Assembly (NCBI RefSeq): GCF_020382885.2
Contig: NC_058496.1
Coordinates: forward strand, 8,796,501 to 8,860,500
DNA from: Scatophagus argus
Taxonomy: Eukaryota > Chordata > Actinopteri > Scatophagidae
Direction: 5' to 3'
DNA length: 64,000 bases
The position numbers and the translations under genes were made by a program. Numbering within the stretch: position 1 is the stretch's first letter; every line of letters starts with the position of its first letter. Below the pieces are notes generated by a model. The model was not told the DNA's origin and ran no database searches. It saw nothing but the letters and a program-made list of their open reading frames with translations. Shown in pieces: positions 1 to 64,000 of the stretch.

Positions 1-2
1 CA

Positions 3-36
3 GCTAGAAGTGACACTCTCATGTGTCACTTCTAGC
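3..36. repeat. Perfect 14-bp inverted repeat with 6-nt loop
   Basis: Bases 3-16 are the exact reverse complement of 23-36, separated by a 6-base spacer, so the transcript could form a 14-bp hairpin. A second, shorter stem (41-47 with 52-58, loop of four T) follows at once. Both lie in what should be a CLIP1 intron. It could be the end of a small inverted-repeat transposon or simply a structured intron segment; the left window edge hides the flank. Confidence 0.85.
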
Positions 37-316
37 ATGCACACTCATTTTTGAGTGTATGCAAATGATCCTACAGCTTTGAAGGTTTCAGATAAAGAAA
101 ACCCTGTTACCAATGTAAACTTACAAACACATTTCTGCTTTCAGGTTCAAAATATCTGTTATGCTTCACCCCCTCACAACTTGTTTTGCATTCAAACACG
201 TCACATAACTGAAATTGAACTGAGGCTTGACCTGAATTTGTTCTTGTCTTACTGTTAATGACTTTTACTGCATGTTATTGACCAACCTTGAATAGCATGG
301 ATTGTTTTCTTCACAG

Positions 317-2263
317 CTGGCTGTGCTGCATGAGGAAAGTGCTTCAGTTAAGACACTGCAGGGTACAATTCAAGCCTTGGAGTGGGACAAGGCAAACCTA
401 CAGGAGCATGTTCAGAGATTAGAGAAGGACCTGGCTGCAGGGCCTGACGCCGTCAGCAAGTCCTCAGGTAAGAGTGGCTTCACAGCTGTTCCCTGTGAGG
501 TGACCTCAAAAAGAAAACAAGATTACCTCTTCTATTCCTGCAATTGATTTAATATCACATCTGATGTTGTTTCCAGGTGATGCAGTTTTGGACCAACTAA
601 GGGAGGACAAGGAGACTGCAGAGAGTCAGGTGTTTATATCTTTCCTCTCACCCTGAATTCTACCAGTCATAAGCTTGGATACAGTGAGGGTTTTTGCCAT
701 TCATACATTCAGTGTAAAGATCTTTCCGGACACTGGCCCATAGAAATGTCTGCTTTGACAATAACTTGGTCTCATTTACATTTTCAACATATGCAGGGCA
801 GTTGAACGGAAACAGTCTAACTGAATGCTGTTTGTGAAATGACTGTGCTGCTTGCTCACACATTTACTAACTTCTGATCAAGCATTAGGCACTGAATTTT
901 ACCGTTGACTCATGTAGCTGTTACAGTATAATGTTTTACAGAGGTAAAATGGGTGTAAATTGAATCATTAAAAGCATATTGAGCTTCTGACATAAAAAGT
1001 CATTGACACGATTCAGTATTACAGCCGTATGATGGGCATTTTGCCGACAGTGGTGAGATGATAGCTTGTGTCATCATTTTCAAAACCTTTTTCTTCTAAC
1101 ATCTAGCCTCTGTTTATTCTAAGATGTTATACTGTATTATCTTTGTCTGTGATTATTTGAGTGTGTTGTCTGGCAGTAAGTGGACCCTAATTTGAATCTC
1201 AATTTTTTTTTTCCCCCTTTCTCTTTCTTAAATCCCAACTCCTCTTCTCTGCCCTGTCTCTGATGTTGGCAATGCTACACCACCATCAGGCAGCGGTTTG
1301 TTAATGTTTTTCATCAGCTTCACTTGTGCATGTTTTGTCTGTTGCTGTCACTGTGGCTCTTGTGTCTCGTCCAGTGGGTCACATTGCAGTTGGTGTCAAA
1401 ACCACAAACTTGAATCAAGTTTGATTTCTCAATACGTTTAGCAGTCATGAAGGCCTCACATCAGATCTGTTAAAGATTACTTTTCCTCAGCGGGACACTC
1501 ATCGTTAGTGGGTGTTTTACTGACTCTTCTGGTGACTCATTCCAAGCTCTATGGCTGACACCTCATAGAGGTGATTCACCATCACAACCAAGATTGGGTT
1601 AATTATATGGGGCATTTGGTGAGACATAATGACCAGTGAATTATCTGAAGTCTGTCATAGGATTTAGGCAACATCTGAGCATATAATATGATGAATAAGC
1701 TTTCCAAGGGAGAGACCCTACATCAATATTCAAAAATAAATATTGTGCAAAAAAATTGTTGATGAACAATAATTATTCACCAGCAGCAGCACTGAGCCTA
1801 TCTTTGTGTCTGCTTTATAGATTGAGTTCCTGAATTCCGTCATCGTTGACCTGCAAAGGAAGAACGAGGAGCTCAAGGACAAATTAGAGAAAATGGCTGC
1901 TGCTGCTCTCAACGGAAATAATCCAAGCGAGCTGGATAATTATGATAGGTAAGTACCATTCATAGCAGCCTTTCTCTAATATAATGCCAGCTGTGTGGCA
2001 GTACTGTATAGCTTTTTTTTTTTTAAATCTGTAGCCGTGACAAGGAACCTGTGAAGAAGAAGCCTCCCCCAAGGCTTTTCTGCGACATCTGTGATTGCTT
2101 CGACCTCCACGATACCGAGGATTGTCCAACACAAATGCAGATGCCCGACTCGCCTCCACACACCACCTACCACGGCAATAAGGGCGAAGAACGGCCCTAC
2201 TGTGACATCTGTGAGGTCTTTGGCCACTGGACCGACTCCTGTAACGATGACCAGACCTTTTGA
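317..2263 (+). CDS. clip1: CLIP1 (CLIP-170), C-terminal exons only
   Basis: 3' end of the microtubule plus-end tracking protein CLIP-170; the CAP-Gly domains and most of the coiled coil lie left of the window. Exons read: 317-467, 577-629, 1821-1948, 2035-2263, with phases that agree at every junction. The first three give the end of the coiled coil (heptad-like [14 protein letters not shown] and [18 protein letters not shown]). The last exon carries two zinc knuckles of the form C-x2-C-x4-H-x4-C ([15 protein letters not shown] and [14 protein letters not shown]), which in this family bind p150Glued/dynactin and fold back on the CAP-Gly domains. The protein ends in DDQTF, the position of the family's EEY/F-like tail. 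CLIP2 lacks zinc knuckles, so CLIP1 is preferred. The donor at 630 (GTGTTT) is weak but keeps frame. Confidence 0.9.
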
Positions 2264-3587
2264 AGTCCATATCACCCTTGTTCGCACAATCACTGTATTT
2301 GCACATCATGTTAGATTATGCGGTGCTTTTTGGGGTTTTGGTTTGTACGCGTGCATTTCGTGTGCTTGTTTTTGCCAAGCGTCTTTAATGTCCACGCCAG
2401 TCCTCAAGCGCTCTTACAGGAAAATAGTCTCCTGAGAATCTCTTTCCAAAAATTGAGACATACATAAAAATAATATACAGCCGTTAACAATTTGTAAATG
2501 ACTTTGGAGGAAAAATGTTTGATATCCTGGGTTTGTGTGAGTGAGGAGATACTGTAGGTGGATGCGTCATTGTGGGAGAAGCCTCGATCTTCTTCAGATC
2601 ACTTAATTTATCGATATTCTAACATTGTTTGCACAGCTTGTGGTGGGATTACAAAGATAATATACTGTCATAAAAGATATTATTGAAACTGTAAATTACT
2701 TGATTGAAAAACAAATGTCAGTTTTCGCAAAATTGCTGAGCTATAGTTTATTTTTTTATGCCTGGAAATACTATGTACTCTTTAAAGGTTTGATAGTATG
2801 TGTGTAATTTTGCAGCGGTTGATCACAGAGAGCGCTGTGATCGCTATTGCCTGCATTAGAGCAGTGACACCCAATGCTGTTTGGCTTTAACAGGAACTTT
2901 TTTATGTTCTTCATGAAGGAACTGCTGGATGATTGGTAAGTACATGAAAGTTCAAGCTCTTCACACTTACTGTAACCACTCAGTTCAAAGGGCCTTTCCA
3001 AAAATAATTTCTGTTTGAAACAAAAGACTTAGGTATTTCTTTAAAAATGTTTGGAATATATGTATAAAAATAAATGAAAATGATGAATGAAATAAATATG
3101 AAACCTCTCTGTGTTGACTGTTCAATCGAAGGCATTTCTGTGCATGTGGAGCATGACTTTAAACAGTATCAAGGTTTCCATAGCCATATATTTTTATCAA
3201 GAGTTTAAAAACTAAAAATGTCCATCAGTTGGACAAGCTGCACATTAGCCGCCATGGGGTGGAAGCAAAGATCCTTCAAATAGTCTGTGATGTGTTGCCA
3301 AACTTTGCTTATTGTTGGTTTTATATATATCACGTGAAGTAAAAGCAAGTGATGCACGGACTAGAAATGTTTATTTTAAATGAAGTGTTGAAGTAGCCTA
3401 AAGGAGGAAATGCAGGAAGAAGCATGTATGTTTTTTTTTTAGTCTGTAGGGTAGATTGTCTCAGCTGAACCCTGAAAGGTACCCTGGCCAAGACTAGTTT
3501 GGGGGTAGAAAGTTAAATAATTTACAGTAGGTCAAACTGAAAATACTCTTGATTTAGAGAAAAACATCAGGCTGGATTAGATTTGAT
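2264..3587 (+). other. CLIP1 3' UTR and convergent spacer to LRRC43
   Basis: AT-rich, no supportable coding exon. AATAAA signals on the + strand at 3069-3074 and 3091-3096 are good candidates for CLIP1 polyadenylation. LRRC43 ends on the other strand at 3588, so the two genes converge with about 0.5 kb between their likely ends. Confidence 0.6.
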
Positions 3588-6500
3588 TCAGGACGTTTGG
3601 CGTGGGAGCCGAAGTCGATGAGCTTCAGATGCAGACTGCCATTTCTCCAGCTCCACCATCAACTCTACGGTCACTGGCTCCATTTGGACAGACACCGAGT
3701 CGTCTTTGAGGACATCCATATCGCATTCCTTCCTCCCCTTTCCTTTGCCTACATGTGACAACAACAAACAATATTCACGATTTTAAGCAGACTGAAATCA
3801 AGAGTTACATAAAACATGACTTTGACTTCAATTTTTTGTTTATTATTCAATAATATTCCCAACTATATATATATGTGTGTGTGTGTTATATTTTATGATA
3901 CTTATCTCAAAACCATTTTAAAATGAAAAATCTATCAATGAACAGTTACAGTTGGAAAACTTATCGGATGCCAGATGATGAATTAACCTCTTGAAGCTGC
4001 TGTATTCTTCTGTCTGGCACCACTGCCTCCTCTGTGCCTTGAATCCTTCTTCTTGTTCTCTTTGGTTTTCTTTCCTGGATCCTAACAGTGAGCGACACAC
4101 ATGCACCACATATCCTCATGTCAGTTTGACAACTTGTAACCCTGTTGGCTGCATCGTATGTTGCGAGGTTCTGTCTCTTTTATAGCCAGTGTCTCTTTAT
4201 ATACATAAATGGCTGGCCCCTGTGAACACCTGTTTAGCATATAAACTTACCTTTTCAAATGTTTGTGTAGCTTCCACCTCAGACTCTGTGTACAGAGCAC
4301 CAAGGTCACAAAGGACATCGACCTTCTGACCTCTTTTAACCAGGCTTTGTAGGGGGACATGGACAGAGCCAAGGATTCTTCTGATGGGGGTGTCCTTGAC
4401 CAGTTCTGGCAAAGATTTCTTCTTTTTGTCAATAGGCTTGTCTTTGGTGGACGCAGATTTGATTGGAGACTGAGGAAGATACCAGACAAAGCATGAAATA
4501 ATTCTGCTGATATGCATTTGAATGTTATCTGCCAAAACAGACTTTTAACACCTAAACAGAGCTGAGGTGACGGGCTGCACTGGATTCACCACATCTCATG
4601 ATACTATAATCAAGGGCCAGAAAACAACAATAAATGTTACTGCGTGTTATTGACCACATTTACAAAGAGACTGTATGCAAATGAATTTGGTGGTGCGGGG
4701 GGGGGTCAGAAAAAAATACAAAAACCAAGACCCTTCATGGGGTTATTAATGCTACAGTAATATAACACAATAACAGAACTGCTGTGCTCTGCAATTTTTT
4801 CTTAAGTAATAATTTATGCAGCTGTTAACTACAATGTAAAGGAAGATTCAAGTAGAACATAAAAATTATGATTACACAATAAAAGACCCAAACCTTTTTG
4901 ATCAGCTCTCCACCAATAAATTATGCACAGTCCCTTATTAAATTGAATTTCCCACAAGCATTTTTTTTCCGGGGCATTGAGTAAGTAACAAAATAGGTAA
5001 GCTCACCTCTTTCCTGCCTTTCATCTCTTTTACAGTTCGGCTGGCTTTAGCCATTGTGACGTCTTCAAAACCTGCAGGCCACGACAGGACCTAAAATGTA
5101 AAATGCCAGGGTAAGAGCCCTAACACATTTTGCACCTTAACGTTTGCCCCCTCAAACCTTATTATCTGCACCTTTTCCTCCTCTATTCTAAGATCAAGTC
5201 CTTGGTTGAGGAATCTCTTTAAGCCTCCCAGATCGTGAACAATGTATGTTTGTGTGTCACTGAAGTCCATGCACTCTGACCATCCCAGCTTTGATGTGCT
5301 GTGGCTTGACACTGAAGAAAGGGAAAAGGGGGGGAAAAATAATACAAGTGAAAGTTTGCCCACACTGCACGTACAGAAACAAACCAGCCTTCTTGCCAGT
5401 CAGAGACACACAGTTAAGAGGTGGAATACACACAAACAAACCACAGACTAGTAAGTTAAGGGAAGTGTTTGACATATGATAATAACTGATAAAAGATCAG
5501 TCTAGTCATCCGGTTTCTGTGTGTACTGCTCTCCGCTGACTGTTCCACGGGTACGTTTCTCATCTGTGTAAATTCCACATAAATTGATAAGAAAAAGGCA
5601 ATCCCAGTTATTCATGATACATGACTACATTACATCAATTCAAACTCTTATACTGCAGTATTGAATGCCATGCAGGCACAACCTGAGGTTAATATCTTTT
5701 TTTTTAATCTCTTCTGTAGAAACAAGCACTTCAGCAATACTGTGTCCGTGTTGTTCAGCAATTCGTGCTCCGGTAGGCCTGAAAAATGTGCAGGTCACAT
5801 GAGGGATGCTACCATGTGCAGTATCGCGACAAGTTTCCTCAGGATACACCACCAATTCATGGGTGTCTGCTCTGGATGTTTCTTTTGCACAGTTTTTGCT
5901 GGATTGCAGGTCTGCGTCACTGCCACCGGAAGCGTCTGCAGCGCCAAATGTCTGTGAACAGCAAAACACTCCAGATTTAAAGGAAATATATTCACTGCTA
6001 TTCCTGTGTGGTTTTAATTTTCTCTTGACGTGCTTACGCAACAACAATTTTTCACATTCCACAGTGATTAATGTTTGTTTTTAGACAGCCTTACTAAGAG
6101 ACATATAAAATTGATGTGTGAGACCAAATACAGATCCTAAACCGTTGGCTGTTGTCATGGCTGTTGTTCACACGCTTTCATACATCAATGAGAAATTTCT
6201 CATGTGACACAGTGTGTGTATTTACCCCTGGTTAGTGTCTTTTAGTACAAAATTGCCCTTTTTCTGTCAAACACTGTTTCCTTACTAGTGCATCCGGGGG
6301 TTGGTATAACAAAGAGAGAATTTCATACTAAAAGGACCGAAAGGTTAGATACCCACTTGCTAACCACTTGTTCTGTCTGTTTAAGACAGAACAGGATAAA
6401 AAATTGGTCTTTTCTTTTAGGTACATAAAAGAAGAGAGTAAAAAGTGTGGCAAGAATACGTCACCAGGCTTGCAGGTGTTTGATGACTCAGGAATTCGTA

Positions 6501-9500
6501 CGTGATAAAATAGCCGTAGGTGACAACAGGGTAGTCAGGAGTGTTCTCATCTGCACTAATGAGTGGGTCTGGGATTCCCCTTATCTTGCCAAGCCTCACT
6601 GTGGCTGATGCCCGGTCCACTATCAGATCTGTGTAGAGGAAAAAGACACTGATATTACAAACTGCAACACTTCTGAAAGGGAATTAAATGACAGAGTCGG
6701 AAATTTTGAAAACTAAAAACGCACCACCACTCATCATCATGGCCAAGCCCTTAAACGAGTGTCTTTCCTCTGAGGAGATCCACGAGGCATCCAGGTAAGA
6801 GAGCCGTGGGAGACTGTCCACAGTCAAACCCGGGTAGCACGATGCAAGAGTGAAGGGGTTTCCCTCCAGCACCAGCGTCCTGAGGCAGGGGAGCGTCCTC
6901 AAGGCTTTCAGTAGGGCCTGCTGGTCCTGAAACTCACAGTCACTCAGGTCCAGACACACCAGCTGTGGCCTGAGGTCAGAAACATTTTTCACTCACAAAT
7001 AAGCAGACAGCCGAGCGAAAATGAAGCACCTGAAGCTGCTTCTGAATCACTGCCTGAAATGATTTCCAAAGGGCACTCGGGTGATTTAGTATTGAGTCGA
7101 GATACTGAAATATTGATCAACTTGCATCTTTTAGCAAACTCCATGCTTCTGGCAAAATTTTAAAAAAATTCATAACACTTTTTACAAATATTATAAACAA
7201 ATGGCAAAAGGCTGAATCATCTTGCGACATATAAAACTGCGTTTGCTCAAGTCAGAAAACTGTTAACAGGTGAACAGAGACACTGAGCTCACGAGTGGCC
7301 ACTCCGTCTAAGGCTTCTTTTATGAATTTAACATATTTGGATTTGTATGTCTTGTATTTGGGGGCAGCCGTGGCCTCGAGGTTGGAGAAGTGGCTTGTGA
7401 TCGGAGGGTCAACAGTTCGATTCCCCCACCGGACGGGCAGGAAAAATTTGGGTGTGGTGGAGTGATTAATGGGATAAAATGCTCCCCCCCTCCATTAGCC
7501 GGCTGATGTGCCCTTGAGCAAGACACTTAACCCCCCAATATGCTCCCCGGGCGCTTGATGCTGCCCACTGCTCCTGTGTGTGTTTCACTGCATGTAATTT
7601 GCCAGGTGTTGCATGTGTGTTCAACTAAGGATGGGATAAATGCAGTAGTAAAATTCAGTATGTGTGTATGTAAATATATATATATACTGCCAATAAAAAT
7701 TGATTAAAAAAAAAAAAATGTTGATTTGTTGTATTCATTCAACAAAGCAGTTGCATTTCCCAGAGTTTCTGTGCTGTCTGTCTTCTCTACTCCAAGACGA
7801 ATTAATTTCTGACGAAAAATGATTAAGCATTTCAGTCAGATATTTACAATTCTGTTTAAGAAATGATAAAGAAAAAAGATTACTAAGTTAATTTTCTCAG
7901 TGGCTAATATGACTTTATTAGACTTAGTAAGCTGATCGTCTACTGGGATGTGTCACAGTATTTACATCCTAAAATTAATGAGAAATCGTTTTTAACTATA
8001 AATCCAATAGTGCTACCCAGTTTGAATATAAACCTATGATGCTTAACTTTGATATCAGTTGACAGAATAGGAAATTAGTGTGATATCAGTGTAATGTTTC
8101 TCCTCCCACTGAAACCACGTTTAATAGATGTGGTTCTTTAAGGTGGACTCAAAAGATTTTCTCCTGAACAAGGTCTGCTGCAGTCATCACGGTCATCACC
8201 GCCTGACAGCTTTGGCAGTCAAACTTCCAGTGTTGCCTCAGTGAAACAAAAGAAATGTCTGACGGGCAGAAAAAAATCATCTTGACCCAATGTGATAACG
8301 TTGTCTTACCTTACAGACAATTAAAAATTCACAGTTCTTCTCGGATTTTTTTTTTTTTTGTTCGTTTGACCTGGTTTTGGTTTACAGCCCACTTCCTGTG
8401 TGTATGAGTTTGAACTAACCAGTGTCTTCCTGTAAGATGAGAGATGTCTTCATGTGAACCCAGGCTGTTTGAGCCGAGGCCAAGGTAGCGAAGGCGAGGA
8501 GGGGGGCGACTGGTGAGGCTGCTCAGAGCGGACAACTGGTTGGCATGCAGCTCCAAAATCTTTGAAAGAAGCATATTTACAATCAAACAGTTAATGATCA
8601 CTGCATCGCAGTACCTTTGAAGTGATCGGAAAGCAGGAATAGAAACAACTTCCTCTCTTGATGATTCAACAGTGAAATCACCCTCACTGACCAATTTTTG
8701 CTGAGGTGAAATTTCACATAATCTGATTAACTGTACAGCAAGATGATAGCTGATACAGGACTGTGACTCACTTTCAAAGTGCTGGGAAGGTTTTCTGCCG
8801 GGATTTCTAAGATTTCGTTGGCACTTAGCACTAATTCCTCCAGCTTTGAGAACTTCAACAGGCCGTCATCGATGACCAATACCTGAACACAACACAGGCA
8901 AAACATCACACACACTCAAAAAAAAGGAAATTAGCTGGTTAACATATTTACAAAAGTGCAACTTGTAATTTATTTATACAATTTTATGTTTTCACTGTGC
9001 ATATGATTAAATCACGTAGGATTTGCATGAAATTAAGCCACTTAATATTTGTTTATTAGTTAAGTAGATGTAACTTGATACAATCAAGCCAGACAGTACG
9101 CACTTCGCTGGCAGAGGACCTCGCGATACTTCACGCGAGATCACCTGGTATGTCAGAGAATAACAGAGGAATGCAAAAAAAGGCAAGATAAATCTTCGTT
9201 TTAACAATCTAAATGCAGTCGTAAAGGCGCGTCTAAAGTCATAGCAGCCTGTCCATCATTTTCAGGTATATTTGGTGACGCTGTTTATCATTATTTAATC
9301 AATGCCAATTTAGCTTATGCTGGGTAGTTGACGTTTTACCGGGGAGTGGAGCGCCGGGCCAACTTCAACATGTACATTGTGTTGATTGTGTTATGAGAGC
9401 TTAGTCTACTACAAGCTACTGAGGGGTTTGACCCCGGACGACCTTTCTGATGCGCTAAGTTGTCCAGATTTTCTTTCTTGATCAGGAATGAGTCCACACG

Positions 9501-12500
9501 TCTCCATTGACTGCTCCCTCATACGAGGTTTGTTCTCAGTCTCATCAAAAATGTGTCCATTCATCCTCCAACATACAACACCTGTGCCCTAGCGGTCAAA
9601 AAACGGTTTGCCCTTCCGGGGTCACACAACACCTGATGGCCCCAGATTTCCCATTACTAATATACCCTTTTATGGCCTGAATGACCACAGCGCCCCCTGT
9701 GGTACCCACAACAAATACAGAATCACCATGCTTCTCCATAACATTGCATTTGGCTCCTACAGATTGAATAAAATAACCTTCCACTCGTGTCCCGTCTTGT
9801 ATAGCCAACCACTGTATTTTATGTCCATAGTCCGCTTCAGAGTCCATCTGTTGGCTTAATGTTAATGTCTCAGGTTTTATTCTAATTGATGTAACGTTTG
9901 TGGGATTATTACATTCAGAAATGATTACATTTAAAGTTGCGGATGTGTATTCTATATGTTTATTATTGTATTTGTAATTCATTACAATTGTGGCCTGTCA
10001 TTTGACTGGGTGTTACAGCAGCCATGTGTGAGGTCATAGGTCATCTTGTGTTCTCCATGACTCCGTTCAGTCTCCTGTTGTATGTAAGCGACAATTTGAA
10101 ATAATACATAATGTGTTAGCTCTATCTTAACATGTGCTGATTTATCTTATCTCTTTTAGAAAGCATCTGTCATCTGCCTTCCCACCAAAACCCCCTTCTG
10201 CTGGTGGAGGTAGGGGTTCATTGACCAAGTAAGTTGTTTAAAAGTTAATCTTTAAAATGATTTATTTGTTACATTTGTAAAATTATTACATTAGAAATTA
10301 CATTGCATTTAAACAGGTTTTCAATATGTTTATAGGTGATTGTGTATGACCTATAATCCGTAACTCATGTTGATCTTTCTGTACAGGCACACACACATCC
10401 TCTACATGTACAGTGGTTAAAATGATGCTGCACTCCAGAAAATAGCACAGAAGAAAATGTTTCAGGTACATCTACTCTTACACCCCAAATCAAGAGTTAA
10501 ATGTCTTGATAAGTGCTAATTTACCTAATCTCTTTCAGCAAATATCAGTCTGCCCTTCAGCCAAGTCAGAGCCTGCTGATAAAGGACATCATCGGTCGTC
10601 ATCAAGTTAGCGATTTAAACCTTTTTATTATTTGTATTTTATTTTAATTTTTGCTAAATCTGGGTCATCCCCATTTTACTTTTACTGATATTAAATGTAC
10701 CCATCAGTGACAGAGCCAAACTGAGTTTTGTCTGTCATTGTTTTCATTCTTCTCAGAGCTGGATATTCACTCAAATCTGATGAAGGTGTTTGCCAAGACA
10801 GGTGATGCACAAGGGAGGAAAATAAAGACCATCGTGGCACCCATAATCCAGGTATAAAAAATGGCAGATTCTTCACTGAAACATTTGAACATTTTTTGTA
10901 AATGTGATGATGTGAAAGATGTGTGAAACCCACCCCACGTGTTTGTTGAGATTTGTGTTTCTAATGGTGTTTTCTTCTTTTTCTGCATATTAAGGCTGAC
11001 ACTATCTGCATTAGAAGAGAATGCATCCTCAAAGGCCTTTGCATGTACCTAAATGAAGATCCAGAGAAGCTGCTGAAGGAATACCTGGTATGTTTAGGTA
11101 AAGGAATCAAGATTTCTTTACTGCTCCCAAAAGAATTTAGTTTTCCTGTTGATTCCCATCAGTTTATGAAAAGACGTTAATACTCACCCCTCTTTTTCTA
11201 TGACAGGGAAAACACGCACTACACATACTTGAACTCCTTTGTCCGTTACTAAAACAGCATGCCTTATTTTGATGGAATAACTGAACTCATGATTACAACA
11301 GACATGCCAGTGGTAATACTTATTTAGTACCGTATTTTCCGGACTCTGCGGACTAAACAACGATGCGGCTAATCTATAGATTTTTACGGGCTAACAATAC
11401 GGTAATTGAAATAGATTGCCATGACTCCACCCTGACGCAGTTAAATAGTTGAATATCAGGTGGTCATTGTTTGGTTACATTTTCATTTCATTTTCATTCA
11501 AATGTGTTAATTAATTAGTCTCAAAACTGTGGAGATGACAGTGGACTTCAGAAAGAACCCACCCACCTTACCCTCCCCCTCACCAATCTCAACAGCACAG
11601 TATCTACTGTGGACTCTTTTAAGTTCCTGGGAACCACAATCGCCTGGGATCTCAAGTGGAAGACCCACATAGACCTCATCAGGAAAAAGGCCCAGCAGAG
11701 GTTGTAATTTCTGCGTTCTGCGACAGCTGAAGAAGTTCAACCTGCCTCAGGAGCTGCTGACCATCTTCTACACCTCCATCGTCCAGTCTGTTCTCTGCAC
11801 TTCAATCACTGTCTGGTTTGGATCAGCCACCAAACAGGACAAGAACAGACTGCAAGGATAATCAGGTCTGCAGGAAAAATCATCGGGGCCGACCTGCCCT
11901 CCATTCAGGACTTAGACCAGTCCAGGGTCAAAAAATGGGCAGGAAGCATCACTGCAGACCCCTCACACCCTGCACACAAACTGTTTGATGCCAAGACTAC
12001 CAGACACAAAAACAGTTTCTTCCCCCAGGCTGTCTCCCTGATCTCCCCGTAATCCACCTGCCATTGCATGAACCATCGCACTGTTTGCACTACATGTACA
12101 TATATTTATGTCTTGTTTTTTTCTTTTGTAAATACTTTACATTTTATTATTATTTTTTACCATTTTTTATTTTGTATTTTGTATGGTGCACAGGAGAGAG
12201 AGTCAAATTCCTTGTATGGTCACACGTACTTGGCAAATAAAGCTGATTCTGATTTTGATTTTTCATTTTTTTGGCACAGGATGTTGACACCATTCAAATG
12301 GCCTTAGCAGAGACAACCATAGGAGTTTTTGTTGTTTGGCATGAAGATGCAGAGCCTGGTGATGTTGTGAGATGTATAATGTTTGTTAGCATTATAACAC
12401 CAGTGTCTGAATGAATGTGAAAATCATGGAAAGGATTCCCACATTTCCATATTCCAATTTGCTTTTTTTCACCATTAAGCACTTTTGTTTAATAAAGTTG

Positions 12501-13958
12501 ATTAAATATAATTTACTGGAATACTGGTGTAAAATTAGGTGAAAATGTAGTAAATCAGTTGGTCCAAACCTATAGAGTTGAGTTCAAACAAAACATTGCA
12601 AATTAGTTGGGTCAACAAAACTAAGTTAAATTGGATCCCACTGTAGTAATTAAGTTGAAATAACTTAACTGAATTATGTTGACCCAACCTAAGTACTTTA
12701 CGTTAGACTAATAGAGTTGCATTAGGCTAAAACGTAGCAATTCAATCGGGTGGAAATGATTTTTTTATGTTCGTTCAATGAACAATATTTTTGAGTGCAC
12801 AACCTTTCATAACTGTGTTAATGCGTCAAGCATATCATCACAAATCAGTCGCTGCAAACTTCAAAGCAATGCTGATCCATCAGAGGATCTCCAGACAAAC
12901 CGAAAATGTGAACTGGCTTCACCCTGTACTGTCTCTGTACTGTCCATTTTTAGATACAGGTGTTGATATGAGAAACTTCAAGAACTGGGGCTTAAATAAC
13001 TTCAGGATTATAACAAATACCGCTTTTTTTGGGCAGATTTCTAGGGATTAAAACAAACGCCACATTCTAAGACGGGCAGTTGCCGGAGAAAGCCTCCTAG
13101 CAGGCAGAGACACTATAGTCTCCATATTTTGTCCTATAGAGTGCCTGCCATCCCTATAGTTTGTCTGTGGTTATTTCAGTTAGTAACATATGTTAAAGGG
13201 TTACTGATGCTGAAGCACAGGTAGCTCAGGCTCAGCTCAGCTCTGCTCTGCGAACAATAATAATAATAATAACGCACCATTTTGAACTGGAAACTTTCAG
13301 TTGGTGATTCCTAGCTTGGGAGGCTCTACAGATGTCAGAGATCAGGATATATTAAAGTAATTACGTGCGTGTACTGTGCTTTTTTTAAAATTTCAAATTT
13401 ATTACTATTTGCTGAAAGACACAAAACAAGTAATGTTTATGTTCTGCCAGTTTTATCAAATCCTGTAAAAAGGTCAAACGAGAACTGATCAAATTTAAAA
13501 TATAACATTCGGCTCTCAGAAAAAAACAAACAAAATCCAACACACTCACGCCTTTGTCCACAACGCGAAGTGTAGTAAAGTAGCTGTAAACGAAGTCAGC
13601 GTTCAGGCGTTCAGGGGCGAGCACAGCCAGCCGTCTCAGGGCCGCAGCTTGAGGGCTCCATGATTCATCATACGACCATGGAGAGTGAGGGCATCTCAGC
13701 AGATCCAAGAGGGAGTCTGTCTCCTCAGTCTCTGCTCCCTCTGATCTGCTTTTTTTCTTCCTCTGAAAACATAATCGGTGGGTTTATTACCATGCCATAT
13801 AAAAGCGAGCTACTGTATACTGTGATGCTATAGAAAACACAGCAGCCATCTGACAGCCGAAAGCAACTCACCCAGCTGCCACGTCCACAAGGAAAGTCAG
13901 TCAGACGCAGGTGTTGAATCTGCTTCTCTAACACAGCAGAAAGTGTGTTTGAACTCAT
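3588..13958 (-). CDS. lrrc43: LRRC43, leucine-rich repeat protein 43
   Basis: Twelve coding exons on the minus strand, from the ATG at 13958: 13872-13958, 13550-13762, 8772-8882, 8420-8559, 6725-6969, 6465-6628, about 5741-5951, 5136-5311, 5007-5090, 4251-4469, 3988-4081, 3588-3748 (stop). About 567 residues; human LRRC43 is about 650. Exons 3-5 hold leucine-rich repeats ([54 protein letters not shown]), followed by a Tyr/Asp-rich segment and a Lys-rich C-terminal part. All junction phases agree except that the 3' edge of the seventh exon is uncertain: donors at 5740 and near 5806 both give the needed phase 1. The family is testis/cilium-associated but poorly characterised; a scaffold role is inference. 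It lies beside the MLXIP side of the locus as in mammals, which supports the identity. Confidence 0.88.
7363..7719 (+). repeat. tRNA-derived SINE in an LRRC43 intron
   Basis: The block starts with a tRNA-like head (GGGGGCAGCCGTGGCCTCGA), has a Pol III B-box-like GTTCGATTCC at 7415-7424, and a body with the phrase TGCCCTTGAGCAAGACACTT that I recognise from a common fish SINE family. It ends in an AT-rich stretch with a short A run at about 7707-7719. It is not a functional tRNA gene. It sits in the intron between 6970 and 8419 of LRRC43, in the opposite orientation. Confidence 0.8.
11329..11404. repeat. Degenerate fragment of an ACCGTATTTTCCG-type fish repeat
   Basis: The phrase ACCGTATTTTCCGGACT followed by a diverged purine-pyrimidine body resembles the edge of a common interspersed fish repeat. 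It directly precedes the L2 piece, so it may be an older insertion. The family is not assigned. Confidence 0.35.
11520..12268 (+). mobile_element. 5'-truncated L2-clade LINE
   Basis: Conceptual frames contain L2-type reverse transcriptase C-terminal phrases: [20 protein letters not shown], then [20 protein letters not shown], then [16 protein letters not shown], and near the end [20 protein letters not shown] and [12 protein letters not shown]. The frame is broken at least twice (for example near 11705 and 11860), so it is dead. The 3' end (12227-12268) has the L2 hallmark tail GGCAAATAAAGCTGATTCTG with GATT repeats. The 5' end is truncated, as is usual for target-primed insertion. It lies inside the decayed multicopy gene and so postdates that duplication. 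Confidence 0.82.
12540..12800. repeat. AT-rich degenerate interspersed repeat
   Basis: Repeated permutations of AACTTAA/TTAAGTT and GTTGACCCAACC-like words occur through about 250 bases, ending with TTGAGTGCA. This looks like a non-autonomous DNA-element remnant seen widely in fish, but I cannot name the family or its exact ends. Confidence 0.35.
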
Positions 13959-16134
13959 GCCTGTCAGCAGTAGTTACTGTGTCACATGTGTAACATAGAA
14001 GAGAGACGCAGTAGCTGCAGCTTGCATTGTATGGTCAGGCTTGTTTATGGTCAGTCTTTCAGGGAAAAGACCCGTGGTGTCTGTTGTTAACATATGTTGT
14101 TGGTTGCCTGGCAACAGCTGGGGGTTCCCTCCCAGGACACGTAATCGAGACAGGACTTCAGTGTCTGTGTAAATGAAACAACTAAAGCTGATAGAAACTT
14201 GTTTCAACCTTCTTGCTGTTGTTCATCCAACTGCACCCAACTCCAGCGTGGCACCTTCTAATGCTTAGGCCTGAAACATAACATGGAGGTAATAAATAAA
14301 ATAAATTATCTAGAGTGCACACGATATTTCTGCATTTTTTTCTCCTGTGCGTCCAGCACCCGTGTTTGTAAATTTTTTACTCTCTAATACCACAGCTCGT
14401 AGGGCCCCACCATCCCCACCCTCTGATACAAATCCCCCTGCTGTGGAGAGTGACTGCTCACAACTAATCCTCGTACTCACCTCCCTCCCCTCATTGTAAT
14501 ACAAAAAATTATCAACACTTGTAGGCATTTTACACTGTTAGCATGTTTATTTACAAATGATCATAAAACACAAATTGCACCTGAGGCTGGTTGGGATGTA
14601 ATTACTTTTACAGATATTTGGTCATGAACTGAATACTGGACAAATGGAATCTTATGCCTGATGATAGCGCAGTCAGGGGATCACCAAAGTGATAATCATT
14701 TATGTTGGATGTCTGTATGAATGTTTGTTGGCCTTTTAAATTTCATGGCAATCCATTCAGTTTTCTTGAGATATGTTACCAAAAAGTAAAATTAAGAAGG
14801 AGGAAAAATCAGGGTCTCACCAAAGTCATGCAAGAATTCACGTGGATCTTGAAAAACTGATCTTTTTATCTGTTATTGTCTTGGTTTACCATGAATGATG
14901 ATGCCTCAAAAATTGTTGTTCATGATAATACCTCAAACACCTCTTACATATCAGGACCGAACACCCTGTGGTGTGTTATCAACAGTAAAAATATCTCATA
15001 GTCGAAGGTCGATTGATTGATTATTCTACAGCGCAGGATTGTGTGACAAAATGCTTGTTTTCGTCCATTTATGCTAGTCACAATGAACAAATAAAATTGG
15101 ATGAACAAATAAGAAGTCATAAAAATAAAACTGTTTTAATGGGGGAATGTGGAGGATGAACTGAGAGCCTTTCTGTCCTGGGCTGTGCAGACCTCATGCC
15201 AATTTTTAATGTTTCCAATGAGGATGCTTTCCTCTGCACCTCTGCAAAAGTTAGGATCTGGCAAAGGAATTAAGCATAGTTTTCTTAAGAAGTGCAGTTA
15301 TTTCTGAGCTTTCTTTACCAGGGTGGAGATGGCAGAGGTCCATGGTAGGTTCTCTGTGATACTGACTCATGGGTACACAAAAACTCTTCACTGTCTCTGC
15401 TCCACTGATGTGAGACGGGAATATATATCTAATGCTCCATCTTTCCAAAAACAACAAGCATGCAAGCAAGATTGTCGACTTCCTCCTGACCTGAACTCCC
15501 ATTGTTGTTTAAAATCTGGCCGATGGCAGAGGTGTCGTCCGCAAACTTCACAACAAAGTTCCTTCCATATCTGGGGTTGCAGACTCAGAGATGAGACTCG
15601 TGTTACTCAGAAATTCATTATCAAAAAAAAAAAGGTCTATTTTGAAGTTTTCCGTCATGGTAAACACGTCAGTCACGTCGATATGAGTCAGCAACTCAAG
15701 TTTGGAAGTCAGTGATGTTGTCACAGGTCCATTAAAACAGGACCGGAGATTCCATATGAAAACTGGAAAATTGGCAAAACTTGCGTGTTATTCCACAAAT
15801 TTAGATTCGGCCAGGCTGCAGCCATTTCAGTTCTATAGAGTTCCTTTGTTTGTCTCTTGCACATTGGTTAAACATTACACTTTCTTTAGGTTTGATGATA
15901 TCAAAATTTCTGGAATACCCTTGCAATGTTTTTCTTTTTTCATTTAACTGATAAACATCACTTAGATAACTCTGCGGCAGTTTGCATTGCCTCCCCACAT
16001 TAAACCACTGTGGTGAGCAGTGCCCTACAACTGTAAAATAGAAACATTTAATTCAAGATTTTTTTGCATGATAATGTCACAAAGGCGTCATCCACCAAAT
16101 GAAATGCATGCAACAAAAAAATCCCATGTTTCGA
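13959..16134. other. Spacer between LRRC43 start and first cytokine-like gene
   Basis: Likely contains the LRRC43 promoter on its left side (first 200-300 bases) and the promoter of the 16203 gene on its right end. The two genes are divergently transcribed, about 2.2 kb apart. Apart from an old LINE relic around 15010-15610 I see no gene in it. Confidence 0.6.
15010..15610 (-). mobile_element. Strongly decayed L2-like LINE relic
   Basis: On the minus strand short phrases recall an L2-type reverse transcriptase: VVKFADDTSAIGQILNNN (carrying the ADD core), then YIFPSHISGAETVKSF, then DLCHLHPGKESSEITALLKK. It is interrupted by stops and shifts and shows no clear ends, so it is older than the copy at 11520. 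Confidence 0.5.
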
Positions 16135-16142
16135 TATATAAG
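16135..16142 (+). promoter_or_regulatory. TATA box of the first cytokine-like gene
   Basis: TATATAAG lies 61 bases upstream of the ATG at 16203. A start about 30 bases downstream would give a short 5' UTR of about 35-40 nt, which is common for inducible cytokine genes. Confidence 0.55.
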
Positions 16143-16202
16143 TACATCGTGTGCCAGTTTAGGGTCACTGGCACTCGAAAGCAAAAAGACAAAAGTCACA
16201 CC

Positions 16203-18416
16203 ATGTCTCTTGGTAAAGGTAAGCTGTCTTTTAAATAACAACTAACTAATTTTGATTATTTTTTCCAGAAAGGAGTAAAAAAATAAATAAAAAACTTTAC
16301 TAACTGTTTAAGGAATAATTCAAACATTTTACTTGTTTACCAGCAGTTTATTTCCTTATGGTCTATTCTTTCTGGTACAACTTCAGGTACTTCTGAGGCG
16401 CATGGAAAAGGGAAAACTCAAGCAACACTTGTAGTATAAAGAACATTTAATTTCATCTGGATGACCTTTGGATGAAGGTCACAAGGCGAAATGTGCTGCA
16501 CTGACGCTAAAATTGTTCTTTGTATCACAAGTGTGGCTGGAGCTTTGACCTATTCAATCTATTATTCTCTCAAAGTAAAGTCTTGCGGTTTTATCTTATT
16601 GTGATGTTGATTCTATTTAGACTTGGGCAAACATCTGGTTGATGTACTATGCAGATTATATCATATGTTTCGTGTGTAACTTCCTGCAGAGGTCCTGCTT
16701 TCCTGCATTGTGATGATGTACTTCTCCTTTATGGCTTCCGCACCAACTGAGCGAATTAATCTAAATGAGATTCAGAAGAACCTGCAGGGGATGCCGATAA
16801 TATTGTGTGATCTGCAGAGTGCTGAAGAGAGTTATGTAAGTAAACACATCTTACTTCACAGTGTTGAGAACCGCCTTTGCAAAGTAGTATGCAGTATGAA
16901 ACTATTCATTCATTTTATTTTTCAGTATACCAAGCAGGCTTAGCTGATTTTCAGTTTTGCAAAGTGGAAGTAAACAACAGCACCCCCGGTGGCCAAACAC
17001 CTCAACTGCGTAAAATTAATTTTACATTTAAAATAATGACCATGTTGGTTTTAATCATATTGTGAACATTTTCTCCTTGGCAATAGCTGCATAATAAATA
17101 ATAATAATAATTTCATAATTCATAATAATTTCAATAAAATACGTCAGAATGTAATGTAATTGTTGGAGAATCATTTTCCAACCTTTAAGTGTTTAAGTGT
17201 TGAACACTGAATCCTCAGTTACTCTGTTATTCCGCTTAGTGGCATCTCTGGGGCAGGTCATCCCAAGGCCAGTTCCAAGGGAGTTGCATCAACAATACTG
17301 TTATCAATTCACTGCTTGCAGCTGTGCGTTGGTGCTGGGAAGTACCAAGAGGTACTGGTTCTCCACCCTTTGGGTGGCAATACCTCATTGAGATGCCAAC
17401 TGTCTTGCTGTATAGTCTATCTGACCTATGTGACCTCGTCATGCGTAACACTGATGTCTCTACTGGAGACAGAGGTATGCGATGTTGATATACGACTAAT
17501 ATCTTACATTTAGTATATATGCATCCTGACAGGAAGAGTAGACTTCAGAATTGGCGTGGCAATGCACAGAGTAACATCAGCTCTGTGTTAACGCTATTTC
17601 TCCTCGACTAAGTGTCATTAAATACTTCATCATAAGACATCAGCGTCTCCTGAGTTTCCTTCCATCTTCTGAGTTCAAGGTTTTTCCTAACAGTAATGAG
17701 ATGAGAAGACCAGTACAAAAATGAAGTGTTTTTGGCATACTGCAGCTGTTGCTTTTGTTTGCATAACTACAAACTACATGCTACATTTTGGATAAATCAG
17801 AACATACTGCTAACACAGCAGGTGATTTCTGCCTGTATTTTTCCAGTTTATTTTTCATTTTTCATGAAATTTTTTCATGTGAGAGTTATATTGTGGTAAA
17901 AGTCAGGCCATAAAGCTACTATAAAGTCAAATTGCCTTCTTACCATTGATGGAGAGACATTTTGAACCCATTATTAAAAGTTATGACAGCTGAAGGCGTC
18001 AAGTTCTGTCCTCCTTCTCATAATGACTCTTACTTCTTCTCTAGACAGAGCAGTTGTTTGGAGGAAATTCACCTAACCAACTAGAGCCCCCTGAGGGAAT
18101 CACTTGGCCAGCAGGAAACACCACCGAAGAACTCCAGACCTCCATCTGTGCAATCATTGACTACCTCGAAAATCACCTGCCGACAATCATCACTTCTCTC
18201 ATCGAGCAACCTCAAGATATCATCAGTGCAACTGCAAATTTCAATTTTCAGTTCAAAGAAGCAGTTAGAAGGGGACAAATCAATAACAAGGTTCCAAAAG
18301 GCTGCCGCAGAAATGTGACGACGTCGCATGATTTCGTGAAGAGACAAATTGGCTTCCGAATCATTTACTTTACCAGAAAATGGGTGGAGCATTTTGCAAA
18401 CGCCACCTGTGAGTGA
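16203..18416 (+). CDS. Secreted LIF/OSM/M17-like helical cytokine candidate
   Basis: Three coding exons: 16203-16218 (MSLGK plus one base), 16690-16835, 18045-18416; 177 residues. The first intron is phase 1, the second phase 0, and all have GT-AG ends. Joined exons 1-2 give a hydrophobic signal peptide (EVLLSCIVMMYFSFMASA, likely cleavage before PTERIN), then a first helix and LCDLQSAEESY. Exon 3 gives GNTTEELQTSICAIIDYLEN, a likely B helix, and a C-terminal helix HDFVKRQIGFRIIYFTRKWV. That last helix resembles the D helix of LIF/OSM (F-x-x-K/R..G..): OSM has FQRKLEGCRFL at this place, from memory. There are four Cys in the mature chain and three N-glycosylation sequons (NTT, NVT, NAT). The three-exon plan with a tiny first exon is the LIF/OSM plan. 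It lies between LRRC43 and MLXIP, the mammalian IL31 position. It could be the described fish M17 or a new relative; family-level confidence is moderate. Confidence 0.68.
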
Positions 18417-18445
18417 AAACACTTCAGCCAACTTTTTAACAAATG

Positions 18446-18615
18446 TATTTATTTATTTATTGATCTGTTATTTAAGACTGTGTATGTTAATTTGTAATTG
18501 TCAGTATTTATTTTACTTACACTGAATGATCTTTTCCACACTGTCATCTTTGTGCTGCTCGATGCTGACTGGATGTTGTACTGGATGACTTTTTAAATAT
18601 CAACTAAAAAATAAA
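18446..18615 (+). promoter_or_regulatory. AU-rich element and poly(A) signal of first cytokine-like gene
   Basis: TATTTATTTATTTATTG at 18446-18462 has three overlapping AUUUA pentamers, 30 bases after the stop, with another ATTTA near 18504. This is the type of element that destabilises cytokine mRNAs. AATAAA at 18610-18615 is a candidate polyadenylation signal. Confidence 0.65.
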
Positions 18616-19604
18616 TATTTAGTTCAAACCCCTTATTTAATCTTAAGCATTATTATTATTATTTAGGGGTCCTTCTTCACTACAATTATCACATATCATT
18701 TATCTGTCACAGTTCACCTTTGTGGTATCAAGTATCCACCCAGCAAAAATGTTAGTATTTGACAATCTGAGAGTGTATGTTAGCTATCTCCTTTTAGAAC
18801 TGTTCACACCCAAAAACATCCTGCACACAGCAAAACACCAAGAAAATAAGAAAATAAAGGCAGGGGGCTGGGTCTCCGCAGATACAACGTATAATATACC
18901 CTTAACCATCACAATTTAATGCTTAATCCAAACCCCACATCCTCATACAGTAACTGATCTCAACATCGCCTTCATTGTATCATTCCACCACTAATTCACA
19001 TCAGACCAGCAGCCCATAGGCAAGCCAATGTGGACTGGTTTCTGCTGGGATCATTGTCTTATTCCCCCTAAAGCTAAGCCTAACCAGAGTTCGGCTGTCA
19101 TCTAAACCTAATCCAACCCAAACCTAGTGCTAATCTTAATCTTAAAACTAAAATCTTGAAAACTAACACTGATCCTCACAAATATAGCAAAAGTAACTAT
19201 TTCTTTTCTATATTTCATGTATATATTTTTTTATTTACAACACAAAGCAGTCACCAAAAAAAATCGTCAAAGAAAGGCTAAAGCACACCTCTTTAATAAA
19301 CAGTATTGTGGCTTTTAACACCTAGTTTTAGTTGAAAGAATTTTAAAGATTTAATCAGACTTTTGGTTGACTGCGGTCCTGTTACGGGATGTGTAGGTTT
19401 TTCTAAGCCAAAGATTCTGAGAGGGAACCCCCAGAAGGTAAAACTAAATCCTATACTTGTATGACCTTTCTGAGACTGCTGCAGGCGGAAAATATTGAGA
19501 TGCTGATCTTTATCTAGGGAGCCTTAATAAATGTGATCCTTGAAAGGTGGATCAGAGAAAGTCTCACATCAGAGAACCTGCTGTCAAGTAAACCTCCCAG
19601 TGTC
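18616..19604. other. Spacer between the two cytokine-like genes
   Basis: No coding exon supported. A C/T-A-rich block at about 19070-19160 has degenerate CTAACC/CTAAACC words. The right end should hold the promoter of the second gene: a kappaB-like GGGAACCCCC at 19423-19432 and a weak TATA-like TTAATAAA at 19524-19531, 74-81 bases before the ATG. Both are inferences from short motifs. Confidence 0.45.
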
Positions 19605-20697
19605 ATGGATTGCCGTGCTGGTAAGCATCTTGAAGTGCGGTTCATAGTCCTACTGCTTGAACTTCTGCATGCAAAGTTGCACAAGACTAATAGAGAGGGC
19701 ACTGCAGATCACATGTGTGTGTGCGACCTTGCTGCATAGTAAGGACCTAAACAAGCTTTCAGCCAACCAACTGAGGACATTTTTGGAAAGGGAGGACAGT
19801 GAGGAAAAACTGTTTTGAAGGTTAAGACCTGGCTGTAAGGGATCAAGGTCAGGGGCGAATTATGTCATTGAGGGACCTCACAAGGATGGAAGTTTAAGTG
19901 TGTACTTATTCAAATCTGATTAATCTCCACTGTGTGCTCTCTTATGTCACTGTTGTAGTCCTCATCTTCCTGTGTGTGCTCATTGCACAAGCTGGCTGCA
20001 GACCCGTTAGTAATGGAGCAAACACCGAAGCCTTGAAAGAAACCATCCAACTGATGCAGACGGAGATACGGACCACCCTCAAACACCTCGTAAGCTTTTT
20101 GGTGTTTAATCAAATCTGTTTAGGCTTTAGGCTAATTGTTAGTGGTAGAAGATGTATTCATATCAATTATGCTACAACAGTAAGCCTTGAATTAGAGATA
20201 CTGTCCCGATACACTGTTGGGTAGATTAATCTCAAACAACACATCAAGTTTTACAATGACTGAATGGCATGTCGTAAAGTCTGTATCTGTAAAATTACCA
20301 GTAGTAACTACAAATGGCACATAAATGTAACTGAGTACTGATTTGGACACCTACTGACCAGGACTGCATCCGCCAGGCTGCACCCGGATTGCTTCCCAAC
20401 CTCTCCTGCATGTCCCTGAACACAACCAAGCTGATGGGCCTGGAGGAGGAGCCCGTAACCGCTCGGAGCCTCTCCTTCTTCCGCTGCTACATGATGGAAC
20501 TGTCCGAGCTGACCCCGGAGCTTTCCACCCATCTGCAAATAACCAGCCAGTACGCTCAGAATATGGAGCAGCTGATGAATGCGACAGTCAGTCAGCAGTG
20601 CACTTTACCCTCCTTTGAGCAGGAATTGGACAGTTATGTGTACGCCAAGTGTCTGCTGCAGCTTCTGGACCAGAGGCTGAGAAAAGCAAAATTTTGA
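19605..20697 (+). CDS. Second tandem secreted helical cytokine candidate (orphan; IL31-position)
   Basis: Three coding exons: 19605-19620 (MDCRA plus one base), 19959-20089, 20362-20697; 160 residues, close to the 164 of human IL-31. Exon 1 has exactly the same length (16 nt) and phase as its neighbour's. A signal peptide is clear (AVLIFLCVLIAQAGC, cleavage near GC/RPV). Predicted amphipathic helices: TEALKETIQLMQTEIRTTL; SFFRCYMMELSEL; a long helix ELSTHLQITSQYAQNMEQLM; a last one EQELDSYVYAKCLLQLLDQR. Cys are in LSCMS, FRCYM, QQCTL, AKCLL and DCIRQ; sequons NLS, NTT, NAT. LPNLSCMSLN recalls the NYTLPCLSPD of human IL-31 (sequon next to Cys), a weak match. I do not recognise a certain family; IL-31-like is argued from position, exon plan and size. 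Confidence 0.65.
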
Positions 20698-20718
20698 TTT
20701 CACTGTCTAGTAAGAATG

Positions 20719-20875
20719 TTAAATTTATTTATTATACAAAATCTGAACTTCTGTAATCTAGTTTTATACTGGATCAGAAAGTAAACTTGCTCTAGAAGTT
20801 ATTTAACAGTTACTTTTCACTCACTATCTTTATCTATAATTAAGTAATTATTTAAAAGTATTTATTGAAAATAAA
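20719..20875 (+). promoter_or_regulatory. AU-rich 3' UTR and poly(A) signal of second cytokine-like gene
   Basis: ATTTATTTATTA begins 22 bases after the stop, with a further AGTATTTATTG at about 20858, then AATAAA at 20870-20875. The 3' UTR is about 190 nt. The element mirrors that of the first gene. Confidence 0.6.
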
Positions 20876-20909
20876 GTAATAAGAAATCAAGATTTTCAGA
20901 TTTGTTGCT

Positions 20910-20915
20910 TTTATT
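20910..20915 (-). terminator. Candidate MLXIP poly(A) signal
   Basis: TTTATT on the + strand is AATAAA on the minus strand. If used, MLXIP and the second cytokine-like gene end within a few tens of bases of each other in opposite directions. Other minus-strand AATAAA words in 20.7-20.9 kb are possible. Confidence 0.35.
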
Positions 20916-21576
20916 GTGATTCCGAATAAAACTTATTGCATGAAGACATTTGGTAACTTTGAAGAAAGAACAAAAAACACTCAAATGCAGCATAAGAAAA
21001 TTTCTTTACTTCTTAAAACAAATGAAATACAATGCTAACTTTGGGGTAGAACAAACTTAAGCAGATCCCATCTGCAATGATATACTGTACACCATCTGGT
21101 ACACACAATAAAATCAAGATGCCAAGCTGCAGTTGAACATTGGGGCTTTCTGGTATCTGCTATATGTTTTTTAGTCTCTGTTTAAGAGGGAAAAACAATT
21201 TAAAAAAGGCATTTGTCCACAATCAAGACAACGATAGCTGCATTCAAAGGCACATTTTCATTTTCTTACAGTCGCAATCAATCACTTTGTGGCCACTAAA
21301 CCTGACACAAAAGTGAGCCTGCTTGACCTGCATGACTGCTAACTGTTGAATTTTGATTACTCCTAACAGGTAAATGATTTCTATCTTTAGGAAAGTAAAA
21401 TCTGTCATTAAAAGGCTTTTCCAATCCGCAATAAAAGCTGCACTTTCATCAAATAAGAACTACCAGTGGTGCTTTTTTCTGTAGTAAAAATCAGAGTAAA
21501 CACAGTTGCTCTGCAGAGAAGAAATTTAAAACACAAGCCACAAAATCAAATTCAGCCTGAGGAGTTTTGCACCAAA

Positions 21577-21613
<37 letters not shown>

Positions 21614-23129
21614 AGAAAGAGAGAAGACAAAGACCTCTCTCATCCTGCAAAGATCACAGGATCACAAGTAAGGACACTTTATTTCACCTTAAGGCTGGTG
21701 TACATCAGACACGCTGACTAAATCTGCACAGGTTCTAATTCCCAAGCAGTAAAACAAATATAATAAAATATAATGCCAGCAACACAAAAAATGATCCAAA
21801 TGGACAGGAAACTACTCCGACATGGCTTTGGGTCTGTTTCGATGTGCTGTGTCTCTTAACATGGCAGATGGATTGATTTCTCCTCTATTTATGTGCTCCA
21901 TTAACACTTTATAAATAAGTGTAACTACATGCAGAAAAAAGGACACGTCAAACCACGCGATGCAACCTGTACCTTTACAGACACCACGTTTTCCTGCTGA
22001 GACGGACCCTGACTCAGTTTGTTCAAAGCTGATAGGAAAATAATCACTGACCGGTGAAGCCCTGAGTGACCAGTGAAAAGCTGACTGTGTATTCTGATAA
22101 GATCGTGTAACACTGTACATGTGAATGTAGTATATTTATATGAGCTGTACTGCCTATTCAGTTATGCTCCCTATGAGGGTTGTAAGTAATATTGCTCCAT
22201 TTTGCTGTGACCTGCCCAGTAGGAACTCATGTATGCAACACAGTGTATCTAAGGTATAAAGATGACTGCTTTTTGTACAATTTACAGTTTTGTACAAGTG
22301 GGCAGAGCAAGCAAAGAATGAAGAAAGACGTTCAGCGTGGATGGAAAAAAACAAAACAGGAAACGCAAACTAACATTCACCTGAGTCAATGAGGGATGGA
22401 AAAGGTGACAAAGCTCTTATCTTAAGCCAGGTCAAAAGTAGTCAACCTGACCATGTTTCAGGCGATCCCCCACATTCTGGTGTGATGCCTTTCTGGAGGG
22501 TTTCAGAGCCTTCAAAAAGAAAAAAGAAAAGAAAAAAAAATTCACACAAACTATGCTGCCAGCTAGTCCTAAAAAAAATAAATAAAAAAATCCCAGATTC
22601 ATCTCACCTCCTTGTGAAAAAGTCTTACATACTTTATAATACATCTGAGAGAGAACACGTAAATGATGAACAGTCACTCAGTATTTCCCTTTTTAAACAC
22701 AGCGCTGTGTTTTTACATTATAAAAGTACTTAAAACTTAAATATATATTGTTGTTCGGAAATCAAACCAAAAGTACCACCTTCCTACAAAGTATTTGGAA
22801 GATTTTCACTTTAAGTATCAAAAGAAGTAGGAGCAGTTTCTGTCATTGAAATATACCACGACAGAAGCCATTTTTGCACTTTCGCTATGAATGTAATGTC
22901 AAAGGCAAGGTTCCCTTTGTGCATCATTCCCAAGAATCAGTGTACAACAGAACAAACGTATGACCATCGTAAACCATCTCATTTATTTTTCAGCGTCAAC
23001 GTGGATCTGCAGAAGACTTGCTGATCTTGCTGAATGGCTATAAGGTAAACTAGTGATGCGTCATTTTTATGGTTGCTGTTAAAAAGGTTCATGTGGTGCA
23101 TTGTCACTTCACCCCTTCTGAGAGCAAGG
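20916..23129 (-). other. MLXIP 3' UTR / downstream region
   Basis: About 2.2 kb downstream of the MLXIP stop without a supportable gene on either strand. It holds an uninterrupted A30 run at 21582-21611 (+ strand) and a second purine-rich stretch near 22519-22540. Long 3' UTRs are usual for MLXIP, so most of it may be transcribed as UTR. Confidence 0.5.
21582..21611 (+). repeat. A30 homopolymer
   Basis: Thirty consecutive A on the + strand (U30 in an MLXIP transcript). No element with a recognisable body precedes it, so it may be the tail of a decayed retro-insert or plain slippage. Confidence 0.9.
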
Positions 23130-26100
23130 CTACGTATTGGTGTGTGTGACGGCTTGGATGGCTTCCTCGGGCAGCAGGGATGGATCACTGAGGATGGATG
23201 TGGTTGTACTCAGCTGGCGTAGGGTACTCAGCACCACTGAAAAACAATTAACCACAATTCAACAACCAGGGATCAATGAAGCATTTCTGATTCTGGTAAT
23301 TCAGCTTTAAAATGCGGCATTTTGAAGCTAACTAACAAGAGCCCTACAGTAAGTGTGTACTTGATTCACGATTTTCCAAGTGGACTGCAAGTTGGTTGCT
23401 CAATACAACCAACTATTTGTAATGACTGGGTTGCAGGCAAGGTTTGGAGTCCAAAGTAATGCATAAGAACCCCGTGAGTCATGCTGAAGGCAATGAATAT
23501 TTCTTACAACTGATGATTTGCCTGCAGAACTTCCTGATAGATATGACTCATTAATTGAATCATCACATTTAAGGAGTTCAGAGGTCTGACGCAGTGCAGG
23601 CCCAGCCTCCTGAAGCTGAACTGTGAGCTGCCCAAAGTGTGACTGAATTGTAGAAATTTTCTGATGTCACCAGTGGGAGATGGAGAAAATAAAACTATTG
23701 GAAAGTGCATGCGTGAGTGATGTCATGTATTATTAAAAAATGAGACACTCTGTTTCCTGCCACGGGTGCTTGATAACAAAACAGTCAGGAAAAAACAACA
23801 CAGATAGTGCCAGATAGGAAGTAGAAAATCTTGAGTAACTGAATCACGCACAGTGACGTGATGAAGAGAAAGTCCCCTAGCGCTTACAAATGATCCACAA
23901 TTACCAATCCTTTCTGTTGTAGCCATGGAGTAGGTGAGCTGCATGCCTCCATGTGGGTGTTTGTGCTATCTATGAGAAACTATCAGTCTATCACTTACTG
24001 GGTCTGAGCATGGGGAGGGAGCAGTAACGGTCGAGCCACTGCATTGTGGTATGATACAGCTCCTCGCTGCTGGTAGTCGACACCATCCCATTGAATGTCT
24101 CAAACAGAGGCTTGATGATGATGCTGAACTGGAACGGATGGTGGTCAAGGATCAGTTATACTTCAGAGTGAGAAAAATGCAATTCTCCATGACCAACTGT
24201 TTGTGCTCCAGACAAAAAGTAGCCTCTGCATTGTTTTGGTGTAATGAATTTACCGCACACGGTATACAGGGCTAAAACATGGAGCTCTAGCCAAGATAAT
24301 TAGTGTCCCTGGCTACTGGATCATGAGTGATTGCTGAATTTGCTCAGTGTGTAGACAAATCTTCCACAGCGGGAAACTGACAGCAGCCACCACACAAATG
24401 CTTGGAAATTCTGCGTCAGACAGAGCATTTTTACTGTCTACAATATTTGGCAGATGGCCAACAAAACAATTCTCCTTCCGAAATACAGAGTGAATAGAGT
24501 AGCGTGGCTTTCCTCAAGAGCAAAGGGAAGATTTTAAAATGGTTTAGCTGTGTAGCCATTACTTCCTATCATGTCTAACCTCACTAGGCATGACAGAGGA
24601 TACGATCATTCTGTTAGGCATCAGTCTCATCTGAATAAGGTGCCTGTCAGACACAACAGCATTCGAGATTAAAGCAAAGATGATTACACCAGACTATGTG
24701 TTGTGTCTAAGCAGCAAACAGTGTAAGTGAACTGAAGGATACGATCCAGAACTTCCAGTTCTGAAGAGTGCGGTTCTTTACATATTCATTGAACTCTTGC
24801 ATGTGGTTGAAGTGATGTCGCCTGATGGGCACTCCTGATGCAGGCAGCTGTTTCTGACACATGCTGTCATCAGACAGGGACAGAAGAAAAAAAAAAAGTT
24901 GTTGTGAGTGAATGAGTTAAGTTTCTGTGCAACTTTTTTTATATCATAAAAGGGTTATGATAAACCCAGTGTTTCAACGTACTTAATGGAGGCGTTGAGC
25001 TCTTCTATCTCCTCTCGCAGTCTCCTGACCTCGTCCTGCATCTGCTGTCTCTCCTGCTGGAGTTTCCCAATGTGCTCCACTGTCTTCTGCAATGTCACTG
25101 CATTACTGATCTAGATTCATAAAGTTAATGAATTTGGCAGGAAGGGAGAAAGAAAATAAAATATTTATAAAAGTATGTGAAGCAAAATACCGTAACACTA
25201 CAAACTAAAAATCATGATGTCCTGAATCCAGATACTCAGACTTACATTTGATTGCGACTTTAGAGTGGGAACCAGGTCACAGAGTGTTTTAAAGCCATTA
25301 TTTATGTTTGATCGTCTCTTTTGCTCGGCAGATATGTGCGTTGTCCTCCGGCTCTGTCAAACAACAGCAGGAGAAGGGGACATTCCTTAAATTGAGGGTA
25401 TGTTTATTCATTTTTCACAATATTTTCGAGGCACGTCCAATCCTACGAAAGACGTATATGTTAATCAGTTAATAATATGCTCATAAAAACATTAGGAGAA
25501 CATTTATGTTAAGAAACAAATGCACAAACCTGATTTTGTTCATTCTTTACCCGAGGTGTCCTGCTGCTGCTGATCAGTGACTGGGGACTAGGGACTTGAT
25601 CTAATCCACATGGTGAGCCTTGTCCTGATCCTGGCTGACTGCGAACTGGAAAGAAAAAAAACCAAACAAACTTAACAATCGGTGCCTTTGGAGTTCTGAT
25701 GTGCTTTCTGGGTAAAGTGAGCACTTACCGACACTGGAGGAGGCTTTCTGATTTTTGCAGCTGGAAGACTCAGGCTTTTCTTTGGGGATAATTGGCTGGG
25801 GAGACTTCTGTGTATGAGACACAACGTGGAATCCAGAAGCCTGAGATTCATGAAAAGAGAACAAACAGACAATAAAAACACCAATAAAATATGACCTTTC
25901 TTTACTCTGTGACTCCACAGCAATAGTAGTTTCATTTTTCAATAATTTCACACATGACAAAATCAACCATGAAATATAAATGTGTAATTTTGAATTAGCA
26001 ACTAAATAATTCCAGGACCCATTGTTGCATGAGAAAAAAAACGACACAGTGAGGATGACACTGACAGAACTGAAAACATACCGCTCCAAGCTGAGGAGGC

Positions 26101-29100
26101 ATGACCACATCTGCTTTCAAAGGTGTTGGTGTAAGGATCACTGTGTTAGCATGACCTGGGAAAGGGCCTGAGAGGGTGAACAACGACAGTAAGGCACCGC
26201 AGTGTGACGTTAGGAGAATATCCACACCATATCATATGTGACAAATTTGTCCTCGGTGAGTTTTTCATTATAAAAGAACATTTTGCAAAAATTTTACAAA
26301 GGTGTTTTATAAAGCGAAAGGCAAAGTCACCCTCATAGTCTTGGGGTTTTGGTGCTGACCACCCCACCTAACAAAAACAACAACCCAACCAAATGTCAGT
26401 ATATCACGTACATTAATAGGTTTTGTTTGGTTCTGTGCTCGCCAAAAAACAAGAAGACATTATCAGTGACACAAGCTTCAGTGACTCTATATGCATACTA
26501 CCAACACGATTAAATAAGAAAGGCAAAAGCGCCATCTTGTGGTAGATCAGTTAAAATGATGCAACCCCACTGCCAGATCAACAGTGATTAATGCACAGTT
26601 TCTCCAAACGCAGAATCATATCTTGATCTCAAGATCCAAAGCAACAGACCTGTGAAGATGAGTTGCGAAGAAGGGAGCGTGTTAGCAAGAGCAATCCTTT
26701 GCACAGGGCGGTTTTTGTTGGCACTGGACGACTGCAAGGGCCGAGGCAGGGCAAAAGTTTGAGAGGGCGGGACAGAAGTGGCAGGCAACGAAGCCAAAGG
26801 TTGGAGCTGAGATGGAGGAGGCGGAGGTAGTGTGGATATGGAGCTATACTCCGTGCCGTGGCTGAAGGTGGTGGCCGCGTCGCTGGGTGTGACAGTAGAG
26901 GAGGCCGTGTGCGTGATCACAGATGGTGGGACAGTTTCACCCAGCGCTGAAGTGTTCTCCAATGGTGAAGGCACCATGGGTGCAGCTGAGGCCATGTCCT
27001 GTCCTGAGAGGCACTGAGCCAGAGGGTCATGGGACAGCGGCTGAGAAACTGTGGAAACTACTGCTTGATCGCTGCGGGCCACCTGCCCAGGAAACAAAGG
27101 CATGTAGTTTTGTACATAGGCAGCATCACTACTGTTGCCATCTGTTCGACTGGTTTCACTGGTCATGGGAGAGGGGATGGGCAGGGGGCCAGGAGGGGAG
27201 ATATGGTTGGTTGTGAGTTGCATGGAAGATATTAACTGGGCCTGGCAAGGGATGACAAAGGAAAAGGGGAATAAATACACTCCTTTCATGTAGTGCAATA
27301 TGACACAAAATAAACACAGTTCTCTGAAAGTTCACATTAGCTGCAAATTATTTCTTTTGTGCTGGCTAAGATCATGACAGCAAAAAGACAGTCTTTCTAC
27401 CTATTCCAAACCTATTGCATGGTTTATCTGTTTGTCAGCAACGGCAGTGACAGACGTGGACTGATTATTCATTGAAATATTAGTGCTGACTGCAACCACT
27501 TTGCACTTAAGAAAAAACTAATTTTCCTAGTCTGTGAAAACCTGAAAACATGCCCTTACATACACTAATGTGCTGACAAAATAAGTTCTTGGCTAACTCT
27601 TAGAAACTGTTACTGTTGAATTTTTGTACCTAAATGACAGACAAGGATCTACAGTAAAGCTGCATTTATGGAATCAACTAAAACATTCATGCACCAAAAC
27701 ATGGCTAAATAAATGAATGCTGCAGAATGACAACATGAACATCTTTAGCCATATTTTGAGTATTTGATTCTCAAAAGAATATAAATTTAATGTTAAGCAG
27801 TTTGAGCAGCAAGTCATGTATGAAAAGTGCTAAAGTTTAGTAATATTATTATGTTACATAGATTTTTGTGTAACTACATTAAAAGAGAAATAAGGTACAA
27901 GACGTGGTGAAAATTTCTGTTAACTGACTAAAAACACTAAATGTCGTAAATCTAGAAAAAAATTTTTTAACACAGTCCTTGCTGTCATCATGGTGGTGTG
28001 TGTTAGGGACTGTGCTTTGCTTCGGTGTTTACCTGTGACTGAGAGCTGCTGCTGGGTAGAGGGGTGACAGATGGTGCAGTAGGGGAAACAGAGGGGAAGG
28101 TGGACTGACGGAGGCTGTGAAATAAGTCTGGAACAAGAGTCTCTATGTTAGCTAGAGGTTAGTAAAACCACACTACTTTTTGTGTTAAGCTAAGCCAACT
28201 GCTGTAGCAGAGTTACAAGAACATGTGCACTTGATTACTGTAAAGTGTTCAAAATTAGTGTGTGTGCACGGTGCTATGGTGGCTATTGGTGGTGCTTTAC
28301 GGCTACCTTGCAGCGGATCAAAAGAGTCCATGAAGTCCAGGTTGGGTTGTAAGGGGATGAGTCCTGGTTGGATCATGTCTGCATTTCCTGCATGAGCTGA
28401 GGAAGATAATGAGGCAGAGGCAGAGGCAGGGGGAGACATCGAGCATTTTGACGGATGCATTAGTATACTGTAGCAGCATATTCAGATGTTATAAATAACA
28501 GAAGTTTGTTAACAAATTTGAATGTGAAGAAACACAATGAACCAAAGCCAAAAGTAGGCATTTAGCCAAAACTCTATTATTAAAGGAAGTACTGAGTGAG
28601 TAGGAAGATACTAGAAATCTAATTAGGATGTTTCTACTGATTTTATAAAACACACAGCTGATGATTTTCTCACCAATCTCCCTTGGATTTGGCAGGACTA
28701 TGGGCTGATGTGAGGCCAACGTGGAGAACAACGTGTCTGAAAACTCAGACATCAAAACATCCATGTCAAAGAGGGGGTCCATCTCCATAGGAGCAGGTGT
28801 TTCACTATGCTTACGAGGGAAACGACGTGCTGCAGTCTCTTCATCCTGATAAAGGGAAACACGGAGCATGTCTGGAGAGAGTTCCCCAAACAGCGATAAC
28901 TGCTCCTCTGGGCCCTTTGAATATTAGAAAATGTAACCACCAAGCAAGTTAATGACACACAAGCATGCCAGTGTTAAGTACAGCCAACATGGGATGATTT
29001 CTCTCCACACTTCAGGCACTATTATTAAAAAAAAAAAAGTCACCTTCATTACAAGCTAGACAGGTGTAAGCACAAAGTATTCATGGATGCAAAGTGAAAA

Positions 29101-32100
29101 GTACATGAACAATAACGTGAGGTGTGACTGGGTTAGCGTGAATTAATTTCATCAATATCAACATCTGGGTGAACAGATGCTAAAAGTAATGCTCATGCTG
29201 TGCTTCGGTAAGTTGGGCATAATGCAATGCTGCATACCTTAAGCAAGCTTGAGAGGTCCTCATCCTTGTGCTTCTGTAACTGTAAACACATTATTGAGTG
29301 CCACATTAGATGAACATCAATGTTTTAAGATCAATCAAACAGGATATGCATAAAACATGGCCAGTATCAGCCTGACAAAAACTGAAATATTTGTAAAAGA
29401 AATGAACAATGTAGTACCCGTTTCTTAAAGTACGTTCTCCACTTGTGGTATTCTCTTATGACAATTTCAATTCTTCTTTTCCAGCATTTCCCCTCTGTGG
29501 CAGCAGCCTGCAAAAGAAAGAGGGAGATGGGAAATAAACCCAAGTCCACGACAAACACACAACACAAAGAGAGGAAGTGCCAAGGGAAACATAAAACTAA
29601 AGTAATTGTTTAGACGACTGAACATAAAATGATTCAAAGTAGAAATTCCCTGACATTATGTGCAGTTTGTACATCACATAATTATTTTATTTTTCTATCC
29701 TTACCTCAGCAGGACGATGGATGTCCATATCTATAGTAGAGTCCAGGGGAGTCACAAAGTGACAAACAGGATTATCTCTTCTCTCCACATCTGAGGGTAG
29801 AAAAACAACCTCAACGTCACCCTCGGTTGTAATATACAGGTTTTTTTTGTTGTTTTGTTTTAGACCTGTGAATTACATTTACAGTGTAATTAAAGGCCAC
29901 ATTACTTAAAGTTATGAAGATCACAAAAGCAGTGAAATTGAAATTTCACTTTTTGTAAAACATCTGCACTTTCTGGTTCACAAACTTCCTCACCATACAG
30001 TCTTTGTTGCTCATTGCATCACTACACACAACATAAGAGAATGCTGGTTATTACAGACGAACTCTGTAACGTAAAACAGAGCACCTTGCATCAATGTCCA
30101 ACATTTGCTTTTCCACTGACACCTCCAAATACTTTCCTACTACTTGTCTGCATCATGTATGCAGACTGCAGCTTCACCTGGGGATGGACAATCTGACAAT
30201 TTTAGATCAAGATAATGAAGACATCCACCATCTACCTATCAAGTGAACCGTACAGATGTTATATTGTTTTGTTTTTTTCTTTTAAATAGTGAAAATGGAT
30301 GAATTCATGGGCTATTTTAATTCTGGCTATAGTCTACGGGGTATTTCAAAATTGATTAATAAAGATCGTAATTACAGTTAAATAGATTGTGATATCATTT
30401 TTTCATAGTTCAGCTCACAGTCCACGAAAAGCCTGACTCAGATTGCATTTATTTTTAAGACATAAGTGGGAGTTGCTATAGTCACTATCACAAAACTGCT
30501 CATGGCATTATGTCAACCACCTGTTACTGGAAGTTTCCAAGACTCTGCCAATATTTATCTGGAAATAATAAAAATCACAATGCAGCTCCACGTTAAGAAT
30601 AGGTTGTAATAAACCTGCGTAAGCAATCAGGTTTACGATGGAGTCTCCCTACCATTTCTGACAACAGATTGAAGCCACTTTAAATCCAAACACTAAACAA
30701 TCCAGTGCACACTCTCTGGATATCAAATCAAAGTGTGTGGAACGCTTACACTGCATATACCAGGCTCTCCATATGGCATTGTTGAGGCGGATCTTGTCTC
30801 TCCAAAGCAGTTTTAGCCCCTTGAAGTTCTTCCATTTGGGAGATACCAACTTACCGCTGAAAAGACAAGAAAATTAACAGTGAGGAAGTTCTCAAGTGAT
30901 GAGAGACAAACAAGACATTCTAGGTAACAAATGTGATAGCTCAACTTTTTAGGAGCCCAGTATCTCAAGTCTAATTTAAACCCTTAAGGATCACAGTGCT
31001 CCAATTTTTTATCAGCAGAAGAAGATCATCAAAAGACCGACAATAACACAACCCCTTAACTTGGATTTGTGAAGTTGTTTTTATTATGGTTATTAACTTA
31101 TATAAGTTGAAATCAACATGAACTTGTGGTTTGTTTCTGTCATAATCTTTTAACATTCACCTCACAGACCTGATTGGACATTAATATTGAAGCTTGACAA
31201 TGACCCCAAGCCTTAATACCTGGGAGTGATGCTTGCTCGCTGGAACGCTGAGCCAGCATCCATCACTCATTAAAAAGGTAAGAGAGCACCGTCTGGCGAG
31301 TGGAGTTACATGTCTGAAGAGTGAGCGTAAGGCTGACAGACTGGTCTGAATCAGGCTCCTAGTGCCGATGCAGGCTCTGGAAACGCTGATCTATTTTACA
31401 AATGACAGAAAGGGCGATGTGTCCCGTGCCACAGGAACAGAACAAGGTTTAACTCTACCCTGAGAGTCAAAGTTCCCAATAATTGGGAAAAAAATGTACA
31501 GGTCAACTTGACAAAACACAGACACTGTACTGAAAACACTCCAAGAAATAAAGCAAGCCAGACAAGCAAGCAGGAATCCATCAAGGTCAAGCTTAAGCTC
31601 AAATGATCACTGCAACTGTGATATGGATACGTGGAGTCAAATAAACTGCGAGGAAACAACACACACACGCTACCAAATGTAAAACAAGTTGACATTTGAG
31701 GAATTCAGTAGTGTGCACTGCTTTGACTGCACTATGAGGAGCAGGTAATACTAAACAGCAGAGTTGCCCCATAATTGACTGAAACTTAGCAGCAACAAAC
31801 GGCTGTGGTATAAAGTTTAAGATCAGAGTACTGCAGACAAGATAGTATGACAACCAAGAAAAAAGGGACCACTTCATTTGAAGGTGTGGCATGTCATGTG
31901 CCATGTCATCTTATGCCCAGCCTTTCATTTAAAAAAATAAATAAAAGTGTGACTTATAATGTTACAGAAGAATATTCAGTAGAAAATATTTCAAATCTGC
32001 TTTGATAGACTGAATGTTTCTTCCAAACCAAAAAGGGTCAGCTCCCAGTGTCCCCTCTTTCCTGTTCTGTCTTTTTTACTGTCAGTCCTTCCTGTTTGTG

Positions 32101-34700
32101 TGCTTAGTTTCCATATGAATTTTGTATGAGTCCTTGGGAGTAGAAGAAGCTGTTAGATTGGTAGTTCAGCTTGGTGGTAAAAGAGCTTTGTAGGTACCCC
32201 AGTGTTCTTGTGTTTGTTCTTGTTTATGAACATACCATTCTCATGTTCACAAATACTCATCACTTCTCTTCAGATGAATGACAACAGCAGAACAGTAACT
32301 GGTAGTACTGCTTTCCTGGTCTATAAATAGTCCTCCTAATGAATCCAAGTTGGTTCCATTTGCAAAGTCAGAGGGAATCCTCTGAGCAGCTGGCTTTGCA
32401 CCACAGCTAAAGAAACACCACAGCTGTGAACAGAAAAGCTTGGGTAATGTGAGCCCTACCTCTAAATATGCTGTATTTAAACCCGACTATTATTTGCACA
32501 TTTTAGTTTGTATTTAAAAAAAATACAATACATTCACCTTGTCCGAGATATATGAACTTATCAACACTCACAGCCTTGATGTTTGTCTTTGTTTGCCTTT
32601 TCAGGACACTGAGCTGCATTATGAATCACGGCTTTTACATTTTAAGGGTATTTTATAGCCTGGAGAATAAAGTCCAGCATGGAAAACATTTATGACATAA
32701 ATAGGAAAGTGGTGGCACAGCAGTAGGTGGTGACATTATGGTGAACTGTCAATTTTAGGCCACATTTAAAGCTGAAATGTCTCAGTCTAGGAATATACAG
32801 TACGTCAAGAGCAATTCTGATTTTAGTTTAATAATTTTACTAAATTATTAAGTAAAAACATTTTTTTGCTTGTTTCTCTCAGTTTTACACAATTACAGAC
32901 AAAGATAGACAAAGATAAACAATTGAGGACACTGATTTGCCCTGTGGCAACTCATTTTATAGACTAAAGGATAAGCCCCAAATTAAATTGACAGATATTT
33001 AAAACAATACTTTCCAGAGGACCCAGTAGATAATAATTAATAATTTGATAATTGTGCATCAGTCAGTGTCAAAACAAAGTTAGATTTTGATTAATTGTTT
33101 AGTCTATGAAAGGTCAAAAAATGTGTTAAATTCTTTTCACGATTTCCCAAAGTGACATCTCAATCAAACTGCTTCTTTTGTCCAGCCAGCAGTCTAAAAC
33201 CCAAAGATCCTTCATTTACTGCCATAAAATACAAAGAAAAGCAGCAAATCCTTGGAAAACAGCAAATGTTTGACGGAGAGATATGTCAGCACATATCTGT
33301 TTTCAGCATTTGCCTTCGCCCAGTGGTGGAGCCGGCTGATACCCAGTAAGATAAGAACTAATTCACGCAGCACCGGCCCTCACTGAATTGTCTCTTCCCC
33401 CAGTAGGCACACATATTACAACAATTTGGCATCGACTGTCTTGTTCGGCGGCGATGAAAGAGGCAGGAATCAAAACCATCAATTATCACCATGAATGATT
33501 GAACCTGCTGCACAACCTGACTCACAGGAATTCAGAAAGAACCTTACGCAATATATACCACTATTATCCTTATTGGCAAACAACTGTATGTCTATGGGGG
33601 CGTGCCAGCCCGTGTTCCCGTTCAGCGCTATCAAAACAAACAAAAATATTTCTTCTGTAATGAAAGTGGTGTCAAATCTGTCTGATACAATTGAATCTTG
33701 TCCATGTCAGGTTTAGCAAGACCTAAAAGATAAGTGCTTGTTCCTGGTTTGCCTGTTTAAATGGTTCCACCCTAAGTTAAAGCAATGGTCTGTCTTTCAA
33801 GAGTGCAATGAGGGTTTGAGAACTCATTAGGCGCCATCTTTTGAGCTCACAATGTTTCAATAGAGTCCCAAACTAAACCAGTGATAGTCAGTTCACTCAA
33901 GCACTGTAGTGGAATACAAAGTGTTAGCATTTCCAGCAGACATTTCCCCTCTTAACTTATCGGATGGTTTCATTCAAATAACTGTGTGACATCCAAAGTA
34001 ATAATAGCAATGATCTGATAATATCATACATAAGATTTATATTATCCTCACATATAAAGCTAGTCACAGGGGCTCTCATTTCTGCACACAATTTGCATTT
34101 TGCTGATAATATTTCCGTACTTTTACTTCAATAAAATTTTGAACGTAGGACTTTTTCTTGTTTTGGAGTATTTTTACTCTGTGGAACTGCTACTTCTATT
34201 AAAGTAACGGGTCTTGGTATGTCTGTCGCACTGAAGTGACTCTGGTCAAGCAGGAAGTTACATGAAGAGAGGACTCGTGACTGCAATTTCACACCAGTGA
34301 AAAATACTGCAGAGAGCTAAAGGGAAAATAAACGTTCCCACGTGAATACAGGGGTGGTGAGATGTACCACAGCTTACCTATAGGCTAGAGTCATGCACTC
34401 AAAGAGTTTGGTCAGCGAAGCGTCTATGGAGAAGTGCGACATGCTCGCCTTGCCAAAACGATACGTCTGACAGGTCTGTTTGTTGACAGTATCGAAGTCA
34501 TATCCTTTCTTTGGGGGGTGCTCGCTGTGGGGCGATGACACCATGAAGTGTCCGCTGTGGATGATCTGAGACTCCAGACCGTCCGATCTCCTCAGCCCCA
34601 GGGTGGTCTCCTCAGCGTCCGAGTCGTCCTCCTGTTCTTGCTTTATGATCGACGGCGGGCGACGGTATTCCTGCCTGAAAGACATCTCTCTAGTAGCCAT
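23130..34700 (-). CDS. mlxip: MLXIP (MondoA), bHLH-Zip glucose-sensing transcription factor
   Basis: Complete gene, about 880 residues (human 919). Exons in order: 34378-34700, 30750-30856, 29705-29790, 29418-29507, 29238-29279, 28863-28914, 28674-28845, about 28307-28470, 28033-28127, 26650-27241, 26331-26354, 26082-26167, 25729-25840, 25530-25645, 25246-25353, 24983-25110, 24743-24863, 23999-24128, 23130-23235. N-terminal Mondo conserved regions: IIHSGHFMVSSPHSEHPPKK, then SPKWKNFKGLKLLWRDKIRL and IREYHKWRTYFKKR, which give glucose-6-phosphate sensing, 14-3-3 binding and nuclear export. A Pro/Ser-rich activation region follows. bHLH-Zip: HISAEQKRRSNINNGFKTLC and LQKTVEHIGKLQQERQQMQD. The C-terminal part (NWKFWIFSIIIKPLFETFNG) is the Mondo dimerisation/cytoplasmic-localisation domain. 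MondoA pairs with MLX and drives TXNIP and related genes. The eighth exon's 5' edge is uncertain. Confidence 0.95.
30857..34377. other. MLXIP intron 1
   Basis: 3.5 kb, AT-rich. Read on both strands without finding a spliced or intact coding unit or a named mobile element. First-intron position makes it a likely place for enhancers, but nothing specific is visible. Confidence 0.6.
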
Positions 34701-35692
34701 ATCGGGAGCACAGCAGACAAATGGCTAACGTTAGCTAGCAAGCTAGGACAATAAAACTCCCTTTCATTAAGCTTGCCAACAGCGCTGGAAAAACGCGGCT
34801 GAGGTTGTTGGTTAAAGTTTGTCAACTTCGCGCCGTACAGCCCAAGTCCTCGGCTGACGCATTTTTAAAGGTCGCTGTTGGTAGTTAATGGCCCAAGTTG
34901 ACTTGTTGTTGTCTTGTTAGATAGTTGACGTAAGTAAGAGTAGCTGGGAGCAGCTGACAAAATCAGCTTGCAGACTCCTCAGTCCGGAGCAGGAAGTGCT
35001 TGTGTTAAATCCTTCCTGATTGGCCGGAGTCAGAACCCCACCCACTAAAGGACTCAAATTAACCCGAGGCGACAGTGCGCACACTGTTCCGCTTTTACGA
35101 GCAATTAATGAGAACTGGTTAGTAAGTGTAAATATTTAACAGTGATATTCTGTATCTTAATTCATTCATTCAGAAATATAAAATGACTGGAGTCTCACAT
35201 ATCACAAGTGAAAGGGGTCCTGATATTTTAAGCCTTTCTCTTTCTCCTTCCAATATTCAACTATTTCCGTTAAAAAGTTAATAAGGAAAGAAGCAAATAG
35301 ATGCAACTGATGTTGTCTATATTTTTTCATGAAGCAACGAGATAGTATAACAGTGGGAGATGTATTTCAGTCCATTACTTAATCAATATTACAGAATAAT
35401 CACTTTTATTAGTTTTAAGTCAAGGATCTGCATTCAACATTTTACTTAAAAGAAAAGAAGTAACACCAAAATATACTTTAAATGACAAAAGGACCGTATA
35501 TGACAAGCTGAACATGTGGGTCTCACTTAATATTGCAATTTACACATCATATTTTAAACTGAAACACCTCAAAATTCCAGCATATCTCTTTGGGTATGTT
35601 ATTGAAAAGAAACCTTAAAAAGAACAGCAGAGAGTCTGAGGCTCTTCATGAACACTACTGCTCCTATACCAGCAGACAGCTGATTGGTTTCA
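34701..35692. other. MLXIP promoter side and spacer to CFAP251
   Basis: The first 350 bases upstream of the MLXIP ATG are more GC-rich (34780-35090) and fit a housekeeping promoter; no TATA box is evident. The rest is AT-rich and should contain the CFAP251 3' UTR, since both genes run right to left. No extra gene seen. Confidence 0.55.
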
Positions 35693-38600
35693 TCACTCTG
35701 GAGGTGAGGGCCGACTTCTCCGTTCTGCTGAGTGAGGAAAGCCCAGGATGTCACATGTAAAAGTCTCCATAGAAATCTCATCTGGGATCGCACATTCCAG
35801 TGAAAATTCCTCCTCCCCTGGACATAAAAACACACACAAGCCAAAAATTGAGGATGATTTTCAGCTGTTACGTGAATTTGTGGTTATAGTTTGTGAGTGA
35901 GTTATCTTGTACATACTTTCAGCTTTATGACTGTCATGTTTAGATTGTTCTCCTCCTCCTCCTCCTCCTTCTTCTTCTTCATTGAGGCCTAAAAGTGTTG
36001 TGAAACACTCTGCCACCTCCTCCTCTGTCATGTGTTCTCCTGTCAAATATAATGTGCATGTTGAACTTTGTCGGCACAATGACAGCACTAAAGCTAAAAC
36101 TAATAATTATCTGGCCAAATAGCCTGCAGTGAACCTCGAGCCTGTAGAAGTTCTAGCAGCTCATGTTTCTGCAGAACAAGCTGCCCTGTACAATCATGAA
36201 CACCAAGGATGCGAAAAACTTGGGCAAATTCATCGCTAGAGATGCCGAAGGCCGGTCGGTGGTTGACATACAGCTTGATAAACTCCTCCAGGTCGATGTC
36301 GGTCACGCATTTTCCTGTTTCAGCGTACTTGCTGAACTTGACCTCATTATGCATATCTTCTATCTGATAAAAAAAAACAATAAAGTAGATATATAAAAAT
36401 AGGTCTCACATGTAAAACTACTTCATTGTAATGTTTTTACTGTCAGATAAAATTTGCTCTTGAATGGAACTTCATTTACACACAGTGTACCTCTTGCTCC
36501 GTTGGGAAGTGGGCCAAAGCTCTCATTAAAGAAGGAACCTCTGACAGGGGGATTTTGGTAGATATTTGTCGATTCTCCATCGAGTCAATGCCTTGATAGC
36601 GAAGCTGACAATAATAGAAAAAGTCCTCCATCTCCTAAAGACACAAAAACTAAGAAACCTGAGAACCTATGGTTAAAATAGTATCTCTGTTTATGGAGAC
36701 ATAAAGAAAAAGAAAGCAACTACAAAAAAACCAAAACAAAACAATAAAACAAAGCTGAACCTGTAATCTTACCCACCAAAACTAATGTTTCCCTAGCACA
36801 CTGAAGTACTAACTTAAAACTGAAACCACAGGACACATACTTCTATGAAATGACCTTTACCAAGAAACCAACCTTTAAAACTAAGTAAATCAGCTTGAAA
36901 AATAATATAATTCATAACTCTTATAATTCTGATGACACTAAATTTTATTGAATAGGACACATGCCTCTCATTTTCTGTTAATGGAATAATCTGTGGCTGT
37001 TCACGTCACACTCAGCAGTCGTACAAAGGAAACATTTGACTCACTCTGTAGAACTTGCCATCTCTGCCTCCCTCTAAAAGAGTGTAAAAGGGTACCAGGT
37101 CCTTTCCTCCCAAGGAAGCTGCTCCCTCCAGTGCACTGCACTCACAACAATCGAGATCATTAAGTCCAGAAAACATGATTGCAAGAAAGCATTTCTTCCG
37201 GTTCTCAGGTTGGCACTATTAAACCTTACTTCAAGTTTATCTCCCACGACAGGACAGTGCAGTCAGATCCCCCTGCAGTGAAAACAAATCTGCCATCGTA
37301 GGAGCAGGCAAACGAAGACACTCCTGTGGGATGGCAGATCAAAGCATTGGACTTATAGGGGTTCCCATCCAGAGGCAAAATCTGCAGACCCACCTGGAAA
37401 TACAACACACTCTTAGTGGCAATCACCATGTGTTACAAAAACAGCACTGGGCTCAAAATGCCAGTTTAAAAGCGGTTGAAAAGCCTGGGGCTGTGTCTCG
37501 CAAAGCAGGATCACACAGAACACATTCATTCAAACGTTAAAACCTCTGGTCGCAGTTTGTATGGGGAGGTGGAGGTGCAACTGCAAGATGAACATTTAGT
37601 CAGGAAAAATAAACCCCTCAAGTGTTTGCAGTAATGACACAGCCATACTTAACCTGTAAAAATAGTCTGATGAGGCACTGCTTTTCAAGGCATCGCTTGT
37701 GGTTAATTTTACAAGAAATAAATTAGTTATTTTGGCTCCATTTTGTTTTTCTGAAACAGGTTATTTGATATGGTCCAGCAAACAAAAAAGCAGATTACTT
37801 CATACAATGCTACAGAGAAAGTCCAGCACTGACCTTGTCCTCTGTGATAAATGCCAGATAATTTGACTTTGTCTCAGCTTCTTCTGACATGGGAAGGACC
37901 ACTACTTTCTTGATGGAAGAGCCATATGTTGGGCCAAGTAGAGTCTTTCTGTTTTTGTAAACACATGTATACTGTTTTTCAGTATTTGCTTTGACATATA
38001 AGATGCGACATAAATAAAATTCATAAATAGTCTAATCGTATTGCAGACCTGCACATTCTGGTCGTGCTGTTGAAAAGCTTCATCTTGTATTGGTCTGAGG
38101 CAACAAGAAGAAATTGCTCTGCAGTGAGGGGAGGATACCAAGTCATGCATGTTGGCACGGCGCTTTGCTCGATGCGCTCTGAGCTCAAAATGAGAAGCTT
38201 ATTCACGTCGCTGTTTTCCAGGTCATACTCCACCTATTACGCAATACCACACGAGCACAGAGAGGTGAGTGTGCTAAACATTTAGCATAAAAGACAGGAT
38301 CACAAAACACCAAAGTAGTCCACAGTCCTACAGCTTTGACAAAGCAGACGAACCAGACAGCGGTCCGTTCCCAGAGAGAGTAGTCTGGGTTGTTTGCGGT
38401 CCAGGTGAACCCCAAAGAGGAGGTCTGTGATGGGTTTGTAGTGGGAATGGTATCTGCCCACATATGTCCAACAAGACAAAAGGTTTTTATTGGTCTGCAG
38501 GCGGAACACCGTCACTGCTTTTCCAGAATCCTAATGGTGAACACAGGAAAACAACATTTGTCATACTTTAAGTTGTAAGAATGTTAGAGCATAGCCATAT

Positions 38601-41600
38601 GAATGTACCATCCATATAACAACAGGCTGACATTACAGTCACCTTTGTCAATCACGACGTTTAGATATATTTGATAATCAAAAAGGGCTCACTCACAGCA
38701 GTGGCAAGATACTTTGAATCTGAAGAGAAAGTAATGATATGGATGCTGTCTTTAGTGTAGTGGAAACACTCATTTGGATCACTCTGTAAAGTGCTGGGAT
38801 TGAGTATGTGAACAGCTCCACTGCCAAAGCCGACTGCCAGGTATAATCCTGCTCAGAGAGAAAAGGGCAGGTCTTTACTTGATAATGTAGCCTACTTGCA
38901 ATGACAACTCATGCAGCAGAAGGGTAACACCAGCAGTGTTGCACATGACAGTCAGAAAGTGTATCAGCTCACCTTGAGGGTCAAAAGTGACACACTGAAT
39001 CTGCTTCTCCGCCTCAAAGACCCTGCTGCAGGTGACCACTTTGTTGTTATAGTCCCACACTTTTAAAACCCCACTTTCAATGCCCATGGCCACAGCCGGC
39101 TGTTTGGGGTGGCAAGCCACTGCGTGTAAAGGCTTGCAATCCTTATGCAGCAGGATTTGAGAGGTGCCTTTCTGCGTATTCACATGCACAATGGAACTGA
39201 CTGTAGACACAACAAAGTTCCTGCAGAAAAAGAGGTCAACTGACTAAATGTCATGCAACACTTTAGACTGAGGACTTAAAAATGCAGAACATCCCAACAT
39301 AATAGATTGTTCTTCTTCTACCTGATAATTAATGGTTCTGCTTCCAGACTGCAGTCTTCCAGGTATCCCTCTGTACACTCTTTGGAAAAGGAAATGTCTA
39401 CAATAGTGTCCAGGTTGAATTTATTATACCAAGTGAGAAGCCTGAATTCTTCGTCATAAAGCACAATATGGCCTTGAGTGTTACCAGTTACGATATAGCT
39501 GTGGTATAAAACGACACACAAACAAAGAGAGATTAGAGACCAGTACATTCCACTTTTATGAAACAATAACAGTAACGTATTTCTGGGTCTGGCTACCTCT
39601 CGGATACGGAGATACAAGTGATCGGATCTTTCTGAAGGGGGATGAACTTGATTCTTTCTTTGTAGAGACTTTGGTTTTCAACCAAGCAGGTCATCACATC
39701 CCACAGTGCTAGGCTGCCCTCTGTAGTCGCTGTTAGGATCTGAGGCTTGCTCCAGTGAAACGCGGACTTGTTGAATGACCTGCCAGCCATGCTGTCAGTT
39801 TGAGAAGTGTCAGTGGAAGGCTGAGTAAATCAGATCAGAGATCAGATCAGAAGAAGAGAAGATCAACTGGTGGTGGTTGCGTCACAGAGCAATTCAAACA
39901 CTGTGAAATATGTAGCAAAACACTCACTGCCATAATAGACAGAAACATTGATTACCTTACCTTCTTAAGCTTCTGGGCAAAACATTGTAGATGTCCGAGG
40001 GCCTTAAAAAAGACAAACTGATCATTGCAATAACCATACACATCACAGCCACACCATGTGTTTCATTAAAAAGAAACAGAAGGACTCACCCTGCTGTAAA
40101 ATAACACGTGGCTTTCACTGCTGCTGAGCAGCTGAGTGCTGTCGTTTGGATTAAAAATGATGGAACCCTGAAAATCAAAGCAACATTTAAACATCTCCTG
40201 AATGCCATAACCAGAGGGTTAGGAAACATTTAAATGTTGAAAGAAGATCAAGAACATTACTTACCTGAAAACCATGTTTTGGATTGAGTTCAGTAAACCA
40301 CAAAGGATTTTCTGTTTCGTTTGTCCAATCCCAAATACACACACACTGTGAAAAAATGTCATATATGAAATGATGGGAATTTTACTCTAGAAAAAACATT
40401 TATTATTTCATACTGGTAAATCTAGTATGAAATAGTAACCAACTGAGCTGTTTTTGCATTTTGTGAAATTGATGTTATAAGGTTTTATCAAGAAAGAGTC
40501 CTGTTGTGAGATATTGACCGTAAAGTTACATACCTTATATTCTTCTAAATTTTTAACATTTAATGGTTCTTAATCTTCAAAAGATAATATTAAAATCATA
40601 AATGTCTGAATAAATATTCTGCCCCATCACGGTGTTTGTCATTTCCTATTCATCAACCAGAAGGTGTAAGATGATCAAACGGCATATCATAAATTTGTCT
40701 CTTTATTTCGTGCATTGTTCAACTTACAAAATAGACTAAACAACAATATTTACAGTCTTTTATATATATATATATATATAATCTGTCCATACTCACTTGA
40801 ACGTCCTCAGCCCCAAGAGTTGCAAGATGTTTTTCGTCTCTTGAAAATGCCATCGCAATCACACCCCCCTCAGGGTGGCAATCGAACAGCGTATGAACGG
40901 GAATGCTGGAATATTTATTATTATGTTTGTGGTTACCGTCAAGAGCAAAGGTTCATACGTAAAAAAAAGGAATTAATAAATGTAAAATTTAGAGCTACCC
41001 GGAGTAGGAGTCCCATATCATCACCGTGCTTTTCGGCCCCTGCTCCGCTGTTGCAATCCAGCGTTTGTCTTCACTCACACACATGCATGAGATGGGGCGG
41101 CAGTGGCCCTGAGAAGATGGGGGTACGCAGTAGGCTGCTTAAAACTGATGCAAGATATCTGAAGGCACCCAGATTGCTTACACCACCGACTTAATCTGAT
41201 GAACACTGTCACATCTCAAACTGACTGTGGCAACTGATTCTTACCTGAAGTGTGTGCTGAGAGTTTGTGGTGTGATTGTATATGATCCCAACATGAGCTC
41301 CAGCATAGAGCACCACCAGCTGATCGTGGTCTTGCAGACTGAAGGCAGGAAGAGCAGGATTCATCCCAAAAACCCATTCTAGTGACTGAATGAAGAGCAA
41401 AGTTGATAAGAACATCTAAAGAAACACACTGTGTTTGAGGTAAACATTTCCCTTAAAACATTTTTGAGTTTATGTACGGACGGTCAGTGTATAAACTGTA
41501 CCCATTATGTACAAATGCACAGTTTTGACATACTTACCAATGAATGTGTTCGGGAACGAGTTTTCTTCTCTGGGAAAAGTGTGTCTCTGGTTGCCGTGTA

Positions 41601-41693
41601 GACTTGAGACTGCTGGAGTAAGTCAACCTCTGTTTGTTGTCTGACACCACCTGCACTCTTCCTGCACTCCGCCTTAGCTTCAGAATCTGACAT
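35693..41693 (-). CDS. cfap251: CFAP251 (WDR66), ciliary WD-repeat protein
   Basis: Twenty coding exons from ATG 41693: 41538-41693, 41245-41385, 40999-41108, 40797-40904, 40265-40350, 40092-40168, 39961-40002, 39597-39820, 39322-39498, 38973-39220, 38698-38848, 38354-38530, 38049-38233, 37834-37948, 37230-37393, 37045-37135, 36491-36634, 36135-36363, 35917-36039, 35693-35817. About 957 residues. WD-type blades are visible, for example [40 protein letters not shown] (then KVWDY), and [20 protein letters not shown]. The C-terminal third has EF-hand-like helices ([20 protein letters not shown]). CFAP251 belongs to the calmodulin- and spoke-associated complex at the base of radial spoke 3 in motile cilia. 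The N-terminus is only about 52 residues before the first WD-like segment, without the long Glu-rich region of mammalian WDR66. It neighbours MLXIP and PSMD9 as in the human locus. Confidence 0.92.
40761..40780. repeat. (TA)10 microsatellite
   Basis: Plain TA repeat in the intron of CFAP251 between exons 40265-40350 and 40797-40904. Confidence 0.95.
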
Positions 41694-43839
41694 GATCCTG
41701 TGCATACACTAGATTTTACAGTTAAATTAACCATGCACTCATCACTACAGTATCGGTTCCTGTATAATTTGCGTTGTATGTTTAAAAAACGTTAACTATT
41801 CAGCTTAGGAAAAAACAATGCACACAACATTTGGTTCTGCGAAGAGACTCGTTGCCTAGTTACCGCTAAGCAAAGTGACGGTATGATCCGCCCTCTTCTC
41901 TGATTGGTTTATCCCGAGATTCTAATCCTGACCCTAGCCAATCCCGTTCCTTATACCTAAACCGAATTTATTTGCTTGAGTTAATTGTATTTCTATTCAG
42001 TTCGTTATAGTTTATGAGTAACTGTTGAATGTAAACTGCTAGTAGTTTTAGCACCACTTTTCTCGTAGTCATTGTGTGTTATTTTGACCGCATTTACCGA
42101 AAGTGGTAGTATACCGTCATGTCAGCATTGACGACACTTGACGAATCAACATTTATTGTAGTTCCTTAAAACGACCACAGGAGGCAGTAAAATTCCATGA
42201 AGTATTGGGGAAATGGGTATGTATTTGCATAGTAAATTAATCATATTACAATGTAGGTTATGTTCACTATGACGAATTGAATATACTGGAGCTCGGCAAC
42301 CAACGCAAACAAGCAGTAGTCTTTTAACAGTGTCCGATAATGAGTGTTTCTGCCATCTTGTGGTGCCAGTGAGGAAGTACACCTGCACACCGCTAGCCTC
42401 GGGTTAGATAAATTCTGGATGTTCTTTCATTTGACCCCCACAAGTGTAAAGGCAGATTAATATTTTATAAAGACTTCCGGCGCAGTCAGTCAAAATAAAA
42501 TGTCAAAAACGCGGCAGATTACGGGATTTGCGAGGTTATGGTCAAGGCAGACCTGACTCGACGATCGTACTGGGTAAGTGATTCGAGAAGCCTCCCATTG
42601 CGTTGTGAGCGCACTAAACACGGAAGTGAGGGGGCACTTATGTGGTTCTGGTATGTTGAAGCTTTGCTTTGAAAGGTCGACGCCGGGTCGTAACGTCAGT
42701 ACTTCTAACTTGACAGTCGTTTCTTCAAGCCTTTTCCGGTTACACGGGTTTGAAAGCGGCAGGTTTTCTGTTTGCAGTCAACTTTTAAAATTAGGGCACT
42801 TTAGCGACCAGTGTTAAACACTTTTGTAACAACATCGCATTGACCGAGGATTCAAGGATTAACGCGGTCACCGTACAAGTTATGAAGAGTTTGTGACAGT
42901 TAGGACACCAGAAGGTGGAAGAAGCTATCCGAAAAGGAAGCGGCTAGTTATGATTTCACCAGCTGACAGGTGAGGAGGCATTTCGACCATCGGGGAACCC
43001 TAAGAAATATTCACATTTTAACAGCGAGACAAGTCGAATTAGTTTAGACATTTAAGCGAAATAGATTAGTTAAATAGCTGTCAGCTTAGCCACTCGACGC
43101 TAGCTAACGAGTGGTTCTTATCTCCAGTCCCCTCAGCTGACTGTCACCCGCTGTCGACCTTTTAAACTGTTTGCTAACGACGTTAGCCGGCGCTAAGCTC
43201 TCATCAGCTGTTAGCGTTCCTTCAATGGGGGATTTAATCTGAGATTCAACAGTGGACTGTTGTTCAGCTTCTGTCAGGATGTTGGCCTCGATGTTGTGTT
43301 TCCATGTAGCTGAAACGGTTTAGAGCCAGTCACATGAAAGACTTCACGAAGGCTATAAAGGCAAAGTGGCAGAAAGGAGAAACTCGCTTTCAGTTACATT
43401 ATACAGTGTATATATTTTAGGAATAAGTAGTTAGAACACGGTGATAAAGTCTTTGACAAGGTGACACTCATATCGAGTTCTCAAGTGTTTTTGACTCTTT
43501 ATTTCCTACAATTGACGAGAGTCGCTGTAGTTTTGATAGAAGCATATCAGAGAAGATCTCAACTTAAACCACCACCAGTGTTTTCATGTGCTGTAATGCT
43601 GCATTGTTGGCTGTCTGCATGATCCATGAACCTCGGGCCAACTAGAGATGCCCGAGGTTATGTGCCAAGTTTAGTACAAACAGGCTACAGTGAACACGGA
43701 GCTTGTGAGATTTAGGCCCCTGCAGCTGCAGACACAAGTCAAGCTGTGTTTCAACTCTCAGATCCATTGTATTTAACCTACATATGAGAATATGGGGTTA
43801 TGTTCAACAGGTGGGAGTAGTATATGAGAGAGCTCTACA
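41694..43839. other. Divergent promoter region and 5' UTR of the RABGEF1-like gene
   Basis: CFAP251 starts leftward at 41693 and the RABGEF1-like gene reads rightward, so this holds both promoters. A likely non-coding first exon lies near 42540 or ends near 42970, where CAGCTGACAG is followed by GTGAGG. Repeated GCTAGC/GTTAGC words at 43090-43210 are typical of fish promoter-proximal DNA. An 18-codon open frame starting at 42499 (MSKTRQITGFARLW..) would be an upstream ORF if transcribed. Confidence 0.5.
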
Positions 43840-46800
43840 ATGTGGACAGACAAGCAAAGAGGAATCAGAGTTTCTCAGGAGGAGCTGCTCTGCAAGAACT
43901 CCTGTGGTTATTATGGAAACCCCGCATGGCAAGGCTTCTGCTCCAAGTGCTGGAGAGAGAGGGCACGTCCAGCTGGATCCCCGAGACGAGACACGAGGTA
44001 ACGGTCATTCATACTCAAAGGGAGCGTTTTTGTTAGCGGTAATGGCACTGGTATGATATCAACGCAGTGTGACAAAAACTTCATAGTAACAGCATTGATG
44101 ATCACTGGAACAGACGCTGAAGGACGTTGTTGTCCATTCTGAGAAGACGGTAACTGTTACTGGACTCATTAGCAGAAATGCTAATTGTCTTCTAACTAGC
44201 AGCTTGGGGCAACCTAAATAAATAAATAATAAAAAACTAACTTTTATTTTAAAGAGGATTTAGGCTTGAATGCTTAATGTTGTCATTCCTTGTAGGCCGA
44301 CCAATGAAGGAACTCCTCTCACCTTCTCCAAATTCGAGGAGAAGAAAAGCACAGAGAAAGGACGTCGAATTAACACAGTGAGGAGGCTCTTCTGGGGCAG
44401 CCCATCGCCTCCAAAACGCCAAGGTAGTACAGTGCAGTGTTTTCAGCTCCACCAAGTCAAAAAAGTGTGTTTAGTATGTTAATGTTTGGTTGTGCTGTCC
44501 ATCAAAAATCCCTACAGCTTCTACTTTATCTACTTTACCTCAAGTTCATCTAATTTTATTATGTTTATTGTGAGTTTTATCACTTTCTTGTCAAATACAT
44601 TGCTCTCAAAATATGAGTGTCAGCAGGTGGAGCGAGTCTGTAATCATAACTGTGCAAAAGCATGCAATACAACTGCACTTAATGAATTGTGAAAAGGCAA
44701 CCAGACGAACTGTGACACCCCCTTCACCAGCTGCATTACATCAAAATCGAAAGCAAAAAGGCATCAAAAGCCCTAAAATCATAAAACTTCTTATTTACAA
44801 CACAACTAAGAGACCAACAAAACAACAAAAAACCCCTCACAATAGCAGAATAGAAAAGCAACCATTTTATTTGTTGAACTGTGTCTTGTGATCGGTCAAA
44901 GTCTGTTGAGATCAAAAGGAAAACTTTGTGACTTACTGACCTGTTTAGTGGTCTGTGTTTCCCATTGGCTGTGTATGAACAGCAGATTGTTAAAATTGTT
45001 TTTCCAAGACAAGTCCTGAAGCCTCTTTAAGACCCATGATAGTTATATGGAAAAAGAGCAGTATTTGTCTGTGCAGTAAACCAGTTTAGCAATCCTGCTT
45101 CATGATGCAGAGCCCACATATCTAACAGAAAACATCAGGCACCTACTCAGGACATGATTTTAGTCGCAATTATGTAATGACAACAAAATCCAGCAGATAC
45201 CAGGTGTTTTCATTCACTGTATAATGAGTATTGTGTTTCAGTTTTAAAGCATGTTGCTTTATTTATTTGGAATAAAATCCACTTTTTGTCACTCTAGAGT
45301 CTTCTGAAAGCTACACACATGTGTTAAAAGCCTACCAGAGTCTTGAGCCTGGGGACTTCACTGGTTTCCTAAAGCTACTTCGGAGCCCTCCATCCCAGCG
45401 CATGCAGTCCCGATGTACAGCTTTCCTCAACACAATGGAGGCTTATCATGTAATTATCAGTGTAAAATTTTAACATTATGGCTCTTGTAACTTCCTTGTG
45501 ATACGTCAGAGCTGCTCTGATCACAGATTTTCATCATCTTTACAGGCTCTGCCGGTTCAGAAGCAGTCGGATCTTGTGCAAGATTTCTACCAGTCTTTTG
45601 CTGAATATTTTAGCAGTGAGTACAGATCAGCCCAAAACTTCTCGAGGTGTTTCTTCTGAAAACATAATAATAAATCACTTTTGTGGGTTTTTTTTATTTC
45701 TAGGTTTTTCTGAGGTGCAGGTTACTCAGATAATGGAGCATGTGGAGAAGTTAGTAATGACACGGCTGCACAAATGGGTTTTCTGCCATGACAGCTGTGA
45801 CGACGAACAGAAGGACCTGGCTCTCCAGAGGAGGATCCGGTAAGCCCTGATGTTCAAGTGACTCGTGTTGTGTTTGATCAGACCTTGAACCCGAATCCTC
45901 GTTTGACTCTGATGTTTTTACTTTGCAGCTCTTTGAACTGGGTTACTCCCCAGATGCTCAGCGTCCCTTTCCCTGACAAAAAGACTGCAGTCACATGTGA
46001 CCCGTTCCTGCCTGCTATAACAGGTCATTCTTAACTGTAGCACTAAGAGCAGTAGTTTGTCTTTTTGGTAGATATGTCAGATGAGAAAATCAGCATTACT
46101 TTCACATCTCTCTGTTAAATATAAAACTACATTACCCACTGTCAAATGGCTCATTGCTGTTTAAATATGGTTTTAATCTTTTGTATGGATTAAACAAACA
46201 GAATACCTTGTGTTAAGTTGTGACTTTAGGAGTTAGCAGGCAGATTTAGTGACCATTAGACAAATCCATCTTGCTCTTCCCTATCTTCAGCTAATCTAGA
46301 TAGATAGATAGATACTTTATTGATCCCGAGGGAAATTCAAGTTCAAGTTCAGTTCAGTCTAAGCTAATAGGCTGCTTTCCGTTGCCATGTATTTAATTGA
46401 CAGGCATGAGAGTGGTTTTGATCTTCTCATCTAACTCTGAGCCAGAAAAGCAAATGAGTATTTCCCAAAATTTTGCACTACTCCTTTAAGCTCACAAGAG
46501 TAAACATCAACATCATTAAAAGTTTTGTGAACGCTAGTTTAAACAATTAAGTTCTGCTCTCTTTTTTATTTTTAAACAGCCATAATTGAGATGGATGCCA
46601 AACGAGCGCCTCAGGACAAACTTGCATGTGTGTCCAAATGCAGTCAGCATGTCTTTGAGGCGCTCTCCACGTCCAACAGCGAGCCCGCTAACGCTGACGA
46701 CTTCCTCTCAGGCCTGATTTATGTGGTGCTGAAGGCTAATCCACCTCGACTACACTCCAACATGCAATACGTGATTCGTTTCGGTCTCCCTCACAGTCTG

Positions 46801-47346
46801 ATGGCGGGAGAGAGCGGCTACTATTTCACAAATTTGGTGAGTTTTTGGTGTCCGGCGTTCACCACAGAATACTGTGTACCAAAGTCAGTCTAGCACTCAT
46901 TTCTTTTCCCTTTTCTCCTGTTTTAGTCTTGTGCAGTATCCTTCATTGAAAAACTGGATGGACCGGCACTCAACCTCAGTCCAGAGGAGTTTGAGACCTA
47001 CATGCTGCATCAACGTGCTCCCGCTGCGGGAAACAGGAGGCGGAAGGTTGCCAGTGATGCACAACACCTGTTAGAGGAGCTAAAAGGCAGACAGGAGAAG
47101 CTTGACCAAGGGATGGATGCTCTCAACGTGGAGCTACATAAGTGGGTCCAGGCAGTTAATTCCCAGCTGGATGAGGCAACGACCCAGTTTTCTCTGGTAC
47201 AGAAGGAGATGGCGGCTCAGGTTGAGCTCTCACAGATCTTGTCATCCCCAGCTCAGGTTGCCTCACTGCAAGGGGATGACAATGACCAGTCGGTAGTGGT
47301 GCTTACAGATCAACATGCTGGTTCAGAAGAAGACACAGACTGTTAA
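43840..47346 (+). CDS. rabgef1l: RABGEF1/Rabex-5-like Rab5 guanine nucleotide exchange factor
   Basis: Exons: 43840-43997, 44296-44423, 45298-45449, 45546-45615, 45704-45839, 45929-46023, 46580-46836, 46927-47346; all phases agree, about 471 residues. Starts with an A20-type zinc finger ([20 protein letters not shown]), which binds ubiquitin in Rabex-5. Then a Lys-rich linker ([17 protein letters not shown]), a helical bundle ([15 protein letters not shown]) and the VPS9 domain: [54 protein letters not shown], and [20 protein letters not shown]. The C-terminal coiled coil ([18 protein letters not shown]) corresponds to the Rabaptin-5-binding part. The protein should activate Rab5 on early endosomes. 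It is fairly diverged from canonical RABGEF1, so I favour the fish paralogue rabgef1l; the exact paralogue assignment is inference. In mammals this gene is not between CFAP251 and PSMD9. Confidence 0.85.
46297..46342 (+). repeat. GATA repeat with fish LINE/SINE-like tail
   Basis: (TAGA)n followed by TACTTTATTGATCCCGAGGG and AAATTCAAG. The same unit recurs at 56233-56283. This is a common fish interspersed 3' tail; the parent element is not assigned. It lies in a RABGEF1-like intron. Confidence 0.75.
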
Positions 47347-48365
47347 CAAAAACACCAAAACAAACACTGATTTATATTATTAGGTTCCAACTGCAGAAGG
47401 CAGGGATTTGTACACCAGTTGAACATGAAGGTAAACTTCTTGAAGGAAACTTTGAATTTAGTATCACAAAGCACCTACAGATTTGCAATGATTTGTTAAA
47501 AGATAATTTGCACTTGTAACCTGTGTCAGGATGAAGGCCATTAAAATACATTTAACGTAACATATGTGACCCAAATTAATGTTGAAGCACTCAGGGTACA
47601 TGGCACTTAGGGATATCAGCTAACACTTTAAGAGTGCTTATTTAAGATTTTTGTTTTTTTGTAGTATTGTGTACCGATGTGCCTTCACGTAGACCACTGT
47701 GAAATTAAAAATATGCTACAGGAGTAAATTTTAGATGGGAGTTGTTGATCACTGCAAGACACAGGGTGTATTTAGGTAAACCATGTTTTTCCGAGTTGTG
47801 TGACTGTTCTCAACATGCTGCCTTCACTGTCTGTACGGAGATGAAATACCGGTTGCAATGAATTTTAAAGCACATTTTACCATCTATGTTTGTCAGCAGA
47901 ACACACATGTTGTTTACAACTGTTTCTGAAGAAATTATGGGGTTTTGATGTTATGATCTGTGATTGTATCCATTATTATATTAAAGTGGAATTATGACCT
48001 AATATTACATGTTTTTATGTTTTCCTTTAGTGAATGTTTGAGCAGATGGTTCTGTAAAGTGTCAAGTATTAAACCTCTAAATATGTAAACCCAGTACTTA
48101 ATTGATTGTTTAACTGTGAATGTGACAAGTAAAAGCATATAATATAAGCTGTTATATTTCTTGTATTTTTCATTGGCAAGAACATTGTGAATTGTTTGGT
48201 AGCGAGACCACGGGATTTATTCCTTTTTTTACCACTTGGGGGCAGTAAAGCGCATACGTGGCTGTAAACCAGAAAGTAGCCAGAAGGAAGAAGAAACTTT
48301 TCTTTCTTTTTTTTTTATACCGGAAATACTATCTCGTCATAAAGATTGTTTGGTTATTCGCAGCC
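47347..48365. other. RABGEF1-like 3' UTR and PSMD9 promoter
   Basis: ATTAAA at 47980-47985 is a plausible polyadenylation signal for the left gene. PSMD9 starts at 48366; its promoter must lie in the last 200 bases, which contain no TATA box. No further gene seen. Confidence 0.55.
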
Positions 48366-50535
48366 ATGAAGATGACAGGCGAAAACAGTTCTGGAAAGTC
48401 GGAAATAACAATGGATGATGTAAAAAACCTTATTAAAAAGAAAGATGAAATTGAAGAGCAGATAAAAGCCTATTACGATGTTTTGGAAGACGTAAGTTTG
48501 TCAGATAATCAGTTAGACATGTAGCACGAAGCTAATCTAAGGCCACTTAATTTGTGAATCTAGCTAATGTTAGCTAAACATGCCGTTCTGTCATTACTTT
48601 GTTTACAGCAAGGTGTCGGTGTGGACGACCCCTTGGTTGACGAAGAGGGCTACCCGCGAGCAGATGTTAATTTATACCAGATCAGGACAGCAAGACACAA
48701 TATTTCATGTAAGCAGAAGCGTGATTGTTGTTGACATATGGGTAACTTTGTCTGTGAGCCACGGTTTCAGGTGAAGCAGCTCAACCACAGCCCTACTAAG
48801 GATATATTAGAGTTTTTTTGGCTTAACTTCCAGTGACCCACCTGTCAACATAATGTGGAAGTCTGTTACGGTAATTCATGTCATGGAGTCGTAACTGTGT
48901 CGTAACACCAAGTAGATTGTCATTGTATGATGTTTAGTTATAATTTCCAAAGATCATTATCATTCCTGTGGTCTAACTGTAAAAAGGTGAACCCACAGTG
49001 TGTTAGCGAAACCAGAAGCAGTACCTGATATTTTCCCACATACTGCAGATTACACAACGCCAAAATGTAGTGATAGTGAAGATAAAACAAGGATCGGCTT
49101 TCAGATCATTTTTCTTTATCTAAATGTAGATATTTGTCACGACATACTGTCAGCAAAAAATTCATAACATAATGTCAGTTCCACAACTAGACATTAATAA
49201 TAATAATAATAATAATAGCAGTTGATTAAGTTTGTACCAATTCTGATGTCAAAGTTTAAAGATGATATGAACTGATACTTACAGCATATATCTTATGCTG
49301 ATGCTGTCCTTTTCATGGTAGTGCTTTGATTGTGTCTGTCAGGCCTGCAGAACGATCACAAGGCCATCATGGTGGAGATAGAAGAAGCCCTGCACAAGTT
49401 GCATGCTCGAGAGAAAGCCAAGCGGGAGCAGGATGAGGCAGAATCCATGGAGGAGGCGATGGAGCAGCAGGTCACTCTTCCTCCTCCCTTTGCACGGGTG
49501 GATGCTGTGACACAAGGCTCACCCGCCTGTGGAGCTGTGAGTAATGTGAACCATAAGTTTGTATCTGGCAGTTGTTTCAGATAAACCATCACTATTCTTT
49601 AAAGTTATGACATAAAAAGTAGCCGTATTTGTTCCTGTGATTCTAATATTTGGTTGTTTCTTTCCAAAGGGTCTTAGAGTTGGTGATGAAGTCATTGAGT
49701 TTGGTTCTGTGAACACAGAGAACTTTCAGAACCTCCAGAATATTGCTTCTGTGGTCCAACACAGTGAAGGGGTAAGATACTTAACACAGTTTACAGTGTG
49801 TTTGTGTTTCAGCAAAAAAGTTTTAATCTTAGCTGTGCTGTGGTAATTAGATTCATTTTGTGATGCAGTTTCATGTTGAAGAAAGCCCCAAAAGTATTAA
49901 TAACGAACCAGAATTCTCCCAGAGTTATCTCTAAAATAACTGAGACTGTGGAGTCTGACCTCCTCTCCATTAAACCTTTTATTAGCTTATTAGAAGTCGT
50001 GTTAGCATTAGAAGAAAGTCCTCTAGTAATCACAAAGTAGAATTTTCATTCTGCCCAACTATAGGTTACATTATCCTAAACACACATTATATCTGGAGTG
50101 TAAACTGCAATATCATGTCCTTTTACAGAAACCACTGCGTGTCACAGTCATCCGTGATGGCCAGAGAGCTCAGATGAGCCTGACTCCACAGCGATGGTCA
50201 GGCAGAGGTCTGCTGGGGTGAGTGGTGCATTCACTCAGGATCACAGATTTGAATCGACACAGACTTAACATTTGAGAGTCTAGTAGATGGAGCTGATATT
50301 AAGAAACCAAGAAAGCTGTCAAGCCGACAGGAGCAAAGAAAAGCTTCCAGTATACAAATCTGTACTTTGACAAATGGCAGCAGTATTAGTCAAATACTCC
50401 TTTGAGACCTACATCCACAGTTCTTGATTTAAATACATGTGAGTGGGTATTTGTGAGTATAAAGTGGTTCATATCACTCACCAACCTGCTCCGTTTCTCT
50501 TTTACAGATGCAACATTGTTCCAATCCATCGGTGA
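48366..50535 (+). CDS. psmd9: PSMD9, proteasome assembly chaperone (p27, Bridge-1)
   Basis: Exons: 48366-48491, 48609-48708, 49343-49536, 49670-49771, 50129-50217, 50508-50535; about 212 residues, close to the human 223. The N-terminal coiled coil begins [20 protein letters not shown] and continues through [20 protein letters not shown] to [18 protein letters not shown]. The C-terminal PDZ-like domain has [38 protein letters not shown] and [24 protein letters not shown]9 is a chaperone for the base of the 19S regulator, holding ATPase subunits PSMC3 and PSMC6; the PDZ domain binds C-terminal tails. ATG 48366 was chosen because it opens the frame; a second Met follows two codons later. Downstream AATAAA at 50738 and 51010. 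Confidence 0.95.
49194..49216. repeat. (AAT)n microsatellite
   Basis: Short AAT repeat in a PSMD9 intron. Confidence 0.9.
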
Positions 50536-51812
50536 TCACCATGACATGATGCAGTGTTTCAATTGTGAAACCCCCTCTCCACTTATGATGCTCCTGGATG
50601 GATTCAAATGGACTTTTATACATACTGCAGACATGTTCAGCTGTTGAATTACCAGTTTGTTAATCAGCACTATAAGTCTTTCCTTCATACAAAGGCAGTG
50701 TTCAGAACGGTATGCTGCGTTTACTAAATGACAGATGAATAAACATTTCTACCATATACTTATATGATTCAAACAACTGAACATTTCCATTAGAAGTTGA
50801 GGGAGCTCAGGAACATGGATTCAGTCAGGAAATGTTACCGCAGTCGGTCTGTTTAATTCATCTGTATCAAGTGTGAAAGTGGTATTTTTGGTGCAAGAGT
50901 ATCGCTGAATATCAACTGGATTAACTGAGGGTATCTATAACAAAATCTATGAAAATCTGGAGTAGCTGTTGAATCTGCAGTGATCTGAAGTGGTGAACTG
51001 ACACTGAAAAATAAAGACTGGAGGCTTCAATCATCAATAAAGGCTTATTTTTAACTCTTAAGAAGATGACCTGTCAAATGTTACACAAATCAGTGTAATG
51101 ATGATGAGTCATTTCCAAAGATGTTATTTATTTCGAGTGATTCTGAAAGAGTTTCTCTGCGTTTAATACTTGTTCACTTGTCTGAAAGCTGCACATAATC
51201 CACCGAGCTTCCCTGTAAAATATTTCCAACCTCAACACATCATGATGACCGATTCAGTTAAAAGGTGTCACTGAATCTTAACAATCAAGTCAACAGAATA
51301 ACAAAAATCTGTTTTTATTCTAGAAAAATTTTACATCACAAAAATTTCCAGTTACATTTTTTCCAAATCAGTATCTACATTTGCATTTCAACTGAGTGGA
51401 TCATCTTTACCCAACATCACAAACTGCTCAAAGTTGCTGCGAGCCATTTGTTTTCATCAATATGAACAAAACAGTCAGACTTGTGAACAAATACTGTGTT
51501 TGATCGTGTGTTTTATATGTTAAATATCTGCATATATTCTGATTGACCTGAATTTTCTACAAAGACAAAAAATCTGGGAGAATTCAGGTTGGGACTTGAA
51601 ATGAGACTGTAATTCAGTGAAGCATCAACCTCTGTGTACATAAAAATATACCAAAGCCAATCAGGTCAACGTGAGCACACGGTCCTTGCTGAATCAAAGG
51701 CATCTCTAGGATGCCGCTGAAGCTCGTAACAAATCTGTACCAAACAAAATGGTACAATTTTAATATCTAAACAGAAACTAAATTCCCTACATTAGTAGAA
51801 TCCCAGCAAAAA
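50536..51812. other. Convergent 3' region of PSMD9 and GTF2H3
   Basis: AATAAA on the + strand at 50738-50743 and 51010-51015 fits PSMD9; TTTATT at 51314-51319 (AATAAA on the minus strand) fits GTF2H3. The genes thus end tail to tail about 300 bases apart. No other gene seen. Confidence 0.55.
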
Positions 51813-54692
<2,880 letters not shown>

Positions 54693-55544
54693 CTGGGGGG
54701 GGGGATGGGAAACAATTTAACAATAAAAACTCAGTGAAAAAGCTAACCTAGCCAAATATTCTCTTAAAACTTTAAGTGTCCAACACAAGACATGCAAGCA
54801 GCAAAATAAGTTCATTTTATTATTAGTCGGACTAAGCAACACATGCCTGATGCCATCACGTCAAGACAGATATGTGACTGAAACGAAGAGGGACCATAAA
54901 GTGATAACTGTTTTCTTCCTGGTGCTTTATCTTCTGTCGTCTTCCATATTGAAATTTTACACACTACCCAGAAAACTGAGAACGTTTTACGTCTGGATAT
55001 ACCCACAATGTATGGGCAAGCAGAAGCTATGAAGTTCCGCCGTTATGACCCACCACAGCAAGCCAAGTGACGTACCTGTGCGTCATCACGCTGCGACACA
55101 AGTTTTTCTCTGCGTTGCACTGCTGCCACCTAGCGTCTGTTTTCCAGATACGTAACTTCAACATCATATTGCTCGAACCCCCTGGCTGACCGCGGTCACA
55201 TTTCACCAGATTAGACCTGATTAAGTTCCCACATCTTTTGCGTGATTATAAGTAACAATACAACAGTCACAACACAAGTACTCGATTACAGGTACAAGTC
55301 TCAGTATTACCAGCAAAACGTATCGCGATGTTTGTCATACGGACAAGGAAGCACTCAAGTAAACTGCCTCATAATAATACTCACACACACTGTAATTTAA
55401 TTACATGCATTTAGCTATATTCCACCACTGGACTGTGACTGTAGCCTACCAAGGAGCTGGTGAGTGGGCGTGTAAGCAAAGTGTGTTTAATTAGTTTTGT
55501 TGTACTTGTTCTCTAGGAGTTCTAAGGAGTGTTGTTTTTTCATT

Positions 55545-55598
55545 TCACTGTGGATGCACATCCACATGTGACAAATAAAGAATTCTGATTCTGATTCT
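55545..55598 (+). mobile_element. L2-like LINE 3' tail fragment
   Basis: GTGACAAATAAAGAATTCTG followed by GATTCTG repeats matches the 3' terminal signature of the L2 copy at 12227-12268. Only the tail and perhaps 100 bases before it remain, without coding sequence. Confidence 0.55.
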
Positions 55599-56232
55599 GT
55601 TGGGTTGGGGCGGCTTGCATCTTCATTGTTATTCTGTTATTCTGATGTTATTCTACAGCACAGCAGAGGTTTGATGTCCTCCGACAATTAAACATGTATA
55701 AAAATACTTCAATGGACTGCAACTATTATTGTAAACACTGAATAATATCAACATTTTTCATGTGTGATATAAAACCGAGGAAAGCCGCAAATCCTTACAT
55801 TTCAGAAGCTACAGCCAGAAAACGTTTGTCAAAATAGTAGTCAATTCTGTCATTTCACTTCACAAGACATGGTGGGAATTTTAGCTATAGTCAAAGTATC
55901 GACATTCCTCTTTAATAAAATCAGATCACCTGGAGAATCTTGTGGTATTATTATTATTATTATGAAGTCTGTTTTGCATTGTGCTGAATTGTGTTGAGAA
56001 GAATTTAGCTGTGTATATACTGATAAATGACACAAAGGACATATAATATTCCTCATATCATTTAACATGACAAAGAGACACAAACATCAGCCAAAAATAA
56101 ATATTTATACACCATTTAATAATTATTAAGCCACAAAATTTTGTAGCAGCCTCAGCTCTGTTTGGGAAATTGCATACATTTATACATCATAAGTACTGAT
56201 TTGGTCAACATATGCAGTAATGCCCTGTTGAC

Positions 56233-56283
56233 AGATGGATAGATAGATAGATACCTTACTGATCCCGAGGGAAATTCAAGAAT
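56233..56283 (+). repeat. GATA repeat with fish LINE/SINE-like tail (second copy)
   Basis: (GATA)n then CCTTACTGATCCCGAGGGAA and ATTCAAG, the same unit and orientation as 46297-46342, with a few substitutions. Confidence 0.75.
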
Positions 56284-56621
56284 TCCAGAGCAAGAGTGCC
56301 GAGTAGTGCAAGAGGAATAAAAAAACAATTTCCCTGGATGTACATCTGAAACAACACACATCTTGTAATTACTGTTTAAATGCCCTGTATTGATCTGACA
56401 CCACTAGCATTCATACATCTTCTTTACATATTTCCTTCTTTGTCCTTGACTGACTCTTACTGACTTATTGGCTCAAAGACTTACCAGTTTTTTATTATTA
56501 TTATTAAAAAAAAACACTTCCCAGTGAAGGACAATACGACATCCAAAATTGTCCTTTGCAGTATTTTTAAGTGAAAAATCAAACAAAATCAAACAATTCT
56601 AAGAAATCCTTCAGTGTCTGG

Positions 56622-57474
56622 CTATTTCTTGGACTTGGATTGTGCCTGGGCCTTCAATATGACAGTTCTGTATCTCTCAGTTTGGTAGGCATCTGAATCA
56701 ATGGCCTCACTGGAGTCATTCAGTGTTAAATACACATCCCCATTGACCTCAGTGACCTTGTGAATCCTTTGTTTGACACCCTTGGAGCGCCACTGTGTCT
56801 TCAGGGGTTTGGCTGTAGGATCGTCCACGGCTTGGTAAATCCCTTCTCCTCCTGCCAGTGTGATCTTGTACTTGTGCCATGGACACACAATACACAGCAT
56901 CCCATTAAACTCCTAATGTTGACACAGTGTGGAGGTGATTAGAGAATAGCGATTAGAGTATAGTAGCGTATGCAGTGGCAGTTTAACAAGAAAAACTTCA
57001 AAAAAATGTATCAGCTCTTATGTACACAGGAAAACTTCAATGAGAGCTTTACAACATGCTGAAATAAATAAATTGTGATGAACATTAGAGTTCTGCATGA
57101 GCATTTCACAGTAAACCTCAGAGGAAATGGCACAAAACTTACCTCAATGTCTCCATACTGCAACGCACCACCTGAATCTGTTAATGGTAAAACAAATGTC
57201 GTTACGCACTTCATGCGCTACGTCAACACATACAACACCCACATCCTGAGAGCTTACGGTAGCAGCGCATGTCCATTGCATAAAACCGCCCCTGGTGGTG
57301 CAGGACCAGTACATCTCGGCATCCATTCACCAGCTTGGTCACGCGCCCAGCCTTGACAATGTCCTCCTTCTTCCCGATGAAGTGGGAGGCAGGGGGAGGT
57401 GAGGAAGAGGAGGAGGGAGGAGGGGGAGAAGGAGAAGAGGAAGAAGTCTGAGAAGTCTCCTCTTCAGACGACAT
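56622..57474 (-). CDS. rfesd: RFESD, Rieske Fe-S domain-containing protein
   Basis: Three exons: 57257-57474, 57143-57177, 56622-56912; 180 residues or so. The second exon splices as CYHSGGALQYGDIE, giving the first Rieske pair C-x-H (RCYH), and the third gives the second pair in IVCPWHKYKI (C-x2-H). These four ligands would hold a 2Fe-2S cluster, so the domain is complete. KPLKTQWRSKGVKQRIHKV and the tail agree with RFESD. No signal or membrane segment; a soluble protein of unknown function, distinct from the respiratory-complex Rieske protein. The start is ATG 57474 rather than the in-frame GTG three codons earlier. An N-terminal low-complexity Ser/Pro stretch (about residues 7-31) comes from a purine-rich + strand tract at 57395-57450. 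Confidence 0.9.
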
Positions 57475-60129
57475 GCTGATCACCTCTTATGGCAAGTTTC
57501 CTGGAATTAATGAGAGTATAGTTGGAAAGTAATTGAAGCTATGATTAGTAGCATAATAGATACATAGTAATTAATGTTTTTTAAAATTTAATTCACATTC
57601 CTGTGGAAGGCAGCAACATATTCACATGAAAAGCAAGGGATTTTTTTGTGTTTGTCCAAATAAGTCCCACTCCTGCTCCCTTTCTCCACCTCCCTTGTTA
57701 CCATGACATGCTTCTCTAGAGAAGGAACTGATTATTTTAGGTTTGAATTTTTCATAAATTCAGTCCATTACTTGTTAAACCTCGGTCCTAACTGATCATC
57801 ATTTTATATTTCTGTAAATGGACTGGGCTAAGCTGCAGACCTGTGAATGCCAATCCATTATAAACTGATGAACAGAATATGCTTGATGTTGCTGCAAGCT
57901 GTTCCACTTTGCACATTAGCTGCTTTCATTTTTAACTAAACAGCTGGCATGCTGCAAGAATATTTATTTGTTGTTGTTGTTGTTGTTGATTACTTTAGTT
58001 CCTACAGGTTTATAATGAACTGCCCATTCAAAACGTTAATCCATCCTACCTTTCGCGTCGCCAGTTCACATCTCTGACACCTTTAAGGTGTGTAGTTACT
58101 TGGTCAGGCTTCCTGGAAACTGCTCAGCGGTGATGCTAATGTGACTTCATGTGTTGGACGCAGGATGTTTTTTTATGTTTATCTCGCTAGTTACACGCAC
58201 GAATGTCCTAGTGCTTTATCTGCATAAAACAGACCGGCTTTATTTATTTATCAAACTCTACACTGCAAACCAAACTTCGTCAGCGTTTCAATAAGTGTCT
58301 TTTGGGTTTGAGGAAGAGCCAATGTTGTGTGTTACTTCTAATGTTGTCCCCGTTGAAACACGAGCGGTTGAATGAGATTCCTTTGTCACCGTCCCCTTTG
58401 CGGTTTAAACACTGTTTCTTTGATGGCTTAGCGTTGCTTTACTAAACTGCAAACGGAGGGACAAAATGCGCAGTAGCTTAGGATGTAAAGTTGTGTAGTT
58501 AAAGTTAAAGTATGTCAGACATGTAGGACCTAAATGTAGTGATTCAATACATTAATGTCGTAAGTGTATTTATGAAAATAAATTTATATTTAAAAAATAC
58601 CTGAATAAATATCTCTATTAGTCCTGATATTCCTACATCTTGTTTAAGGGCCATTAGATAGTTTTGTAATGCTCATCTTTGTTTTATCTCGACATTTTAG
58701 CTTTATTTCTTTCCCTTTTATTTTTTTCTCGAGGCGGACTGTCTATAACTGGGCTCTATGCAATATATACAGCTTGTATACACTGCTTAAAATAACAATA
58801 ATAACGTCAATAATCCATGCGTTTATTCGTTAAAAGTGCATCTCCATTAGCAGTCCATGAAACGCCGGTGGGGCAAATGTCTCAGGTTCAGTCTGATAAG
58901 GCTTTTGGTCTTAGTGGGTTTGTTGGTGGGCATTAAGCCCTCTGAGGGATTATCTCTCTCTTTCATGCTGAACTGAGCGTAATTCGACCGGCTGGCTTTC
59001 CACGTTTAAATGTGATAAAGTTTCGATGTATTTCTGCCACCTGCATATCTACCAGTCAAGGCCTTCTTCAGCAGAAGTTGTGCTCATCCACCACAGCGGG
59101 AAAACAAAGCGTCCCCGAGCCGTTTCCGTCGTTATGGAGACCAACTTTGTATACGGAAATAGTGATACTCCCCAAGCTAACAACTTGGTGAAAAATTAAT
59201 GCTTTTTGTCAGTTCATTTTGCTCGTTCACGCATTTGCCTTTTGTGGCTGAAAAGTTCGAACTGAATAAGGTAAGTTTGGTGTTTATTCTTGCCATTTGG
59301 AGGAGACTGTAATCATTTCATACATAACAACTGTTTGCTAAGCACAGGCACCCAGTTAGTCAAGACAGTCTAATTATTTCAGCTACAGCCTGCTATGAAT
59401 TTTATTCTGTGCATCTAAGTCTGCCGCAAATGTAATTTAAGCTTTTGTATTTGCAGTATTAACAGTTTCTGACTTTTAAATATATCTTGATGTGTTTATT
59501 GTAGAGACTGCGGCTCAGCCTAATGGAAATATGGACTCTAGGAGTGGGATGATTTTAAGCAGTGTACTGTTTCATAAACACAGCAACACCTTATGCATGC
59601 AAGATTCAAGTGCCACATTGCAGCTGTCGGCCGGTCTACTGCATAAGTCGAAGCAACAGTTGCATGCCTGTGTCTGCTATATTTATCATATTTGCTACAT
59701 TACAGAAATGTGTGACATGACTGCACTGTGCCGGCTCCATCCTGAACAAGTGTCAAATTTCAGCATCGTGCTGCGTCCTGTGCTTTGCTTGCCACCACAA
59801 CAGTGCAGCGAGGTAGTAATGACACAGTGACCGACCAGACTGCTGGCCATCATTCTCTTACAGAAATCCCTGAGGGCAAGGATAGCAAGGATACACGCTG
59901 TTTTGAAAGAGGCAGCTTGTGTAGTGATGATTCAAGTTTGTAGTTGCTTTCAGTTGTTTTCTGCACAGGTTAAGCTGTTGTCGTTGAATTACTCTAATCG
60001 TACAGCAATTTCTTGCACACCTTTGCTTTGTGGGACAAAATAATGGATAGACTAATGCGACATGTCTCCCACTTGCAGAGCAGGGGGAGTGCTGTAAAGG
60101 AAAAAGGGAGAGAAGTGGAAGGGGAGGAA
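57475..60129. other. Divergent upstream region of RFESD and KIF24
   Basis: RFESD reads left and KIF24 right. A likely KIF24 non-coding exon ends at about 59271, where GAATAAG is followed by GTAAGTTT; an acceptor-like TTGTAG at 59500-59504 may open another 5' UTR exon. A TTG repeat lies at 57968-57988. Blocks at 58040-58440 and 59090-59270 are GC-richer and are the best promoter candidates. No extra coding gene supported. Confidence 0.5.

Positions 60130-64000
<3,871 letters not shown>

Follow-up and report, generated by a model that had tools for sequence, protein, structure and literature searches.

IL31 encodes the mammalian itch cytokine and lies on human 12q24.31 in the order MLXIP, IL31, LRRC43. 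On the human map, IL31 is located by BCL7A/MLXIP, CTF1 by BCL7C, and CLCF1 by KDM2A. Mammalian genes of the LIF/CNTF branch of IL-6-type cytokines have three coding exons, the first of which is very short, with intron phases 1 and then 0, and their proteins form an up-up-down-down four-helix bundle in which helix D opens with a Phe-x-x-Lys patch. This background includes the exon boundary of CNTF, for which a literature search gave no confirmation. As of 2016, the teleost IL-6 family comprised IL-6, IL-11, CNTF-like, and M17, according to a review which also describes IL-31 as unknown in fish (PMC4929537), and a second source confines IL-31 to mammals (PMC13203501). Zebrafish clcf1, cntf, and m17 are reported as separate genes. 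Among the titles and abstract openings returned by literature searches, none dealt with fish cytokine synteny at LRRC43/MLXIP or with fish IL-31.

Two Tandem Genes between LRRC43 and MLXIP

The window analyzed here is a stretch of 64,000 nt from Scatophagus argus (NC_058496.1, positions 8,796,501–8,860,500, forward strand; GCF_020382885.2). The interval between LRRC43 and MLXIP contains two genes in tandem, gene 1 and gene 2, both on the + strand and each with three exons (table 1), which is the arrangement that the original prediction had described and which the gene models and flank matches bear out. All four introns have GT/AG borders, both genes are in frame throughout, intron phases are 1 and then 0 in either gene, and the deduced proteins contain 177 (gene 1) and 160 (gene 2) amino acids. 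The exon models also agree with the proposal that each first exon is only 16 nt long.

Table 1. Features in the Window (positions are those of the window; spans of LRRC43, MLXIP, and CFAP251/WDR66 are from visible frames)
Feature	Position	Strand	Details
CLIP1, last exon	2027..2260	+	Pfam CLIP1_ZNF, E = 2.6e-18; gene enters from left
LRRC43	6687..13783	-	Left neighbor
TATA-like box	16135..16142	+	TATATAAG; 68 nt before gene 1 ATG; one pattern match, without chance estimate
Gene 1 exon 1	16203..16218	+	ATG; MSLGK + 1 nt; phase 1; donor GTAAGC
Gene 1 exon 2	16690..16835	+	Leader remainder, presumed first helix; ends ..EESY, phase 0, codon TAT
Gene 1 exon 3	18045..18416	+	Presumed to encode the other helices, with DFVKRQIGFRIIYFTRKW in the last one; TGA stop
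AU-rich elements, gene 1	18449..18461	+	Two overlapping UUAUUUAWW, just 3' of stop
AATAAA	18610..18615	+	Possible gene 1 polyadenylation signal
NF-kappaB-like site	19423..19432	+	GGGAACCCCC; 182 nt before gene 2 ATG; one pattern match, without chance estimate
Gene 2 exon 1	19605..19620	+	MDCRA + 1 nt; phase 1
Gene 2 exon 2	19959..20089	+	Leader remainder, first amphipathic stretch; ends ..KHL, phase 0
Gene 2 exon 3	20362..20697	+	Three more amphipathic stretches; stop TGA
AU-rich element, gene 2 3' end	20725..20733	+	UUAUUUAWW; second copy at 20848-20856
AATAAA	20870..20875	+	Possible gene 2 polyadenylation signal
MLXIP	24958..34724	-	Right neighbor
CFAP251/WDR66	36103..40952	-	

The identity of the neighbors was supported by database matches. 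On the left, 90 residues encoded by 6687–6992 matched LRRC43 (PDB 9ijj_5C, E = 1e-13), positions 8332–8865 within the LRRC43 span matched LRR_8 only (E = 0.046), and the frame at 13388–13783 is presumably part of the same gene; farther upstream, CLIP1 showed a CAP-Gly match (L028, E = 5e-25). On the right, the bHLH exon at 25201–25356 matched Pfam HLH (E = 8.4e-9), a match to a domain and not to a gene name; we take this gene, with its remaining frames, to be MLXIP from gene order. Positions 38878–39243 matched CFAP251 (PDB 9d2f_K, E = 4.5e-19), and the other frames of CFAP251/WDR66 are presumed to belong to it. The block around the two genes is collinear with the gene order published for the IL31 region of the horse, and gene 1 and gene 2 stand where mammals carry IL31, with MLXIP named from gene order.

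Chance occurrence of such models was examined with a template consisting of an ATG exon of 10–31 nt ending in phase 1, a second exon of 100–200 nt ending in phase 0, a last exon with a minimum length of 110 codons, and a hydrophobic leader. On the + strand of 14000–22500, this search returned three models, whose last exons were those of gene 1 and gene 2 only, and the - strand of this region gave none. The test is post hoc, as the splice thresholds were chosen just low enough to pass both genes; with stricter thresholds no model was found anywhere, gene 1 and gene 2 included. Secreted models appeared in 0 of 400 dinucleotide shuffles (one shuffle gave a leaderless model) and in 0 of 22 half-overlapping 8.5-kb piece-strands elsewhere. 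These counts, together with the AU-rich elements 3' of both stops, argue against open frames spliced by chance, a reading that we consider highly improbable even though the models are predictions from sequence and several splice sites are weak (in a simple matrix, −0.04 for the second acceptor and 0.88 for the second donor of gene 2). The tandem pair was thus confirmed as gene structures. The AU-rich elements behind both stops are of the cytokine type.

Comparison with Cytokines of the LIF/CNTF Branch

Both proteins begin with a hydrophobic leader and have three sequons each. With guessed cleavage sites, mature gene 1 protein contains four cysteines, and that of gene 2 contains five if cut behind C19. 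Helices were scored by hydrophobic moment alone, which gave three amphipathic stretches in gene 1 (87/500 shuffles have as many) and four in gene 2 (17/500). The signal peptides, Cys residues, sequons, and predicted helices that had been described for each gene were recovered, the signal peptides as hydrophobic leaders and the helices by hydrophobic moment only. At the expected start of helix D, gene 1 carries F-V-K-R, which was equaled in 111 of 20,000 shuffles, yet higher scores were obtained by at least 8 of the 1943 segments of the window; the counterpart in gene 2 is F-E-Q-E (6688/20,000).

Sequence comparison suggested a weak kinship for gene 1. Its best score among five profiles was to the CNTF/CLCF1 group (9.1 bits, with none of 2000 shuffles as good), far under the scores of held-out members of the group, and reversed controls outscored gene 1 in the remaining four profiles. 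Gene 1 may lean weakly toward the CNTF/CLCF1 group. Gene 2 showed no profile similarity to IL-6-type members (for the LIF-group profile, 42/1000 and 104/2000 shuffles were equally good) and appears to resemble no family securely. The two genes are also unlike each other. Searches of Pfam, NCBIfam, and PDB sequences with both proteins returned weak matches only, to unrelated families or chains, and Pfam recognized neither as CNTF or LIF_OSM. Viral contigs yielded pattern stretches (21 and 2) but no confirmed relative.

Gene 1 shares with the CNTF/CLCF1/cardiotrophin-1 group (PF01110; PRF, PF06875) a phase-0 intron 2 after a Tyr codon and, as a candidate patch, the motif F-x-x-(K/R)-x-x-G...W opening the presumed last helix, but differs in place, being at the IL31 position whereas clcf1 is on C12 and the CNTF-like gene at C4:16.76 Mb. 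Both genes have the phases of exons 2 and 3 in common with the M17/LIF/OSM group (LIF_OSM, PF01291), and gene 2 spaces its four amphipathic stretches as LIF does; however, gene 2 has F-E-Q-E in place of F-x-x-K, its exon 2 has no closing Tyr, and M17 differs from the pair in locus (C20) and in the absence of an AU-rich nonamer in 1200 nt.

It could be argued that gene 1 and gene 2 simply correspond to CNTF-like and M17 as published for teleosts, the two LIF/CNTF-type genes that the 2016 review lists for fish (PMC4929537). A phase-0 intron 2 is indeed common to the window genes, M17, and CNTF-like, and was read in clcf1 as well; phase 1 of intron 1 could be read from the M17 acceptor only, since the first exons of M17, CNTF-like, and clcf1 were not located. 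The Tyr codon closing exon 2 is shared by gene 1, M17, CNTF-like, and clcf1 of S. argus. However, better family matches lie elsewhere in the genome: the LIF_OSM match is at C20:9487479-9488156 (E = 1.7e-8 for the assembled protein, over the cut-off), the CNTF family matches a gene near C4:16759541-16760572 (E = 1.7e-4, 21.5 bits vs. a cut-off of 22.7), and clcf1 is on C12 (E = 4e-25). The names M17 and CNTF-like for the C20 and C4 genes rest on these family matches. Because candidates for all three genes are found at C20:9.49 Mb, C4:16.76 Mb, and C12, such an identity is very unlikely, and the window genes do not appear, from these matches, to be known teleost M17, CNTF-like, or CLCF1. Genome searches with human CNTF, PF06875, and PF15209 gave no match, and PF01110 gave two matches below the cut-off and missed the CNTF-like gene on C4; for three of these four queries, an empty answer weighs little. 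Among weak extra matches, L004 and L018–L020 look like chance, and L007–L009 and L042 were judged on score alone.

Two bcl7 loci were also observed, on C20 and on C5, the latter adjoining another frame; we take them to be bcl7a-like and bcl7b-like, respectively, and the adjoining frame to be baz1b-like. A cardiotrophin-type gene beside bcl7c was not found: bcl7c was unmatched, and visual inspection of 8 kb at C5 revealed no cytokine; the C20 locus was inspected within its 3-kb loci. Similarly, kdm2a was not seen by eye among frames of at least 120 codons in 60 kb around clcf1.

The pair most likely represents two uncatalogued IL-6-type cytokines. Both genes probably encode secreted helical cytokines of this type, gene 1 on the CNTF/CLCF1/cardiotrophin-1 side and gene 2 a drifted tandem neighbor. 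Alternatively, the pair may have arrived in the interval independently, either as class I helical cytokines from a different branch or as secreted helical proteins unrelated to these, as the dissimilarity of the two genes and the missing secure family match of gene 2 would allow. This gains weight, at the expense of the IL-6-type reading, from the reversed controls and from the fact that M17 and likewise clcf1 (C12) lack the nonamer. We nevertheless regard independent arrival as unlikely, considering that the intron phases and AU-rich elements of both genes fit a LIF/CNTF-type cytokine and that gene 1 carries the CNTF-group signal and the exon-2 Tyr codon.

Relationship to IL-31

The two genes had been proposed to be the teleost occupants of the IL31 locus. 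With respect to place this holds, given the flank matches and the horse order; kinship with IL-31 was not supported by the profile. Like IL-31 (PF15209), both products are small, secreted, putatively helical, and encoded between MLXIP and LRRC43, but they differ in having no profile similarity to it: against an IL-31 profile of two sequences, 165 of 2000 shuffles scored equally for gene 1 and 696 of 2000 for gene 2. These scores speak against gene 1 or gene 2 being the true fish IL31 orthologue changed past recognition, as does the silence of the IL31 Pfam family across the genome, though the control genomes were silent too. Such orthology is a distinct possibility, if not one that we would favor, and it is compatible with the IL-6-type reading.

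From position we infer a shared ancestor with IL31, neither protein resembling IL-31 by profile; position alone suggests that the IL31 locus predates tetrapods. Cytokine genes could also have been gained separately at LRRC43–MLXIP in fish and mammals. It is conceivable, though less likely than not, that cytokines of the IL-6 type have resided in this interval from the bony-fish ancestor onward, that fish retain two of them (one still close to the CNTF/CLCF1/cardiotrophin type), and that mammalian IL31 is the surviving, fast-changed descendant of one of them.

Proposed Function and Implications

Under the IL-6-type reading, the products of gene 1 and gene 2 would be secreted, glycosylated, helical cytokines with a bundle fold and short-lived mRNAs. 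Gene 1 would be a far-diverged member on the CNTF/CLCF1/CT-1 side, and gene 2 a tandem neighbor of equal gene architecture whose sequence has drifted past recognition. Immune or injury signals would induce transcription, the AU-rich elements would lead to rapid mRNA clearance, and the helical protein would be secreted after its leader is cut off. It may then bind a gp130-class receptor together with a LIFR/OSMR-like partner, in gene 1 via the Phe-x-x-Lys/Arg patch with which the last helix opens, and the receptor complex would activate JAK/STAT3.

The two genes would bring two further ligands to the teleost IL-6 family, and their products are candidate ligands of fish gp130/LIFR-type receptors. 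Cytokine-type genes at the IL31 position in fish suggest that the locus is as old as the bony-fish ancestor, and the fish pair offers a test of the branch from which IL-31 originated. If IL31 did descend from one member of such an ancestral pair, then, going by the human positions beside BCL7A/MLXIP, BCL7C, and KDM2A, it would have cardiotrophin-1 and CLCF1 as sisters by genome duplication and would not be a mammalian invention.

Gene models and their chance expectation

The window spans C4:8796501-8860500 of a genome whose gene content suggests a teleost. Gene 1 and gene 2, two tandem candidate cytokine genes between LRRC43 and MLXIP, were found to share a common layout. In both, the first coding exon is 16 nt long, every intron is GT-AG and the intron phases are 1 and then 0; each protein has a hydrophobic leader and three sequons. 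The two genes originally predicted here are borne out by these exon models and introns and by a search for the layout in real and shuffled sequence.

This template search (short phase-1 ATG exon, phase-0 second exon, long last exon, hydrophobic leader) yielded three models in window positions 14000-22500, whose last exons are only those of gene 1 and gene 2, with splice thresholds that had been relaxed until both genes passed; stricter thresholds left no model anywhere, gene 1 and gene 2 included. A secreted model was obtained in none of 400 dinucleotide shuffles (a leaderless one in a single shuffle) and in none of 22 other, half-overlapping 8.5-kb piece-strands.

Independent of the template search is the evidence from UUAUUUAWW, the cytokine-type AU-rich nonamer, which occurs 10 times on the + strand and 12 times on the - strand of the 64 kb. 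Four of the 10 on the + strand lie in 427 nt of sequence behind the stop codons of the two genes (binomial p 4e-7, the ends of these stretches having been chosen after the sequence was seen). When each 3' stretch was shuffled with its own dinucleotides, its count was matched in 16 and 15 of 5000 shuffles.

Features in the window and elsewhere in the genome (window coordinates unless a contig is named)
Feature	Location	Strand	Evidence
TATA-like box	16135		single pattern match without chance estimate
Gene 1	16203-16218, 16690-16835, 18045-18416	+	177 aa
kappa-B-like site	19423		single pattern match without chance estimate
Gene 2	19605-19620, 19959-20089, 20362-20697	+	160 aa
CLIP1	left of pair		zinc knuckle E 2.6e-18; CAP-Gly E 5e-25
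LRRC43	left of pair		PDB 9ijj, E 1e-13
bHLH exon	right of pair		E 8.4e-9
CFAP251/WDR66	right of pair		E 4.5e-19
RABGEF1-like frame	46927-47343		by eye, no family match; between CFAP251 and PSMD9-like frames
PSMD9-like frames	48249-49843	+	Nas2_N E 2.3e-4, PDZ E 1.8e-3, both under cut-off
Soluble Rieske-type protein	56625-57486		E 9.4e-22 and 8.7e-11
Kinesin motor gene	60150-64000		E 2.5e-22; KIF24-like by eye
M17 locus (L003/L012)	C20:9487479-9488156		neighbours by eye like TAOK3, HSPB gene, SUSD2, class I myosin
Probable CNTF-like (L041)	C4:16759541-16760572		second LIF/CNTF-type gene
clcf1 (L016/L017)	C12:11749902-11751314		single open frame of 471 codons that includes exon 3

Gene order and relation to IL-31

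The bHLH exon and its surrounding sequence were taken to be MLXIP. Human IL31, like gene 1 and gene 2 here, is oriented opposite to MLXIP and LRRC43. In horse, the order listed in PMC6402180 is TMEM120B, RHOF, SETD1B, HPD, PSMD9, WDR66, BCL7A, MLXIP, IL31, LRRC43, B3GNT4, DIABLO and CLIP1, and the identified genes of the fish block follow the same order. Because the block keeps this order, gene 1 and gene 2 occupy the interval where mammals carry IL31, and the place originally predicted for them thus stands, with CLIP1, LRRC43, the bHLH exon and CFAP251 ordered as in horse. No BCL7A was seen between MLXIP and CFAP251 in the window; a bcl7a-like gene was found on contig C20. The Rieske-type and kinesin genes are absent from that horse list around IL31 (PMC6402180).

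PMC4929537 describes IL-31 as not yet known from fish, and a 2026 survey reports IL31 in mammals only (PMC13203501). The cut-offs described there (E 1e-5, 30% identity) would, in our view, miss genes like gene 1 and gene 2. An IL-31 profile gave no link to either protein (165 and 696 of 2000 shuffles scored as well), and an IL31 family search of the genome (570.7 Mb, 48 contigs) found no match; control genomes gave none either. Of the original prediction of cytokines at the IL31 position, the place holds and the cytokine nature probably does; identity with IL-31 itself is not supported by the profile comparison. Position supports descent shared with IL31; sequence speaks neither for nor against it.

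Known fish LIF/CNTF-type genes and the kinship of gene 2

Two fish LIF/CNTF-type genes, CNTF-like and M17, are named in PMC4929537, and we initially expected gene 1 and gene 2 to be these genes, but better candidates were found elsewhere in the genome. A LIF_OSM match at C20:9487515-9487832, whose assembled protein reaches E 1.7e-8, was assigned to M17. With M17 as query, a second gene was detected (C4:16759541-16759936, E 5e-6, 32% identity over 134 residues); its assembled protein matches CNTF with E 1.7e-4 and 21.5 bits, under the 22.7 cut-off, and judging from its sequence it is probably the published CNTF-like gene. A Pfam search with the gene 1 and gene 2 proteins gave no meaningful match, and the two genes are unlikely to be M17 and CNTF-like.

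Human CLCF1 as query detected clcf1 on C12 (E 4e-25). Within the C-D loop, its frame carries roughly 280 codons of low-complexity sequence that separate the matched parts; this may be an inserted segment or an intron that happens to be open. The AU-rich nonamer does not mark the family: within 1200 nt of the stop codon it is present five times in CNTF-like and absent from M17 and clcf1.

The gene 2 protein shows no resemblance to that of gene 1. Its best profile results, both with the LIF group, were equaled by 42 of 1000 and 104 of 2000 shuffles, uncorrected for eighteen tests. Four amphipathic stretches lie at mature positions 11, 65, 88 and 123 (as many in 17 of 500 shuffles), a spacing roughly similar to that in LIF (21, 78, 110 and 163). 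Gene 2 is nevertheless best read as a cytokine, given its exon layout and leader, the AU-rich elements behind its stop codon and its place in tandem with gene 1.

Proposed function

The likeliest reading is that gene 1 and gene 2 encode IL-6-type cytokines not catalogued so far, located where mammals have IL31. From what is known of this family, their transcription would be induced, and the AU-rich elements would lead to rapid decay of the mRNA. The proteins would be secreted and may bind to gp130-class receptors that pair with a partner of the LIFR/OSMR type; for gene 1 the contact may lie in its Phe-x-x-Arg patch. Such binding would activate JAK/STAT3 signalling.
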